DNA of 56,778 nucleotides, from the IMG/VR virus record IMGVR_UViG_3300025892_000024, positions 1 to 56,778 of that record; one strand, 5' to 3'. This DNA comes from a virus. Below, piece by piece: positions 1 through 56,778 of this stretch. Each line of letters begins with the position of its first letter. The first letter of the stretch is position 1. Below the pieces are notes generated by a model. The model ran no database searches, was not told where the DNA came from, and was given only the letters and a program-made list of their open reading frames with translations. The translations under genes and the position numbers were made by a program.

Positions 1-1
1 T

Positions 2-211
2 CCAAACTCAAGGGGGCACTTACAACCAACATCGGGTCACGTGGGTTTTACGACAGGCTACGGTGAGGCTACGAATATTGGTAAAGCGATATTGGTGGCA
101 GCATCAGTCGCAACAGCATTTTCAACACCTTCTAACATTGTTGTAAAGGGGATTACAGGGGCACTAATGTTCTACGGGCTATCTGTTGCATATGAAAACA
201 TAAAGGGCTGA
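2..211 (+). CDS. Partial small membrane protein (5' end outside window)
   Basis: The reading frame is open from the window edge to a TGA at 209-211 and gives about 69 residues. A Gly/Ala-rich hydrophobic stretch (about residues 28-45) and a second one near the C-terminus (about 49-63) suggest two membrane segments, like the many small membrane proteins elsewhere in the window. It ends 4 bases before the next ATG, so it belongs to the same forward operon. No family is recognised. The N-terminal part is missing, so its true length is unknown. Confidence 0.55.
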   Translation, partial: PNSRGHLQPTSGHVGFTTGYGEATNIGKAILVAASVATAFSTPSNIVVKGITGALMFYGLSVAYENIKG

Positions 212-215
212 TAAT

Positions 216-1778
216 ATGAAAAAAAGTAATGAAGCAACTGGTATGATTATAGAGTTTCCAGATTCAATGAATTACAAGACTAAATTCCCTTACCCTGGTT
301 TTTGGACAGGCGTTTACCCAGGATTATTAACTGCAGTCGTCGAGCATACCAAACTAAGCAGACAACCAAAAGCAGTTGTTTCGGATGCTTTGAACAGATC
401 CATACAAATACTAAACGGAGAATATTCAATTTTCTTAGCAGAAAAAATGTGGAAAATAGGGGAATTGCTAAACCTTAACTCAAACTTACCAGTTCAAGGT
501 AAAATAGGTTCAGCATTAGATTACATCAAAGACAGTCCAGATGGCGGAAGAATGGAAATCGCCGCTAAAGTGTTTGAACCTGCTTTGATGCATATGATTA
601 ATCAAAACTCTGGTGCATCAAACTCTGAAATGAATCTTAACCAATTTTCTAATGAATTGAGCCAGTTGAGGAATCAGCAAATAAGATTGAACACAAGCTT
701 GGCTCAAATAGAAGCTGCTACTCCAAGAGAAATAGAAGTGATAGAAAAAGAAAGGGAATGCCAATCTCGCTCCCGAAGAGTTGAAATTTTAGCTACCGAA
801 CTTAATCAATTACAAACAACAATAACCGCTTTGCAGGCAAGTGACGCAGAGCTAAAATCAATGGAACGTGAATTGAGGCAATTGAATGGGGAAAGAAAAA
901 TGTTAGAAGCTAACATGTCCTCAAACAACGCTCAAAGATATGCGAATGTAAAGCAAAGAATCGAAAACATAGGACAAGTTCTTACAAAAAGCAACCTAAA
1001 TGCTGGAGTAATTCGAGATTATCAAAATTTGATTGCATACAAACAAAGTGAGTATAATCAAGAGTCTCAAGGCTACAACAAATGTGTTCAAGATGCACTA
1101 CAGATGAGAAACGCCTACACAAACGGCGTGAAAGAAGGCCAAGCAATATGGTTCCAAATAAAAACTAATACTGCACAAATAGAAGCCGCAAGCAAGTCAG
1201 TATCAAATGCACAAAATAGTTTGTCAATGTTCTCTACTGACGACACAAGAAACTTAGTAAAGGTATGGACGGCACATCTATCGGCAAGCACATCTGAAAT
1301 CGAAGGCGGATTGTTTACATCTAAATATCAAGCAACAGTAGCGGTAAGTGGAATGCCCCAAGCAATGTTAGCAGAATCTCTACCAATAGATCCAAGCGTC
1401 ATCCGAGACTTCGAAGACTACAATACGGCATTGACAGACATTTCAGATGACATTTCAGATGAAGAGTATGACTTATTGGATGAAATAGGCAGATTAGGTC
1501 TTGCTATGTCCTATGTGCCAGGTCCGGCAAGACTCACTGCAATTAAGGGTATGAGGAAGAGAAACAGATTCCTTGGATACCGCAACTTAATTGAAGAAAT
1601 ATTATCACAAGGGCAGAAACTAGACACCAGAACCCAAATGGAACTACTCAACTTGGGCATTGGTCCAGCAGATGTTCAAATCGGAATTCAAACAACAGAT
1701 GAATTGATGGAAATGAGAGAGCTGATTAGGCACTTAGCCGATTCACGCTTGAACTTCAAATACGGGGGTGCAAATTAA
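216..1778 (+). CDS. Coiled-coil protein of unknown function (520 aa)
   Basis: I do not recognise a family. Residues about 1-135 look globular. Residues about 140-300 are rich in Gln, Glu, Leu and Asn with heptad-like spacing and should form a long coiled coil. The C-terminal third (about 360-520) is again globular, with an acidic Asp/Glu run near residues 400-425. There is no signal peptide or clear membrane segment. The stop overlaps the next start by one base (TAATG at 1776-1780), indicating coupled translation with the fibre-like gene that follows. Neighbours suggest a structural or assembly role, which is inference only. Confidence 0.8.
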   Translation: MKKSNEATGMIIEFPDSMNYKTKFPYPGFWTGVYPGLLTAVVEHTKLSRQPKAVVSDALNRSIQILNGEYSIFLAEKMWKIGELLNLNSNLPVQGKIGSALDYIKDSPDGGRMEIAAKVFEPALMHMINQNSGASNSEMNLNQFSNELSQLRNQQIRLNTSLAQIEAATPREIEVIEKERECQSRSRRVEILATELNQLQTTITALQASDAELKSMERELRQLNGERKMLEANMSSNNAQRYANVKQRIENIGQVLTKSNLNAGVIRDYQNLIAYKQSEYNQESQGYNKCVQDALQMRNAYTNGVKEGQAIWFQIKTNTAQIEAASKSVSNAQNSLSMFSTDDTRNLVKVWTAHLSASTSEIEGGLFTSKYQATVAVSGMPQAMLAESLPIDPSVIRDFEDYNTALTDISDDISDEEYDLLDEIGRLGLAMSYVPGPARLTAIKGMRKRNRFLGYRNLIEEILSQGQKLDTRTQMELLNLGIGPADVQIGIQTTDELMEMRELIRHLADSRLNFKYGGAN

Positions 1779-4726
1779 TGCGAGCAGGTCTAACTATAAC
1801 GAACAGAGAAGTAAAACGAGTTGAAAAATCCTTAAATGCCTTAGAAAAAAGGTATGCGAAAGGTAAAGTCCCGCAAGAAACATACACTATGGAGAAGGGC
1901 AGACTTCTTTCAGAACTAAACAGACCGAGGGCTGAAAGAAGCAATTTGTCACGTAATCCTAAAGCATGGTGGAAGAGAAATGAAGTGAATTTATCAGCCG
2001 CACCGGTTGGTTATTGGAATCATCACAGTCGGAATACAGTCGGCCATCGAAGGCCATTGGTTAACCAAAACAAAATTCGAGCAGCATTGATTAGTGATTG
2101 TGGAGATGGTTATTGGAACAGTAATGACTTCCAACAAGCAATAAGGGTCTCTGCAAATAATTCTAATGAAATCAAACAAAATGAAGCATTTGACCGCAGT
2201 TTTTTCGAAGAGACCGTAATGGCAAGCTATGTTTTAGGTAAAACAGAATCTCAAAACCTTTGGAATGAAATATCTAACTCACCACAAGTTGTTAGAGCAC
2301 TTGAAAACTTATCAAAGACAATCGACAAAACTGTGAAAAATATGATGAAAAATGGGGTATCTGAAAGCAACGCCATTCAAGCGGTACGAAACCAAGCCGT
2401 TACAAGTGGTAAAGCCATCACTTCCGCAGGGTACAATCCAGAAGATGCCGCACAACTCATCAAAATGGTTGCGTGCGGTCAAATGTCAGTCCAACAAGCG
2501 AAAAATAGCGTAGCTTTAGACATCAACAACACAAGTCACGCAGTAGCAAACGCTCCAGCAGTACCATTTAGAAACAATTTCGACCCATACGCAATGACTC
2601 CAGTAGGTAGGCCACGTAGAGGCGATCCATCGCTGAAAACATGGCAAAACAACTACAACCCGTATAACATGACTCCAACCGGCGTTTCCCTTGAAGCTCT
2701 AATGCAGAGTGCTAATCAATTACAGCAACAATTCGACTTAGAGAATAATCCTACTGCAAGAAATGAAATATCCTTTGCTTTGAACAACTTACAACAGGAA
2801 ATTAATCGCCGTCAAGAAGCATTGGATGAAACTCCTACATTCGAGACTATGACTACAATAGATGTGCCGAGCCAAGGAAGGGGATACAATCCTACCAAGA
2901 ACTACAGGGCACCTAATTCGACTATGCAACAAACAGTAAGGGCTATGGCAAATGGGCCATCTATTGCGACAGTAGTAAAAGATATCTTCACAGTTCAAGC
3001 CAATGTGTACTTCGACTGGATGAGTGGTTCTAGCATCGAATTCCTAGATAATGGGACATACAAGAGTGCCGACAGGAATTCAAACCCTGTAGCAGTATTC
3101 CCAAAGGGTGAGTGGACAATATTCGCCCAATCGAAGTCTAGCTTACCAACAATGAAGCAAATAAAACAAGCAATAACATACGCACTATCTTCTCCACTTT
3201 GGGCTCCAGCAGACAGGGCATACCTAGAATATCTGTCGGGTCTTACCAATTCAAAGGTTAATGAATTGGAAGCAATTGTTAACGATGTACTTCCAGTCGT
3301 GAATCAAATAAACAATTCCAACAACAATGCTATCGCAAATGTAATAAATAATTCTAACAATGCCGAACAAGTAGTGAATGAGATTGCTAACTACAAGGAA
3401 AAGTTAGACCAAATGACGACCTCGGAAGTAAGGCAACACATGTTTGAGAGGATCTATAAAATAATCAATACATTAGCTCCAATGATTCCAGTAACAGAAT
3501 TAGAATACCGCATACAAACTCCAGGCGCATTATTTGACACATACATGAGATTTGTTTCAGAACAAGAATTCGCCATGGATACAGCATTGTCTCTGCATGT
3601 GGAAGAATTGTACGGAACATTAGACACAACTCAATTAATTTCTATTGCAATTGATTTCGCCCAACAATACGGTAATAAACTAAACAGCGTTGCACAAAGG
3701 CATCTCAGGCATCTTGCAGATAGCGGATTTATGTTGCAGTTTGCTCAAAACGCCCCCTCGAAAGAGGAATACTTCATGATGGTAAAATTATTTGAAATAT
3801 TGACTAATGGTTACTTCGCAGTGATGGAAGAACTAAACTCAGTTAACAATTCCTTTAACAATAATGGAACCATGCCAAACAACTTAGTGCCCAACAACAA
3901 CAACAATCATGTTGGCAACGGCTTGCCGAATAACTTAGTCCGTAATAACGCATTACCTAACAACGTGATTAATAACATGCCACCTAACAACGGTGCACCA
4001 ATGCCACCTAACAACGGTGCACCAATGCCACCTAACAACATGCCTAACATGCCACCTAACAACGGGGCACGACCAATGCCACCTAACAACGGGGCACGAC
4101 CAATGCCACCTAACAACATGCCTAACATGCCACCTAACAACGGTGCACCAATGCCACCTAACAACATGCCTAACATGCCACCTAACAACGGTGCACCAAT
4201 GCCACCTAACAAAAACATACCGAACAATAATTTATTCATTGAACACAAACATTGGTCGGCAGATGGAAATACCGTCGTTTATGCAAAGAATTCAGAAATG
4301 AACAAGTCATTGCACAACAAAGGGTATGCTCATAATAGGATGGCTAACAATCCAAGAAACAATCCTCCGGAAAATAATTCGCCAAAGCCAACTCCCTTCC
4401 CAGGAAGACCAGCGCCCCCGACTAGGCCTGTGATGCCCGGCAGTGGCGGCAACAGCGGCCTTGTGCCAATATCGCCAAACGGCGGAGGCGGTTTTTCTTT
4501 TAGACCTGGATTCGGAATGTCGGTATCAACAACAACTTCTACTTCCTCATCTCACCCTAACAACATGCCGGCAAGCGTTCTTGCTACAAGCAGGGCAACA
4601 AATAAATTGAGTCAAAGCTTCCTAAGAGGGACATTGGGGCTATCGACATCAACAAGCACCTCCAGTTCTTCGAGCCACCCGAGACATTTGCCAAACGATC
4701 CAAGGACAACATTCAGAACTTATTGA
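1778..4726 (+). CDS. Asn/Pro-repeat fibre-like structural protein (982 aa)
   Basis: The first 700 residues are rich in Asn, Gln and Ala. Residues about 734-812 are a low-complexity tandem repeat built from the units MPPNNGA and MPNMPPNN. Then comes a short His/Tyr-containing segment (about 823-850), a Pro-rich stretch with an NNPPENN motif, and a Gly/Ser/Thr-rich tail in which a Ser/Thr run ending in SSHP occurs twice about 60 residues apart. This is typical of extended surface or fibre proteins. The segment after the repeat, with a Leu-His-x-x-Gly-Tyr signature, resembles the C-terminus of the gene at 38,454, which also follows Asn-Pro repeats. No catalytic motif is seen. A particle-surface role is inferred. 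Confidence 0.8.
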   Translation: MRAGLTITNREVKRVEKSLNALEKRYAKGKVPQETYTMEKGRLLSELNRPRAERSNLSRNPKAWWKRNEVNLSAAPVGYWNHHSRNTVGHRRPLVNQNKIRAALISDCGDGYWNSNDFQQAIRVSANNSNEIKQNEAFDRSFFEETVMASYVLGKTESQNLWNEISNSPQVVRALENLSKTIDKTVKNMMKNGVSESNAIQAVRNQAVTSGKAITSAGYNPEDAAQLIKMVACGQMSVQQAKNSVALDINNTSHAVANAPAVPFRNNFDPYAMTPVGRPRRGDPSLKTWQNNYNPYNMTPTGVSLEALMQSANQLQQQFDLENNPTARNEISFALNNLQQEINRRQEALDETPTFETMTTIDVPSQGRGYNPTKNYRAPNSTMQQTVRAMANGPSIATVVKDIFTVQANVYFDWMSGSSIEFLDNGTYKSADRNSNPVAVFPKGEWTIFAQSKSSLPTMKQIKQAITYALSSPLWAPADRAYLEYLSGLTNSKVNELEAIVNDVLPVVNQINNSNNNAIANVINNSNNAEQVVNEIANYKEKLDQMTTSEVRQHMFERIYKIINTLAPMIPVTELEYRIQTPGALFDTYMRFVSEQEFAMDTALSLHVEELYGTLDTTQLISIAIDFAQQYGNKLNSVAQRHLRHLADSGFMLQFAQNAPSKEEYFMMVKLFEILTNGYFAVMEELNSVNNSFNNNGTMPNNLVPNNNNNHVGNGLPNNLVRNNALPNNVINNMPPNNGAPMPPNNGAPMPPNNMPNMPPNNGARPMPPNNGARPMPPNNMPNMPPNNGAPMPPNNMPNMPPNNGAPMPPNKNIPNNNLFIEHKHWSADGNTVVYAKNSEMNKSLHNKGYAHNRMANNPRNNPPENNSPKPTPFPGRPAPPTRPVMPGSGGNSGLVPISPNGGGGFSFRPGFGMSVSTTTSTSSSHPNNMPASVLATSRATNKLSQSFLRGTLGLSTSTSTSSSSSHPRHLPNDPRTTFRTY
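3977..4213 (+). repeat. In-frame tandem repeat encoding MPPNNGA / MPNMPPNN units
   Basis: About ten copies of a core reading ATGCCACCTAACAAC are separated by GGTGCACCA, ATGCCTAAC or GGGGCACGACCA spacers. All spacers are multiples of three, so the frame is kept. The near identity of the copies at nucleotide level points to recent expansion, and copy number probably varies between strains. Confidence 0.9.
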
Positions 4727-4735
4727 GGTGATTAA

Positions 4736-7700
4736 GTGCCAATGATGAACTCAAAAACCTACTATGGGGGCTTATTGGGCCGTTCCGTGGGCGATTCACT
4801 TTCTGAATCTACACTTGCTAAATCAAGTGGAAGAGTGTCTTTATTCGAAACAGAGTCTCCATCGGGGACTAATTATGTTGTTGTGTTGGATTATGGGGAA
4901 GTCGATGCAACTTTGTTATTTCCAACTCCAAACAATCCGTCGAAATCAGGAGATGCTGAATTTACTAAGTCAGCTCCGGAGGCATTCGCTCAATTTGACG
5001 AAATGGTTGCCACTTATGGGGGAATCTCGACAGATTCTAGCGGAATTGCAGGTGTAGGTTCTTTCGAGGAATTAGATACACTTATGCTATCTCTGCCGGA
5101 ATTGCCGGAAGATATTGTAATTGAACTACAAAGAAACGGAACAGCCAATACGGGGAGACCTAAGCATGTATTAGACTTGAAATTCAGTAGTGGCTTTCTG
5201 TCTTCAATAGTTGGTCGTCCAAAGAAAGGCTTGAGAATGGCAAGGCTGTACTATGAATCATATCCGTTAGAATCCAGAATTCGTTGTTTGAAAGATATCC
5301 GTCCATCGGTGCTTCAAAATTACATGTCCGGTGAATTACTTTCATCGGTCATTATGACAAACAGGGAAAAAAGAAGCATGTATCTTGCTGTAAGAGACAC
5401 GGAACGCTTCAAAGAAATGAGTATGCCGCAAGCACTAGACAGCTTACAAACCGTTGATGCAAAACCCTCGGCAGCAATAGCGGTCAGGTTCATAGACCAA
5501 AACGGAAAATTGATTGACGGCTTGCCATATGAAATTTCTTGTAGAGGTCCAATTAATTTCCTAGAGGCCGCAACCAAAACAAACTTCGGCTCAGAGCCAG
5601 GGAACTTTTCATCGGGGAGGACTCTTATCGAAACAGGTATGTCTGGAATGGCGCACGATTCAAGTCAAGCATTATCGGGAGCCTTGATTCCTAATTGGGC
5701 GGGTAGATCTCTAAGTCCTGAATTATACTATCATCCTTTGTACAAATACCGTTCATCGGGTGGCGAAGGTATGCCGCCAGGTTCTATGAAAATATCTATT
5801 ACTACTCCAAGAAATGTCAATTCGATGGAAGATTGGGGCAACAATAGACTATTTATTTATTCCACTCCGACTGACAATACAGAAAGAAGAGAAGGAGCCC
5901 CAGTTAAAGCTGACCCGAAGACATTACTATATTCGCACAACTATAGGCTTGAAAAAGGAGGGGTAGCAGAAAGAATCACAATTACAATTCCTGTATTCTT
6001 GGAGCCTTTACCCATGCATTTGATTGAAATGCCTCCAGGTTCCGGAAGAATAGTTTCGCTTTGGTCTGTTACTCAGGACATGGGGGCGATACCGTCTCAT
6101 CAAAAAATAAACATGCAATTCAAGGTTCTAAGGCCGAAAGCATCTGATTCTTGGGAACAAGCAGACAAAATGTTGCCGGATACAAGAGAGGGGTATGACG
6201 ATAAAACTCTACAGTATGAAGAATTTAAGAGTCCCGAAGGAAGAAAGGCATACAGGGAAGGCATATCGGAGGCTACGCCAGTTGAAGGAGTCAAATTCGC
6301 ATTGATTCCTAACGAAAACAATTCATGGGTTTCGTCTAAGAATATTGTAATCCTTTCACCAGACTATAACGGAATTATGTCAGCAGAGATAACTCCAGGA
6401 ACATATATGCTGAAAATGTTAAAACAAATCAATGCAGACGGGACATCAGCATTGAAACACATCGGAGATCCAAGCGACCCCGAATACAAACTTTCCACAA
6501 GATACGACCAACTTTCCCCAATGATGCAAAGTTCAATTGCACAAAAATATCCGGAAATGCAAATCGCAAGAAGCACAATGTTCGCACCAGAAACCATAGA
6601 AATTGGTGCGATTGAAGCGCCAGCAGGGTTCTTTTATAGAAAAACCACTGAACAAGACACTACCCCTGTCGGTATTGTAGGGGCAAGGATATCTCGAAGT
6701 GGTTCACTTAGCGATTTGAATAGCTCCGGACTAAGAAACTTTAGACTGCAACAAAACATTCCCCCGTTACTTTCAGGTAAAGAACCCGAAGCCGGAAGCA
6801 TATACGACTTGATGGGAATTGAGTTTCCCACAATAGATGCAGGCTGGCCTTCTGGAGAAACAGACAATACCGACGATAGATTCTTTGATACAATGACTAT
6901 ATTCCTTGCTCAAGATTCAATTGTTGATTTGTCTATGCTACAATCCTTTGAACAAAGATATGAGGCTGAAAGAGACACAGGCTCAAATATGATTACAAGG
7001 CTAGTACCGCCTAAAATCGGGGAAGCAATTGAATACAATGGCTACATAATTGAGCATTTGATGTTTGATACTTCCGTTGGCCCTGATTTGTTAGACCAAA
7101 AATCAGCATTTACGGGCGGAATACATGAATACAACATGGGCAAAATTACTTCTCCATTCTATGATGTAGGGGTTATTAGGTGCATGGTATTCTATCCTAA
7201 AAGCGGAGTTATGAGGCGAAAAATGGTTGTTACAGAAAATGAAAACCTCAAAGTAAACCCTAACTTAATGACTGCTGCAATATACGCATCTGGAGGGTGG
7301 AATACTTTGACTGAGCAAAAGACAAGGATATACCATTTCGAGGTGAAATCTTCTCCAGAAGGTGCAGTATTATCGGGGCGCTGGGTTCCATTAGAGACTA
7401 TAGGGGAATATGCAATGGGCATCACTCCAGAAAGCGTTGCATTCGAGCGCATCATTGACTCTATCAAGAAGGGGGGCATGCCAATACGTGAATCTCCTAA
7501 ATGGAATCAATTTTGGAGCGTTACTGCAGACGCATGGATATATGACGCAGCATCTGTGGTTGTGACAGGTCAAGGTGATGCACCGACCTTAGATGCTAAT
7601 AGCGTCAGCCCGTTTGCAGAGTTATGGGCATCAGCAAGTCAAACTTCATATGACAGGTTTGCAGGTTCAATAGGTAAGATGGAAAATGAGTTAGGGGAAG

Positions 7701-7774
7701 TTATGGACATACTTTCTGCCCCTAATCCCGATTATGGCGATTTAGATGATGATTTAGGATTCGTGGAGGGCTAA
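4736..7774 (+). CDS. Large protein of unknown function (1012 aa), probably structural
   Basis: The start is GTG at 4736, supported by a GAGGTGAT Shine-Dalgarno at 4725-4732; two in-frame ATGs follow at 4742 and 4745. There is no membrane segment and no motif I recognise. The composition is that of a soluble, beta-rich protein with many Gly, Ser, Pro and Thr residues and an acidic C-terminus (Asp/Glu run at about 995-1012). It is followed within 3 bases by a small membrane protein gene. Size and position among fibre-like and membrane genes suggest a virion component, but nothing in the sequence proves it. Confidence 0.8.
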   Translation: MPMMNSKTYYGGLLGRSVGDSLSESTLAKSSGRVSLFETESPSGTNYVVVLDYGEVDATLLFPTPNNPSKSGDAEFTKSAPEAFAQFDEMVATYGGISTDSSGIAGVGSFEELDTLMLSLPELPEDIVIELQRNGTANTGRPKHVLDLKFSSGFLSSIVGRPKKGLRMARLYYESYPLESRIRCLKDIRPSVLQNYMSGELLSSVIMTNREKRSMYLAVRDTERFKEMSMPQALDSLQTVDAKPSAAIAVRFIDQNGKLIDGLPYEISCRGPINFLEAATKTNFGSEPGNFSSGRTLIETGMSGMAHDSSQALSGALIPNWAGRSLSPELYYHPLYKYRSSGGEGMPPGSMKISITTPRNVNSMEDWGNNRLFIYSTPTDNTERREGAPVKADPKTLLYSHNYRLEKGGVAERITITIPVFLEPLPMHLIEMPPGSGRIVSLWSVTQDMGAIPSHQKINMQFKVLRPKASDSWEQADKMLPDTREGYDDKTLQYEEFKSPEGRKAYREGISEATPVEGVKFALIPNENNSWVSSKNIVILSPDYNGIMSAEITPGTYMLKMLKQINADGTSALKHIGDPSDPEYKLSTRYDQLSPMMQSSIAQKYPEMQIARSTMFAPETIEIGAIEAPAGFFYRKTTEQDTTPVGIVGARISRSGSLSDLNSSGLRNFRLQQNIPPLLSGKEPEAGSIYDLMGIEFPTIDAGWPSGETDNTDDRFFDTMTIFLAQDSIVDLSMLQSFEQRYEAERDTGSNMITRLVPPKIGEAIEYNGYIIEHLMFDTSVGPDLLDQKSAFTGGIHEYNMGKITSPFYDVGVIRCMVFYPKSGVMRRKMVVTENENLKVNPNLMTAAIYASGGWNTLTEQKTRIYHFEVKSSPEGAVLSGRWVPLETIGEYAMGITPESVAFERIIDSIKKGGMPIRESPKWNQFWSVTADAWIYDAASVVVTGQGDAPTLDANSVSPFAELWASASQTSYDRFAGSIGKMENELGEVMDILSAPNPDYGDLDDDLGFVEG

Positions 7775-7777
7775 TAG

Positions 7778-8107
7778 ATGGTAAAGACACGAACTGGCAA
7801 AAAGAAATCCCGAATTGAGCGAGGAATAAATGTTTTGACTAGCGATAGGAAAACCACTCAAACCAAAGTAGCCTTCCTTAGCAACATAGCTTTAGCAGGG
7901 CTTTCTACCGCAGGTATTGGTACAACTATTGGCTTATTGTTAAAAGACAACAATAACACATTACAAGAAATAGCAGCCTTCGGATTATTTTCAATACTGG
8001 CATTCGGTCAGTATTCTGAAATTAATTTCAAAACCGGAAAGAACTATTATTGGTTATATGACCCAGGTTCTCCCGGTGATTTACGAAAAAGGGGGGTATC
8101 AAATTGA
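7778..8107 (+). CDS. Small two-span membrane protein (109 aa)
   Basis: A basic N-terminus (residues 1-30) is followed by hydrophobic segments at about 31-55 and 62-79 and a short polar tail. It starts 3 bases after the previous stop and overlaps the next gene by 4 bases (TTGA), so it is translationally coupled. It looks like one of a series of small membrane proteins interspersed with beta-rich proteins. A virion membrane protein is plausible; no family is recognised. Confidence 0.75.
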   Translation: MVKTRTGKKKSRIERGINVLTSDRKTTQTKVAFLSNIALAGLSTAGIGTTIGLLLKDNNNTLQEIAAFGLFSILAFGQYSEINFKTGKNYYWLYDPGSPGDLRKRGVSN

Positions 8108-8871
8108 ATAGAAATTTAGCAGGTGTCACGCTACCAAACGAATACCAACTAGCGTTGAGGGAATGGACATTAGAAAGTAAGCAACGGAAAAAAGCAATCG
8201 AAGAAAATCCAGATGACCTTTCACTTCCTTCTCCAAGAGGATTCTATGCTTACTCTTTAGATCCAAGGGGGGACGGTGCCCCAACTTCTGTAGACTCGGC
8301 TAACACTGGCAAACTTGATGGCAATAGCGACTTAAACTCGGATGCATTAGTACTTGAAAATTGGTGGACTCAAGAAGAAGCAGGCAGAAATGAAAGAATG
8401 ATTCAGCAGTATTTATTGATGAAAAGAGATGACATAGCACAAGCAGAGGGTTTTGTCAACAAGGCAGTAGCAACAGTAGACTATTCGCTTGAAACTATTA
8501 GTCCAGATGCTTATGTCAAAACTGCTATGTCAGATTATGTGCCTAATCCTTTCAATGTTTTCATGGACGGTGATGGAAACAGAACCGACCCAGCCGACAC
8601 AGAAAACTTTTGGAAGCGAACGGGTCAAGTCGCAGGCCAAGGCCTGTTAGGTTATGCTTTGATGGGTGTAGCCGTTTTTGGTGTTGCCAAATTTTCACCA
8701 TTTTTTGTTGAAAGGGGCATGGAAGTTGTCGAAACCATGGTTGTAGGTACTTTTGAAATTGTGGGTTCTGCTATAACACAGGTCCGTGGAATCTTGAAAG
8801 CCCCGTTTATGAAGTCCGAAGAAGAGTTAGAACAATTCAATAAAAGTAGACGGATTAGGAGAAGTGGTTAA
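8104..8871 (+). CDS. Membrane-anchored protein (255 aa), TTG start
   Basis: The TTG start lies inside the stop of the previous gene (TTGA at 8104-8107) and has a run of Gs at 8092-8097 as Shine-Dalgarno. The first 175 residues are polar and Trp/Asp-rich. A hydrophobic segment at about 178-201 is followed by an amphipathic stretch and a basic C-terminus, so this is a C-terminally anchored protein. The gene at 9998 has the same plan (long soluble N-terminus, hydrophobic C-terminal quarter) and the two flank a beta-rich gene, which suggests a structural set. Confidence 0.75.
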   Translation: MNRNLAGVTLPNEYQLALREWTLESKQRKKAIEENPDDLSLPSPRGFYAYSLDPRGDGAPTSVDSANTGKLDGNSDLNSDALVLENWWTQEEAGRNERMIQQYLLMKRDDIAQAEGFVNKAVATVDYSLETISPDAYVKTAMSDYVPNPFNVFMDGDGNRTDPADTENFWKRTGQVAGQGLLGYALMGVAVFGVAKFSPFFVERGMEVVETMVVGTFEIVGSAITQVRGILKAPFMKSEEELEQFNKSRRIRRSG

Positions 8872-9546
8872 ATGGCAAACGATATATTTGAAAAATTTAC
8901 AGTAGGCGGACTTGGAAACGGTAATGGTCGAGGTGCATCTTTGATGTGTTTTAGCGGGCAAATTTTGCTGACAAATCCATCCGTTGCTGCCTCACAAGCG
9001 GGACAAACCCCTCCTCGGTGGCATGTTTCTCCAGACGGTGTAATTACCTCGACTAATGCAGATGCAGAAGCTTTAGTTATGACGCATGGTTCCGGAGTAG
9101 TAGAGCTTAGATTTATCGACCTCGATGGTACGGGAACTGATGCGGAAGGTTCAGTTGGACAACTAAGTTTTTACCTAGGTTCAACAACAGACCCCGATGA
9201 CTATTTTACAGAAAACAATGCCACAACCAGGAGGTCTGTGGCGGATTCTGGACACGCACACGTAATCGGCGCTTGGGCGATTGGAGGGTTCGATATCGGC
9301 GGCACAACTTATGACGGAACGGTTAATGCGGCGGTAGACATGATAGCGCCTATGGGTCTAGATATAATGGATTCCAACAAAATAACATTTAATATCGGAG
9401 CACCGTATGAACAAGAAGGCGGTACACAAATTCCGATTCAGCATACGCCAACACTGCTAAAGTTTTCAGTAATTGTACTTACGGCATCCGATGGGATAAT
9501 TTCAACAGACTTATGGAGGGGAAGACATCTTACAAAATCGGATTAA
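8872..9546 (+). CDS. Beta-rich capsid-like protein, paralogue family A (224 aa)
   Basis: One of four window paralogues (with 39614, 40520 and 43395) that share an N-terminal Phe-Thr-x-Gly-Gly-Leu motif followed by a Gly/Asn-rich stretch, a central Asp-Gly-Val motif, and a C-terminal Pro-Tyr-Glu-x-Glu-Gly-Gly-Thr-Gln-Ile motif near residues 179-188. The composition (Gly, Thr, Asp, Val; no long helices) fits a jelly-roll or other beta-sandwich. Repeated pairing with membrane proteins makes a capsid or decoration protein the best guess. The fold is inferred, not seen. It starts directly after the upstream stop. Confidence 0.8.
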   Translation: MANDIFEKFTVGGLGNGNGRGASLMCFSGQILLTNPSVAASQAGQTPPRWHVSPDGVITSTNADAEALVMTHGSGVVELRFIDLDGTGTDAEGSVGQLSFYLGSTTDPDDYFTENNATTRRSVADSGHAHVIGAWAIGGFDIGGTTYDGTVNAAVDMIAPMGLDIMDSNKITFNIGAPYEQEGGTQIPIQHTPTLLKFSVIVLTASDGIISTDLWRGRHLTKSD

Positions 9547-9556
9547 TCCTAATTAC

Positions 9557-9991
9557 ATGGTGAAATACGATCTTAACAGATTGCAAACTAATACTGCAAG
9601 GATGCAACAAGCAATGCCGAGAGGCCCATCCTTGCCGGAATGGGCGAAAAGCAAACTGACCCAAGCCCGTTCTCACATAGCAAATGTAGCTAATTATCAA
9701 CAATCTAAACTAGGTTACACGTTTGGGGCTACTTCAACTCAAACTGCAGCATTAGCAACATTGGCAGTCGGAATATTAGGAACTGTTGCACTTAATAAAG
9801 GTAGTAAAAACAAAAAATTAGGAAAAATTCTCCAGCAAGGCGGAGCCTTGACAGGAGTTGTAGTAGCATCTGTGGGAGGCAGTGTATTTTCATCTGGTCT
9901 AAACGACGCATCAGTTCCAAAAGGAGTGCTAGGGGCAATCTTAATCGCTGTGGGCGGCAACTTTGTCATGAAATCTGCTGGTAAGTGGTGA
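9557..9991 (+). CDS. Three-span membrane protein (144 aa)
   Basis: A polar, basic N-terminus of about 58 residues precedes hydrophobic, Gly/Ala-rich segments at about 62-80, 95-113 and 121-138. It follows the family A beta protein by 10 bases, the same beta-then-membrane arrangement seen after 40520 and 43395. No family is recognised. A virion membrane protein is likely by context. Confidence 0.75.
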   Translation: MVKYDLNRLQTNTARMQQAMPRGPSLPEWAKSKLTQARSHIANVANYQQSKLGYTFGATSTQTAALATLAVGILGTVALNKGSKNKKLGKILQQGGALTGVVVASVGGSVFSSGLNDASVPKGVLGAILIAVGGNFVMKSAGKW

Positions 9992-9997
9992 TGGTAC

Positions 9998-10768
9998 TTG
10001 ACAACGCCTCCGCTTTTTGATTTAAGCAAGGCAACGGGCGTGTTCAACTCTATTCAGCCGAAAGCAGGTCGAGCAAGCAGTCCTAACGAAATAGCAAATC
10101 AAATCGGGCGAAAAACAGATCTTCTTATTCCAGATGCATTGGCGACTCCAAGCGAGTTTTCAGGGAAAATTAAAGACCTTATGGATTTTAGAGAATTAGA
10201 TGAATACAAGACCGTAGGAAGCGACAATATCAAGCAAACAGTTACACTCTTCCCTACTAGTAATCCAAATGCTAGGCAAGCACCGATTAACCCACAAGCC
10301 ATTGGAATGAACTTAGCAACTGGCGATCTACCTCTGACTGCAGGTAATATCGTCATCAATGAAGATGAGGAAATGCCCATCCCTGCGCCATTTTCGTTAT
10401 ATTATCCAACAGTGGCTTGGCCGTTTATGACTGATGAGGGAAAAAGATACACTGTTGTTGACCTTGGAAATGAACCAATATCTTTCCCAGGACAAGATTT
10501 CATAGGCTGGTTGATGGGAAGAAAATTAGACAGGGTTGCTGCACTACCAGGGTTTCGAGGTTGGGGTGATCCACTTTTGGGAGTGGGCGCAGTAGCGCCA
10601 GTTGCTATTGCAGCAATCCCCGTATTCATACTTGCCCCTTATTGGGGGCCTTCCCTAATTCGCACCGGCGTTAAGCTTGGTACAACAATTATGGCTAGTA
10701 GCTTGGAATTTGTAGCGGCTGTCGGAAGTGCAGCGAAAGACTTGACGAAAACTATCGTAAAGAGCTAG
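9998..10768 (+). CDS. C-terminally membrane-anchored protein (256 aa), TTG start
   Basis: The start is TTG at 9998 with GGTGAT at 9987-9992; the nearby ATG at 9991 is in another frame that stops quickly. The N-terminal 190 residues are soluble. Hydrophobic segments lie at about 193-213 and 228-244. The layout resembles the gene at 8104. This is the last gene before the first clear intergenic gap in the forward block, so it may end a transcription unit. Confidence 0.75.
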   Translation: MTTPPLFDLSKATGVFNSIQPKAGRASSPNEIANQIGRKTDLLIPDALATPSEFSGKIKDLMDFRELDEYKTVGSDNIKQTVTLFPTSNPNARQAPINPQAIGMNLATGDLPLTAGNIVINEDEEMPIPAPFSLYYPTVAWPFMTDEGKRYTVVDLGNEPISFPGQDFIGWLMGRKLDRVAALPGFRGWGDPLLGVGAVAPVAIAAIPVFILAPYWGPSLIRTGVKLGTTIMASSLEFVAAVGSAAKDLTKTIVKS

Positions 10769-10856
10769 ACTTCACCCAATAGATTCACTTCATAAATGGT
10801 TCCAACGGAACGGTGGAACGGGTTTCAATTAAACCCTATGCCTCTATGGGGTAATC
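10769..10856 (+). promoter_or_regulatory. Intergenic gap with two inverted repeats (operon boundary)
   Basis: This 88-base gap is the longest in the first 35 kb. It holds GTTCC-AAC-GGAAC at 10799-10811 and GGGTTT-CAATT-AAACCC at 10820-10836. The following gene starts at ATG 10857 with no good Shine-Dalgarno, and an A/T-rich patch overlaps the second repeat about 25-30 bases upstream, where an archaeal TATA element would lie. I read it as a terminator-plus-promoter region; the exact roles of the two repeats are uncertain. Confidence 0.45.
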
Positions 10857-12248
10857 ATGGCGGACTCAAGTCAACACCAAGAGAAGAAAGGAGAACTCAG
10901 AAACTTGGCTAAAAAATACGGTGTCACAGAATACATGGGCACTGATAAATTGGCTGTCGTTGAAGCTATGACAGCGGTATGGGCGGAGGATTCAAAATCT
11001 TTATCGCCATTAGCGGCGAATTCCTCATGGCTGGACATTAGGGGTGAAATAGAAGATGTGATGGCGTCATTGTCATTAGAAAAAAACAGTAAAGAGCAAT
11101 TGTTTCTTTTGGGCTCATCTTCGACAGGCCAAGTAAATTTTGAGGAAATCAAAATAGCTTACATCGATGGATGGAATACATTGATGGAGCAATATGCAAA
11201 CACCATCAGTAGTTTAAGTCAACTTGAAATGCTGAATCTTGAGCGCGAAAGAGACCGTTTTTTGTCCCACCTACCACCGTTTGGCACCCAAGAAGAAAAA
11301 TCCACTCACTCACTAGAAGCGGGAATTCATCTAAAAAATGTTGAAGGCATACTAAAAGGCATGACTAGCGATACCAAAATTAACTTTGGACGAAAAGAAT
11401 TAGCAAAGCGTGAAACCACTAGATCGATGATTTTGAGCCAATCCAAAGCTGGGCAAAAATCGGGAACAATGCCGACGCACATACATAACCAAATAGAGAA
11501 TTTGATTGGGCGCAACAACTCCTTATTTGACGGACAAATTAATTCACTTGAACTATTCAAGAACTCTCCAAATGAAATCTTCAATGAAATGGACCGTGTT
11601 CTAAGAAAGGCATCAACTCTCCTATCTACTCAAGAAGATAAGTTTGCATTGGCTGGAATCTCAACTACATTTGACCCAACTTACAAGAATTTCTCAAAAA
11701 CACTTGGGCGAACTGGAAGAACTGGCGATGGAATACGTGTGGTTACTGTAGAAAACAGAATTATGCAGACTGTACCCAAGCACAGAGGGCAAGGAGTTCC
11801 TGTGCATGCGTACCCAGCATTTGTTTTTCCCGAAAATAACAATTTGGAGGAGCCCACAGTAATTCCTTCTGATAACAATAATATCGCTAAATTCATTAAC
11901 CCAGCAGATGTTTATCGCAACGATTCAATGAGTACAAAGTTTGAACAATTTAGAAGAAACAAAGCATTGTTTGGAAAAGCAAACCCAAGCCCAATGGTGA
12001 ATCACAAAACTGCAGGTACAAACTACAATATGTTGAAAGGTAGTAGTAGTAACTTAGGTGCCACAGGAGCATTAGGTCATCTTGCTTCTAGTAAGATTGT
12101 CCAAGTATCAATAGTAGCGGGACTCGCATATCTAGGGTCGCAAGCCGTGAAAGCGCATTACAAAAGCAAGTCGACTTCAAGTTATGCATCTATACAAGAA
12201 CCATTTGTCGGTACCGGTAATGGGAACCAAGAAGGATTTCTAGGTTGA
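10857..12248 (+). CDS. Unknown protein with N-terminal SAP-like segment and C-terminal membrane span (463 aa)
   Basis: Residues about 15-45 resemble a SAP-type helix-extended loop-helix (Leu-x-x-Leu-Ala-Lys-Lys-Tyr-Gly-Val ... Asp-Lys-Leu), a fold often used for nucleic-acid binding. The middle is helical and polar. The last 60 residues contain an LGATG-x-LG motif followed by a hydrophobic span at about 414-431 and a basic tail. The same motif-plus-span pattern appears in the reverse-strand gene at 53799. It overlaps the next gene by 4 bases if that gene uses its TTG start. Confidence 0.7.
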   Translation: MADSSQHQEKKGELRNLAKKYGVTEYMGTDKLAVVEAMTAVWAEDSKSLSPLAANSSWLDIRGEIEDVMASLSLEKNSKEQLFLLGSSSTGQVNFEEIKIAYIDGWNTLMEQYANTISSLSQLEMLNLERERDRFLSHLPPFGTQEEKSTHSLEAGIHLKNVEGILKGMTSDTKINFGRKELAKRETTRSMILSQSKAGQKSGTMPTHIHNQIENLIGRNNSLFDGQINSLELFKNSPNEIFNEMDRVLRKASTLLSTQEDKFALAGISTTFDPTYKNFSKTLGRTGRTGDGIRVVTVENRIMQTVPKHRGQGVPVHAYPAFVFPENNNLEEPTVIPSDNNNIAKFINPADVYRNDSMSTKFEQFRRNKALFGKANPSPMVNHKTAGTNYNMLKGSSSNLGATGALGHLASSKIVQVSIVAGLAYLGSQAVKAHYKSKSTSSYASIQEPFVGTGNGNQEGFLG

Positions 12249-14518
12249 AGGGGGCTCCGACGATGGAATTTGACAACCCAAGTAAATATCCAACCTTGAA
12301 TGAGGTTCTTGACATTCTGGCGAAACTATCTAAGAAAGAACTTGAGGAATTGTCAGACTATCGAAACGTGCCGATGTTGACTAGGGTTCAATTGATACAA
12401 TTCTTAAATGAGTGGGTGAATGACGATCTAGGTTTGAATGATTACTTATCCAACATTCCCCAAGGCTACCCAATTGATAGGGCGCTGATGATGGGAGACC
12501 TACTAGTGTTTATGATGCTGGGCGGAGATAAGAATGAATATGTCCGTAAGCAACCAACAATGCTTACTGGTGGCGTACCAATGCCTCAAGAAAACAGATG
12601 GAATTCATTTTTGAGTAAGATGCTGAAAAAAATGCCTGAAACAAAATCCTTGAAAGACATGGTAGGAGTTCACGCAATGATTCTCAATATGCTACCTCAA
12701 GTCAATTACAACAGGTACAACTTTACACAAATCTTTGCAGACGATCCATCATTAGTTGAACAGATTTTGGGTGAAAAAGTGTCCATGACTCCGGCAGACT
12801 TTGAAACCTTGACGAATCTCCGTTCAATAGTAAAAAGGGGTGCAATAGAGCAACTAAAACTTGCATTGACTACATCAACCACCGGATTACGCAAAATGGC
12901 GAAATCTAAAGACATTGGTTCAGTTCTCTTAGAGGCGTTCCAAATAGCCCAAAGAGCCGTTAGCTTTTTCGAAAGAGGGGATTTTGGAAAAGCGGTGGAG
13001 AATCTTCAAGAATTGCAAGAGGAATATGAGCTAGGTACTGGCGCGTTTGCAAACAATGTCAATAACATATTCATCGGAACTGCCTCAGCAATTGCTGGCG
13101 CAGGTGGCGTAAAAGGCACCCCTACTCCTATAATGATATCTTTAGACACGAGGTTCATCGCTGAAAGCATTCAAAGTATGTCTGATGCAGCAAGAGCTGT
13201 GCAAAGGACTGCAAGCCGTAACGGGTTTGGGTACACTCTTAGCAAAGAGAAAAATTTAACGGTCTTTAATTTGAAACCGAAATCAAAAAGCGGTTCAGGT
13301 ACAAGCGGCCTCAAAACATTTGTAACTTACAATTCCAACTCGAAAAAGGCCGATTCACTCTTTACAACAACAGATTGGCTTGCATTGTTTGGTGCGGCCT
13401 GGTACGGGGGCAATAATCAATTTGCAACAGGCGAGGTTTTGAGTAATAACAACATAAAAACAGGACTAACTACGGCATTCGCAAAAAATGATAAGCCAGT
13501 ATTAAAATTCTTAGTCCACGGGATAATGTCAAACGGCATTCAAAATCTGCTACCTATTGGTTTATTGACAGTTTCTATAACTAAACCAACTAAGGAATAT
13601 GGGGTAAAAGACGAACATTTTGCAATGCTGCAGGTTGATGTCGATTTGATTTACGAATCATACACTGATACCGACCAAGAAATAGAAAAAGACATAGCCG
13701 TAATTGATTCAGAAGATGAAGATGTAAGCGGAGAATTTGAATTGCAAGACATGGACTTATCTGCTCGCAGAAGGGCATCCAAAAAACCGTCTAAAAAAAA
13801 AGTCTCCCTAGGTCAAATGGTGGGTATTGATTTGTTGCCATCAAGTCATGTGAGGTTGTCAACGGCAGTAGACAAAGCAGACTGGTACAAAAACAAAGCA
13901 AAACAGGACGAGACAGGCCTGCTAAGAGAACTTTGGAATGACTATGCAAGAGGTTATCCAATAAAGAGGCAAAGAAAAGGGCGAAAGCCTGTATGGGTTT
14001 GGCGTGGAAAAGAATATTCAAGTGAGAAAGAAGCGATTGCAGACTTAAAGAAAAAAGGCACATGGGCGGATATGAAAAAAGGTAAAGCGAACATGCGTAT
14101 GATCTATGCCAAAAGAAAAGACAACAACGAACTGGTTCCATTTAGATTGGTAATCCCAAAAATCATACTTCGAAAACGTGGTGAAGATTTGTTACCTAAG
14201 AAAGGTAGCAGTAAAGAGTCTATTGAATTGTTACTGAAAGAAATTGAGAATGATTTCGGAAAAATTGTTTACAAAAGAAAGCAACCAGGTGGAGGGTATG
14301 CGGTTTATCCTTCACAGCGGAAAAAGGGAGACAAAAATATCGGTCCTAGAACCTCGGTGGACCACGGGATGCACCACCTTTACGAAACTAAAGGATTTGA
14401 AGCTGGCAGTGAATATTCAACCAACGCCCACCCTTCAAGAGTAAAAAACGATGGACAAATCATTTACCAAGCAATCACTCCAACTGGAACATCTGTTGAA
14501 ATGGAGGTATCGTCTTGA
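12245..14518 (+). CDS. Large unknown protein with basic modular C-terminus (757 aa)
   Basis: Two starts are possible: TTG 12245, which overlaps the previous TGA, or ATG 12263, which has a GAAGGGGG run upstream. The N-terminus carries a Phe-Asp-Asn-Pro-Ser motif and a SAP-like helix pair (about residues 15-55). Residues about 470-510 are acidic. The C-terminal 250 residues are very basic, with Trp-Arg-Gly-Lys and Tyr-Pro-Ser-Gln-Arg-Lys stretches, and end in a His-containing segment (His-Gly-Met-His-His). No family is recognised. The basic tail suggests contact with nucleic acid. Confidence 0.75.
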   Translation: MKGAPTMEFDNPSKYPTLNEVLDILAKLSKKELEELSDYRNVPMLTRVQLIQFLNEWVNDDLGLNDYLSNIPQGYPIDRALMMGDLLVFMMLGGDKNEYVRKQPTMLTGGVPMPQENRWNSFLSKMLKKMPETKSLKDMVGVHAMILNMLPQVNYNRYNFTQIFADDPSLVEQILGEKVSMTPADFETLTNLRSIVKRGAIEQLKLALTTSTTGLRKMAKSKDIGSVLLEAFQIAQRAVSFFERGDFGKAVENLQELQEEYELGTGAFANNVNNIFIGTASAIAGAGGVKGTPTPIMISLDTRFIAESIQSMSDAARAVQRTASRNGFGYTLSKEKNLTVFNLKPKSKSGSGTSGLKTFVTYNSNSKKADSLFTTTDWLALFGAAWYGGNNQFATGEVLSNNNIKTGLTTAFAKNDKPVLKFLVHGIMSNGIQNLLPIGLLTVSITKPTKEYGVKDEHFAMLQVDVDLIYESYTDTDQEIEKDIAVIDSEDEDVSGEFELQDMDLSARRRASKKPSKKKVSLGQMVGIDLLPSSHVRLSTAVDKADWYKNKAKQDETGLLRELWNDYARGYPIKRQRKGRKPVWVWRGKEYSSEKEAIADLKKKGTWADMKKGKANMRMIYAKRKDNNELVPFRLVIPKIILRKRGEDLLPKKGSSKESIELLLKEIENDFGKIVYKRKQPGGGYAVYPSQRKKGDKNIGPRTSVDHGMHHLYETKGFEAGSEYSTNAHPSRVKNDGQIIYQAITPTGTSVEMEVSS

Positions 14519-17500
14519 AAACTATAAAAATAGAATACATAAATGGTGAAAACCGCCGAGATACAATGAGGAGGATTCAAAGAATTTTGACAGAGGAGGG
14601 TAAAGCACTAGGGCTGAATTCAGCTTCTTATTCAAAAGACATTAGCGTTCTTGTTAATGAATTGATTCAAAGCAGACAAGACCAACACATTACAATCAGA
14701 GAAGGGAGGAATGCTGGAAGATTTACTAGGAGGTCTCCAGCGCCAACTATTCCCTTGGCCGTCAAAAGTCCAGTGAAAGAACTAGATAAGTACATTCAGG
14801 ATTCTATTCCCGATGCTATGTATGGGAAAATGCTTAATTTGACTCCAAGGGAGGTAGCTTTGCAAGAATCATTGAAAACACAAGTAGGTTTGAGTTCAAA
14901 AATACGTGTGCCTCACATGGAACCAGAATCTAGGCTATTGGCAGCAAATATAGTCGGTTCATTGCCAACTGGGGGTCAAGGCATAGAAGAGGCAGCCAAG
15001 AAAAAACTATCTGCAACCGTGAAACAAGCACTTGGGGATTTAGGAATTGATGCGGAAGGTGAAAACAAAAAGCGTCTATTGGAAAGGTTGCAAGCAAAAC
15101 CCTTCTTCAATGACCCGACTTTGATTGCTAACTTTTCTAACATGATTAGGGCGTACCATGATGTAAGAGAAAACAACCTACATTACATGCAATCAATCAT
15201 GACAGGAATGTCCGCTGTAAAAGATGCCGAATTATTCACCAATTCTATGTTGCCGACACCAGACAATATTCTTAATGGGGCGACAGCATACTTGATTTAC
15301 GATACCAAAGAAGCCTTGAATGTTCAAGATATTAGTTCATATATAGATGAATTTGTGAGAAATCTCCTAAACTATAAAGAAGACAGAAAGGTGCTAAAAG
15401 CAACAGAAAAACAACAACAAATCGGCAGATTCCTGGCAACATTTGATTTCAATAGGCGGGAAGCCGCTAAAGCATTGGAAAATGCTGCGCTAAAGGCTAT
15501 CAAGACGGGCGGAGATTTCATAGACTCATATAATGAAGCAATTAAGACACCTGCTAGTGGTGCTAATTTTGATGGCAAAGAACTAGAACAAATTTTTACC
15601 CGAATGACAACAACGATGAAATACACAGAAAGAATTGACCCCGATAGAAATATATTCGAAATAGATGATGGAGTGTTGACACCCATTCCTGGTACTGAGG
15701 GAAAAAGGAATAATCAGGACATATTGGTTGAATACTTGGTTAAAAACGGCCTAGCGTATCCAATTATCCCGACAGCCAAAAGAGTAGACAAGAGCCTTTT
15801 CCTACTGATTCCTATTCAACTGCCAGCTTTTGAAATCAAGCCGATTGGTTGGGATCGAAGATGGATGATAGCAACTATGAAAATAGTCGATGAATATTGG
15901 GATATGATATATGGGAAAAATAGGCAAGTAATCCTATCAGATTTATTGTATCTTATATCTGCACGTGCAAAAGAACTTTTCAATTACGACATTGATGTAG
16001 TTCAAATGACTATTCTTGCACTACTATTGACCGACCAGCGAACAGCCAGTAGAAGAGCCCGTTCAATCTTGCCTTACACAGAGGGGGGAAAAACACCTTT
16101 GAGGAGTTTAAAGACATTGATTCGAGATAGTACAACAGAAGAAATGAAAAGGAGTGTTGGTGAAAAACCCCAAATAGCAAACCTTATGCTTGAACTAAAA
16201 AAGACAAAACTAGAACAAAGCCAAGCAGAAGAAGAAATCAAAAAGAATGGGGGTGAATTCCTGAATGCTACAAATATATTAGTAAGTATATTATCTCGCA
16301 TGTTGGACGATGTTGCTCAAAGTAATTTTGGCAATGAAGAAGAAAAGGAAATCAATGGTGCCACTAAAAAGATGGAAGACCACGCATCGGATTTCAAAGG
16401 GCAGATTGAACAACTAAGTAAAACCCTAGTCGAGAACGTGGCTGATGATTCATTCCGATTTGGAGAACCAGGCAAAACGAACGATGTTGAAAAATATTAT
16501 TTACAAATTTTGGAAGCAGTCGAAAATTACAAAGATTTGACGGGGGTACAGCCCGTCAAAGATGAGGTTTATGATGCTTTGATGATAGATGATAACTTAT
16601 TTGGCCTTGATTTTGATACAGTGAAGGAAATTGCTTCGTACAAGGAAGTCGACCTTCAAGATAAAGATAAAAAAGATAAAGAGAAAGACGATTTGTTAAA
16701 AGACCTTCAAATAAAAAGACTTGGGGGTATGCGAAGATTACTTAGAAATCCCCCATCTGGTAAAGTAGGTCATATTACTGCAGAAGTAGTATTGGGTGTT
16801 AATATCCTAAAAGATATCATGGCTGTTGGCCGAGACTTGATTGGTGGCCGATCTAAAACGATAGAGAAAAAGGTTGCACAGTGTCAAAAACTGCTGATGG
16901 AAGAACTTAGAAAGAAAGCAGAAGCATTGGGCGGCAACACTCTAAAGAATATTAGAATAGAACCTTTCACATACGGCCAAGGCAACTCAATAATTGTTTT
17001 ACTTGGTAACGCAGAAGTTTGGAATGAATCTGGAGGAAAAAAGAAAAACCCTCCAAAAAGCAACCCAATGGAAGAAGGCAGAACTGACTCCTATGATTCT
17101 TACACCTTAGCGAAAAGTGCCGCTGTCGCATTAGCTAACAAAGAGGGCGAAACAGTTTACCTGTGGCGTGAGGGCGAGAAAGTATTAGTTAGCATTTTCT
17201 TCCCAGGGCACATCGTTCCAAACAATGTCAGCGAAATTAATCCGAACCCAGCAGGGGTGATTAAGAATAATCCTTCAAAAGAGCGTAAATACAAAGGCGT
17301 GATAATCAAGAAAGTCGAGAACGGGTGGAATGTAGAAGCCTATGACAAAACACTGCCAACATTAGATAAAGCAAGAAAATTTATTTCATCTAAGGTAAAA
17401 GGTAGCGCAAAACCTAACCAAAGGTGTATCCGTATAATTTCTGGTATCCAATGCAAAGGAACAGTTGTTAAAATGAACAAAGGCCCACACTACCGATGTA

Positions 17501-17532
17501 AAGGCTGTGGGGCTAAATACAAGGCGGTGTAA
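14515..17532 (+). CDS. Large modular protein with NPP linkers and C-terminal zinc ribbon (1005 aa)
   Basis: TTG start inside the previous stop, with a strong GGAGGT at 14503-14508 that settles the start. Residues 1-740 are mostly helical and of unknown function. From Asn745-Pro-Pro onward the protein is a chain of short modules: an alpha/beta module (about 748-840), an Asn845-Pro-Pro linker, two small beta modules (about 855-895 and 925-965), and a zinc ribbon at the C-terminus with two Cys pairs (Cys-x5-Cys and Cys-x-x-Cys). The NPP linkers match those in the giant proteins at 22317 and 30683. Role unknown; it may be tagged virion cargo. Confidence 0.8.
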   Translation: MKTIKIEYINGENRRDTMRRIQRILTEEGKALGLNSASYSKDISVLVNELIQSRQDQHITIREGRNAGRFTRRSPAPTIPLAVKSPVKELDKYIQDSIPDAMYGKMLNLTPREVALQESLKTQVGLSSKIRVPHMEPESRLLAANIVGSLPTGGQGIEEAAKKKLSATVKQALGDLGIDAEGENKKRLLERLQAKPFFNDPTLIANFSNMIRAYHDVRENNLHYMQSIMTGMSAVKDAELFTNSMLPTPDNILNGATAYLIYDTKEALNVQDISSYIDEFVRNLLNYKEDRKVLKATEKQQQIGRFLATFDFNRREAAKALENAALKAIKTGGDFIDSYNEAIKTPASGANFDGKELEQIFTRMTTTMKYTERIDPDRNIFEIDDGVLTPIPGTEGKRNNQDILVEYLVKNGLAYPIIPTAKRVDKSLFLLIPIQLPAFEIKPIGWDRRWMIATMKIVDEYWDMIYGKNRQVILSDLLYLISARAKELFNYDIDVVQMTILALLLTDQRTASRRARSILPYTEGGKTPLRSLKTLIRDSTTEEMKRSVGEKPQIANLMLELKKTKLEQSQAEEEIKKNGGEFLNATNILVSILSRMLDDVAQSNFGNEEEKEINGATKKMEDHASDFKGQIEQLSKTLVENVADDSFRFGEPGKTNDVEKYYLQILEAVENYKDLTGVQPVKDEVYDALMIDDNLFGLDFDTVKEIASYKEVDLQDKDKKDKEKDDLLKDLQIKRLGGMRRLLRNPPSGKVGHITAEVVLGVNILKDIMAVGRDLIGGRSKTIEKKVAQCQKLLMEELRKKAEALGGNTLKNIRIEPFTYGQGNSIIVLLGNAEVWNESGGKKKNPPKSNPMEEGRTDSYDSYTLAKSAAVALANKEGETVYLWREGEKVLVSIFFPGHIVPNNVSEINPNPAGVIKNNPSKERKYKGVIIKKVENGWNVEAYDKTLPTLDKARKFISSKVKGSAKPNQRCIRIISGIQCKGTVVKMNKGPHYRCKGCGAKYKAV

Positions 17533-17535
17533 GCA

Positions 17536-18192
17536 ATGCCAAAGAAGCGTTCAACCTGGCAATTAACAATCCATGAAGATGAAGATGATATTGTTGAAGT
17601 ACATTTGACAGGGCCTTCAAACAAAGTAAACGACTTGAATATGTTTGAAGTTTTGTGCAGGGGATTGAGAGCTTGGGATAGCGATGTGAAGAACTTTCAA
17701 GATGGCAAAGCGCCAAAGACGATTACTAGAAAGTGGATGATGCCTTTGACAAAAATCAAAGCAAAGTTGAACCCAATCAAAGGAAAGAAATCAAAGTCTA
17801 AGAAAATCACAACACAAGAAGAAAAAGACTTCGACCACGCCATAAAATTGTACAAAGAATTCAACGGTGTAGATCCAAAGGAAATGATTACACAAGAGGT
17901 TTGGCTTCCAGATGATTCAGGAGGGCCACATTCCATGTTAGTAGCCATTGGAGAGGGAACTTGCCCGTTCATTGGCTACACGTCCGGTAAAACAAATAAA
18001 AAGGGCGAAATGGACACATACATTCACCACTTTGGCGAGGACGATGACGGAAACATCACAAAAGAACGCCCAAGATTATACGTGACAGTACCGCCCCCAG
18101 GGTATAAGCCAGTTCTCATGTTGATTGGCGGGGATTGGGATATTGAAGATCGAACTGCGGATAGCATGACGCTAAAGTGGTTAGTACATTGA
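17536..18192 (+). CDS. Unknown soluble protein (218 aa)
   Basis: The N-terminus is acidic (Glu-Asp-Glu-Asp-Asp near residue 11) and a Lys-rich, helical middle (about 70-105) is followed by a beta-rich C-terminus. No membrane segment, no Cys clusters and no catalytic motif are seen. It starts 3 bases after the zinc-ribbon protein stop and is followed by a GAGGTGAT site for the next gene. Function unknown. Confidence 0.7.
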   Translation: MPKKRSTWQLTIHEDEDDIVEVHLTGPSNKVNDLNMFEVLCRGLRAWDSDVKNFQDGKAPKTITRKWMMPLTKIKAKLNPIKGKKSKSKKITTQEEKDFDHAIKLYKEFNGVDPKEMITQEVWLPDDSGGPHSMLVAIGEGTCPFIGYTSGKTNKKGEMDTYIHHFGEDDDGNITKERPRLYVTVPPPGYKPVLMLIGGDWDIEDRTADSMTLKWLVH

Positions 18193-18201
18193 GGTGATAA
18201 A

Positions 18202-18585
18202 ATGGGTTCAAGAATAACAATATATCATGTGAAGAAAAACGACTACAAAAGAAATATCAGTTCGATGGGCGAGGAAAAGTTAGAGGAAGTTCTTGACAAC
18301 AGCAAGCTCGCTTTGAAACTTGACCGCAAGGATTTATCCGCAAAATTAGCAAAATATCTTGGATTGGACGCTGGTAATGGTATGAAGGTGTCAATTAGAA
18401 TGGGAGAAAATCTGAAAGAAGATATCCATACAAATTTCTCCGAGTTCGTAGCCGCAAGCAAGCCCGTTCAAAAAATGAAGATGGCAGATGTTCACACTTT
18501 AACGGGCATGGGGTTGATGATTGAAGCATTCAGTTTGAAACCGACCAGCAAACTGTATGGTGGCTATTTCGTTATTTATGCATGA
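18202..18585 (+). CDS. Unknown small soluble protein (127 aa)
   Basis: The start ATG at 18202 has a textbook GAGGTGAT Shine-Dalgarno at 18191-18198. The protein is basic, mixed alpha/beta, with a hydrophobic C-terminal strand. There are no Cys residues. No family is recognised; it lies in a run of short genes between two giant ones. Confidence 0.7.
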   Translation: MGSRITIYHVKKNDYKRNISSMGEEKLEEVLDNSKLALKLDRKDLSAKLAKYLGLDAGNGMKVSIRMGENLKEDIHTNFSEFVAASKPVQKMKMADVHTLTGMGLMIEAFSLKPTSKLYGGYFVIYA

Positions 18586-18594
18586 GGTGATAAA

Positions 18595-18795
18595 ATGGGA
18601 AGATTTGATATTATAAGTGAGTCAAAAGAATTATACTCGACAATGAAGGAAACTGCCGAAGAATCAGTATATGGCCCGATTGGTATATTTGCCAACCCGT
18701 TGCGTTTTCTATTCTACGCATCTGTGTTAGGAGCTTCGCAACTACTGGTTTTCCAAGTAGTGAACGGGGCAATCAATAGGACCATGGATAAGTAG
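18595..18795 (+). CDS. Single-span membrane protein (66 aa)
   Basis: GAGGTGAT at 18584-18591 precedes ATG 18595. The first 35 residues are polar, with one hydrophobic segment at about 38-58 and a short polar tail. One of the many very small membrane proteins of this element; no homology recognised. Confidence 0.65.
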   Translation: MGRFDIISESKELYSTMKETAEESVYGPIGIFANPLRFLFYASVLGASQLLVFQVVNGAINRTMDK

Positions 18796-18825
18796 GCGAA
18801 AAGATATTGTCCAAGGTGAATTATA

Positions 18826-21800
18826 ATGGCAGACCCAACCGACTCGGAACTAATTGAATCGGCTAAGGAGAAATTACAGAAGTCTGCAAAAATGCACCTA
18901 TCGTCCTTGGATGAAATTATATTTTGTAAATTAGAAGATATAGCAGACGAAGATTACATGGCGGGTGTCAAAGGAAAACCATATTTCATAGTACAAGAAT
19001 ATCTAATGGCTATAAACATTGGAGAGGAAGCAACAAATGAAAGTGTCGCATATCAAAGACTAAATGCTGTAAAAAATGATTTGGTGAATAGCAAAAAGGG
19101 AGAAATAGTTTTTCCAACTTCGGATAGAATTACTGTGGGGCACTATTTATTCTCATATAGGGCACTTAGAAATCCTTTGATGAATGATAACACCCAAATT
19201 ACAGATAATCTCGACAGAGATGTTGCGTTTGGTTTGCTAACGGATGATGAATATAAATATGTTGAAGAGGAACTAGGGGGTATAGACCAGATATATATTT
19301 CCCAAGAAGGGGATATTAGGCTTCAACGATTTAAAGTAGGGGAAAATGAAGTAACCATCTTCCCTGCCATAGAAGAAAAAGAAAATGAATTACGATACTT
19401 CAGCCCTAAAGTATGGGGTGACGAACCTACGCCATCTTTTCTAAAAGGAAAGGAAAACAAGGCATTGATTGAAAGATTCAAGTTGATGAAGGATTTACAG
19501 CCAAAGGACAAAGAAGCAGACAATAATAAAGTCATATCAAAAGAATCCGGAATGTCACCCATCACCAAATACTATATGATGCGTTATTTGGGTTTTTACC
19601 TTTCTGCAAGCAAAATAACAGACGACGCTCTCCCCAAACTACGGGACAACAAGCTAGTACTTGACCGAATCAATATCTCTAGGCAAGATGATTTTGACAT
19701 TGAAACAGAATTAAGGAAAATACTTGAGGGGGATTTAGGCGACGAAAAAATAGACAACAAATTCCCATTTGACAGGTTGAGGACAATTTACAGATATCCC
19801 GATGATTGGGTTGAGGAAGCCCTAACTCAAGATATTGAAGATATCGAGGAACCCAATCCCTGGGATTTAGATGTGAAATACGGAATGTTGCAAAAGTTCT
19901 TCACTATTTTACCCACAAACCAAAAAACCAAATTCTACGATTCTGTTGAAGAACAAATTTATTCTAAAATGCCAACCAAAAAGATTTCTTTGACGCACAA
20001 ACCAAATGACATGAAAATGGTTAAGGAGTCCGATGAAATAACGATTCCTTTCCTAAATGGTAGTTTTGCAGTAGCCGAATCAATGAAAGTATTTGCAGAA
20101 AGCGATCCATCCGACTCTAAAAAGGACCGACTAAAATTGAGAACTAACTTGGGAGACAAAAATTCACAACAACTGATAACCGATGGGACTTTAGTAAATA
20201 TTCCTGGCTGGGTGATTTTATATTCAGAAACAAACCGCAAGAAGTCATTTTTGGAAGCAGTGCTAAACATTAAATTTTCCCAAATTTTCTCGGTTATAGG
20301 TTCTGTCAGTAGCAGATTTCTTCACCTCAGCGAAGGACTCAATCATGTCCTCGACATGATTCTATACATTAGAAATAATGAAGAAACCCTACCGATTAAA
20401 GAAAGCGATTTGTATGATGTTCTCAACACTGAATACGAAGCGTTTGTAAGCACAGTGGGTGACACTGTATCGACAACAATTATTGATGATGGCGCATATA
20501 CGACAGTGAACTTAGACAGAAAAAAACTAATCGAAGGAATCACCAAGCCTGATTTGTTGAAAAAATTTGAATGGTTCACAAGAAGTGCAGCAGTTATGCC
20601 CCCCGAACCCGAATACAACACAGAAAAAGACCAATCTATTGAGGGTGTAGTGGAGTCAGTTGAAGCTATTATGGCTTACACCGATAGCACAGGGTTACAA
20701 CAAAATCAATTGACTCGGCACAACGCACGAGCTTTCAATGCTTTAGGGCATGTGGTGGAAGAAATGATGATTAATTCAGCGAAGCGAGCAGTGAGTACCG
20801 TTGAAGATACGGCACTAACTTCTGATTTCGATAGAGTTGTTATGTCTTTGATTGGTACAAATAAAAATCCAGGCATGGCAGTTTTCCATAGCATAGTACA
20901 CTATCAATATCTATTTGCTATTGTGACTAATCCTATTTCAAGATGGGAGTCAATTGATAAAGACATATTTCAGCAAGGCGCAATGCTTTCATTGGAGTCA
21001 TTCTTGACAGAGCCAGCAAAGAAAACCTTACTTTATCTATTGAATGAAAAAGGTTTCATCGACATTGGCGATTTTAGCGATACATCGCCTAAGTTTTTCA
21101 AAGTTCCAGTTGCTCCTTCTGTTAATGTAGCTAATTTTACAGGTTTGATGAATGGCTTTTCTTTGATTATGATATCATATTACAGACTCATGTTCGCTCA
21201 AATTAGAAACCGTTTGGTATTCGAAAGAAAGACCCAAACTAAAGGAAAGGTCTCGAAAGAGACAGCAGATTTGAGTAAGTATTGGCGAGACATGATTGCT
21301 GATGCAGAAAGAAACACGCCTTCACCAGCCTTATTCGGGCTAGTATTGAGATGGTTCGGCCAAACAGGAACAGTTCTTGAAATTCCAACGTGGATGCCCG
21401 TTTCGCCTGCAGAAATGAAATCCGATGCTAAAATGAATAAGAACGATGTATTAAATTATCTAAAGTGGTCTTATTCCAACAACGCAGTAGATCTTGAAGC
21501 GTTTTCAGAAGTAGCGGCAGCTTACCATGCTGCCAAAGCAATGTCTTACCTTGAAACGGCTAAAGACATAGCATCCGGATACGCAGATATGGTGGAACGC
21601 TTCGTAGAGGCTGTACATGAAGATATGGGTCATGCATTCTTATTCTCGATTTTAACCAATAGAAACTGTCCAGACCCAACAAAAGAGTCGCCAGAAGCAG
21701 AAAAAGTGATTAGAATTTCAAACATAGAGGCGATTCAAGTACGAAAAGAACAAGAACGAACAAAAAGTGAAAGTGAAAGTGAACCTAAAAGTGGAGGTGG

Positions 21801-22320
21801 TGGAACAACCGGACTAAATGAGGCTCCACCCCCACCGCCAGCCACAAGTCCTCCAAGCGTACAAAAAAATACACTGAAATTTCCTAGCGCAAAAGACCTA
21901 ATTATTCGATTAGAAGGTTTCTTTAACAATATTGGGACTGACCAAAATGAAATTGTAAAAAATATTAGTGAAGCTAGGGGCGCAGGTCAAATAATACACT
22001 CAACAGCAACCAAACTATCCCAAGAAATAGAATCGGTTGATGGCCCTCAATTTGCAATACATGATGTTGCACCAAACAGACCGTTGAGTAAGGAAGCCGC
22101 GAAAAATGCTGCGAAGCGTGCATTGATTTTATTCGAAGCATTTGTTCCTCCAGAATCTGGAACTCCACCAGGCGAAAAGGAAATTATTGACCAATTGGTG
22201 CAAACAAACTGGCAAAATGCGTTCACAGGTTTCGATACTTTTGGCTTTAATGGATTCGAGGAAATTGGTGGCATAACTGCAATGGATGTGTTGCAAACAT
22301 TAGCGGGGGTAACTTCTTGA
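18826..22320 (+). CDS. Very large unknown protein (1164 aa) with Pro-rich linker
   Basis: AAGGTGAA at about 18812-18819 precedes ATG 18826. Most of the protein (1-960) is helical, acidic and soluble, with no motif I recognise. Residues about 980-1015 form a Ser/Glu-, Gly- and Pro-rich linker including a run of five prolines. A separate C-terminal domain of about 145 residues follows. It lacks NPP linkers, unlike its neighbours. The stop overlaps the TTG start of the giant multidomain protein (TTGA at 22317-22320), so the two are probably made together. Confidence 0.75.
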   Translation: MADPTDSELIESAKEKLQKSAKMHLSSLDEIIFCKLEDIADEDYMAGVKGKPYFIVQEYLMAINIGEEATNESVAYQRLNAVKNDLVNSKKGEIVFPTSDRITVGHYLFSYRALRNPLMNDNTQITDNLDRDVAFGLLTDDEYKYVEEELGGIDQIYISQEGDIRLQRFKVGENEVTIFPAIEEKENELRYFSPKVWGDEPTPSFLKGKENKALIERFKLMKDLQPKDKEADNNKVISKESGMSPITKYYMMRYLGFYLSASKITDDALPKLRDNKLVLDRINISRQDDFDIETELRKILEGDLGDEKIDNKFPFDRLRTIYRYPDDWVEEALTQDIEDIEEPNPWDLDVKYGMLQKFFTILPTNQKTKFYDSVEEQIYSKMPTKKISLTHKPNDMKMVKESDEITIPFLNGSFAVAESMKVFAESDPSDSKKDRLKLRTNLGDKNSQQLITDGTLVNIPGWVILYSETNRKKSFLEAVLNIKFSQIFSVIGSVSSRFLHLSEGLNHVLDMILYIRNNEETLPIKESDLYDVLNTEYEAFVSTVGDTVSTTIIDDGAYTTVNLDRKKLIEGITKPDLLKKFEWFTRSAAVMPPEPEYNTEKDQSIEGVVESVEAIMAYTDSTGLQQNQLTRHNARAFNALGHVVEEMMINSAKRAVSTVEDTALTSDFDRVVMSLIGTNKNPGMAVFHSIVHYQYLFAIVTNPISRWESIDKDIFQQGAMLSLESFLTEPAKKTLLYLLNEKGFIDIGDFSDTSPKFFKVPVAPSVNVANFTGLMNGFSLIMISYYRLMFAQIRNRLVFERKTQTKGKVSKETADLSKYWRDMIADAERNTPSPALFGLVLRWFGQTGTVLEIPTWMPVSPAEMKSDAKMNKNDVLNYLKWSYSNNAVDLEAFSEVAAAYHAAKAMSYLETAKDIASGYADMVERFVEAVHEDMGHAFLFSILTNRNCPDPTKESPEAEKVIRISNIEAIQVRKEQERTKSESESEPKSGGGGTTGLNEAPPPPPATSPPSVQKNTLKFPSAKDLIIRLEGFFNNIGTDQNEIVKNISEARGAGQIIHSTATKLSQEIESVDGPQFAIHDVAPNRPLSKEAAKNAAKRALILFEAFVPPESGTPPGEKEIIDQLVQTNWQNAFTGFDTFGFNGFEEIGGITAMDVLQTLAGVTS

Positions 22321-25300
22321 TACCTCCAATGAATGCTGTAGCGGCTCACATACTAAAAGAGCAATACATCAAAAAAATTCCTGATTTAACAGAGGAGCAA
22401 TTCTCAAAATATGCAAGGAATTTGGTAATGCGTAAGGGTGTTGAAGGGCCATTACTTACAAAATCAATACGCAGTTGGGTTGCTAAACTAGTCGGCAAGG
22501 GTGGATTGGGAGGCCAAATACTGCCGATTGGAGTTGAGATAGAAGGAAAAGCAGCAAAAGAAATCAATGCTGACGGCCAAAAGCCAATTATCATCGACAG
22601 AGATTATCCAGGCGCAACTTTAGAACAGGCGGCAAATGCTTTCCAAGCCCAAGCGATTCTATTGTATCGTGCAGAAAAGCGAGGTTCAACGATTGGCCCT
22701 GACTTATCTGCGTTGATTGAGCCACGCCCAATAACTTCAATCAATGCAGAACGAGAAGGTTCTAATGAGGAATTCGTGAATAGGCAACAAAAAATGAGGG
22801 AGGCGTATGCTAATTCTGTATTTCCTTCGATTGATGCTTTGATTCCTAACACAAAGAAGGTTATTTTCGATTCCTCTAGGGGCAGACATGAAACACTTGC
22901 TCCAGCAATGAGCATCGGGCTTAACAATCACACAACTGGTCTTTGTTTTGAAACTGTAAAAGCAAACGAAGCAACTGAATTAGTTTGCCTACGTGCGATT
23001 GGCCTGACTTCAAAGAAAGCAATCGATGGCAGTTTAAGGCTATCAAAAAGGATTGAAAAAGAAATGAAAGTGTTGACATTAGTATGCTCATGGGGTTCTA
23101 CTGCTGCTATTTTCATAGGAGGCGGACCTTTAGGTTTGGTATCCAGAAATGATGCTTATGACTTCTTAGGCAGCATTGGTAAACCATCTGGTTCTCAAGC
23201 AGTAAACAGTAAAGTACCATACCGTGACATTGACTTGCCACTGTACGAATTGAAAATAAGTAAAGAGTCATTTACGACAAGATCTAATGATGTTATGCTA
23301 TTGCCTCTTAGCTTGGACATTGCACCTGCAAGGGCAAAAACAGCATCAAACAGACCGTTTGAAGGTTCACATGATTTAGCTCCTTCCTCAATGCAAAGTG
23401 GCAGAGTATTACTTCCTGTATATGATGCCGAATCTTTTGATACTGATTACGACGACCACCCTCAAGTAGTTCAATATCGAAAAGGCACTTATATTCCAGG
23501 AGTAATCGATTTCTTATCAAGTGTAAACTTAGCAAAGGACACCAAATATCAACCAGCAGAAATGAATCCTATGAAAACAAAATGGATTGAAATGAGGAAA
23601 GAAACATCTGCAGTTAAAGAAGGCACAGTTGATGATTTGATTAACGCACTTGAAGTGTTCTCTATTCCGTTTGGCTATGAGTGTATATTAAGTTACAATC
23701 GAGGCGAATGTTATCTTGCCGTCAATGGAGAAAATGCAATAACAAATATCCAACAAACAAGAGAATTCGCTGCTTATTGTGAATCTATGGGGATAAAAGA
23801 AATTATTGCTAAAGGTGTTTTGACTCCAAGAGACAATCAAGACTTTGAATTAGTTGATTATATTGTAGATATGGATGAAATACCTACTAATGAAGAGGAT
23901 TCAATTGCAATCTTTTCTAAACTTGAAGTTAGGGTATATGGTGCATTAGACGGTAAAGACTTCAATTTATTGCGCCCACTTGCCCTTTCAACAGTTAAGT
24001 CTTGCAGAAGCCAGTCAGCTAAATTTGTAGAGTTGTCTAACAGAAACTCTGATTTGTATTACTCAGAAATGATTAGCGATGAATTGGAATCCGGGTACGC
24101 AAACAAGCTTCTTATGACATTCGAAAATGCATCACCTTTGCATCTATACGGTGATATGCAGGTAGATGCAACAATTATTGCGTTTGACATCGAGGGCAAA
24201 AATCCTCAAAACAATTTGGTAGGAAACGTGGCTCTAGCTCTAATCTCAAAAGAGAGTGTAAAAATTGATGGTAAATCAAAAACAGTGGAGGCGTTTGTAC
24301 CTATTGGAACTACCAACGCATTTAGAGGATTCACTACAGAAGCAAAAAGAAGGATGCTCGACTACCTGATGGACCATGCTTTACAACCAGGGTACAAAGA
24401 TGGCTACTTGCTAATAGATCCAGTTAAGGCACAATTAACATTGAATGTTTCTTTCAAAGGTTTTGCTAAACAAGAAAGCCAACCAATCTATGAACATTAT
24501 ACGGAGATGAGGAAGTTCAAAGGCGACAGCCTACCGAAACCAGCCTTCTATGAGAAGGGAATTGGAAGGGTAGAGCCTACAGAACTCAAATACGAGCGCA
24601 TAAAAATACCAACATTTACAGATGCGGTTCCGGTTAGGACATATTTACGTGAAGTGGGTAAGAAAAAACTACCTATGCTAAAGAATCCAGTGATTACTTC
24701 GTTAGGGACCACAATCGATGGCCTTGACGATATGTTTGAGAAAAGCAAAGTTAGATACTCGGTCAAAGAATCGTTTTCACTTCAAGTTCCACTTTCACAA
24801 TTGAAGAAAAACGGACCAGAACCGCCAACAAAAGAATTAGATTTACCAGGGTCGATGTCAGTTTCTGATTTGCTGAACCTATCTTTGAATCCTCCATCAA
24901 CTTGCCCAATGGCTACTCAAAATCTTGAAGTAAATACCAAAAACAGAGATGCCGCAGTAAAAGCACCACACATTCAATATGGTCCGCTTAATCTTAGTGA
25001 TGAAGATTATTGGGTCCGATATGGAGAAAGGTGGAACACTGATGCACAAGTCGCTAAAAACTCGAATTGTAGCAATTGCATTGCCTTCGATATCAGTCCA
25101 AGAATGAAAGATTGCATGCCAGGAAAAACATCTGACAAAGAAGGGCAATTGGGTTACTGTTGGATGCACCACTTCAAATGCCATTCCGCTAGAACCTGTT
25201 ACACATGGGCATCTGGTGGTCCTATAGACCTAGATTCGGTTTCATTAGATTGGCAGAAGAGGTCTGAATCAGCTTTCAAATCAAATCCTCCTACGGATAA

Positions 25301-28300
25301 CTGGACTGCCCACCGCCAAAAGGTGCCATGGGAGTTCGACCAAGATGCATTTGATGGAACGGCATTCAGGACATTCCAAATGGACGACCCCGAAGATCGT
25401 AGGAAAGCTATTCACATGGATGGTTGGAGAAGGAGATTTGACAAATACAAAGGCGTTCAAGCGATAGCAGGTAAATTATCTTCAACAGGCAAATGGCACA
25501 TTCAAAGTATTAGGGTTCCGAAGAAATACAACCTTAGACGAAACCGTAAAGAAATGAAATTGGACAAACAACAACCGCCCCAGTGGTATGTGGAATTAAG
25601 GCCTAACACAAAGCCGTTTGGAACTAAAAATAATCCAATCATTCCACACGACTACATCAAAGCCATGGACAGGGGTTGGACTGGTTATCCTCATTGGATG
25701 ATAAAGAGAAATCCAGCACCTGATGTTTTAGATAATGCATACTATCACGGAACTACGCTTTCAAAAGCGAGGGAGATATTCGCCTCAAGATGGTTCAACT
25801 TCAAGGAAGATTACCCAACTTTTACGGATTCCTTGGATGTAGCTATAAGATTTGGCGTAGTCAAATGGCTTGGAAATAAAAATCCAGCAGACCCAATCGT
25901 AATCCTACAACTCGATTCAGAAGCAGCAGACAAAACGCTGAAACGATTAGAACGCATACCGGATTACTTCTCCGTTGATGGGCATTACTATGCGGTGATG
26001 GACCCGATACCGTCTTACTTCTTGCGCCCAGTGCAATACACGGAAGAACAATTCCATGAGGATTATGAAAAAATGAAAATGAAACATAAACATTCTCACG
26101 CTTGGGGGCAAAAGCGTTTCCCTGTCCCATCGAGCGACCAATACGCATCATTGAATGCCAATTGGGACGGAAACTACATCAGTAGTTGGCTTGATGACCC
26201 TTACAACAACTGGTGGAATTTTAGAGAACAAAAAGAACACGCTCCGTTCTACGCTGACAAAAAGAACCCAATGGCACCGGGCTACCAATCATACGGTTGG
26301 ACTACCCAAGACTGGCGTTCAATCAAAGTCAACAACAAGGGCGAAATTGATTATTCGCAGAAATGCGGTGCAGAAGGGACACAAACAGCAAGTGGCAAGC
26401 CCCGCCTTTGCCTCCCTGCTCCAGTGGTGAAGGCTTTGATGAGGACAGACTCAGGAAAGCAAGTAATCCGTGAACAGGCTCGCAAAAAAGTACGTGCTAA
26501 GAAGGGCGAGCGAATACCGTGGCATCCGAGAATCAAGAAACTGTGGAAGAAACTTGAAGAAAAAACACCTGCGGATAAAAGGAATCCAGTTTTGCCGAAG
26601 AAGAAGCATGGGAACTTCCCGCCCGCAGTGTTTCAATTCGACCCAGGGGTGACGGAAGGAGCTGAATGGTATACAGATGAAGAAGGATTACATGAAGAAT
26701 TATCATCACTTAGGAAAAACCATGATGAATATGTAAAACAGTACATGCGGAAGAATTTCAGTCAAAGGTGGAGTTGGGAAACTGAATATACTGGAAAAAG
26801 GCGTGAAGAAGAAAAAAAGATTCTTGAAAAAGCAAAAACAGTCGCAGACAAACACTTCCATGATAAGATGTGTACTAAGGGGGAAGACGGGAAGCCTTGT
26901 GAGTTTTGGCATGGTGGAATGAAAGCACCCTCGGTAGGGGAGCCGATGGCGTGGCATGAAAGGGAAAGAAAACCCACTCCTTGTACAGTCGGTTCCTACA
27001 AACTATGTATTAGTGGTTGCCTATTCTGCTACAAAGAGCAAGGTAGTACAATATCAAACCCTCCAGGTATTCCAAAGAAAGGTTCTGAATTGACGACAGA
27101 GAAGAAGCGTGAGATCCGTAAGAGATGGCTCGAACTTGTTAACATGACAAAACATGAGCTACAAACCTTCTATGATTCTGAATGGGGCAACAAAAGAGCA
27201 GGGTTGAGTAGAGATGAGGCTAAAGAAGCAGGGATCTCATCTGGTAGAGATTCAGCTTTAGCAATCTTGAAAATGAAAGAGACTCCTGTTAAAGAATGGT
27301 CTAAGCGTAAATCAAAAGACAGAGGCAGAGACATAATGCTGGACTTTTGGCAATGGGCTCAAAAGCAAATCAACTTCAATACACGCCATAGAGGAATGCA
27401 GGGTGCTTACTTAGACGACAGAGGCCGACCAAAGCGTAAGCTGTTAGGTCTATGGATATGGGGGCATGACCCTTGGAGATATGCACTTCAAGTGACGGGC
27501 GAAAAGATGGGCGAGTGTCCTAATGTTGCATGGGTTGGTCGTAAAGAGAAAGAGAAGTATGGCGTTAGGCCGATGATAAATCCTCCAACAATCCCTTCTA
27601 CTGCTTTCAAACTGATTCCTTCAGCAAAACCAGAACTTACCTACGCAGAGGGATATGCGCCTCAAAGAATAGTGGAGCGAGGGTGGTGGATGTATGATGC
27701 TCCTTGTGGTGAATACAGTCCTCCTGGATGGTTAAACATTAATCTCGCATATGACCCTAAAGGAGAATTTAACGCAGGGCAGTTTTGCTCAAACATCAGT
27801 CCAGACTGGATAATTTGGGACAACCCACCAAAGTTCACACCTTTGTATGGTGACATTCTAACAATAAGTGGTCCATCGGGTTCGGGCAAATCAACTATGG
27901 CTCAAGCGTTAGCTAAGAAACTGAAAGGGCAAATCATACCATCTTACATGACACGTGAGAAGCGCCCTAAAGAGAAAGAAGGAATTGATGGCGTGTTTAT
28001 CACTAAAGATAAGTTCGAGGAAATGATTGAGAACGGGGAGTTTACTGCAGGTGAAGTGAATCTATGGGTCAAACAAAAGAATGGAGAATACTATGGCCGC
28101 AGAGCATCAGACTTTGCAATTTCAAAACCAGTAATTATTGATGCGAACTTCGAGGGTATAAGAAGAATGCGTGCTGCATTCCCCAATAAGACATACAGCG
28201 TATTCATCAGAACAGGAATGGGTGAAGATAGAAGAAAGCAACTTCTAACTGCTAGAGGCGTTCATACTGAGGAAGAGATAGAAAGCAGGGTGAAGGCCGG

Positions 28301-30686
28301 AACAGGTATGCTATCCACATTCCAGAACATGAACTTCGATTTCATAGCAGCCAACAAGAGGGGGGAATTACCTAAGAATGTGAAAATGATTGCCTCTGAA
28401 TTCAAGAAGTGGAGGAATAGACCGATGGCGAATCCTCCAGCGCACCACGACAAAACTTCCATTGTCCGAAGATTTGTGAAAGACTTAGATCCATCTATTG
28501 AATTCACCGCAAAATCACTTGAAGGTCGATTGAAGAATGCTGGATACCGTATGCATCCGAATGCTCGGCAGATTGGGAGAATACTCAGTATCATGAAAAA
28601 AGAGGGCTTGATAGTTCAAACCAAATTTAGCGGGTCTGTAACATATCGGAATTCCGAAAGCAATTACGCCATGGAAAATCCCCCAAGTGTGTCTCCCGAA
28701 GACTATGTGCAGTTTTATAGGAATATTCCTGTCTTTGAGGGCGATGGCGCACTGGATATGGGTATTCAAACTGATAAAGGTAAAACCAAATATCACAATC
28801 AATGGCTAGATGGTGTATTCTCTGATATGCCAGATAAGGCAGAAGCATGGAAAAAGCAATCATTCAGTAAAGAAATAGCTTTGAGAACTGTTATTGACGA
28901 AGACGGAACTGTGCATGAGGGATTCCTGGACAAGTATGCTGATGATAATAGGCCATATACAGTATCTTTGAAAGTTGATGGTGACAGCTCTTTGATTCAC
29001 TTTAATGGAAATGAATCGGTTGTATGGAATAAGCGAGGCCGGTGGAGAAGAAATTTCCACATTACGGATGAAATGACTGATTATCTGCAATCACAGGGGA
29101 TTGATTCAGCACAGATATTGGGTGAATTGTATGCTGTTGATGAAGGAGGGGCAACATTATCGTTGAAAGAGATTAGCAGTATAATTGTAGCTCCGAAAAC
29201 AATGGAGAGACAGAAACAAATCCGCTTTGCTGCCTTCGACATTCTAGAACTAAACGGTAGGGATTACATCGACACGCCTTATGGGGAAAGAATGGAGGCA
29301 CTGGACAACCTGTTTGCTGGTGAAGACTTGCCATCAATCATGAGCGTTCCAATGTTGAAGAGTGATGGGGGAGTGAAGGAAGTCCTTGAATTGTGGGAGG
29401 AAAGTATGAGTGAGCCAAACTTTGAGGGCTTGGTTCTAAGATTTGATGGCGATAACAAATCAATCAAAATCAAGATGAAAGGCACAGCAGACTTAGCCAT
29501 CATAGGCTACTATCACGGAAAAGAGGGCGGCAACAAAGAATCTATTGTTGGTGGAGGCGCTTTAGCTTGGATGCTTCCTAATGGTGATTTCATTTATGCG
29601 GGTAAATCAGTCATTGGTTCAACAGACAAAGAGAAAGGCGAGTTACTTGAACTATTGAGCAAAGACCAAATCGATGCCCCTAACATGAAGCTTGGCGGTA
29701 GGGTAGTTTCTAACTCAGTAAGAGAAACCCATGATGTGAGGGGCAAAGGAATGCTAAAGATGGTAAAGCCAAAGTATGTCGGGGAGTTCCTTTATCGTAA
29801 TATCAACTTCAAAGATTGCCCCGTATTCAGATTGAAAGGTAAGAAGTTGTTGTATGTAGGAACAGTTAGGGCACCAGTATTACAACAACCATCTTTCAAG
29901 AAATGGCGTGAAGATAAATCAATCAACGCTCAAGATCTAAGAATAGAGCAAGTTCCACTTGAAGGAACAGGAAAGTGGGGTCAAATAAAACCTAATCCTC
30001 CTGGGGACCTTCCGGAAGATATAGAATATCCTGGGGGTCATGGGCAATATTTGACGGATTCAATAACTATTGGGGCTTTGATAGAACAGATAGGCGCTGA
30101 TGGCAAAAAGCGAAGAAATCTAAACTCAAGAGGATTCTATCAAGAGCATGTAAATCCAAAATGGCCTTTGGAGCACCCCGAACTAGCAGCACGTTTGATT
30201 GAGGCAGAGAAGAAAGGCTGGAAAATCCCGCAAGAATTAGCAAAACACTTGATACGGCCTAATCCTCCAAAGAATACAGGAGTCATGCTCCCTCCAATCA
30301 TCGTGACAGGCACGATGTATGATTCAAAACTATTGAGGCAATATCCAAACTACGGTTTCATCTTTGGCGATAATGAAAAAAGAACAGGGAAGGGCGGTCA
30401 AGCGGTAATCCGTGATGAACCGAATGCCATAGGAGTGAGGACAAAGGCCAGTTCGAGAAAGTTCTGGAATGATAGTCATATGCAAAACTCCGTCAAGATG
30501 ATGTCGGAGGACTTCTTGCGTGTATTCAATGGGGGATATGACGCAATAGTGATTCCTGTCGCTGGGATAGGCACAGGATTAGCCGAATTGAAAAAGCGTG
30601 CACCCCTCACTAACAGATGGCTTCAAACTGTTATGGAGCAATTAAATACAATAGCCAAGACTGAAAAAACGGGGGAATTGAAATGA
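22317..30686 (+). CDS. Giant multidomain (poly)protein with NPP-delimited modules (2789 aa)
   Basis: TTG start in the upstream stop with a GGGGGT site at 22305-22310. Modules are separated by Asn-Pro-Pro/Asn-Pro at residues 858, 990, 1132, 1317, 1423, 1581, 1755, 2039, 2121, 2560 and 2649. Order: an 857-residue unknown domain; Cys/His-rich (861-985); unknown (993-1131); ADP-ribosyltransferase-like (1134-1316); two basic modules (1319-1580), the second with a Cys-x3-Cys-x2-Cys cluster; a basic helical module (1583-1754); a short module, then guanylate kinase (1846-2038) behind another Asn-Pro-Pro at 1836; winged helix (2041-2120); ATP-dependent DNA ligase (2123-2559); a small basic module (2562-2648); and a C-terminal alpha/beta domain with a Gly-Ile-Gly-Thr-Gly-Leu loop. 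Fusing such unrelated enzymes is atypical. A processed polyprotein or tagged-cargo carrier is inferred. It overlaps 30683 by ATGA. Confidence 0.9.
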   Translation: MIPPMNAVAAHILKEQYIKKIPDLTEEQFSKYARNLVMRKGVEGPLLTKSIRSWVAKLVGKGGLGGQILPIGVEIEGKAAKEINADGQKPIIIDRDYPGATLEQAANAFQAQAILLYRAEKRGSTIGPDLSALIEPRPITSINAEREGSNEEFVNRQQKMREAYANSVFPSIDALIPNTKKVIFDSSRGRHETLAPAMSIGLNNHTTGLCFETVKANEATELVCLRAIGLTSKKAIDGSLRLSKRIEKEMKVLTLVCSWGSTAAIFIGGGPLGLVSRNDAYDFLGSIGKPSGSQAVNSKVPYRDIDLPLYELKISKESFTTRSNDVMLLPLSLDIAPARAKTASNRPFEGSHDLAPSSMQSGRVLLPVYDAESFDTDYDDHPQVVQYRKGTYIPGVIDFLSSVNLAKDTKYQPAEMNPMKTKWIEMRKETSAVKEGTVDDLINALEVFSIPFGYECILSYNRGECYLAVNGENAITNIQQTREFAAYCESMGIKEIIAKGVLTPRDNQDFELVDYIVDMDEIPTNEEDSIAIFSKLEVRVYGALDGKDFNLLRPLALSTVKSCRSQSAKFVELSNRNSDLYYSEMISDELESGYANKLLMTFENASPLHLYGDMQVDATIIAFDIEGKNPQNNLVGNVALALISKESVKIDGKSKTVEAFVPIGTTNAFRGFTTEAKRRMLDYLMDHALQPGYKDGYLLIDPVKAQLTLNVSFKGFAKQESQPIYEHYTEMRKFKGDSLPKPAFYEKGIGRVEPTELKYERIKIPTFTDAVPVRTYLREVGKKKLPMLKNPVITSLGTTIDGLDDMFEKSKVRYSVKESFSLQVPLSQLKKNGPEPPTKELDLPGSMSVSDLLNLSLNPPSTCPMATQNLEVNTKNRDAAVKAPHIQYGPLNLSDEDYWVRYGERWNTDAQVAKNSNCSNCIAFDISPRMKDCMPGKTSDKEGQLGYCWMHHFKCHSARTCYTWASGGPIDLDSVSLDWQKRSESAFKSNPPTDNWTAHRQKVPWEFDQDAFDGTAFRTFQMDDPEDRRKAIHMDGWRRRFDKYKGVQAIAGKLSSTGKWHIQSIRVPKKYNLRRNRKEMKLDKQQPPQWYVELRPNTKPFGTKNNPIIPHDYIKAMDRGWTGYPHWMIKRNPAPDVLDNAYYHGTTLSKAREIFASRWFNFKEDYPTFTDSLDVAIRFGVVKWLGNKNPADPIVILQLDSEAADKTLKRLERIPDYFSVDGHYYAVMDPIPSYFLRPVQYTEEQFHEDYEKMKMKHKHSHAWGQKRFPVPSSDQYASLNANWDGNYISSWLDDPYNNWWNFREQKEHAPFYADKKNPMAPGYQSYGWTTQDWRSIKVNNKGEIDYSQKCGAEGTQTASGKPRLCLPAPVVKALMRTDSGKQVIREQARKKVRAKKGERIPWHPRIKKLWKKLEEKTPADKRNPVLPKKKHGNFPPAVFQFDPGVTEGAEWYTDEEGLHEELSSLRKNHDEYVKQYMRKNFSQRWSWETEYTGKRREEEKKILEKAKTVADKHFHDKMCTKGEDGKPCEFWHGGMKAPSVGEPMAWHERERKPTPCTVGSYKLCISGCLFCYKEQGSTISNPPGIPKKGSELTTEKKREIRKRWLELVNMTKHELQTFYDSEWGNKRAGLSRDEAKEAGISSGRDSALAILKMKETPVKEWSKRKSKDRGRDIMLDFWQWAQKQINFNTRHRGMQGAYLDDRGRPKRKLLGLWIWGHDPWRYALQVTGEKMGECPNVAWVGRKEKEKYGVRPMINPPTIPSTAFKLIPSAKPELTYAEGYAPQRIVERGWWMYDAPCGEYSPPGWLNINLAYDPKGEFNAGQFCSNISPDWIIWDNPPKFTPLYGDILTISGPSGSGKSTMAQALAKKLKGQIIPSYMTREKRPKEKEGIDGVFITKDKFEEMIENGEFTAGEVNLWVKQKNGEYYGRRASDFAISKPVIIDANFEGIRRMRAAFPNKTYSVFIRTGMGEDRRKQLLTARGVHTEEEIESRVKAGTGMLSTFQNMNFDFIAANKRGELPKNVKMIASEFKKWRNRPMANPPAHHDKTSIVRRFVKDLDPSIEFTAKSLEGRLKNAGYRMHPNARQIGRILSIMKKEGLIVQTKFSGSVTYRNSESNYAMENPPSVSPEDYVQFYRNIPVFEGDGALDMGIQTDKGKTKYHNQWLDGVFSDMPDKAEAWKKQSFSKEIALRTVIDEDGTVHEGFLDKYADDNRPYTVSLKVDGDSSLIHFNGNESVVWNKRGRWRRNFHITDEMTDYLQSQGIDSAQILGELYAVDEGGATLSLKEISSIIVAPKTMERQKQIRFAAFDILELNGRDYIDTPYGERMEALDNLFAGEDLPSIMSVPMLKSDGGVKEVLELWEESMSEPNFEGLVLRFDGDNKSIKIKMKGTADLAIIGYYHGKEGGNKESIVGGGALAWMLPNGDFIYAGKSVIGSTDKEKGELLELLSKDQIDAPNMKLGGRVVSNSVRETHDVRGKGMLKMVKPKYVGEFLYRNINFKDCPVFRLKGKKLLYVGTVRAPVLQQPSFKKWREDKSINAQDLRIEQVPLEGTGKWGQIKPNPPGDLPEDIEYPGGHGQYLTDSITIGALIEQIGADGKKRRNLNSRGFYQEHVNPKWPLEHPELAARLIEAEKKGWKIPQELAKHLIRPNPPKNTGVMLPPIIVTGTMYDSKLLRQYPNYGFIFGDNEKRTGKGGQAVIRDEPNAIGVRTKASSRKFWNDSHMQNSVKMMSEDFLRVFNGGYDAIVIPVAGIGTGLAELKKRAPLTNRWLQTVMEQLNTIAKTEKTGELK
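24897..25271 (+). other. Cys/His-rich putative metal-binding module of the giant protein
   Basis: Residues about 861-985 contain Cys-x-x-Cys, then a lone Cys, then a Cys-Trp-Met-His-His-x-x-x-Cys-His cluster followed by Arg-Thr-Cys. The density and spacing of Cys and His indicate zinc or an iron-sulphur centre. It is bounded by Asn-Pro-Pro on both sides (858 and 990). Function unknown. Confidence 0.6.
25710..26264 (+). other. ADP-ribosyltransferase-like module of the giant protein
   Basis: The module starts at Asn1132-Pro. Tyr-Tyr-His1144-Gly-Thr-Thr is followed by a Leu-Ser-Lys-Ala-Arg-Glu-Ile helix, then Phe-Thr-Asp-Ser-x6-Arg-Phe-Gly. This order (HGT strand, helix, FTD...FG) is characteristic of the ART/PARP/KptA-type NAD-binding fold. 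The third catalytic residue is not assigned. It could modify host protein or nucleic acid, or act as a 2'-phosphotransferase-like enzyme; the exact activity is unknown. Confidence 0.6.
27825..28430 (+). other. Guanylate kinase-like module of the giant protein
   Basis: Walker A Gly-Pro-Ser-Gly-Ser-Gly-Lys-Ser-Thr at residues 1852-1860 is followed by a Ser-Tyr-Met-Thr-Arg-x-x-Arg-Pro segment (the GMP-binding loop of guanylate kinases) and a Gly-Glu-Tyr-Tyr-Gly motif that corresponds to the conserved YYG of the family. Length (about 200 residues) fits a complete GMP kinase domain, which would phosphorylate (d)GMP with ATP. It is preceded by Asn1836-Pro-Pro and followed by Asn2039-Pro-Pro. Confidence 0.8.
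28431..28676 (+). other. Winged-helix module of the giant protein
   Basis: The 82 residues between Asn2039-Pro-Pro and Asn2121-Pro-Pro run helix, helix, an Arg-Gln-Ile-Gly-Arg-Ile-Leu recognition-type helix and a Gly-Leu-Ile...Val-Thr-Tyr beta wing. This matches a small winged helix, probably nucleic-acid binding. The module is preceded by Pro-Met-Ala, as if it once had its own start codon. Confidence 0.55.
28680..29993 (+). other. ATP-dependent DNA ligase module of the giant protein
   Basis: Motif I is Lys2219-Val-Asp-Gly, with Lys2219 the expected AMP acceptor. It is followed by Gly-Glu-Leu-Tyr (motif III), Phe-Asp-Ile-Leu-x-x-Asn-Gly (IIIa), Glu-Gly-Leu-Val (IV) and Ile-Lys-Ile-Lys-Met-Lys (V). 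An OB-type domain follows, with a Trp-Arg-Glu-Asp-Lys element matching motif VI. All nucleotidyltransferase motifs are present, so the module should be active. It would seal nicks in DNA (RNA ligase activity is less likely given motif VI). It is bounded by Asn2121-Pro-Pro and Asn2560-Pro-Pro. Confidence 0.85.
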
Positions 30687-33600
30687 ATCACGAACCAAGG
30701 TCAAACCCCATCATGCGTTTGAAAAAGATGAAAAAGCCGAAAGGACGAAAACTTAGAGGCGAAGTTAATCCGATTGTTCGTAAAATGTTCCGTCGAGACC
30801 AGAATGGTGTTGTCGGTGCTATTGCTTATTCTAGTAAAAGAGAGGCGAAAAAACAATTCAATTCCAAAAGTTATGTATGGGAATTCGAGAATAAATATCC
30901 TGGAGAAATATTCGAATACCATTTAGAAAAGCAGGTCATTACCGGTGTTGTAAGGGGTAGCGATTGGAAAAAGATTAGACCAAGGCTGCACCCCTTAGAT
31001 GGCAGCCCTTACACAACATCAGATATACAACAAGTGAGAGCTGCGGACGAAGCGCCGAAAAGTACCCTGATATCTTTACTGACTGACAAAGAGGTTGTTT
31101 CACACAATAACCCATACGACCCCGAAATCATAATCACTGCACCACATACATTCGATGACAAAAAAGAAGACGGCCACGATACTGATTGGTTATCCGAATC
31201 ATTAGCAGATGAACTACACAGCACTCTTCACAATAGAGGAGTTCCTGTATTACTCCTAAAGGGCGAAATAGATCGTGATGACTTGGACTTAAACAGGCTT
31301 GAATCTGAAAATCACGAGTTCCACAAAACACTAGATGATACCTTGCCTCAAGCAGATATGTTATTCGATATACATTCTTACCCGCCTTACTATCCTGTAT
31401 GGGCTGACTACGACATTGTATTATTTCATAATGGGCCATATCATACAGATGAAGACAACTTGGATACTCTTGAACTATTTGAGTACATACAAAAGAGAAT
31501 TCCAGACGCTTCAATATACATTGAATTAGCTAATGAAACACAACACTTCATTCAAAACAAGGGGCTATCTTACGATTTGAGTTCTTTCTTGATTGAGATA
31601 AATGAAACTAGGACTGATTTAGTTGAGGACTTAGCAGAAGCTTTAGCAGATTTCGCATTGGGAGTTTCACCAAATCCACCGAGTTTATTGCCAGAAGGAG
31701 CAAGATATCACCAATTCACTATTTCGCTCCCCCTTTCGACTCCATTGAACAAAAAATTAGTATTTCCAGAGATAATGGAGTTAGAAATGATTGATAAAGG
31801 ATTTACCCTGCGTAAAAAGACATTAGACAGGGTAACAGGTACTATTACAGATTTTCTTACATTTGGGTTGCCACCAGGTATGGACGAAAGACCAACTATC
31901 GGCCTTCAAAGGGGGAAAAAAGATGCTTTGTTGAGAAAAGCAGAACACCTTACGAATGATGAAGTTATCTTGATTCAAGACTTAATCACAGAGTCAGCGG
32001 AAAAACAACCCATCATGAATCCCTTTGAACCTGAGAAAGATGCAAGGAAAGAATTGAAAGACATAGGCGTTGAGGGTAACAAAGACATTGATAAGGTTGT
32101 AAAGTATATTCAAACTGGAAATGTATCGGCTTTTACGGGTTGGAACAACAATAGGAAAAAGAAAAACATTAACCATTTGACTGATGAACAGTATAAAAAA
32201 ATAGTAGCTATGTTTGATTCAGGGCTGTCAGAAAATAGCACTGACAATGAAATCAAAGAGGCACTTAGGAAATACAATATAGATGAGCCCAAAAAGGGCA
32301 ATAAACTAAATCGTAGCAAAGCACTACAAAAGTTTCACATCGTAGGGGATTTTTCCGAAGATGAAGATTTGGAAAAAGAATTGAAGTACAGGAACATCAA
32401 TGTCTCTAAGAAAGGAGATAAGTTAGATCGAGAAAAGGCACTAGGGCAATTGGCTTCTAAAGCTCAAATAAAAGCAACAAAACTTACTGACTTTGTTGAA
32501 GCCAAAGCACAAAAGATGAAACTTTCAACAGATGTCACAAAGTCGATTATGGAAGCTATCATCCCCGGCGCATCAAAAACAATAGCGCCTGGTTCCCAAA
32601 CTGATACAAGGGAAAGAAGAAAGATTGATGGTAAATTTATGACGAACAACGAGTTCAAAAATAAGTTCAAGCCGAAAAATAAACAGGATTGGAATAAATG
32701 GAATCAGGCTCAAAAGGAAAAGCCTACCAATCAAAAAGGTCAAGGTAATGCTAAAGAGGACGATTGGAGTAAAGAGTTTAAGCTAATTGATGGCTACAAA
32801 ACCAGCAAAAGAGATTGGCGCAGTAAACAGGGCAGAGTGCCTAATTGGGACGAATGGAATAATGCACCTAAAGCCAATCCTCCAGTAGTAGCAATTCCTT
32901 CGGAGGGTAAATTCGTTATGGATGTGACAGATGAAGTAGTTAGAGATGCCACAATTTCTGTAATCAAAGGCAAACCCGAATTAGATGTGCAAGGAGTAGC
33001 CACTGGAGAAACCCTTGACAAAAAAATGGGCAATATCATCAGAATCAATATGTTTAGAAAATCAGCCGGCTTCAAACTAAGTAGGGGCGATGCAAACACA
33101 GATTATGTGATTTCTATTGAGACTGGTGGCAAGCACTTCTATGTTAAATCAAAAGTGAATATTGATGGTTTAGCAATCTTGAAACACTTCCCTACAAAGA
33201 AAAGCGAACCAAGACTAAGAGTTGAAACAAGGGGTATGTTACAGTTTGGAAATAAATCCGGCTTCATCAGAGTACGAGGCAAAACCCATGACCTATACGA
33301 TTCAGTTAAAATTAGTCAATTGTTGTTGAATCCAACTAGATATGCTCAACAGTATTTGGACGACCATATACCAATTGAAGATTCAAAGATTCCAACATCT
33401 TACAAGAAGTACAAACTAGAGGGCCCTATTGGTTCAACCGAATTCTTTGAACAGATATCGGCAAAAATGCAAAACTTTGGTGAAGGCCAAGGTTGGGTAA
33501 AAGACGGCCACCTGTATTGGAGGAAGGGCAACAATGCAGATAACTACGTGAATGTTGATGGATTGATGATAGAAGGCGGTGAAGCTTGGATGCACACCCA

Positions 33601-34006
33601 CCCTGCTGCTTGGGAGCCATCGCAAACAAGTCCAGACGATTTCAAAGTCATGCATGGTATGTTTACTGTGCATGGTGTAAAAGATTTCTTTACTATAATA
33701 GCAGATAGAATTGACTGGTTTAGGTTCTCTAAGAAAGAAAAATTAGAAGATATGGTTGAAGTGATTGAAGAATTTGAAAGCGATATTGAAACTGAATTCG
33801 ATGTAGCCGAACAAAATTTTGTGAACAAAATGGGTGAAGAACCATACCTGACTTCTGAACTTACTAAATACATAACAAACCATTTCAATAAAACCATTCC
33901 AGAGTTCCAAGCAAAATATAGGGCATACATGCTGTCTCCTTCACAAATCAACCAAAGAACTAAGAAAAATCCACCAGATATGATTGACATACATGGCTTT
34001 TACTAA
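30683..34006 (+). CDS. Second multidomain (poly)protein: amidohydrolase-like, SAP-like repeats, JAMM-like (1107 aa)
   Basis: It overlaps the 2,789-residue gene by ATGA. The N-terminus carries Ser-Asn-Pro (residue 8) and a basic module. After Asn143-Pro comes an N-formylglutamate-amidohydrolase-like domain, with Ala-Pro-His155, Asp-Leu-Asp-Leu-Asn-Arg and Asp-Ile-His231-Ser as probable zinc and substrate residues. Asn331-Pro-Pro and Asn446-Pro follow. Next are two SAP-like repeats of about 40 residues, a Lys/Asn/Trp-rich linker, Asn732-Pro-Pro, and a C-terminal module with a JAMM-like metalloprotease motif (Glu967, His971-Thr-His973-Pro). A final Asn1096-Pro-Pro lies only 12 residues before the stop. 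A self-processing polyprotein or enzyme carrier is inferred. Confidence 0.85.
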   Translation: MNHEPRSNPIMRLKKMKKPKGRKLRGEVNPIVRKMFRRDQNGVVGAIAYSSKREAKKQFNSKSYVWEFENKYPGEIFEYHLEKQVITGVVRGSDWKKIRPRLHPLDGSPYTTSDIQQVRAADEAPKSTLISLLTDKEVVSHNNPYDPEIIITAPHTFDDKKEDGHDTDWLSESLADELHSTLHNRGVPVLLLKGEIDRDDLDLNRLESENHEFHKTLDDTLPQADMLFDIHSYPPYYPVWADYDIVLFHNGPYHTDEDNLDTLELFEYIQKRIPDASIYIELANETQHFIQNKGLSYDLSSFLIEINETRTDLVEDLAEALADFALGVSPNPPSLLPEGARYHQFTISLPLSTPLNKKLVFPEIMELEMIDKGFTLRKKTLDRVTGTITDFLTFGLPPGMDERPTIGLQRGKKDALLRKAEHLTNDEVILIQDLITESAEKQPIMNPFEPEKDARKELKDIGVEGNKDIDKVVKYIQTGNVSAFTGWNNNRKKKNINHLTDEQYKKIVAMFDSGLSENSTDNEIKEALRKYNIDEPKKGNKLNRSKALQKFHIVGDFSEDEDLEKELKYRNINVSKKGDKLDREKALGQLASKAQIKATKLTDFVEAKAQKMKLSTDVTKSIMEAIIPGASKTIAPGSQTDTRERRKIDGKFMTNNEFKNKFKPKNKQDWNKWNQAQKEKPTNQKGQGNAKEDDWSKEFKLIDGYKTSKRDWRSKQGRVPNWDEWNNAPKANPPVVAIPSEGKFVMDVTDEVVRDATISVIKGKPELDVQGVATGETLDKKMGNIIRINMFRKSAGFKLSRGDANTDYVISIETGGKHFYVKSKVNIDGLAILKHFPTKKSEPRLRVETRGMLQFGNKSGFIRVRGKTHDLYDSVKISQLLLNPTRYAQQYLDDHIPIEDSKIPTSYKKYKLEGPIGSTEFFEQISAKMQNFGEGQGWVKDGHLYWRKGNNADNYVNVDGLMIEGGEAWMHTHPAAWEPSQTSPDDFKVMHGMFTVHGVKDFFTIIADRIDWFRFSKKEKLEDMVEVIEEFESDIETEFDVAEQNFVNKMGEEPYLTSELTKYITNHFNKTIPEFQAKYRAYMLSPSQINQRTKKNPPDMIDIHGFY
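31109..31672 (+). other. N-formylglutamate-amidohydrolase-like module
   Basis: Between Asn143-Pro and Asn331-Pro-Pro of the second giant protein. Residues Ala-Pro-His155, the Asp-x-Asn-Arg motif and Phe-Asp-Ile-His231-Ser-Tyr recall the zinc-binding and substrate-binding elements of the N-formylglutamate amidohydrolase (zinc carboxypeptidase-like) superfamily. Likely a zinc-dependent amide hydrolase. The substrate could be a small amide, a peptide or a cell-envelope component. Confidence 0.5.
32879..33967 (+). other. JAMM-like metalloprotease module
   Basis: Residues 733-1095 of the second giant protein. Glu967 precedes His971-Thr-His973-Pro, then Ser983-x-x-Asp986 after a spacer two residues longer than in the usual JAMM consensus (His-x-His-x7-Ser-x2-Asp). 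If the metal site forms, this would be a zinc isopeptidase or endopeptidase, and a candidate for cutting the NPP junctions. The unusual spacing keeps confidence moderate. Confidence 0.5.
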
Positions 34007-35540
34007 GCGTTTCATTGATAGGGACAAAACACTTCCCCGTTTCATGGATGATAATAAAATCATTAGTGGCCGAGAGGCGCAACGATGGATTGTAGATACT
34101 GCGATGGAAATGGCTGATGCAGTTAGGCACACCTTGGGTCCAAAAGGAATGGATATGATGCTTGTAGATCGTATCGGAAATAAGGTGCTCACTAACGATG
34201 GCGCAACAATACTCCGTTCTTTGGAAACCAAAGACCCCGTAGCTTCAATTATTGCTGAGGTAGCGAAAAGTCAAGAGCAAAACGCATTCGATGGAACTAC
34301 CACATGTATTGTTGTGATGGGGGAGCTATTGAGGCGAGCAGACGAATTAATTTCAAGGGGAGTTCACCCAAATGCAATCATCAAGGGATACAGGCTCGGT
34401 TTAGGCGAGGCATTGGAATCTGCGAAGACGCACAGTATTGAGAAAGAACCGTATGAAGCTGGAAGGGCCGCAGCAAGAACGGCAATCACTGGTAAATCTG
34501 CAGAAGACTTTGTTGATGTTCTAAGCGATATTTGTTCACGTGCTGCTATGATTTCAAAACCAAGTGATATGATGCTTCTTACAATACCAGGTAATACAAA
34601 TGATGCAGAACTGATTGAAGGCCTTGTTTTACTAAAATCACCCGCTACGGCTGGTATGCCATCTAAGACGACTGGAAAGGTTGCTTTGATTGAGCAAGAC
34701 TTGGCCCCACCTCAAGCGCAAGTAACTCTAAACGACCCAGCCAAAATCGCAGAAATCGTCGAAATACAACAGAAATTCATTGAACATACTGTGAATAACT
34801 TCGTTAAACATGAAGTCAAAGCTATATTCTGCCAAAAGAACATCGATTCGAAAGTCCTTCAACTATTGAGGACAAACGGAATTGTAGCATTCCGGCACAT
34901 CAAAAGAAGCAACATGCTCAAACTAGCATCATCGATGGATTGCCATGTCATAAGCGATTTTGCAGATGTAAACGAAGAGGACTTGGGTCATGGCGAGGTC
35001 GAGGTTGTTGAATCAGTAAATGATTACGTGACAATCAAAGGCGAACACATTCAAGCCGCTTCAATCATTATGCCAGCGCCAACTGAACAGTCTGGAGAGG
35101 AATTTCAAAGAGCAATGGAGGACGCTCTTGGTGTTGCTTATCTTGCTGTAAAAGACCGCAGGTTGGTGCCCGGTGCTGGAACAATTCAATCTTTGATGTC
35201 TTATGACCTACTCAACTGTGAACAACAGTACACGGGTAAAGTCGAAGTAGCACGTAAGGCATTCGCTGAATCTTTACTAATCATTCCTCAAACACTTGCT
35301 GAATCTGCAGGTATGGATATTATGGACGTGACAGTACACCTACAAAAAGAACCGAGCTTGGGAGTAAATGTCGATGAAATGGAACTTATGACAATGCTAG
35401 TGTTTGAACCTTTAGCAGTTGTAGAATCCGCACTAAATGGGGCTGTTGAGAATGCTGTATCTCTTCTTAGGACACACTCTATCATCTTAGCGAAACCTAT
35501 TCAAGAGATATTTGCAGAGGCGGAAAGGAGGAAAGACTGA
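33993..35540 (+). CDS. Group II chaperonin (thermosome subunit), virus-encoded
   Basis: 515 residues, full length for the family. The ATP-binding and hydrolysis signatures are present: Leu-Gly-Pro-Lys-Gly-Met-Asp (48-54), Asn-Asp-Gly-Ala-Thr (68-72), Asp-Gly-Thr-Thr-Thr (100-104) and Val-Pro-Gly-Ala-Gly (392-396). It would form a double-ring cage that folds proteins with ATP. ATG 33993 was chosen over TTG 33984 because the protein then begins as thermosomes do; it overlaps the end of the giant protein gene by 14 bases. Divergences from the consensus (Phe before Asp100, an unusual C-terminal helix) suggest long separate evolution from host copies. Placement right after the giant proteins suggests it folds them or the capsid. 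Confidence 0.95.
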   Translation: MAFTKRFIDRDKTLPRFMDDNKIISGREAQRWIVDTAMEMADAVRHTLGPKGMDMMLVDRIGNKVLTNDGATILRSLETKDPVASIIAEVAKSQEQNAFDGTTTCIVVMGELLRRADELISRGVHPNAIIKGYRLGLGEALESAKTHSIEKEPYEAGRAAARTAITGKSAEDFVDVLSDICSRAAMISKPSDMMLLTIPGNTNDAELIEGLVLLKSPATAGMPSKTTGKVALIEQDLAPPQAQVTLNDPAKIAEIVEIQQKFIEHTVNNFVKHEVKAIFCQKNIDSKVLQLLRTNGIVAFRHIKRSNMLKLASSMDCHVISDFADVNEEDLGHGEVEVVESVNDYVTIKGEHIQAASIIMPAPTEQSGEEFQRAMEDALGVAYLAVKDRRLVPGAGTIQSLMSYDLLNCEQQYTGKVEVARKAFAESLLIIPQTLAESAGMDIMDVTVHLQKEPSLGVNVDEMELMTMLVFEPLAVVESALNGAVENAVSLLRTHSIILAKPIQEIFAEAERRKD

Positions 35541-35803
35541 TGATACATAGCGTTTCGATAATTAAAGTCATAAAAAACGATGAAGATCCGTTTGAGTGGG
35601 AACAGGAGTTACCAAAAGAACTGTTCAAATCGAAGTATAAGTTTGACGGAGGAGATATTGGGCCTTTTGGAGATACAGATGAACCGGTGAAAAGAACATT
35701 GTTTTGGTATCCGAAAAAATCAGAAGTAGCAGAAGAACTTTGTAACTTGATAGTAAAACATGGGTATAGGGCAACAAGAGAGTACATACCAACGATTGAT
35801 TGA
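35540..35803 (+). CDS. Small unknown acidic protein (87 aa)
   Basis: ATG overlaps the thermosome stop by one base (TGATG), with GGAGGAAAG just upstream as Shine-Dalgarno. The protein is mixed alpha/beta with a Gly-Gly-Asp-Ile-Gly-Pro-Phe-Gly turn and one Cys. It could be a chaperonin-linked accessory protein by position; no family is recognised. Confidence 0.65.
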   Translation: MIHSVSIIKVIKNDEDPFEWEQELPKELFKSKYKFDGGDIGPFGDTDEPVKRTLFWYPKKSEVAEELCNLIVKHGYRATREYIPTID

Positions 35804-35804
35804 T

Positions 35805-35945
35805 ATGAAAAAAATATGCCCAAAACGAAAAGGGGGCAAAACCTGTTCGCCAGTTCTAAGGAACAATGGTCGTTTTATCTGCGTTGATTGCGGGCAAGAT
35901 GTGAAAAGGGGCAAAAAAAGGAGCGCCTTTACACAAACAGATTAG
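35805..35945 (+). CDS. Zinc-ribbon microprotein (46 aa)
   Basis: Starts one base after the previous stop. Cys residues at Cys5-Pro-x6-Ser-x-style spacing (Cys, then Cys eight residues later) and a later Cys-Val-Asp-Cys pair with a basic C-terminus form a single zinc ribbon. An upstream in-frame ATG at 35760 would overlap the previous gene and is less likely. Its stop TAG (35943-35945) overlaps the stop of the convergent ATPase gene. Confidence 0.65.
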   Translation: MKKICPKRKGGKTCSPVLRNNGRFICVDCGQDVKRGKKRSAFTQTD

Positions 35946-36709
35946 TCTCCATATCCGCCTAAACTATCCTTTACCAAATTGACGAGGGTTGAATCTACTC
36001 CAGGCAGAGGTAATGGAGAATGGAGCCTTAGAACATCATCACCGGCAAAAATGTAAGCGAAATAATAGGGGTGAGTTCTCAACCAACTTTTTACTTTAGA
36101 GTAAGCGCCTAGTCCTTGATTTTTCAAGTAATCCTCACGCTCACGCATGAAAAACAAAATACTGTTATTGCATTGGGAATATACTTGCTTGTTGATGTCC
36201 TGTATTCTTTGACCTAAAGCTATCATCAATATCTTCTTCCCTAATCCAGTTGTAGCTAGTCTCTGTAAGCCTTTATGCTTTGACTGATTCCCTGCATAAA
36301 GTTGAATTTCATCAATGAATAAAGCGAAATGGCGGTTTTTGTGCCCTGAAACGGGCGGTTTGTCTGATTTGAGGGTGAAGAGTAAGTTCACTATTTCAGT
36401 CAGCGCCTGCGATCTTGAATCATCTCCCGGCGGACGATAAATAATTCTTGAAGTCTTTAGCATCAAGTGGCCCATCAAGTCTTTTATGTTTCGAACTATG
36501 ACACCATACTTTACAACTGCATCATCATGCTTGGTATCTACGAATATGTAACATGGGTTAGTTCTATTATCTAAGAATCCACAAGTGAACAAACGCATGG
36601 CGGCAGTTGTTTTTCCATACTGTGTCTGCCCAGCAATTACTGTATGTCCTTTTGATAACGCCTTGAACAAAGGTTCCTCTGATGTGATGATGGGTAAAGG
36701 AGAGTCCAC
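35942..36709 (-). CDS. HerA/FtsK-superfamily ATPase, probable genome-packaging ATPase
   Basis: 255 residues. Walker A is Gly27-Gln-Thr-Gln-Tyr-Gly-Lys33-Thr-Thr. Walker B is His-Phe-Ala-Leu-Phe-Ile-Asp133-Glu134, and a sensor-type Gln167 sits in Ala-Leu-Gly-Gln. The size and order match the short packaging ATPases (A32/B204 type) of membrane-containing dsDNA viruses, which pump DNA into preformed capsids. A DNA translocase of a conjugative element is the alternative. It lies 4 bases downstream of the ribbon-helix-helix gene on the same strand and converges on the thermosome operon. Confidence 0.8.
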   Translation of the reverse strand: MDSPLPIITSEEPLFKALSKGHTVIAGQTQYGKTTAAMRLFTCGFLDNRTNPCYIFVDTKHDDAVVKYGVIVRNIKDLMGHLMLKTSRIIYRPPGDDSRSQALTEIVNLLFTLKSDKPPVSGHKNRHFALFIDEIQLYAGNQSKHKGLQRLATTGLGKKILMIALGQRIQDINKQVYSQCNNSILFFMREREDYLKNQGLGAYSKVKSWLRTHPYYFAYIFAGDDVLRLHSPLPLPGVDSTLVNLVKDSLGGYGD

Positions 36710-36713
36710 TTAA

Positions 36714-36977
36714 TCACCGACCATTACGTGATTTTCTCCGTCGCCTTCTGCTATCAAGTATTTGTTTCAACTCTTCTGGAGACAGATTCAGTACCATTGT
36801 AAGATATGTAATAACCAAATTAGACCGGCTCCTATTTTCGCTTTCGGCACGCTTCTCGACTTGCTGGTGCAGTTCGTGAGGCAATCTGATAGTCATAGTA
36901 TGGGTGCTGTTTGCTGGTTTGTCCGTTCCCATAGGTGTGTCGAAGGCGTTTATCCTTTTGAATTGCATGGAATACAT
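36714..36977 (-). CDS. Ribbon-helix-helix transcriptional regulator (87 aa)
   Basis: Residues 27-63 show a strand (Met-Thr-Ile-Arg-Leu-Pro), helix (Glu-Leu-His-Gln-Gln-Val-Glu-Lys-Arg), turn with Asn-Arg-Ser-Arg-Ser-Asn and a second helix, the Arc/MetJ/CopG pattern. It should dimerise and bind an operator. It is the first gene of a reverse operon with the ATPase and faces the divergent H1-like gene across a 75-base gap with a near-palindromic TATA element, so it may control both. A later in-frame ATG at residue 16 is an alternative start. Confidence 0.8.
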   Translation of the reverse strand: MYSMQFKRINAFDTPMGTDKPANSTHTMTIRLPHELHQQVEKRAESENRSRSNLVITYLTMVLNLSPEELKQILDSRRRRRKSRNGR

Positions 36978-37018
36978 TTGAACTCATTGTATTCGCTTTG
37001 AAACTGTTGTTTTGCATC

Positions 37019-37030
37019 TCCTATAATAAG
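37019..37030. promoter_or_regulatory. Near-palindromic TATA element between divergent genes
   Basis: CCTATAATAAGG reads almost the same on both strands. It lies about 28 bases upstream of the ATG at 37053, which has no Shine-Dalgarno, as expected for a leaderless archaeal transcript. On the other strand it can serve the regulator/ATPase operon with a short leader. Confidence 0.6.
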
Positions 37031-37052
37031 GGAACCTACTTGACCAATACTC

Positions 37053-38438
37053 ATGGCGGGCAATCAACTACTCCTGATAAACCCGCCCAAAAAAGGTGGA
37101 AGAAAAATGGCTAATAGAAGTAAAGCATCAAGATCGGCAGCCGCTAAAAAGGCAGCAGCAACAAGAAAGAGAAACGCATCAAAGAGAAGCGCAGCAGCTA
37201 AGAAAGCAGCAGCAACTCGAAAAAGAAATGCTTCCAAGGGTAAGCGCAAAGCAACCCGTTCATCAAAATCTTCTCGAAGCGCAGCAGCTAAGAAAGCAGC
37301 AGCAACTCGCAAGCGTAATGCAAGCAAGAGAAGTGCAGCAGCTAAGAAAGCAGCAGCAACTCGTAAAAGAAATGCTTCAAAGGGCAAGAGAAAATCAGTC
37401 CGTTCCACAAAAGCTTCTCGAAGTGCAGCAGCAAAGAAAGCAGCAGCAACTCGCAAGCGCAATGCAAGCAAGAGAAAATCTGCAGCAAAGAAAGCAGCAG
37501 CAACTCGCAAGCGTAACGCAAGAAAGGGTAGCCGCAAATCTGGCCGACCAACTGCAGCAAAACGCAGAGCAGCCGCAAAGAAAGCAGCAGCAACTCGCAA
37601 GCGCAATGCAAGCAAGAGAAGTCGTGCAGCAAAGAAAGCAGCAGCAACTCGCAAGCGTAATGCTGGCAAGAGAAAAGGTTCCAGAAAGGCTCGCAAAATG
37701 GGCGTTGCAAAGCAAGGCAAGTCAGTTTATGATTCATTCATGAAAGGAACTGATATGTTAGTCCCAGGAATGATTACAGTAGGAACTGCACTAGTTGGCA
37801 TGGGTCTTTACAACTCTATCAAATCTATGGCATGGGACAGATTCAATGTCACTGGTTCAACCGGATACATCCAGCAAGCAGCAGACATGATTCCAGTAAT
37901 TACTCCATCCATGGCAGCAGACCTTGGTAACTTTGGAAACAAAGCTCTACACACCGGCTCAGTTGCAGCACTTGGTTACTTACTATCCAACAAGAAAGCA
38001 CTGGGGCTAATCGATTCCAAACTAGCAATGAGTGTAGTCAAACTAACAGGATTGTTCTACGCTGCTCAAATGGTTACTGAATTACAAACCTACAACATTG
38101 GTGGCGCATTCAGAAGCTTAGCAATGGGTGACTTCTCTGGTGCTATGAATGAAATCGGCGGAAGTGCAACTGCTCCTCAGACCTATGGTACTCTAGGAAT
38201 GGCTCACGGAAATGTCGGCGGCGCTCACAACAACATGGGTATGTATCATGTTGGAGGCGGTCACATGGGATCTGTAACCAACAAGAAGTTCTTCGGCGCT
38301 CACAACGGCGCTATGATGCTTCCTCAGAATGTATCTGCTCCAACTGCAGCGACTCAAGCAATGGGTGGCCCAGGTGCAAACGCATTCTTTGGGACAAAAG
38401 GCAGAGGGCTTGGTAGCAGCCGTGTAAACCTCTTTTGA
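37053..38438 (+). CDS. Histone H1-like basic repeat protein fused to a membrane domain (461 aa)
   Basis: The N-terminus carries Leu-Ile-Asn-Pro-Pro-Lys-Lys-Gly-Gly. Residues about 20-220 contain eight copies of Lys-Lys-Ala-Ala-Ala-Thr-Arg-Lys-Arg-Asn, arranged as four dimers, an Ala/Lys/Arg composition like histone H1 tails or viral core proteins. From about residue 230 the protein becomes hydrophobic with two or three membrane segments (about 232-252, 303-320, 328-345), then a Gly/His/Asn-rich tail ending in Leu-Gly-Ser-Ser-Arg-Val. I infer that it condenses the genome and ties it to the virion membrane. ATG 37053 sits 28 bases from a TATA box; an internal ATG at 37107 follows the NPP segment. 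Confidence 0.85.
   Translation: MAGNQLLLINPPKKGGRKMANRSKASRSAAAKKAAATRKRNASKRSAAAKKAAATRKRNASKGKRKATRSSKSSRSAAAKKAAATRKRNASKRSAAAKKAAATRKRNASKGKRKSVRSTKASRSAAAKKAAATRKRNASKRKSAAKKAAATRKRNARKGSRKSGRPTAAKRRAAAKKAAATRKRNASKRSRAAKKAAATRKRNAGKRKGSRKARKMGVAKQGKSVYDSFMKGTDMLVPGMITVGTALVGMGLYNSIKSMAWDRFNVTGSTGYIQQAADMIPVITPSMAADLGNFGNKALHTGSVAALGYLLSNKKALGLIDSKLAMSVVKLTGLFYAAQMVTELQTYNIGGAFRSLAMGDFSGAMNEIGGSATAPQTYGTLGMAHGNVGGAHNNMGMYHVGGGHMGSVTNKKFFGAHNGAMMLPQNVSAPTAATQAMGGPGANAFFGTKGRGLGSSRVNLF
37125..37695 (+). repeat. Tandem repeat encoding the H1-like AAKKAAATRKRN units
   Basis: Eight in-frame copies of about 50-90 bases, centred on AAGAAAGCAGCAGCAACTCG, form four longer dimer units. The copies are nearly identical at nucleotide level, indicating recent duplication or recombination-driven homogenisation. 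They create spurious long open frames on both strands. Confidence 0.9.
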
Positions 38439-38453
38439 ATAGGGGGTTTCTAA

Positions 38454-39602
38454 GTGGCACGTAAGAAGTCTAGGAAAGGCCGAAGGAAAGCGAAATTTCT
38501 TTCAAAGACAAGGAGCAAACTCAAGTCTTCAGGCGGCAAATTAAAGTCTCAACTTAAAAAAAATGCAACTCTGAAATCCTTGAAACCCTACACTAAGGCC
38601 GGATTTGCTCTAACTGCAACTGGACTAGCTTACGCCACTACATACACCGTTGCAAAAGGTATAGGTCAAACACTATTGCCGGACGCTACTTACAAGACTG
38701 ATGCATGGTTAACTAACACAGACTTAGGTTTAGTCACACAAACAGGTTTGATTGTAGGTTCAACCGGACTTGCTATTAAATTCCTAGATTCTAAATTTGG
38801 CAAGACTGTAGTTCCTAATTTCTTTTCAAGATTCAAAGATGAGAAAAAAATCATGATTGCAGGCTCAACAGCATTTGCAACTGGAAGATTACTAACTGGA
38901 TTAAGCAAAGGTCATGTTGGAAAGCGTTTCCAAGCTTTGTTTGATGCAGACTTGCCAGCAGCGATTTACACCGGCCAGGGTCCTTACTTCAACAGGCCAA
39001 GCAACATACGTGCAATGAATGAAGTCATCAGAGGAGACCTAAGCGATCCATCAGTAAGGCCTGGCCTAACTGACAGATTCTTCAAACTATTCAGTCCAAG
39101 ATACGGCAGTTGGGTCGCAGGTCGAAATCCCTCTAGTTGGAGTAAGACCCACAGAGTAAATATTCCGTCAGGTATTGACAATAACTTCAACTACATGAAT
39201 TTCAAGACTAACAGGCCACTCCTACCTAACAACGTGGCTCCGGTTTCTGTGAATCCAGCGAATCCAGCGAATAATCCAGCGAATAATCCAGCGAATAATC
39301 CAGTGAATAATCCAGTGAATAATCCAGCGAATAATCCAGCGGCAGGTAATGGCCTTAACGCACAATTAGCTAACCCCATCGTCAATCAAGTATCACAAAA
39401 TCAATGGGAAAGAGGAAATAACACTACATCTGCGAAGCACAAATTCACAGCTTGGAATACACCACACAACCACCACACTATGTTTGACGGAAATGTATGG
39501 GGCAGGGGCTCCAGAGGAAAATACTCCAATGATATGACACAGCAGAATCACAACGAACTGCATCAAAATGGATATACCAATTTAAGCAAATATACTTTGT
39601 GA
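38454..39602 (+). CDS. Basic membrane protein with Asn-Pro repeat tail (382 aa)
   Basis: GTG start with an AGGGGG site just upstream. Residues 1-45 are strongly basic (Lys/Arg/Ser), followed by hydrophobic segments at about 49-68, 91-110 and 132-150. Residues about 267-300 are repeats of Asn-Pro-Ala-Asn. The C-terminus has a Lys-His-Lys-Phe segment and a Leu-His-Gln-Asn-Gly-Tyr motif, similar to the segment after the Asn/Pro repeats of the gene at 1778. Together with the H1-like gene it may link DNA, membrane and surface; this is inference. Confidence 0.75.
   Translation: MARKKSRKGRRKAKFLSKTRSKLKSSGGKLKSQLKKNATLKSLKPYTKAGFALTATGLAYATTYTVAKGIGQTLLPDATYKTDAWLTNTDLGLVTQTGLIVGSTGLAIKFLDSKFGKTVVPNFFSRFKDEKKIMIAGSTAFATGRLLTGLSKGHVGKRFQALFDADLPAAIYTGQGPYFNRPSNIRAMNEVIRGDLSDPSVRPGLTDRFFKLFSPRYGSWVAGRNPSSWSKTHRVNIPSGIDNNFNYMNFKTNRPLLPNNVAPVSVNPANPANNPANNPANNPVNNPVNNPANNPAAGNGLNAQLANPIVNQVSQNQWERGNNTTSAKHKFTAWNTPHNHHTMFDGNVWGRGSRGKYSNDMTQQNHNELHQNGYTNLSKYTL
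39251..39342 (+). repeat. 12-base tandem repeat encoding Asn-Pro-Ala-Asn
   Basis: About seven copies of AATAATCCAGCG or AATAATCCAGTG, in frame, inside the gene at 38454. Confidence 0.9.
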
Positions 39603-39613
39603 GGTGTCACTAA

Positions 39614-40519
39614 ATGGCACTTGACACAATGGAAGGTTCACTTGGGGGCGGGCTACTGCCAATAGCCAAGAATTCCAGAAGAAAAATCGTTATGATGCAA
39701 GGCGAAGTTAAAAATTTGACACAATCTGCTCCGACTGGTGTTCTGGTTGACGGTTCTGTTGTTAGTGGTACTGTAATAAGGACAGACGGTGTATCGGCAA
39801 GTTCTAAAATTTCTGTCGGAGACCGTATATTTCAATCCGGCTTTTTGACATTTCGCTTTGAAGAACTTGGTACAGTGACGGCCATCACCCCCGTAAGCGG
39901 TCACGAAGATATTACCATAGGTGCCGGCTTTGGGCAAACATATCCTGACCCTTTAGTGGTGCCTGCTAGGACACCTACAGCATCCAACAACGCAGAAATT
40001 TCTGTCGCTACAGTTTATGACATTAGTCCTGACGGTGTAGTGACCGAAGTTTCGGGACACGGGGGCGGCTTAGAATCCGGTTTACAAAACCTCTTCATGA
40101 ATGTGGGGGCTGGAAGAATTAGCATTTATGGTGTCGACGACCAAACGGCAGCGCCATCGGGTCAATTTGAAGACCATGAACGGATAAACAGGATGGGAAC
40201 TGGATTGTCAATGGAATTTACTTTCGGTAGTGAAGTTGATCTAACAGATAGTTTAAATTTAGTTACTGCAGTAGGTTCTTTTGGATTTGACATGACTGCT
40301 GCAGGTATGATGGTTATTGACCCAGCCTCTTCTGTTGCAACTAAAGCGACCCAAGTTGACCGAGTGGCTTTCGGTGCTTGTCATAGAGTTGCGGGTAACA
40401 CGGCAATTTTTCATATCAGTTTACCCTATGAGCAAGAAGGTGGAGCTCAAGAAGAAATTACAGAAAATACCGTTCTCAAATTTTGTATAATGGCAGTTGC
40501 AGACAATGGAGGAATTTGA
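39614..40519 (+). CDS. Beta-rich capsid-like protein, paralogue family A (301 aa)
   Basis: GAGGTGTCAC upstream of ATG 39614. The longest member of the family also encoded at 8872, 40520 and 43395. It has a central Ser-Pro-Asp-Gly-Val-Val-Thr motif (about residue 138) and the C-terminal Pro-Tyr-Glu-Gln-Glu-Gly-Gly-Ala-Gln motif. About 100 extra residues sit near the N-terminus (two Gly/Thr/Val-rich stretches), consistent with an added beta domain. A capsid or spike-base role is inferred. It directly abuts the next paralogue. Confidence 0.75.
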   Translation: MALDTMEGSLGGGLLPIAKNSRRKIVMMQGEVKNLTQSAPTGVLVDGSVVSGTVIRTDGVSASSKISVGDRIFQSGFLTFRFEELGTVTAITPVSGHEDITIGAGFGQTYPDPLVVPARTPTASNNAEISVATVYDISPDGVVTEVSGHGGGLESGLQNLFMNVGAGRISIYGVDDQTAAPSGQFEDHERINRMGTGLSMEFTFGSEVDLTDSLNLVTAVGSFGFDMTAAGMMVIDPASSVATKATQVDRVAFGACHRVAGNTAIFHISLPYEQEGGAQEEITENTVLKFCIMAVADNGGI

Positions 40520-41104
40520 ATGGCACAGAGTTTTTCAGATGCATTTACCATAGGCGGCCTTACCGGGGGCGGGGGGGATGGAACAGTTCTTGTAGCAATG
40601 CGAGGGAGGATGATTAATATCGATGCAGGTCACGAAAGCGAGTACAAAGTAGATGGAGACGGGGTGGTAACAGTATTAGCTGGGAGCACCGCAACTGTTG
40701 ATGACATTGATTTAGATTTTGGAGCTGGGTTGATAACAACTGAATCCATAGATGTAGACGGTACAGGAACTACAACTATTGAGGGGGCAGGCCTTGTTTT
40801 ATGTATTGCATTTGGCGACGGAATAATTCGCGCACATCAGCCAGGTGGCCTACAAATAATTGGGGCCTTTGCGAATGTTGGTTGGTCTATAGGTGACGCC
40901 GGTCAGCGTGTCCTTACCCACGGCATTGCCCCTCCTGATAACTCGGCCCCAGCGCCTGTCGGATTGAAGTCTATTGATGGAAATCATCTGAAAATTGCTA
41001 TTGGCGTGCCCTATGAGCCGGAGGGGGGCACTCAAATAGCCTTTAACGAATTTGCTATGATTAATTTCGACATTATTGCGATAGCTAAGAGGTTGAAGAT
41101 ATGA
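40520..41104 (+). CDS. Beta-rich capsid-like protein, paralogue family A (194 aa)
   Basis: Starts immediately after the previous stop with GGAGGAATTTG as Shine-Dalgarno. It shows Phe-Thr-Ile-Gly-Gly-Leu near the N-terminus, Asp-Gly-Asp-Gly-Val-Val-Thr in the middle and Pro-Tyr-Glu-Pro-Glu-Gly-Gly-Thr-Gln-Ile near residue 170, matching the family members. Followed by two membrane protein genes, as in the other copies. Confidence 0.8.
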   Translation: MAQSFSDAFTIGGLTGGGGDGTVLVAMRGRMINIDAGHESEYKVDGDGVVTVLAGSTATVDDIDLDFGAGLITTESIDVDGTGTTTIEGAGLVLCIAFGDGIIRAHQPGGLQIIGAFANVGWSIGDAGQRVLTHGIAPPDNSAPAPVGLKSIDGNHLKIAIGVPYEPEGGTQIAFNEFAMINFDIIAIAKRLKI

Positions 41105-41166
41105 ATCGAGACACAGTTGGCGTTGCCATAGGTTTTCTTTGGCTAGGACTACTATTTGCTATGTAA
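41101..41166 (+). CDS. Single-span membrane microprotein (21 aa)
   Basis: ATG overlaps the upstream stop (ATGA at 41101-41104) and the frame ends with TAA. The product is Met-Asn-Arg-Asp followed by about 16 hydrophobic residues. The coupled start and hydrophobic composition suggest a real microprotein, like tiny virion membrane proteins of tailless viruses, though chance cannot be excluded at this length. Confidence 0.45.
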   Translation: MNRDTVGVAIGFLWLGLLFAM

Positions 41167-41178
41167 GGAGAAAATGAT

Positions 41179-41862
41179 ATGCCACACTGTCACTGCGCCA
41201 AAACCATGCTTGGAACATTGAAAGTAAATCCTCATTGTGCTGTACATGGTACAGAATATAACCTTGGTTCTTCAAGAGTTTCACAGATGGGATTGACTTC
41301 AAACGAAAAGAATGTGTTAAATCAAGTATCTAAGCAACTAAATGCGGCATCTAAGATGCATAAGGGCCAAGCGGACAAACTCAGAAACTTAGGTTTTGCA
41401 CCAAAGCCAAAGAACTTAGCTCCTAACAATGAGCCGACTTACCAGGACATGTCTTGGTTCAAAGGTAGAGTCAAAACCTTGCACAACGAACTTCATGCCA
41501 GGAAGCTTGGATCTACACGTAGGGTTCAGATGATTGGAAATACTGATAACATACAATTCGTAGCGATTGAAGTTGTGAAATTTACTGCAATATTGTTAGG
41601 AGGAGGCTTACTTTTGAGTGTCCCTGCATATATGCTAGTCAACAATAAGAAACTGAAAACAAGTAACAAAAGTGAATCGGAAAAACTTGCACATGCGTTA
41701 ATTACACAACCTGTAAAGACAAGTGCGTGGTGGGCGGGGGGCTCATCTGTTTTGATAGGTGCAAAAGACAACAATCCGAAACAAATGGCTGCCGGAGCTG
41801 GATTAATGGCTTTCTCAAGTGCAATCCCATCTGTGAAACTGCAACTATCGAGGAAAATCTAA
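41179..41862 (+). CDS. Membrane protein with N-terminal Cys/His motif (227 aa)
   Basis: AAGGAGAAAA precedes ATG 41179. The N-terminus has His-Cys-His-Cys (Cys4, Cys6) and Cys20-x-x-His, a possible metal site. Leu-Gly-Ser-Ser-Arg-Val at about residues 29-34 and a related Leu-Gly-Ser-Thr-Arg-Arg-Val near 111 echo a motif in other window membrane proteins. Hydrophobic segments lie at about 123-151 and near 180-215. Its stop overlaps the convergent gene. Virion membrane protein inferred. Confidence 0.7.
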   Translation: MPHCHCAKTMLGTLKVNPHCAVHGTEYNLGSSRVSQMGLTSNEKNVLNQVSKQLNAASKMHKGQADKLRNLGFAPKPKNLAPNNEPTYQDMSWFKGRVKTLHNELHARKLGSTRRVQMIGNTDNIQFVAIEVVKFTAILLGGGLLLSVPAYMLVNNKKLKTSNKSESEKLAHALITQPVKTSAWWAGGSSVLIGAKDNNPKQMAAGAGLMAFSSAIPSVKLQLSRKI

Positions 41863-42296
41863 TCTTCTTCTGGATAAACATTCAAGAAATGTTCCAACTC
41901 ACAACCTTGTAAGAAGTCTGTATCCAGCATTGGGAAGAGATTCTGAGCTAACTGAAACGATAATAACCAAGCATCATACGGAAACTTCCACGTAATTCTT
42001 ACGTGGCCGTAAGAGATCGCTAATCCATCTTCTTCAACTTTAGCCACTTCAACAGATGCATTGTTGAAGTATTCTTTGTATTCGGTCATTTTGTCAATGA
42101 CTTCTATTTGCCACTTCTGAAATTTTTCATAATCCTTGTTGCCAGGTAGGGCATCAATGTCTCTAAATACACTTACTTCGTAAATGGGTTTTTTTTCATT
42201 ATCTATCGTAAGTGGGTCGAATACTGTCCCGTCGCATTCAGGACATTCTTTCGCATCTAACCTGCAGATGTTAGAGCATGTCTTACATCGTTTCAT
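41859..42296 (-). CDS. Zinc-ribbon protein of unknown function (145 aa)
   Basis: The N-terminus has Cys4-x2-Cys7, Cys11 and Cys18-x2-Cys21, a zinc-ribbon-type cluster. The rest is a soluble, acidic alpha/beta domain of about 115 residues. ATGA overlap with the upstream ribbon-helix-helix gene shows a two-gene operon. It may be a regulator or adaptor; function unknown. Confidence 0.7.
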   Translation of the reverse strand: MKRCKTCSNICRLDAKECPECDGTVFDPLTIDNEKKPIYEVSVFRDIDALPGNKDYEKFQKWQIEVIDKMTEYKEYFNNASVEVAKVEEDGLAISYGHVRITWKFPYDAWLLSFQLAQNLFPMLDTDFLQGCELEHFLNVYPEED

Positions 42297-42523
42297 TGAC
42301 TTCCACCTAACTGTCGTCGTAAACTGTCTTGTGCAAGTTTCTTTCTTTTGATTTCCTCGGTGTGTTCTGATTCTTTATTATTCAAATTCTCGAATGCCAG
42401 TGCACGCAAAACAGTTGATAGTCCGTTGTAAGCCATGCGTTCAGCATAAGCTTCTAATCTGGACAACTGTTCTGCAGAAAGCCTTACTTTCACAGTCTTA
42501 CCGCCCTTATTGTCGCTCATCAA
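42293..42523 (-). CDS. Ribbon-helix-helix-like regulator (76 aa)
   Basis: A basic N-terminal strand (Thr-Val-Lys-Val-Arg-Leu-Ser, residues 10-16) is followed by a helix (Glu-Gln-Leu-Ser-Arg-Leu-Glu-Ala-Tyr) and a second helix with Ser-Thr-Val-Leu-Arg-Ala-Leu, the ribbon-helix-helix layout. The C-terminal half is charged and helical. It faces the divergent structural operon across a 206-base gap with an inverted repeat, so it probably regulates that promoter. Confidence 0.7.
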   Translation of the reverse strand: MMSDNKGGKTVKVRLSAEQLSRLEAYAERMAYNGLSTVLRALAFENLNNKESEHTEEIKRKKLAQDSLRRQLGGSQ

Positions 42524-42729
42524 ACTGGTGGAAGCGTTTCGTCCCTATCATTCAACCGATTATTAAAATTCGACAAAACTACATCGGTTCAATCATTACA
42601 GGGGGTCATTTGTGTACGCCTTGTAGCCTTTTGTGGACTAAAGGCACACGCTCTATTATAACCCCTACCGGTATGAGCAGAACATAAGCAGCCACAAACT
42701 GCATATCAATAAAAAAATAGGTGAAAAAA
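42524..42729. promoter_or_regulatory. Divergent intergenic control region with inverted repeat and TATA box
   Basis: It contains a perfect inverted repeat GCCTTT-(8)-AAAGGC at 42626-42645 and, on the forward strand, a TATA-like TATTATAA at 42654-42661 that would start transcription near 42683-42688. An AGGTGA Shine-Dalgarno at 42718-42723 follows. The inverted repeat directly upstream of the TATA box is a candidate operator for the ribbon-helix-helix protein at 42293. Confidence 0.5.
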
Positions 42730-42879
42730 ATGCAATGGACAGTATACTGGGACAGACCACAAAACTTGATTAACGAATATATTAGCTCAATCGAAGGATT
42801 CATATCTTTCGCCTTTCCCAATTGGGGCTCTCAAAACGAGGGGTACACGCTAAGGGCGAGTACGGAATGGGTAGCTTGA
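42730..42879 (+). CDS. Possible small protein (49 aa), overlapping the next gene
   Basis: ATG 42730 lies 6 bases after a strong AGGTGA site and downstream of a TATA box, so it is the best-placed start in this region. The product is Trp- and Asn-rich with no known motif and ends inside the next open frame. It may be a short leader gene, or the true N-terminus of the downstream protein joined by a -1 frameshift. Confidence 0.4.
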   Translation: MQWTVYWDRPQNLINEYISSIEGFISFAFPNWGSQNEGYTLRASTEWVA

Positions 42880-43355
42880 GAGCAGACCACATGGGACTAC
42901 TTGACACAGAAGGCCGATGGATCGTACCTGCTGACGGAACTGATGGAACAACCAACTCTGGACAAGCTGGCGGTGCAGCATCCTCCACTCTAGGTGGCGG
43001 CTGGATTGACAAAGCAATTTCAATTAAGACAATCGAAGAAGCTTACTACATGTTCACTGGGCTACAATACAACACTTCTCCTATCAGAACAACAGAAAAC
43101 CAATTCAGAATTGCTGGAATTACTACTCCAGTCCATTCTCACTTGATTCTAAGTATCTTGGAAGAGCCACTATGTTATATGAGTGAGCCCCTGGTCATCG
43201 AACCGGAGAAAAGTCTAGACTGGTCTCTAAGAACCACTGTAGGAACAGACGGTACTGGAACTCTACAAGGCGAATCTCTAAGAATCCTTGGACTAGTAGT
43301 TGCTCAACACCATGCTTTAATTCAACAGACTTTCTCAACATCGGAGCTTTCTTGA
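42867..43355 (+). CDS. Beta-rich unknown protein, probable structural protein (162 aa)
   Basis: The frame is open from 42786 to 43355. ATG 42867 is chosen; TTG 42822 would add 15 residues. Neither has a clear Shine-Dalgarno. The protein is Gly/Thr-rich with a Gly-Thr-Asp-Gly-Thr motif and a hydrophobic C-terminal strand (Leu-Gly-Leu-Val-Val). It lies just upstream of a family A beta protein. Its start region overlaps the 49-residue frame, so the N-terminus is unsure. Confidence 0.6.
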   Translation: MGSLRADHMGLLDTEGRWIVPADGTDGTTNSGQAGGAASSTLGGGWIDKAISIKTIEEAYYMFTGLQYNTSPIRTTENQFRIAGITTPVHSHLILSILEEPLCYMSEPLVIEPEKSLDWSLRTTVGTDGTGTLQGESLRILGLVVAQHHALIQQTFSTSELS

Positions 43356-43394
43356 GGCCCAACTGGGAACTTACAATTAATGAGGTGAAATGAT

Positions 43395-43949
43395 ATGGCA
43401 CTAGATAATACAGATGGCTTTACACTGGGCGGTTTAGACAACGCTCCTGGTGGAAACGCAGCTAGAATCGCAGTACTACAATTTAACTTGGAATTCCAAG
43501 CCCAAACCGATGTAGGTTATACAGTAGACGCAGATGGGACAGTTTCGACTGCAGTAGGCACAGGCGCCGCAACAGCAGACTTGACGGTCACTCAAGGTGG
43601 CGGGTTTACATTGAAGCAAACAGCAGGTAGCGCAACAGCAGACATTCACGCAACTTACATCTTGTCCTTCGGTGACATCGGTACTACTTTTGCGACCATG
43701 GGAGCAGATGCTAACCAGAACATCACAGTCATAGGTGGAACCGTAAACTGCGGTGCAGACTTAGGCGGTGGATCTGCAGTAGACGCTGCTTGTGCAACAG
43801 CAGTACACTCGATCTCAGGCAATTCGCTTACCTTCTCAGTAGGCCACCCGGCTGTCGTACCAGATGGCAGCGCAGGCCTTGGCGACTTCACTGGCGGAAC
43901 AACCAGCCTGTTCTTCAACGTGATTGCTTTCATTCAACCAACTAACTAA
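43395..43949 (+). CDS. Beta-rich capsid-like protein, paralogue family A (184 aa)
   Basis: GAGGTGAAATGAT precedes ATG 43395. Family A member with Phe-Thr-Leu-Gly-Gly-Leu (residues 9-14), Asp-Ala-Asp-Gly-Thr-Val in the first third, and a diverged C-terminal motif His-Pro-Ala-Val-Val-Pro-Asp-Gly. The base composition is more G+C-rich and the codons more regular than in most neighbours, as is common for a highly expressed gene, so this is my best candidate for a major capsid protein of the family. Confidence 0.8.
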   Translation: MALDNTDGFTLGGLDNAPGGNAARIAVLQFNLEFQAQTDVGYTVDADGTVSTAVGTGAATADLTVTQGGGFTLKQTAGSATADIHATYILSFGDIGTTFATMGADANQNITVIGGTVNCGADLGGGSAVDAACATAVHSISGNSLTFSVGHPAVVPDGSAGLGDFTGGTTSLFFNVIAFIQPTN

Positions 43950-43959
43950 GGTGGTTTTT

Positions 43960-44211
43960 TTGGGAGACGGCTGGAGAGGCACAAAACTTGGTTATGCAGG
44001 TGGTCGTACTGGCTACTTTGCTAACTACGGTAATAGTGATGCTCTCCGAGGTACACGTGGCTTAGGAAGCAATCATGGATCTAACGCCAGAAATCAGGAA
44101 ATCGCAACAATGGTTATCACTGGAATGGGACTCCTTGGGATATTTTACATAGCCCAGGAATACAAATTCTTCGATAAAGTCAGTAAAAAGGCAAAGCAAA
44201 TGATATCGTGA
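43960..44211 (+). CDS. Small single-span membrane protein (83 aa), TTG start
   Basis: TTG 43960 has AAGGTGG at 43948-43954; an earlier TTG at 43924 has none and would overlap the previous gene. The N-terminus is Gly/Arg/Asn-rich, including Gly-Leu-Gly-Ser-Asn, with a hydrophobic segment at about 47-65. It follows a family A beta protein as in the other modules and overlaps the next start. Confidence 0.65.
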   Translation: MGDGWRGTKLGYAGGRTGYFANYGNSDALRGTRGLGSNHGSNARNQEIATMVITGMGLLGIFYIAQEYKFFDKVSKKAKQMIS

Positions 44212-44444
44212 TGGGGGGCTTGGATATGAAAACAAGCACCTTAGAAAAGGTATTAGCCGGCAATTCTAACATGACTCCGTTGCGTGGAGAGCGTCTTGGC
44301 GCTACTGGGCACATCATTGCTCCATTCTCACAAGGGGCAATGATTGGCGGATTAACAGCAACAGTTCTTGCAGTTATGTATGGAGGAGACATCCTTCGGT
44401 ATATTCAAAGTAAAGTTTTGGACTTAGGAGGTTCAACGATTTAA
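44211..44444 (+). CDS. Small single-span membrane protein (77 aa)
   Basis: ATG 44211 overlaps the previous stop; GTG 44208 and ATG 44226 are alternative starts in the same frame. A Gly/Ala-rich hydrophobic segment at about 44-60 follows a polar N-terminus containing Arg-Leu-Gly-Ala-Thr-Gly. Likely another virion membrane protein. Confidence 0.6.
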   Translation: MGGLDMKTSTLEKVLAGNSNMTPLRGERLGATGHIIAPFSQGAMIGGLTATVLAVMYGGDILRYIQSKVLDLGGSTI

Positions 44445-44489
44445 GATGATAAATTCCCTATTTTACACACATAAGGGGGAGATGATGAT

Positions 44490-45260
44490 ATGGCAAGAGT
44501 AAATTTTGGAAGAACACCGACAGTAAGAGGGTATAACCCGTTGACGAACACATTGAAACCTGGACACGTTATCCAGCTACGAGGGCAATTCTATCTCGTA
44601 GACGCAGTTGAAGGGCTCACATTCGAGCTTGTAGTAACTGCTAATGGTAACACGGCTGGGACAGAGATATCAAAAGGATTTGATTCTGGATACTTTGAAG
44701 ATGAAGATTTAGAACCATTTAGAAATCACCTATATTGCCTTGTTCCTTCGTTATCTGGACAACCTAAATTCATAAACCGAGCAGGGGGCTATGACGAGGT
44801 AGGTTTCCCGAATGATACAACAGAAGTTACACTGACCGCAGGAACAAAAACTATTGGTGCTGCAGCAAGAACTATGGTTGGGCTTATTAGCCCAAGAGTA
44901 TATTTGAAACACCCTGCGGGGATTCCACGATGGCATGCTGATGAAGCTCCAGAAAACGATAAGACAGGATTCATAGATGTAACAGTCAGTCCACATGAAG
45001 ATCCTAACCCGAATTTTGCAATATGGATAGAATCAGGTGAATCACAATTGCCACAGTTCCGCATGGTTAATACAACCGGAGAAGCAATTTTCAATCCAGT
45101 AATATATCTACAGGGGTTCAAAGCTAAATTACAGCCTATGTCTAAGATTGACATTCAGAAGGCTAGAGATGCTAATGGGGGCAAGTTTGTGTACAAAATA
45201 ATCAAACCACAAGGACTACCGCACGCAGGTTCTATGGCAGCCGATTACAACCCCAACTGA
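44490..45260 (+). CDS. Beta-rich structural protein, paralogue family B (256 aa)
   Basis: GGGGGAGATGATG upstream of ATG 44490. It shares a clear pattern with the next gene: Lys-Pro-Gly-x-x-x-x-Leu near the N-terminus, Gly-x-Ile-Ser-Pro-(Arg/Lys) with Pro-Ala-Gly in the middle, (Asp/Asn)-Lys-Thr-Gly-Phe, Leu-Pro-x-Phe, and Gly-Lys-Phe-x-Tyr-Lys-Ile-Ile near the end. The composition fits a beta-sandwich. A capsid, vertex or fibre component is inferred. Confidence 0.75.
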   Translation: MARVNFGRTPTVRGYNPLTNTLKPGHVIQLRGQFYLVDAVEGLTFELVVTANGNTAGTEISKGFDSGYFEDEDLEPFRNHLYCLVPSLSGQPKFINRAGGYDEVGFPNDTTEVTLTAGTKTIGAAARTMVGLISPRVYLKHPAGIPRWHADEAPENDKTGFIDVTVSPHEDPNPNFAIWIESGESQLPQFRMVNTTGEAIFNPVIYLQGFKAKLQPMSKIDIQKARDANGGKFVYKIIKPQGLPHAGSMAADYNPN

Positions 45261-45276
45261 ATAGGGGGTTTTTTGA

Positions 45277-46677
45277 TTGGCAATAAAAGAATTAACGCAA
45301 CCTAAACCCGCAGACCAACTGCAACCACAACCTCCTTTTGGTAGGGCTCCGGTAGCTACTAAATTCGAAGTTAACGAAATGCATAAACCAGGACAACTGG
45401 TGATGCTCTCTGGAGGCCTTTACAGGGTCAAGTCTAACGAAAAGTTGTCCTTGATGCTCCACATGGGTATTTCGGGGACTTTCACTCGCACAGGTGCGAC
45501 TGCGGGAAATTTCAAAATATTAGAAAATGATAGTAATATCAAAGCAACAAGTTTCACTGTACCTGCAGGTGTGAACATACACATAGGGGCTCAAGGCTCA
45601 AACAACAGAGTCCAAGTAGTGACAGTAGCTTCTGATGCCGCTACTGGCACATCAGGAACCTTTGCAGTATCTACAAATGAAAACATAAACAGCCAGTTCA
45701 CAAACGAAACGGATGCTACCTTGCTATTCGTGCCATCGGCTAGCACAGATTCAACAAACAACAATCTTCTTTTAGAAAAGAAATCATTTGGCATACTAGA
45801 AAGTCCATCATCAGGGCTTACCGTTTACGACCTTGTTTTTGGTATTTCATTACATCCAAAATACACAGGCCGTGACGGAGATATTACCGACGCAGGGTTA
45901 GCTCCCGAATCATTGGAACTGACCTCAACTCAATATGGTACGCAACAATTAGGTTCTATTATCGTAAGAAGTGCAAACGCAGAAAGGGACTTTGATGGTT
46001 CTCAAGAAACTGCCGCTGCCACTGCAGGTGCTTTTGGTGGAGCTAGACATGGCGATTCAGGATATGGCATGAACATGACTCGATTTTCAGGAATGATTTC
46101 TCCGAAAATAAGAATCGAACAACCGGCAGGGGTAGTGAGATTTGCAACCGACAGAAGCAAAGGGTCAGACATCACAAGCGGAAGTTTGACACGTGGAGTA
46201 AATAAGACAGGCTTTTTGACTGCATCAGATACATCAACTCTATCACTAAACCCAAAATACCGAATTATTACAAATTCTTCATCATCGGACGGTTCTTTGC
46301 CAACATTCCAATTATTGCAAGACAATCTTGGTGAGATGAGAGATCCACACATTCTTCTTGTCGGTTCGAAATTAGTTTTGGAAGAAGTATCTGAGGCTGA
46401 GGTAAAAGAAATGATTAGGCGTTCTGGAAAATTCAATTACAAAATAATTGAAGACCCAGTTCAAGCATACAAAAGTCAAACAGATGGAGTAACAGGCCCC
46501 GCCAACGGTTGGAAAGCAGCCGTTGAATCACAAAGGGGTCGAAAAATGAGTTATCAAGACTATAAGGATTTGATTGAAAATATTACGACACAATCTAGGA
46601 ATCAACTATATGGGACAGCGGGTTCAAACCCAAAGCAAATACGTGATGACCCACGTAGAAGACACAGGGGGATTTGA
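45277..46677 (+). CDS. Beta-rich structural protein, paralogue family B (466 aa), TTG start
   Basis: TTG 45277 follows AGGGGG at 45263-45268. It aligns with the 44490 protein over its N-terminal 35 residues and residues about 265-390, with an insertion of roughly 170 Thr/Ser/Asn-rich residues that looks like an added beta domain. The C-terminal 80 residues are helical and basic. Tandem position and shared motifs show a gene duplication followed by domain insertion. Confidence 0.75.
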   Translation: MAIKELTQPKPADQLQPQPPFGRAPVATKFEVNEMHKPGQLVMLSGGLYRVKSNEKLSLMLHMGISGTFTRTGATAGNFKILENDSNIKATSFTVPAGVNIHIGAQGSNNRVQVVTVASDAATGTSGTFAVSTNENINSQFTNETDATLLFVPSASTDSTNNNLLLEKKSFGILESPSSGLTVYDLVFGISLHPKYTGRDGDITDAGLAPESLELTSTQYGTQQLGSIIVRSANAERDFDGSQETAAATAGAFGGARHGDSGYGMNMTRFSGMISPKIRIEQPAGVVRFATDRSKGSDITSGSLTRGVNKTGFLTASDTSTLSLNPKYRIITNSSSSDGSLPTFQLLQDNLGEMRDPHILLVGSKLVLEEVSEAEVKEMIRRSGKFNYKIIEDPVQAYKSQTDGVTGPANGWKAAVESQRGRKMSYQDYKDLIENITTQSRNQLYGTAGSNPKQIRDDPRRRHRGI

Positions 46678-46679
46678 AG

Positions 46680-47315
46680 ATGGCAGACCATAACATATTA
46701 CCAGACGGAATAACCGATATTGCAGGCGAGGAAATTGATGATGATATTTTGATGCTTTCACCAGTAGACATGGGTGTAGAAGAGTTTAGAAATGAGGACA
46801 ACCGAAACATTACAGTTAGAAAAAGAAATGTCCTCGTTGCCGCTAAAACAAAAGTCAGAATCATTGACAACCACGAATCGGGCAGACTTAACTACGTGAT
46901 GATAAAAGTCACTAGGAAACTGCCTACCGACACATCTTCCTCAACAGGCACCGATCCATCAAAACTTGCTTTGTTTTTGCAACTTGACGGATATGCCCAG
47001 GGCGGTTTTGAATCCGTTTATGACCCTGCTCTTCAAACATCAGTTGCTGGAGTCACCTTACTCACTGTTGGTCAATTGAATTTACCTGAGCAGTTTGGTA
47101 TGTGGTTTCTAACTGTTGATGAAACAGATGAAATTATCGCAATATATAGAGGGAATTCAGATTACAAACATAGAATTAGATTTGAAGTTTTCAACACAGA
47201 TGCAACAGGTTCACTGAATGTTGAATTTGTTGAAATTGCAAGGAAAAGAAGTACTAATAAAGAAGGAAAGTCAAATCAAATTAGAGGTTTGCCGTTCGAT
47301 AAAATGGGGTATTAA
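46680..47315 (+). CDS. Unknown beta-rich protein (211 aa)
   Basis: ATG 46680 is preceded by AGGGGGA at 46666-46672, a better fit than TTG 46674. The N-terminus is acidic (Glu-Glu-Ile-Asp-Asp-Asp), then alternating strands with a Phe-Leu-Gln-Leu-Asp-Gly core and a basic C-terminus. No family is recognised; the operon position suggests a structural protein. Confidence 0.7.
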   Translation: MADHNILPDGITDIAGEEIDDDILMLSPVDMGVEEFRNEDNRNITVRKRNVLVAAKTKVRIIDNHESGRLNYVMIKVTRKLPTDTSSSTGTDPSKLALFLQLDGYAQGGFESVYDPALQTSVAGVTLLTVGQLNLPEQFGMWFLTVDETDEIIAIYRGNSDYKHRIRFEVFNTDATGSLNVEFVEIARKRSTNKEGKSNQIRGLPFDKMGY

Positions 47316-47316
47316 A

Positions 47317-48042
47317 ATGAGTCGTAAAAATAGACTTGTAAGCAAAAACGCATTCGCCTGCAACATTACGATTGGGCCAACATCGTATGCGGTAGCTGGA
47401 GCCGGCCAATTGTCAGGAGACGAAGCCCTAGCCGCCGTCCAAGCAGAGAATCTTGTGGTCTCTGACGGCACTGGTGGTACAACTGGTACTCCCGGCCTTG
47501 ATTATCCATCAGAAGGGAATCATTTTTCTTCAGAGAACGGACAATTCAAAGACTTAGATGCAACGGCTAAACTTGTTATCGATGGCGGCACTGGATCCAT
47601 CTGCAGAGGCATGTTTTTTACAATCGCCGGAGTTGCTGGCACATATTTAGTGACTTCTGTCACTAACAGTACAGTCTTCAAAGTTTTCATAGCCCCTAGT
47701 GTGACTACAATATATTTCAAGAGGAGTAAATCTGGAAACTTAGCAAGCACCCCTGCTAATGATGCAGCACTTACTTTCGATACAACTTTTAAATTACCCC
47801 CGTTAAGAGTGGACCGAGACATTACAGTTGTGAATAATGATACAACAAATGCAATAGGTATTTATGTCGATGCTACAAAAGAACATGGATTACACGAAGT
47901 AGCTGTTCCATCCTCTAGATTTTCATTGTTTCCTACAGCAACATTAGCATCAAGCGCAGCAATGACATTTGAAATGACTGAACCATCAAACATCTTTGTG
48001 AAGGGCACGAACGACTCTACAATTACAATTTTTGGGAGTTGA
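47317..48042 (+). CDS. Unknown beta-rich, Thr/Gly-rich protein (241 aa)
   Basis: ATG 47317 lies 1 base after the previous stop; the same frame is open upstream to 47218 but that part overlaps the previous gene. The sequence is rich in Thr, Val, Gly and Asp with short strands throughout, typical of fibre or spike proteins. It overlaps or abuts the next gene depending on that start. Confidence 0.7.
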   Translation: MSRKNRLVSKNAFACNITIGPTSYAVAGAGQLSGDEALAAVQAENLVVSDGTGGTTGTPGLDYPSEGNHFSSENGQFKDLDATAKLVIDGGTGSICRGMFFTIAGVAGTYLVTSVTNSTVFKVFIAPSVTTIYFKRSKSGNLASTPANDAALTFDTTFKLPPLRVDRDITVVNNDTTNAIGIYVDATKEHGLHEVAVPSSRFSLFPTATLASSAAMTFEMTEPSNIFVKGTNDSTITIFGS

Positions 48043-48046
48043 AGAT

Positions 48047-48580
48047 TTGGCTAAAAAGTATTCTGGTGGCGGAGGCGGAGGAAGTTCTGTCACGGTTTCT
48101 AACGAAGCAAACAACAGAGTAATTACATCTGACGGTTCTGGTGGTTTAGTTGGCGAAGCTAATGCTACTTTTGATGGCACTACTTTGGCTATCACAGGTC
48201 AGTTGACTACGACTGCCGATGTAACTCTAGCCGATGGCGCTGATCTAACCCTGCTTGGTACTGCCGGCTTTTTTAGAGCGCCTAGGTTGAAAATTGTCGC
48301 CCTTACTAGCAGTACATCTTTGTCTGTTGGCAACCATGCTGGTTACTATGTTACGGTAAGTGGCAGCGGAATTGTAATCACTCTACCAAATGGTCCTACT
48401 ACAGGTACACATTTTACTATAATTGCTTCTTCTGCGAACTCATTCACTCTTCGTACTGGCAGTGGGGCGGGAAATGGCGATACAATGAATGGGGGACAAG
48501 GAGACATCACAGTTAGTCAATACAGCTCTGTGACAGCAGTTCAAACATCAACAAACAATTATGTGGTCCTGGGTGTTTGA
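48047..48580 (+). CDS. Fibre-like Gly/Thr/Ser-rich protein (177 aa)
   Basis: TTG 48047 follows TTGAAGAT; TTG 48032 in the same frame is the alternative. The N-terminus has six consecutive glycines. A beta-repeat body with Thr-Val/Leu-Thr and Gly-Ser-Gly motifs follows, like tail-fibre or spike shafts that end in a small beta domain. Receptor-binding or spike role inferred. Confidence 0.65.
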   Translation: MAKKYSGGGGGGSSVTVSNEANNRVITSDGSGGLVGEANATFDGTTLAITGQLTTTADVTLADGADLTLLGTAGFFRAPRLKIVALTSSTSLSVGNHAGYYVTVSGSGIVITLPNGPTTGTHFTIIASSANSFTLRTGSGAGNGDTMNGGQGDITVSQYSSVTAVQTSTNNYVVLGV

Positions 48581-48581
48581 T

Positions 48582-49070
48582 ATGTATTTCGCCAATCCTG
48601 GAGTTCAAGAAAAGTTTGGTTTGGGTCCACTGAGATTTCGTTTAACGGATGAAGTCAGTGGCAATTCCCAAAGAAAATCTAGTAGGGAATACACTGATTT
48701 TCCCTTTGATTTCTTGGTTACACTTCAAATCGGCGATGCTACAGCCGGCAGCTCATTTACCACCTCTGCCGGCGACATAGATTTAAAAATATATCGAGAA
48801 CCATCTGGAAATGATACCGGCTTGACCTATTCGTGGTCAATGTCGTCCTCTGGACTCAAGGGCGGTGGAGGCAGTACTGTAGTCTCTGGAGGGGCAACCA
48901 ACGCCGGCACTTTCCAACCCATATTAACAATCACATGTAGCAGTGCTGAGGGCGGGGAAGTCACGCAAGATTTCTTAACTACGTGCACAGTAACTGAAAC
49001 AAAGGGCAGTGGTCGTACAAGTTCAATAGCGTATGTGATTATGGTCCGGGTTCGTACTATTTTCGAATGA
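48582..49070 (+). CDS. Beta-rich unknown protein (162 aa)
   Basis: ATG 48582 has GGGTG at 48571-48575; the frame is open further upstream but overlaps the preceding gene. Ser/Thr/Gly-rich with immunoglobulin-like alternation (Tyr-Ser-Trp-Ser-Met and paired Cys residues in the C-terminal half). Likely a fibre or spike component. Confidence 0.65.
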   Translation: MYFANPGVQEKFGLGPLRFRLTDEVSGNSQRKSSREYTDFPFDFLVTLQIGDATAGSSFTTSAGDIDLKIYREPSGNDTGLTYSWSMSSSGLKGGGGSTVVSGGATNAGTFQPILTITCSSAEGGEVTQDFLTTCTVTETKGSGRTSSIAYVIMVRVRTIFE

Positions 49071-49082
49071 TGGGTTGATTTG

Positions 49083-49520
49083 ATGCTAAGAGGACTAAAA
49101 AAATCGATTCCGCAGTTGATGAAAACATACAGGAATCAATTCCCTGGTTTGACCGTCGAAATTGTGGAGCGATTTAATAATACATTTAACTGTATAGCTT
49201 TTACAATTGGTGAAGAAAAGCGTTGGGTATGGACAGAGATAGATCTTGACTACGATGGCACTTCTTCCTTTTCTGAATTTATCGTTTTTTATCACAAGCA
49301 TGGGTTCGTCCCAACAAATAGCGAAGCAGATGCAGATGTAGCAATTTTTGGCTTTAATGTAAACGGTCATATTGATGTAAAACATGGTGCTAGAAGGGAA
49401 ACAGGAAGCAACTTTTGGTTATCCAAAATGGGCCAAGGTGGAGTGATTAGACATGCTGACCTATATGCTTTTGACAACAGCCCTTATGGTAGCCTGCTTC
49501 TTATGTTCAGAAAGGTTTGA
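49083..49520 (+). CDS. Putative NC/H papain-fold-like protein (145 aa)
   Basis: ATG 49083 is preferred to TTG 49080. The order Phe-Asn-Cys37-Ile-Ala-Phe-x-Ile-Gly-x5-Trp, then a Phe-x-x-Phe-x-x-x-His-Gly-Phe helix, Val-Ala-Ile-Phe, His101-Gly-Ala-Arg, Trp-Leu-Ser-Lys-Met-Gly, Ile-Arg-His124 and Pro-Tyr-Gly-Ser matches, in my memory, a widespread uncharacterised family (DUF7689-like) whose NC..A and H.AR motifs suggest an NlpC/P60-type cysteine hydrolase. If so, Cys37 and His101 would be catalytic. It could cut a peptide in the host envelope or in viral proteins. The family assignment needs a profile search. Confidence 0.5.
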   Translation: MLRGLKKSIPQLMKTYRNQFPGLTVEIVERFNNTFNCIAFTIGEEKRWVWTEIDLDYDGTSSFSEFIVFYHKHGFVPTNSEADADVAIFGFNVNGHIDVKHGARRETGSNFWLSKMGQGGVIRHADLYAFDNSPYGSLLLMFRKV

Positions 49521-49524
49521 TATT

Positions 49525-49644
49525 ATGCAACTTTGCCATAATTGTAAGAAAGAACTGCAAATCATCGAACATGTAGGCGTGGGCTATACGGAAATCTGTG
49601 CTGTTTGCAAGACACATAGACTTATTTTAATCGAAGTCTCGTAA
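49525..49644 (+). CDS. Zinc-ribbon microprotein (39 aa)
   Basis: ATG 49525 with AAAGGTTT 5 bases after the previous gene; a longer frame from 49453 would overlap it. Cys4-x2-Cys7 and a second Cys-x-x-Cys pair make a single zinc ribbon. Its 3' end overlaps the convergent gene's stop. Confidence 0.55.
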   Translation: MQLCHNCKKELQIIEHVGVGYTEICAVCKTHRLILIEVS

Positions 49645-50508
49645 TTCTAAATTTGGCTTTTGTGTTTCAGCTACATTACATGCTTTACAACCAGTCTTTG
49701 GCACATTCCATGTCTCATGCAAAATAAATTCAATTGGTTCTTTACAATTGCATTTTTTGTCTAACTCGTAACCTCTGATAAAAGTTAAGAATTCTTGAAT
49801 TGCAAGTTTTTTGACTTTTACCCCTTCAAGGGGGGGTGTTTGGGTAAAGAAATTACAAAAAGTGAATCTACCCTCTCGCATTGAACCTAGGAAGTGGCAG
49901 TCTTCAAGGGAATAGAGTTCTATTGCCACTTTTGCATTCATCCACACGTGTTCGATGCCCTTTCTTAAAATGAAAAGCTCATTTGCTAAAACACTTGCAA
50001 TATCCTTGCGAATAACCATTACTGGCGTGTTGAAATTCCTGTATTTACGGTAAATCCCCTTTTTATCTCTATGAGCCGGCCTCTGCACATTACACCACCC
50101 CATCACATAATTTGAAGGAGCCTTCACTACCTCTGCTGTATCATAAATATCTGATACTCTAAATGGATCCATTCTTTGAAAATTGTGCTCAAGGACCTTC
50201 TTCCACGCAGGTTCTTCAACCGATTCTAAACAAGAAAAACACTTTGGGCAGAGGTCATAGGAATGGTATGTTATACCCATTTTATCTAACAGCTGACCTT
50301 TTTCCGATATTGATACAACCCCGCTTAATCCTGGGCGAAACCCAAATGTGGTAATGTCCCAGTGTGACCCCATGTCTTCTCCACACATAGTTTTGGTCGA
50401 ATCTGGATAATTTGATATGTGGTATTGTTTGTTACTTTGTAATATCCTTTTTCCGGCCTTATTTTTGAATAAGTAGGGTATTTTTTCAAACATCTCATGC
50501 AACTCCAT
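49627..50508 (-). CDS. Cys-rich protein of unknown function (293 aa), leaderless
   Basis: ATG at 50508 (Met-Glu-Leu-His) is chosen because a TATATA box lies 26-32 bases upstream; a longer frame to 50559 would run through the promoter. Cys residues occur as Cys-Pro-Lys-Cys-x3-Cys near residue 90 and as Cys-x-Cys plus Cys-x-x-Cys near the C-terminus, suggesting two metal sites. No family is recognised. It is a lone reverse gene facing the recombinase, so it may be regulatory. Confidence 0.7.
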   Translation of the reverse strand: MELHEMFEKIPYLFKNKAGKRILQSNKQYHISNYPDSTKTMCGEDMGSHWDITTFGFRPGLSGVVSISEKGQLLDKMGITYHSYDLCPKCFSCLESVEEPAWKKVLEHNFQRMDPFRVSDIYDTAEVVKAPSNYVMGWCNVQRPAHRDKKGIYRKYRNFNTPVMVIRKDIASVLANELFILRKGIEHVWMNAKVAIELYSLEDCHFLGSMREGRFTFCNFFTQTPPLEGVKVKKLAIQEFLTFIRGYELDKKCNCKEPIEFILHETWNVPKTGCKACNVAETQKPNLELRDFD

Positions 50509-50541
50509 GCAACAAGGCGCAACAAGGTGCGAACTATATAT
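50509..50541 (-). promoter_or_regulatory. TATA box and overlapping direct repeats for the 49627-50508 gene
   Basis: CTATATAT at 50534-50541 is a good archaeal TATA element. Between it and the ATG lie two direct copies of GCAACAAGG (50509-50517 and 50519-50527), 10 bases apart, that is on the same face of the helix. They overlap the expected transcription start, so a repressor bound there would block initiation. Confidence 0.55.
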
Positions 50542-50559
50542 GCGTAGTATCTGCCTCAA

Positions 50560-50846
50560 ATAATACCTTCTATGTAAATTATGCGTTTTATGTAAAGAAA
50601 TTATAATTACAATAAAAAATACATTGTATAGAGTATGTGGGTCATAAAAATAATATAAAATGCTACATTTTTTACATGAACCCTATGGCTATTGGTTGCG
50701 GTACAGGTGCTTTGTTATGAACGGGGGAGTGCCTCTTGGGTTTTATTACAAATGGGGCTAGGGAGTGGGTTCTCCATTTAGCATGGAGTGTAATTTTTAT
50801 GTCCATAATGAACAGGCTTAAAGGGATAAGTCCCATGAATTGTTTT
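50560..50846. promoter_or_regulatory. A/T-rich intergenic region upstream of the recombinase
   Basis: About 290 bases without a convincing gene. It is markedly A/T-rich at 50570-50670 and contains TATAAAA at 50654-50660, a candidate forward promoter for the recombinase operon with a long leader. Several short open frames run into the recombinase frame, but none has a strong Shine-Dalgarno. Confidence 0.45.
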
Positions 50847-51671
50847 ATGAGGGCTGTCATTTATACAAGAGTGTCTACTTCGGACCAAGCTCAAGATGGA
50901 CATTCATTGGATGAACAACACAGGCAATGCATACAATTAATTGAATTACATGGGCATGATGTTGTAAATTCTTACTATGATGTGGGTTCAGGTAGTACCT
51001 TTGAACATAGGCCGAATTATCAAACAATGGTTAACAACATGAAATCTGAATGGGATATTGTGTATGTTTGGAAGTTAGATCGTCTTAATAGAAATCTTCG
51101 GAACCAGGTTCAATTTTTCGATTCAGTGGGCAAGAATGATTGCTATGTGGCTAGTGTCACAGAGCAAGTTGATACCAGCACTCCATATGGCCGATTTATA
51201 ATGAATGTGATGTCCTCATTAGCACAAATGGAGCGTGAACAAATTAGTGAACGTGTGATTATGGGCCAGGGTGCTGCTAGAAATATTGGCCGCTATATTG
51301 GCGGTGCTCCATATGGGTACAATATCCCAGTTGAGTATGACGACAACGGTAACAGGACAAACAAAGGTCAACTAATAGTAAATGATGAAGAAGCGGCAGT
51401 AGTACGGCTTATTTTTGATAAAATATTAGAGGGTTCAACTGTCGCACAAATATGTAATTTCCTCGTTGAATCGAGTATTAGGACAAGGAAAAACAATGTA
51501 ATCTGGTCTTATGGGACTGTGACTAACATAATTAATAGGAGGCACTTATACATCTTTGGAAAAGAAAAACCAGATGAGGAATCCAAGTGGGAACCAATAT
51601 TATTTTTAACGGTTGATGAAGCTAATGATATTGAATCTCGACTTAACGGTACGATACAGGAGGAAGAGTGA
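50847..51671 (+). CDS. Serine recombinase (resolvase plus recombinase domain)
   Basis: From ATG 50847 the protein is 274 residues. Arg8 and Ser10 (Tyr-Thr-Arg-Val-Ser) are the catalytic start of the resolvase domain, followed by Leu-Asp-Arg79-Leu-x-Arg and Gln-Met-Glu-Arg-Glu. A recombinase (PF07508-type) domain follows with Gly-Ala-Pro-Tyr-Gly-Tyr. It catalyses cut-and-join of DNA through a phosphoserine link. It lacks the long C-terminal zinc-ribbon and coiled-coil region of large phage integrases, so it may be an invertase, resolvase or minimal integrase. ATG 50835 with AAAGGGA upstream is an alternative start. Confidence 0.9.
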   Translation: MRAVIYTRVSTSDQAQDGHSLDEQHRQCIQLIELHGHDVVNSYYDVGSGSTFEHRPNYQTMVNNMKSEWDIVYVWKLDRLNRNLRNQVQFFDSVGKNDCYVASVTEQVDTSTPYGRFIMNVMSSLAQMEREQISERVIMGQGAARNIGRYIGGAPYGYNIPVEYDDNGNRTNKGQLIVNDEEAAVVRLIFDKILEGSTVAQICNFLVESSIRTRKNNVIWSYGTVTNIINRRHLYIFGKEKPDEESKWEPILFLTVDEANDIESRLNGTIQEEE

Positions 51672-51853
51672 TGATTGGAACTAAGTGGCAAAATAATTAC
51701 ACAAAACAAGTTGCAAAAATATTGTCAGAACCTATTATCGGAGTGTTTGAATTACTTTATGAAGAAAGAGAAGGACTTCCTGAATATTATCAAAATTCTC
51801 ATCGATGGGCGGTGCACGAGCTAAATAGGCATTGGAGGAGAATAAATGATTGA
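51671..51853 (+). CDS. Unknown small protein (60 aa)
   Basis: ATG overlaps the recombinase stop by one base, with AGGAGGAAG as Shine-Dalgarno. Charged and aromatic (Trp, Tyr, His), no membrane segment. The tight coupling suggests a recombinase accessory factor, but no family is recognised. Confidence 0.55.
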   Translation: MIGTKWQNNYTKQVAKILSEPIIGVFELLYEEREGLPEYYQNSHRWAVHELNRHWRRIND

Positions 51854-51998
51854 AATAATTGTTGGATTACTGTTTTGTTCCTTTCTGTATTTGCTAGGCC
51901 GTGTTTTATATCCCGATTCTTCTGTTCCTCAGCCACATAAAATGTTGATTAACTATGGAGAGGCCGTTGGTATGGTGTATGGGGGGGAAGAAGAGTGA
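51846..51998 (+). CDS. Small membrane protein (50 aa)
   Basis: ATG lies within the end of the previous gene (8-base overlap) after a GGAGGAGAA site. Residues 4-20 are hydrophobic, followed by a polar, acidic tail ending in Gly-Gly-Glu-Glu-Glu. Its stop overlaps the next start (GTGA). Confidence 0.5.
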   Translation: MIEIIVGLLFCSFLYLLGRVLYPDSSVPQPHKMLINYGEAVGMVYGGEEE

Positions 51999-52231
51999 GA
52001 CACATTTCAATAATCGCAGGGGCGGTTGTTGGTTTTATTTCTTTGATATGGGCGGCTACAAGTATGAATTTTTCGGAATCGTTTGGCTTGAGTTTGATTG
52101 TAGGCACTGCCGTTGAATGGCTAGTGGCATTTTTTACAAAGAAAGATCTCGCAATTACGACAGAAGACCTTAAGCAACAAGCAATGCGAATATCTCAAAC
52201 TTTAAGAGAACTACAGGGGGAAAACAAATGA
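51995..52231 (+). CDS. Two-span membrane protein (78 aa), GTG start
   Basis: GTG overlaps the previous stop, with GGGGGGAAG upstream. Hydrophobic segments at about 4-21 and 31-46, then a charged helix (Glu/Gln/Leu) of 25 residues. No family recognised. Confidence 0.6.
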   Translation: MRHISIIAGAVVGFISLIWAATSMNFSESFGLSLIVGTAVEWLVAFFTKKDLAITTEDLKQQAMRISQTLRELQGENK

Positions 52232-52665
52232 CAGCTTTCTATGCCATCAACCTGACTCTTTTAGGCCTTGATTACAAAACTAGTTCAAATGTCAAACATG
52301 ACTTAGAAGAAAAAATAAAACAATTTGATTCATACACAGCAAAAGTAATTCTGATGCCAATGCAAGCTCTAGGTGCATGCCATGGTCCTTTTGAAACATT
52401 AGAGAAAGCACAGAAAATGGCAGCGAATGATTTGGATGAAAACGATACTGACTATTTCAAAATCAAATGGTGTTTTGTCGAATGTGAAATGAAAGATACT
52501 TTTTTTGAGTCGATTCCTATACCAACCAAGTATTATGTTTGTACAAAAAAAGCGTGTGAAGGATTTCAAAGATTCAAGGGGTCTTGCGGTTTGTGCAAAA
52601 GTAAAGGAATGGACTTAGTTCCTACCTATGAAGTGAGAGATTGGGATAGGAAAATGGGGGTATAA
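52228..52665 (+). CDS. Unknown protein with zinc-ribbon-like Cys motif (145 aa)
   Basis: ATGA overlap with the previous gene and GGGGGAAAA as Shine-Dalgarno. The N-terminal 100 residues are alpha/beta; Cys105, Cys110, Cys120 and Cys123 near the C-terminus suggest zinc binding. Function unknown. Confidence 0.6.
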   Translation: MTAFYAINLTLLGLDYKTSSNVKHDLEEKIKQFDSYTAKVILMPMQALGACHGPFETLEKAQKMAANDLDENDTDYFKIKWCFVECEMKDTFFESIPIPTKYYVCTKKACEGFQRFKGSCGLCKSKGMDLVPTYEVRDWDRKMGV

Positions 52666-52666
52666 A

Positions 52667-52846
52667 ATGTTAAACACACTGGAAAACAGATTCAAAAAAA
52701 CCTTTGCTAGAATTGGACTTTTGACAATCGGCGCTGGATTTTACATCAATAGCATTCCATTTGCAGTAATGGGGTTTGTAATCTCTGGAATTTATGGATT
52801 CGATAAATATCAAGAATGGAAAAGTGAACAGGAGAGGGAACTATGA
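52667..52846 (+). CDS. Small membrane protein (59 aa)
   Basis: Starts one base after the previous stop and overlaps the next start (ATGA). Basic N-terminus, hydrophobic segments at about 15-43, then an acidic, Lys/Glu-rich helix. No family recognised. Confidence 0.55.
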   Translation: MLNTLENRFKKTFARIGLLTIGAGFYINSIPFAVMGFVISGIYGFDKYQEWKSEQEREL

Positions 52847-53442
52847 GTGAGAAAACTACACAAGACCAAAAAGCAACAATAAAAGATAACCTGGAGTTCC
52901 AGCTTGCTTTACAAAGAGCAAATGAAGAAACCACTATCCATTACAAAGATAGGATTGAGAAGCTAACCAAAATGCATCAGCACGAATTACAAAACTTGCT
53001 GACCGCCCAGGTTTCATACAAGAAGCCGAAGTTATGGGATCGTCTTAGGGGCAAATATAAGGACATATACATTTTATTCAATAATCGAATGCCTTTGCGG
53101 TGCGGCCATTGTGGTGAAAAAACAAAAGAGGGGGTCAATGGTGGTATAGAAGAAGTATGCTTGGACTATGAAAGTGCACTAGAATTATGCGATGAGTTTT
53201 TTGAAAAATGGCGTGACTTTTCAGGATATAGTTTTGTATCGTTGAGGATTGTACACATTCAAGTCGAAAGAAAAGACAGCAGGCGAGGTGCATTTGTTAG
53301 GGATATTACTCTTGACAGGAAAGACTGGAACCCCGATGTAAAGAAAAAGACCCGTAAGGAATTACAAAAGATTACCGCAGACAAATTAGTTGTTGATTCA
53401 TTGATGTCAATGAGGCCTCGGAGAGGTCGGAATGGCCGTTGA
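52843..53442 (+). CDS. Unknown protein with coiled-coil N-terminus and Cys motif (199 aa)
   Basis: AGGAGAGGGA precedes ATG 52843. Residues about 1-60 are a charged helix, probably coiled coil. Cys-Gly-His-Cys-Gly near residue 87 could bind metal. The C-terminal third is very basic and ends in Arg-Arg-Gly-Arg-Asn-Gly-Arg, suggesting nucleic-acid contact. Overlaps the next gene by 11 bases. Confidence 0.6.
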   Translation: MSEKTTQDQKATIKDNLEFQLALQRANEETTIHYKDRIEKLTKMHQHELQNLLTAQVSYKKPKLWDRLRGKYKDIYILFNNRMPLRCGHCGEKTKEGVNGGIEEVCLDYESALELCDEFFEKWRDFSGYSFVSLRIVHIQVERKDSRRGAFVRDITLDRKDWNPDVKKKTRKELQKITADKLVVDSLMSMRPRRGRNGR

Positions 53443-53629
53443 AGTGTGTATATTATGCAATAGGCGATACCGTAAAAAGCCACAAAGTACATCAATGTCT
53501 ATTTGCTCTAAATGTAGGATGAAAGGGCCTTCGGAAGAATACCGGTGCATAGCCAATAACATAAAGGGTGTAAGGTGCGGTCACTGGAGATTAAACGGAA
53601 AAAAAACTTGTGTGTGGCACCAGGAGTGA
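53432..53629 (+). CDS. Double zinc-finger small protein (65 aa)
   Basis: Cys6-x2-Cys9 and Cys25-x2-Cys28 form one finger; Cys39, Cys49, His51, Cys60 and His63 can form a second. A basic stretch lies between the first pairs. Likely a nucleic-acid-binding or adaptor protein. It converges with the reverse gene that ends at 53630. Confidence 0.6.
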   Translation: MAVEVCILCNRRYRKKPQSTSMSICSKCRMKGPSEEYRCIANNIKGVRCGHWRLNGKKTCVWHQE

Positions 53630-53794
53630 TTAGTTTCCTTCCGCATAGATCATGCCTACATTAGCAATACTGTATCCCAAGAAAGCTAGTGCAAGACCCT
53701 TTCGACCTTCCCTTGCGTGAAAAGCAGTTACTCCTAAGTACGTGAAGGTGACTGCTAAAGTTAACTTTTGCGAACCACTAAGCTGATTGAACAT
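53630..53794 (-). CDS. Small two-span membrane protein (54 aa)
   Basis: Read on the reverse strand from ATG 53794. Hydrophobic stretches at about 11-25 and 34-50 are separated by a basic loop (Arg-Glu-Gly-Arg-Lys). It is the last gene of a reverse run of small membrane proteins. Confidence 0.5.
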   Translation of the reverse strand: MFNQLSGSQKLTLAVTFTYLGVTAFHAREGRKGLALAFLGYSIANVGMIYAEGN

Positions 53795-53798
53795 TAAA

Positions 53799-54089
53799 TC
53801 AACTCATAGACCAAAACAAACCGACAACTAGGGTTATGGCAGATTCAATCAATCGCCTGTTCCTTTTTTCTCGTGCTAGGTAAGCCGAATATGCGGTTAA
53901 TCCAGTTGCACCTAGAGTTATCGTAAACTTTTTTTTATCGACCTTTCCTGTTTGCCCTAACTTGCCGGTAGAACCTAGGTTCACTAACTGGCTTCTAATC
54001 GATGGTTCAGGTGCAGGTGGGTGTGATACGAAATTGAAATCAACATTCCCATCTCTTACTGGTATGTTTTGGACTCCAAATTCATTCAT
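53799..54089 (-). CDS. Small membrane protein with LGSTG motif (96 aa)
   Basis: ATG 54089 has AAGGTGAG upstream; GTG 54098 is an alternative. A polar, Pro-containing N-terminus leads to Leu-Gly-Ser-Thr-Gly-x-Leu-Gly and then two hydrophobic stretches around a Lys/Arg-rich loop. The motif-plus-span layout recalls the C-terminus of the 10857 protein. Confidence 0.6.
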   Translation of the reverse strand: MNEFGVQNIPVRDGNVDFNFVSHPPAPEPSIRSQLVNLGSTGKLGQTGKVDKKKFTITLGATGLTAYSAYLAREKRNRRLIESAITLVVGLFWSMS

Positions 54090-54099
54090 GAGACTCACC

Positions 54100-54477
54100 T
54101 TAGCTTTGTATTTGGTATCTTACAGGTGAGAGGGAGAAGGCACCAGCAATCCCGCCGAGTGCCAACAATGCTGCGTTCCTCTTCTGATTTTCATTTATCG
54201 TCTCGTTGCCAATCAACGACTTTTGAAGTTGAATTCCACTATACCCTAACATTGCAATTGAAGCAATACCTGTCAAAACTGCGAGTGCATTTGAAACGGG
54301 AGTTCCACTGTTAGGAAAATCAGCATGAGGCATACCGTGTTGATACACAGGAACAATTTTTCTTTCTCCGGTATCCACATCTGTAACAGTTTTGTAAAAT
54401 GATGTGCCCATTCTGCGTTCGTCACGCTTGGCTTGTCTAATTATTTCTTTTGCACGTCTCAACTTCATAACAATCAC
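54100..54477 (-). CDS. Two-span membrane protein (125 aa)
   Basis: A basic N-terminal helix (residues 4-25) is followed by a short beta region with Pro-Val-Tyr-Gln-His, then hydrophobic segments at about 61-80 and 103-118. The fourth residue Met is another possible start. No family recognised. Confidence 0.6.
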   Translation of the reverse strand: MIVMKLRRAKEIIRQAKRDERRMGTSFYKTVTDVDTGERKIVPVYQHGMPHADFPNSGTPVSNALAVLTGIASIAMLGYSGIQLQKSLIGNETINENQKRNAALLALGGIAGAFSLSPVRYQIQS

Positions 54478-54480
54478 TCA

Positions 54481-54762
54481 CTATAACTTCCCATAAACTC
54501 CGAATGCTGCCGCAACAAATACCATGAATCCTAATACAACTACCATCAAGGAATCTGCGCTCAAGTCGTTACCTGCTGTAACTATCAAAAACAATCCTAC
54601 AATGAAACATGCAATCATCTGAATGACAATCACATGTTTCATCAAAGACTTTCGAGGATTAAACCATTCATTCATCAGCGTGTATACTGACAAATCCTCT
54701 TGCTTCTGGTTATTTCCTATGCGATCTAAAATGACTCCAATATCTTCAACTTCTTCACTCAT
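54481..54762 (-). CDS. Two-span membrane protein (93 aa)
   Basis: GGTGAT precedes the ATG on the reverse strand. An acidic N-terminal half of about 40 residues, then hydrophobic segments at about 42-64 and 71-91 at the very C-terminus. No family recognised. Confidence 0.65.
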   Translation of the reverse strand: MSEEVEDIGVILDRIGNNQKQEDLSVYTLMNEWFNPRKSLMKHVIVIQMIACFIVGLFLIVTAGNDLSADSLMVVVLGFMVFVAAAFGVYGKL

Positions 54763-54766
54763 CTAA

Positions 54767-55507
54767 TCACCTTCCTGGTGGTGGCGGAGGATTATTGTTC
54801 AATGGGGGTATCGGCATCCCAACTGAGCGTGCAGTGAAGTTGACAAGCTTAGCCAATCCTCCTCCTCCCTGCTTTGCTCCCGTAGCTTCGTCTATCAAAC
54901 TACTCAATCCGGTAGACTGCGCTTTCAACTGCGCCGCTTGTCGGTGGCTTTGGATAGTTGCTTCTGAATTTGCCAGCATTTCTGCACGCAGTAAATCGGT
55001 GATTCTTGACATTTCAGTTTGAACCTCTGCAGATGTAAACTGTGCTAGTTTCTTTCCCGCCTCAGTTGTTTGTTCCAGTGCCGGCGTGATGAACATATTT
55101 TGTGCTTCATCTTGCATAACTTGAAGTTTGAAGTTTTTGAAGAAGTTTACCATTTTGTAATCAAACAAAGTGGAAAACAATTGTGTCAAAATGAGTAGTC
55201 CTTTTTCAGAAGCCAAGAACTTTGCGACAGGTGCTTGAGCTTTCAATAAATCCGATATAATGTCAACCTCTGTCGGGTTTCCACTGTAATATCCCATTTG
55301 TTGATACATCATCGACGCAGTTTGCATCGATTGTTCCGGTGAGCCCCAAGGAACATTCTGTTGCTGGCCTTGGTTCGGCCAGCCATTACTTGCTTGTGGT
55401 GCAGCATTCATGTAAACATTGTTGTAATTTGATGGTTGTTGACTTGCCATTGGTGCAGGTCCAGAATTTGCTAAAAAATCGTCCATATTTCTCTCCGCCC
55501 TTGTCAC
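54767..55507 (-). CDS. Unknown Gln/Asn/Pro-rich protein (246 aa)
   Basis: The first 85 residues are low-complexity (Gln, Asn, Ala, Pro, Met), the middle is helical (about 95-200) and the C-terminus ends in Asn-Asn-Asn-Pro-Pro-Pro-Pro-Pro-Gly-Arg. A later Met (residue 8) is an alternative start. It has the look of a scaffold or linker protein; no family recognised. It overlaps the upstream gene by 4 bases. Confidence 0.65.
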   Translation of the reverse strand: MTRAERNMDDFLANSGPAPMASQQPSNYNNVYMNAAPQASNGWPNQGQQQNVPWGSPEQSMQTASMMYQQMGYYSGNPTEVDIISDLLKAQAPVAKFLASEKGLLILTQLFSTLFDYKMVNFFKNFKLQVMQDEAQNMFITPALEQTTEAGKKLAQFTSAEVQTEMSRITDLLRAEMLANSEATIQSHRQAAQLKAQSTGLSSLIDEATGAKQGGGGLAKLVNFTARSVGMPIPPLNNNPPPPPGR

Positions 55508-56232
55508 TCCGATGTTGTTCCATCAAAAGAGGATTGCCCTTGTAATTCTTCTAGATATCGCATGTATCTGAGGTCTAGCCATATCCCGCACAGGTCAACT
55601 TCGCCTGTGCTGTGATTCTTAACTTCCATAATCTCAATCCCCTGCCCTTGGTGTTCTAAACACATCTGATAAAACGGTTCCATGGCCTCGACTAATTTTG
55701 GTTTTGATTTAGTTGTTGAGGCTTTTTTTTGTATTGGAACTAACTTAATATTTCTCTTCTTCCAAAGCCAAACCGAGTGTTGGCTTTGATTATCAATATG
55801 CTGGGCCAATTTCCACTGTGTAAGGAGCCAATAAATCATCAGCAACTCAGGGGCATATCCTGACATTAACATATATCCTGAGTCGATGTTAGATAGGGCG
55901 GTGAATGGTGCGGGTTTACCACTCAAATGATCTGTGAAAAATTGAGAAGCAAGGGTTTTCCCTCCCTCCATAGGTTTCATTGTGTCAGGGTCAAGCAAAG
56001 GGACATTGTATGCATCGGGCCCTAGCGCAGCCAACATAATGCCAGTGACGCAGCATTGCCCTTGTTCATTGAATTTGATGAAGCCATATTTTCTTGCAGG
56101 CCGTAAGAACTTTCTAGCCTTTTTGATATTTTTTTTCCGTCGCTTTATCGGGTCGGGATCTTGGTCGAAATCGAATTTCGCATTTGCGGTGTAGTCCACA
56201 TGAGGGTCCATCATCATGTAAAGCCAAGGCAT
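55504..56232 (-). CDS. Unknown soluble protein (242 aa)
   Basis: The N-terminus has Met/Trp/Tyr residues, then a Lys/Arg-rich segment (about 28-50) and an alpha/beta body with few Cys. First gene of the reverse run; an A/T-rich TATA-like patch lies about 30 bases upstream (56261-56268). No family recognised. Confidence 0.65.
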   Translation of the reverse strand: MPWLYMMMDPHVDYTANAKFDFDQDPDPIKRRKKNIKKARKFLRPARKYGFIKFNEQGQCCVTGIMLAALGPDAYNVPLLDPDTMKPMEGGKTLASQFFTDHLSGKPAPFTALSNIDSGYMLMSGYAPELLMIYWLLTQWKLAQHIDNQSQHSVWLWKKRNIKLVPIQKKASTTKSKPKLVEAMEPFYQMCLEHQGQGIEIMEVKNHSTGEVDLCGIWLDLRYMRYLEELQGQSSFDGTTSE

Positions 56233-56277
56233 TCGTCCGCATAAATCAACCGCATAGTGAAATATTAGCTGAAGCTC

Positions 56278-56285
56278 TTATATCT
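56278..56285 (+). promoter_or_regulatory. TATA box for the zinc-ribbon microprotein at 56308
   Basis: TTATATCT lies about 26 bases upstream of ATG 56308, the spacing expected of an archaeal leaderless or near-leaderless transcript. Confidence 0.45.
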
Positions 56286-56307
56286 ATTACGCTCATGGGG
56301 GTAACTG

Positions 56308-56430
56308 ATGGCCGAATGCGAATATGAAATGATGTATCCTTATTGTATCAAATCTAATGGGAAAAAATGCAAAGTTGTGTTGTTTTACTCTGATTGGGAA
56401 GAATGCCCTTTTTGCGACACTAAATCTTAG
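56308..56430 (+). CDS. Zinc-ribbon microprotein (40 aa)
   Basis: An acidic N-terminus and Cys4, Cys13, Cys21, Cys33 and Cys36 (Cys-Pro-Phe-Cys) suggest a small zinc-binding protein. A TATA box is well placed upstream. It converges with, and overlaps by 11 bases, the reverse gene ending at 56420. Confidence 0.5.
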   Translation: MAECEYEMMYPYCIKSNGKKCKVVLFYSDWEECPFCDTKS

Positions 56431-56770
56431 CTTGCATTATATCCCATACAGTAGACTCACAAGACCAATTCCTTAACGCACTAACAGGTCGCTTAATGGT
56501 TGGAATCATTTCACGTTGCAATCTTGCAAGACCTGGCTTAAATGGTTCAAATATCGGGTGTTCAGACATTCGATTTGTATTCCAATGATTTTCCCAGTTT
56601 TCATCCAACCATACATCAGCTTTGTTAGCCACCAAACCTACTACTGCCGGACGATATGTTTTTGCTTTCTTCTTCATAGATTTAGTTTCAAAACCGTAAT
56701 CTCTTGAAACAATGCATTCTACAAATCGATTGAAAGCATCAACTTGTGATGTGTCTTGAGGATTAGCCAA
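56420..56770 (-). CDS. Unknown protein (116 aa or longer, start near window edge)
   Basis: TTG at 56770 gives Met-Ala-Asn-Pro as N-terminus, reminiscent of the Met-x-Asn-Pro junctions of the giant proteins, but the frame is still open at the window edge and the gene may be longer. The body is soluble and Trp/Lys-rich with a single Cys pair. No family recognised. Confidence 0.55.
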   Translation of the reverse strand: MANPQDTSQVDAFNRFVECIVSRDYGFETKSMKKKAKTYRPAVVGLVANKADVWLDENWENHWNTNRMSEHPIFEPFKPGLARLQREMIPTIKRPVSALRNWSCESTVWDIMQAKI

Positions 56771-56778
56771 GTGTCTAT

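Follow-up and report, generated by a model that had tools for sequence, protein, structure and literature searches.

Asn-Pro sites mark the joints of exchangeable cassettes in giant multi-enzyme proteins of a probably archaeal virus family

The window analyzed here, a 56,778-nt stretch that constitutes IMG/VR virus record IMGVR_UViG_3300025892_000024, encodes a giant protein built of modules that join at Asn-Pro (NP) motifs. Comparison with related viruses shows cassette construction at NP, a wider conserved site around it, and an N-terminal leader with the same site on a separate protein. Our best explanation, in which belief and doubt are about evenly balanced, is that the chain is one of several cassette-built polyproteins of packaged effectors that would be cut at NP, in a family of uncultivated dsDNA viruses that is probably archaeal. 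An initial annotation of the sequence had suggested a polyprotein or a carrier of tagged cargo. That idea was right in class, because several modules have close homologues in tailed phages that bear capsid-targeting leaders. Its view that the architecture is not a known one has to be narrowed: giant multi-effector polyvalent proteins have been described from phages and plasmids (PMC5512222), and the novelty lies in the signal at the junctions, the exchange of cassettes and the group of viruses involved.

A chain of cassettes joined at Asn-Pro

The open reading frame at positions 22317-30686 (plus strand) is uninterrupted, starts with TTG and encodes 2,789 amino acids. NP occurs at 18 residues (417, 629, 790, 858, 990, 1106, 1132, 1189, 1317, 1423, 1581, 1755, 1836, 2039, 2121, 2560, 2613 and 2649), versus 8.0 in composition shuffles. 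NPP occurs 9 times, versus 0.49, and 9 NPP were reached in none of 5,000 shuffles. The eleven NP/NPP positions listed in the initial annotation, and a further one at 1836, are all correct in the translated protein; the list omitted six more, in the head (417, 629, 790) and within modules (1106, 1189, 2613).

All parts of the chain lie on the plus strand. The head (residues 1-857, positions 22317-24887) has no NP at its start and is homologous to part of a separate primase-ligase-like gene, which in other family members stands alone just upstream of the polyprotein. An iterated HMM finds the head domain in 12 of 12 genomes, with the alignment in the other clade running from about residue 480-535 of the stand-alone gene; we infer that the head is LigD-like/degenerate. 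Behind the NPP junction at 858 (24888-24896) lies a Cys-rich module (862-984, "CPMATQNL...", 24900-25268) that occurs in hundreds of viral contigs as a free-standing protein tagged with a capsid-targeting sequence (CTS). The NPP at 990 (25284-25292) precedes a module at 992-1104 whose homology boundary falls at NP in three relatives (G002, G004 and G013). The NP at 1132 (25710-25715) precedes a module at 1134-1300 that is called ART-like from a sequence motif alone (YYHGTT), with no Pfam match and, by HMM, no homologue within the family. The modules that begin at NP 1317 (1317-1422, NPMAPGYQSYGW..., 26265-26582), NP 1423 (1423-1580, 26583-27056) and NPP 1581 (1581-1754, LLGLWIWGHDPWR, 27057-27578) are delimited, respectively, by identity from NP in unrelated contexts, by boundary comparison across the family, and by a family scan, boundary comparison and HMM.

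NPP 1755 opens a module (1755-1835, 27579-27821) with a homologue in G013 only, where the NP is aligned, and NPP 1836 opens a guanylate kinase-like module (1836-2038, 27822-28430; Pfam E 5.6e-15 over 1848-2014) found in 12 of 12 genomes. The next module, at NPP 2039 (2039-2120, 28431-28676), was read in the initial annotation as winged-helix-like and has no homologue within the family by HMM. The chain ends with an ATP-dependent DNA ligase module at NPP 2121 (28677-29993; Pfam DNA_ligase_A_M and A_C, 2211-2375), with a boundary near NP in G013; a module at NPP 2560 (2560-2648, YPGG..., 29994-30260), with a boundary in the same relative; and a DUF7831 module at NPP 2649 (30261-30683; Pfam E 3.2e-28 over 2667-2771), with an NP boundary in other genomes. 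Recognizable folds had been said to be preceded by the motif, and the Pfam guanylate kinase, DNA ligase and DUF7831 domains indeed each lie downstream of an NPP. A second NP polyprotein of 1,107 amino acids (30683-34006, plus strand) has an FGase-like module (residues 146-310) among others, and a third protein (14515-17532, plus strand) has C-terminal NPP-flanked modules, with a YbjQ-like module at 751-833 and a zinc-ribbon-like C-terminus.

A scan with the whole protein was dominated by module 862-984, which is encoded in at least 599 viral contigs, one of which (L002) is a true relative with several giant NP-rich proteins. Residues 985-2040 used alone as query found one relative, and further relatives came from scans with module 1581-1754 and with the virion-cluster protein at 42822-43352. 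These scans brought together about a dozen related virus contigs of up to 140 kb, plus two from MAG bins, all from records that are or may be incomplete; twelve genomes, including the window, carry the polyprotein region. The giant proteins of the relatives have overlapping sets of modules in differing orders. Effector and enzyme domains found in one chain are guanylate kinase, ligase and DUF7831 in the window, and NUDIX, glutaredoxin, HD, Ham1, FGase and DUF5824 in relatives. The guanylate kinase and a JAMM-like module are in all twelve sets, and most other modules are patchy.

We compared 32 giant proteins all-against-all and placed module boundaries where BLAST alignments end, making no use of NP. 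Among 400 dipeptides, NP ranks first in enrichment at the 180 start boundaries, and NPP ranks first among the tripeptides tested. Ninety-nine of the 180 boundaries are within 12 residues of an NP, versus 30.2±5.3 (maximum 52) in 2,000 randomly shifted controls, figures that show strength rather than an exact probability since alignments related by descent are not independent. By HMM, 88 of 116 internal module instances start with NP. Most misses fall on the ligase and head domains, for which the seed does not begin where the module does; among the others are DUF7831 in G009, one module in G013 and a second JAMM-like copy in the head gene. Some junctions have no NP (glutaredoxin/DUF7831 in G009), and some NPs lie inside modules. 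The proposal that NP/NPP tracks module boundaries is thus borne out by an unbiased test across related genomes with shuffled module order. It also agrees with predicted structure at the two sites modelled: AlphaFold2 gives residues 1750-2045 a confident kinase fold (pLDDT about 90 over roughly 1841-2034), and NPP 1836 and NPP 2039 both lie outside it, in low-confidence flanks. Module 1755-1835, which has one homologue, is not resolved in this model.

The same module is repeatedly found in new company. The NPMAPGYQSYGW... module occurs in four contexts in which the upstream sequence is unrelated and likeness begins at N-P; in the comparison with L089, high DNA similarity begins at AACCCA, and the preceding DNA is unrelated. 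For the module at 858, identity begins at NP in four contexts, and for DUF5824 in eight. Hence, NP travels with the downstream module. These alignments show that cassettes are gained, lost and reordered at Asn-Pro codons. The codons themselves vary, so selection seems to act on the protein rather than on a DNA site, and for that reason we rejected recombination at a fixed DNA site.

The fuller junction motif, [V/I/P/A/T]-[K/L/R/M]-x-N-P-(P), is a short and degenerate one. In each of two clades taken separately, residues -3, -2 and +2 are enriched relative to the remaining NPs of those genomes; against those NPs, the bias to [V/I/P/A/T] at -3 and [K/L/R/M] at -2, both together, has p about 1e-10 and 7e-24. 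Residues -3 and -2 belong to the upstream module yet are biased, and a recombination relict alone would not keep them. The comparisons show that the site is kept at the joint although both sides differ in history, which argues that something reads it as a unit. M-x-NPP is present at three junctions of the window protein (1755, 2039 and 2121), and the initial annotation had supposed that each module once began in this way. Across the family K, L and R dominate at position -2 and M is minor, so M more plausibly belongs to the site than marks a relict start codon. Other observations contradict the supposition as well: the family's stand-alone FGase-like genes lack NP whereas the fused copies have it, and phage homologues of module 862-984 begin with a different leader.

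Tailed-phage homologues and Asn-Pro leaders

In tailed-phage contigs, module 862-984 is a separate small protein, and [I/L/F]xE lies within 10 residues before the domain in 36 of 55 distinct leaders. The leader MKLLxENWRKFLNE is found on unrelated ORFs of these contigs (44 of 1,197 N-termini, versus 0 of 1,197 internal controls); it has the same form as the T4 capsid-targeting sequence, which ends in the gp21 site L/I-x-E (PMC9026906). Leader-bearing phage proteins include homologues of other NP-polyprotein modules (NUDIX and DUF5824), and in most such homologues the NP position is the leader position. Homology thus shows that cargo is shared between NP polyproteins and CTS-tagged phage proteins. 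Since the phage homologues have CTS-type leaders, the cargo repertoire is common to both, with a tag that differs by virus group, and this ties two groups of orphan genes together.

In the more general form MKLLxENWR[KQ][FY][IL]xE, the leader is on many unrelated small ORFs of one phage, up to 9 in 20 kb of L012, with further loci in L048, L040, L065, L053 and others of L003-L081. It is apparently a capsid-targeting tag in wide use, by which orphan genes are marked out as cargo for packaging. Other phage lineages have other leaders (LNFNQYLILE, SWEIILKE). DUF5824 is also found within a multi-domain protein of the cultured myophages HTVC008M and Melnitz, with an N-terminal CTS-type leader in Melnitz. 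This protein of T4-like phages (L168 8834-10786 in Melnitz-3, L167 8378-10168 in HTVC008M) has a nucleotidyltransferase-like start, DUF5824 later, a leader such as MKKFSEIIE, and [L/I]xE between domains. Chained cargo may occur in tailed phages too.

NP is also found in short N-terminal leaders of the virus family itself. The Lys/Arg-repeat protein at 37053-38438 begins MAGNQLLLINPPKKGG in the window, with the leader MAGNQLLLINPP at 37053-37088 (plus strand). The leader is present in ten genomes, and in the nine relatives it reads about MALxELVLVNPP (NPV or NPT in two), followed by a basic stretch. There is no domain upstream in this protein, so a pure linker role does not explain its leader. 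Other virion-cluster proteins of relatives have a short leader and NP (MPRKKVIKKNP, MQGFPKRNP and MPRFNPP). NP is not enriched at N-termini across the gene set as a whole, and the NP leader therefore concerns particular proteins. In adenovirus core protein maturation, a basic, DNA-condensing virion protein has a short N-terminal propeptide next to a repeated protease site. By description, the two cases are alike in having a basic protein with an N-terminal leader at a repeated site, and differ in motif and protease.

Possible readers of the Asn-Pro site

What might read the Asn-Pro site as a unit? We propose that every cassette has Asn-Pro as its start and codes for a single small enzyme or effector, and that a viral maturation protease would cut at or next to NP during virion assembly. 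Modules would be released as particle cargo and delivered with the genome, and the same step would also cleave the basic, DNA-condensing-like protein at its N-terminal NPP leader. Cutting at NP would then do for these proteins what the capsid-targeting leader and the [L/I]xE cut do in T4 for cargo of the same kinds. Packaging of the modules in the particle, for which the argument comes entirely from homologues in other viruses, is fairly likely. Cutting at NP, which we infer from the site and its conservation, we would neither bet on nor bet against.

Multi-effector phage proteins as a general kind are already known. Polyvalent proteins (Iyer et al. 2017, PMC5512222) combine many effector domains in single chains, among them ART and enzymes of nucleic acids and nucleotides, and are believed to be packaged and then injected; nearly all the examples given there of more than 1,000 amino acids are bacterial. 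Like NP polyproteins, they combine many distinct effector or enzyme domains in one polypeptide. Peptidase domains, mostly zincin-like metallopeptidases, are suggested there to process them. The zincin-like peptidase is common there, not universal, whereas the NP polyprotein chains scanned gave no zincin match and carry a JAMM-like domain instead; the passages used here describe no shared junction motif, in contrast to the repeated NP site and the cassette exchange at it. For this site, the exchange and the virus group, a limited literature search found no prior description. T4 internal proteins resemble NP polyproteins in combining a short leader and a short protease motif on diverse packaged effectors (PMC9026906), packaging being argued by analogy in our case. 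They mostly have one leader per separate protein and are cut after [L/I]xE, whereas NP polyproteins chain their modules at [VIPAT][KLRM]xNP(P).

The leading, unproven candidate for the processing protease is a JAMM/MPN+-like metalloprotease module (33419-33919, plus strand), which is part of every polyprotein set. Its E, HTHP and S-x2-D residues are invariant in 12 of 12 sets, and all 12 sequences have an unusual spacing, with two extra residues before S-x2-D. We call it a candidate only, because profile support is poor: the Prok-JAB HMM (PF14464) matched none of 9 genomes at E up to 10 and, across the 12 members, gave one match (E 0.0062). A comparison with solved structures gave no convincing match. 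We know of no JAMM enzyme that cuts before Asn-Pro. A non-exhaustive search turned up no known prohead-protease family. Other kinds of processing were considered and rejected: by zincins (no zincin Pfam match in the chains scanned, and HExxH once in 32 giant proteins), of the FlhB NPTH type (motif absent or single in the 32 proteins), and at [L/I]xE or [A/S]xE within chains (not enriched at boundaries; [L/I]xE 41 seen versus 47 expected). In its widest form, which we consider improbable, our proposal would extend to a large group of archaeal dsDNA viruses without tails. Their particle cargo would be made as cassette polyproteins, a maturation protease of a new kind (a JAMM enzyme that cleaves ordinary peptide bonds) would cut these at Asn-Pro, and the system would have been invented independently of T4-like leaders and gp21.

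NP could instead be a favored linker or a scar of module shuffling without any reader, in which case the multi-enzyme chain would work uncut, as a "polyvalent" protein. Domain boundaries often have Pro-rich linkers, NP coincides with the breakpoints, and some plasmid polyvalent proteins are transferred uncut (PMC5512222). However, the order of residues matters, with NPP occurring 88 times in the family's giant proteins versus 8 times for the reversed PPN. The conservation of -3 and -2 across the breakpoint, the variable NP codons and the leader of the basic protein, with nothing upstream to link, also count against this reading, which we think unlikely. That leader resembles a short N-terminal targeting peptide, as would be expected if NP were an uncut sorting motif: a capsid or scaffold protein would bind [V/I]-[K/L]-x-N-P-P and load the whole chain or each module, and in T4 leaders targeting and cutting residues are separate (PMC9026906). 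A tag between nearly all modules of one chain would be redundant, however, and the head module has none; we regard a sorting motif as doubtful.

It is very improbable that NPP acts in translation, separating modules or timing their folding through a 2A-like skip or a pause at polyproline. The likeness to NPGP and to polyproline stalls is superficial: the 32 giant proteins contain a single NPGP and no match to the 2A consensus D[V/I]ExNPGP, and about two thirds of junction NPs lack the following P. To our knowledge, 2A skipping is known from eukaryotic ribosomes only. Were the sites cut, as we propose, they would represent a second and unrelated code by which enzymes enter a virus particle, and would predict the termini of dozens of products in uncultivated viruses. 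Cassette exchange at NP provides a natural list of the enzymes these viruses carry, and the site is a short motif for recognizing unknown virion effectors in metagenomes.

Host and virion genes of the family

The twelve genomes have in common a thermosome gene, a HerA-like ATPase, a second P-loop protein and several virion-cluster proteins of no assigned function. The thermosome (group II chaperonin) gene (33984-35540, plus strand; Pfam E 5.6e-105; 12 family members) adjoins the polyprotein genes throughout the family; its product may assist in assembling particles or in folding the giant chains. An archaeal host is likely, because of this gene and of one relative's contig in a MAG labelled "Euryarchaeota". 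Another relative, a 101-kb contig (G014:C22, PAND01000026.1), is inside a MAG labelled Flavobacteriales, probably through a binning error.

The HerA-like ATPase (35942-36709, minus strand), putatively for genome packaging, was recognized from a P-loop alignment over five genomes and has no relative among named phage records. Terminase_6N is absent in 9 records, with control genomes positive, a result that covers one terminase family and records that may be fragments; together with the presence of the HerA-like ATPase, it hints at a non-tailed virus. Positions 44490-45257 and 45277-46674 encode two virion-cluster proteins, paralogues whose family is conserved throughout the 13 genomes examined. 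The structure model of the first is mostly beta and mediocre (pLDDT 67), with no significant fold match; its weak top matches are rich in single-jelly-roll capsid proteins, are non-significant and are not counted as evidence. We regard the two proteins as candidate major capsid proteins of the group with the HerA-like ATPase. In the Lys/Arg-repeat protein, the C-terminal end is conserved as [V/I]NLF (...SSRVNLF in the window, ...GKVNLF in G002 and ...KEINLF in G009).
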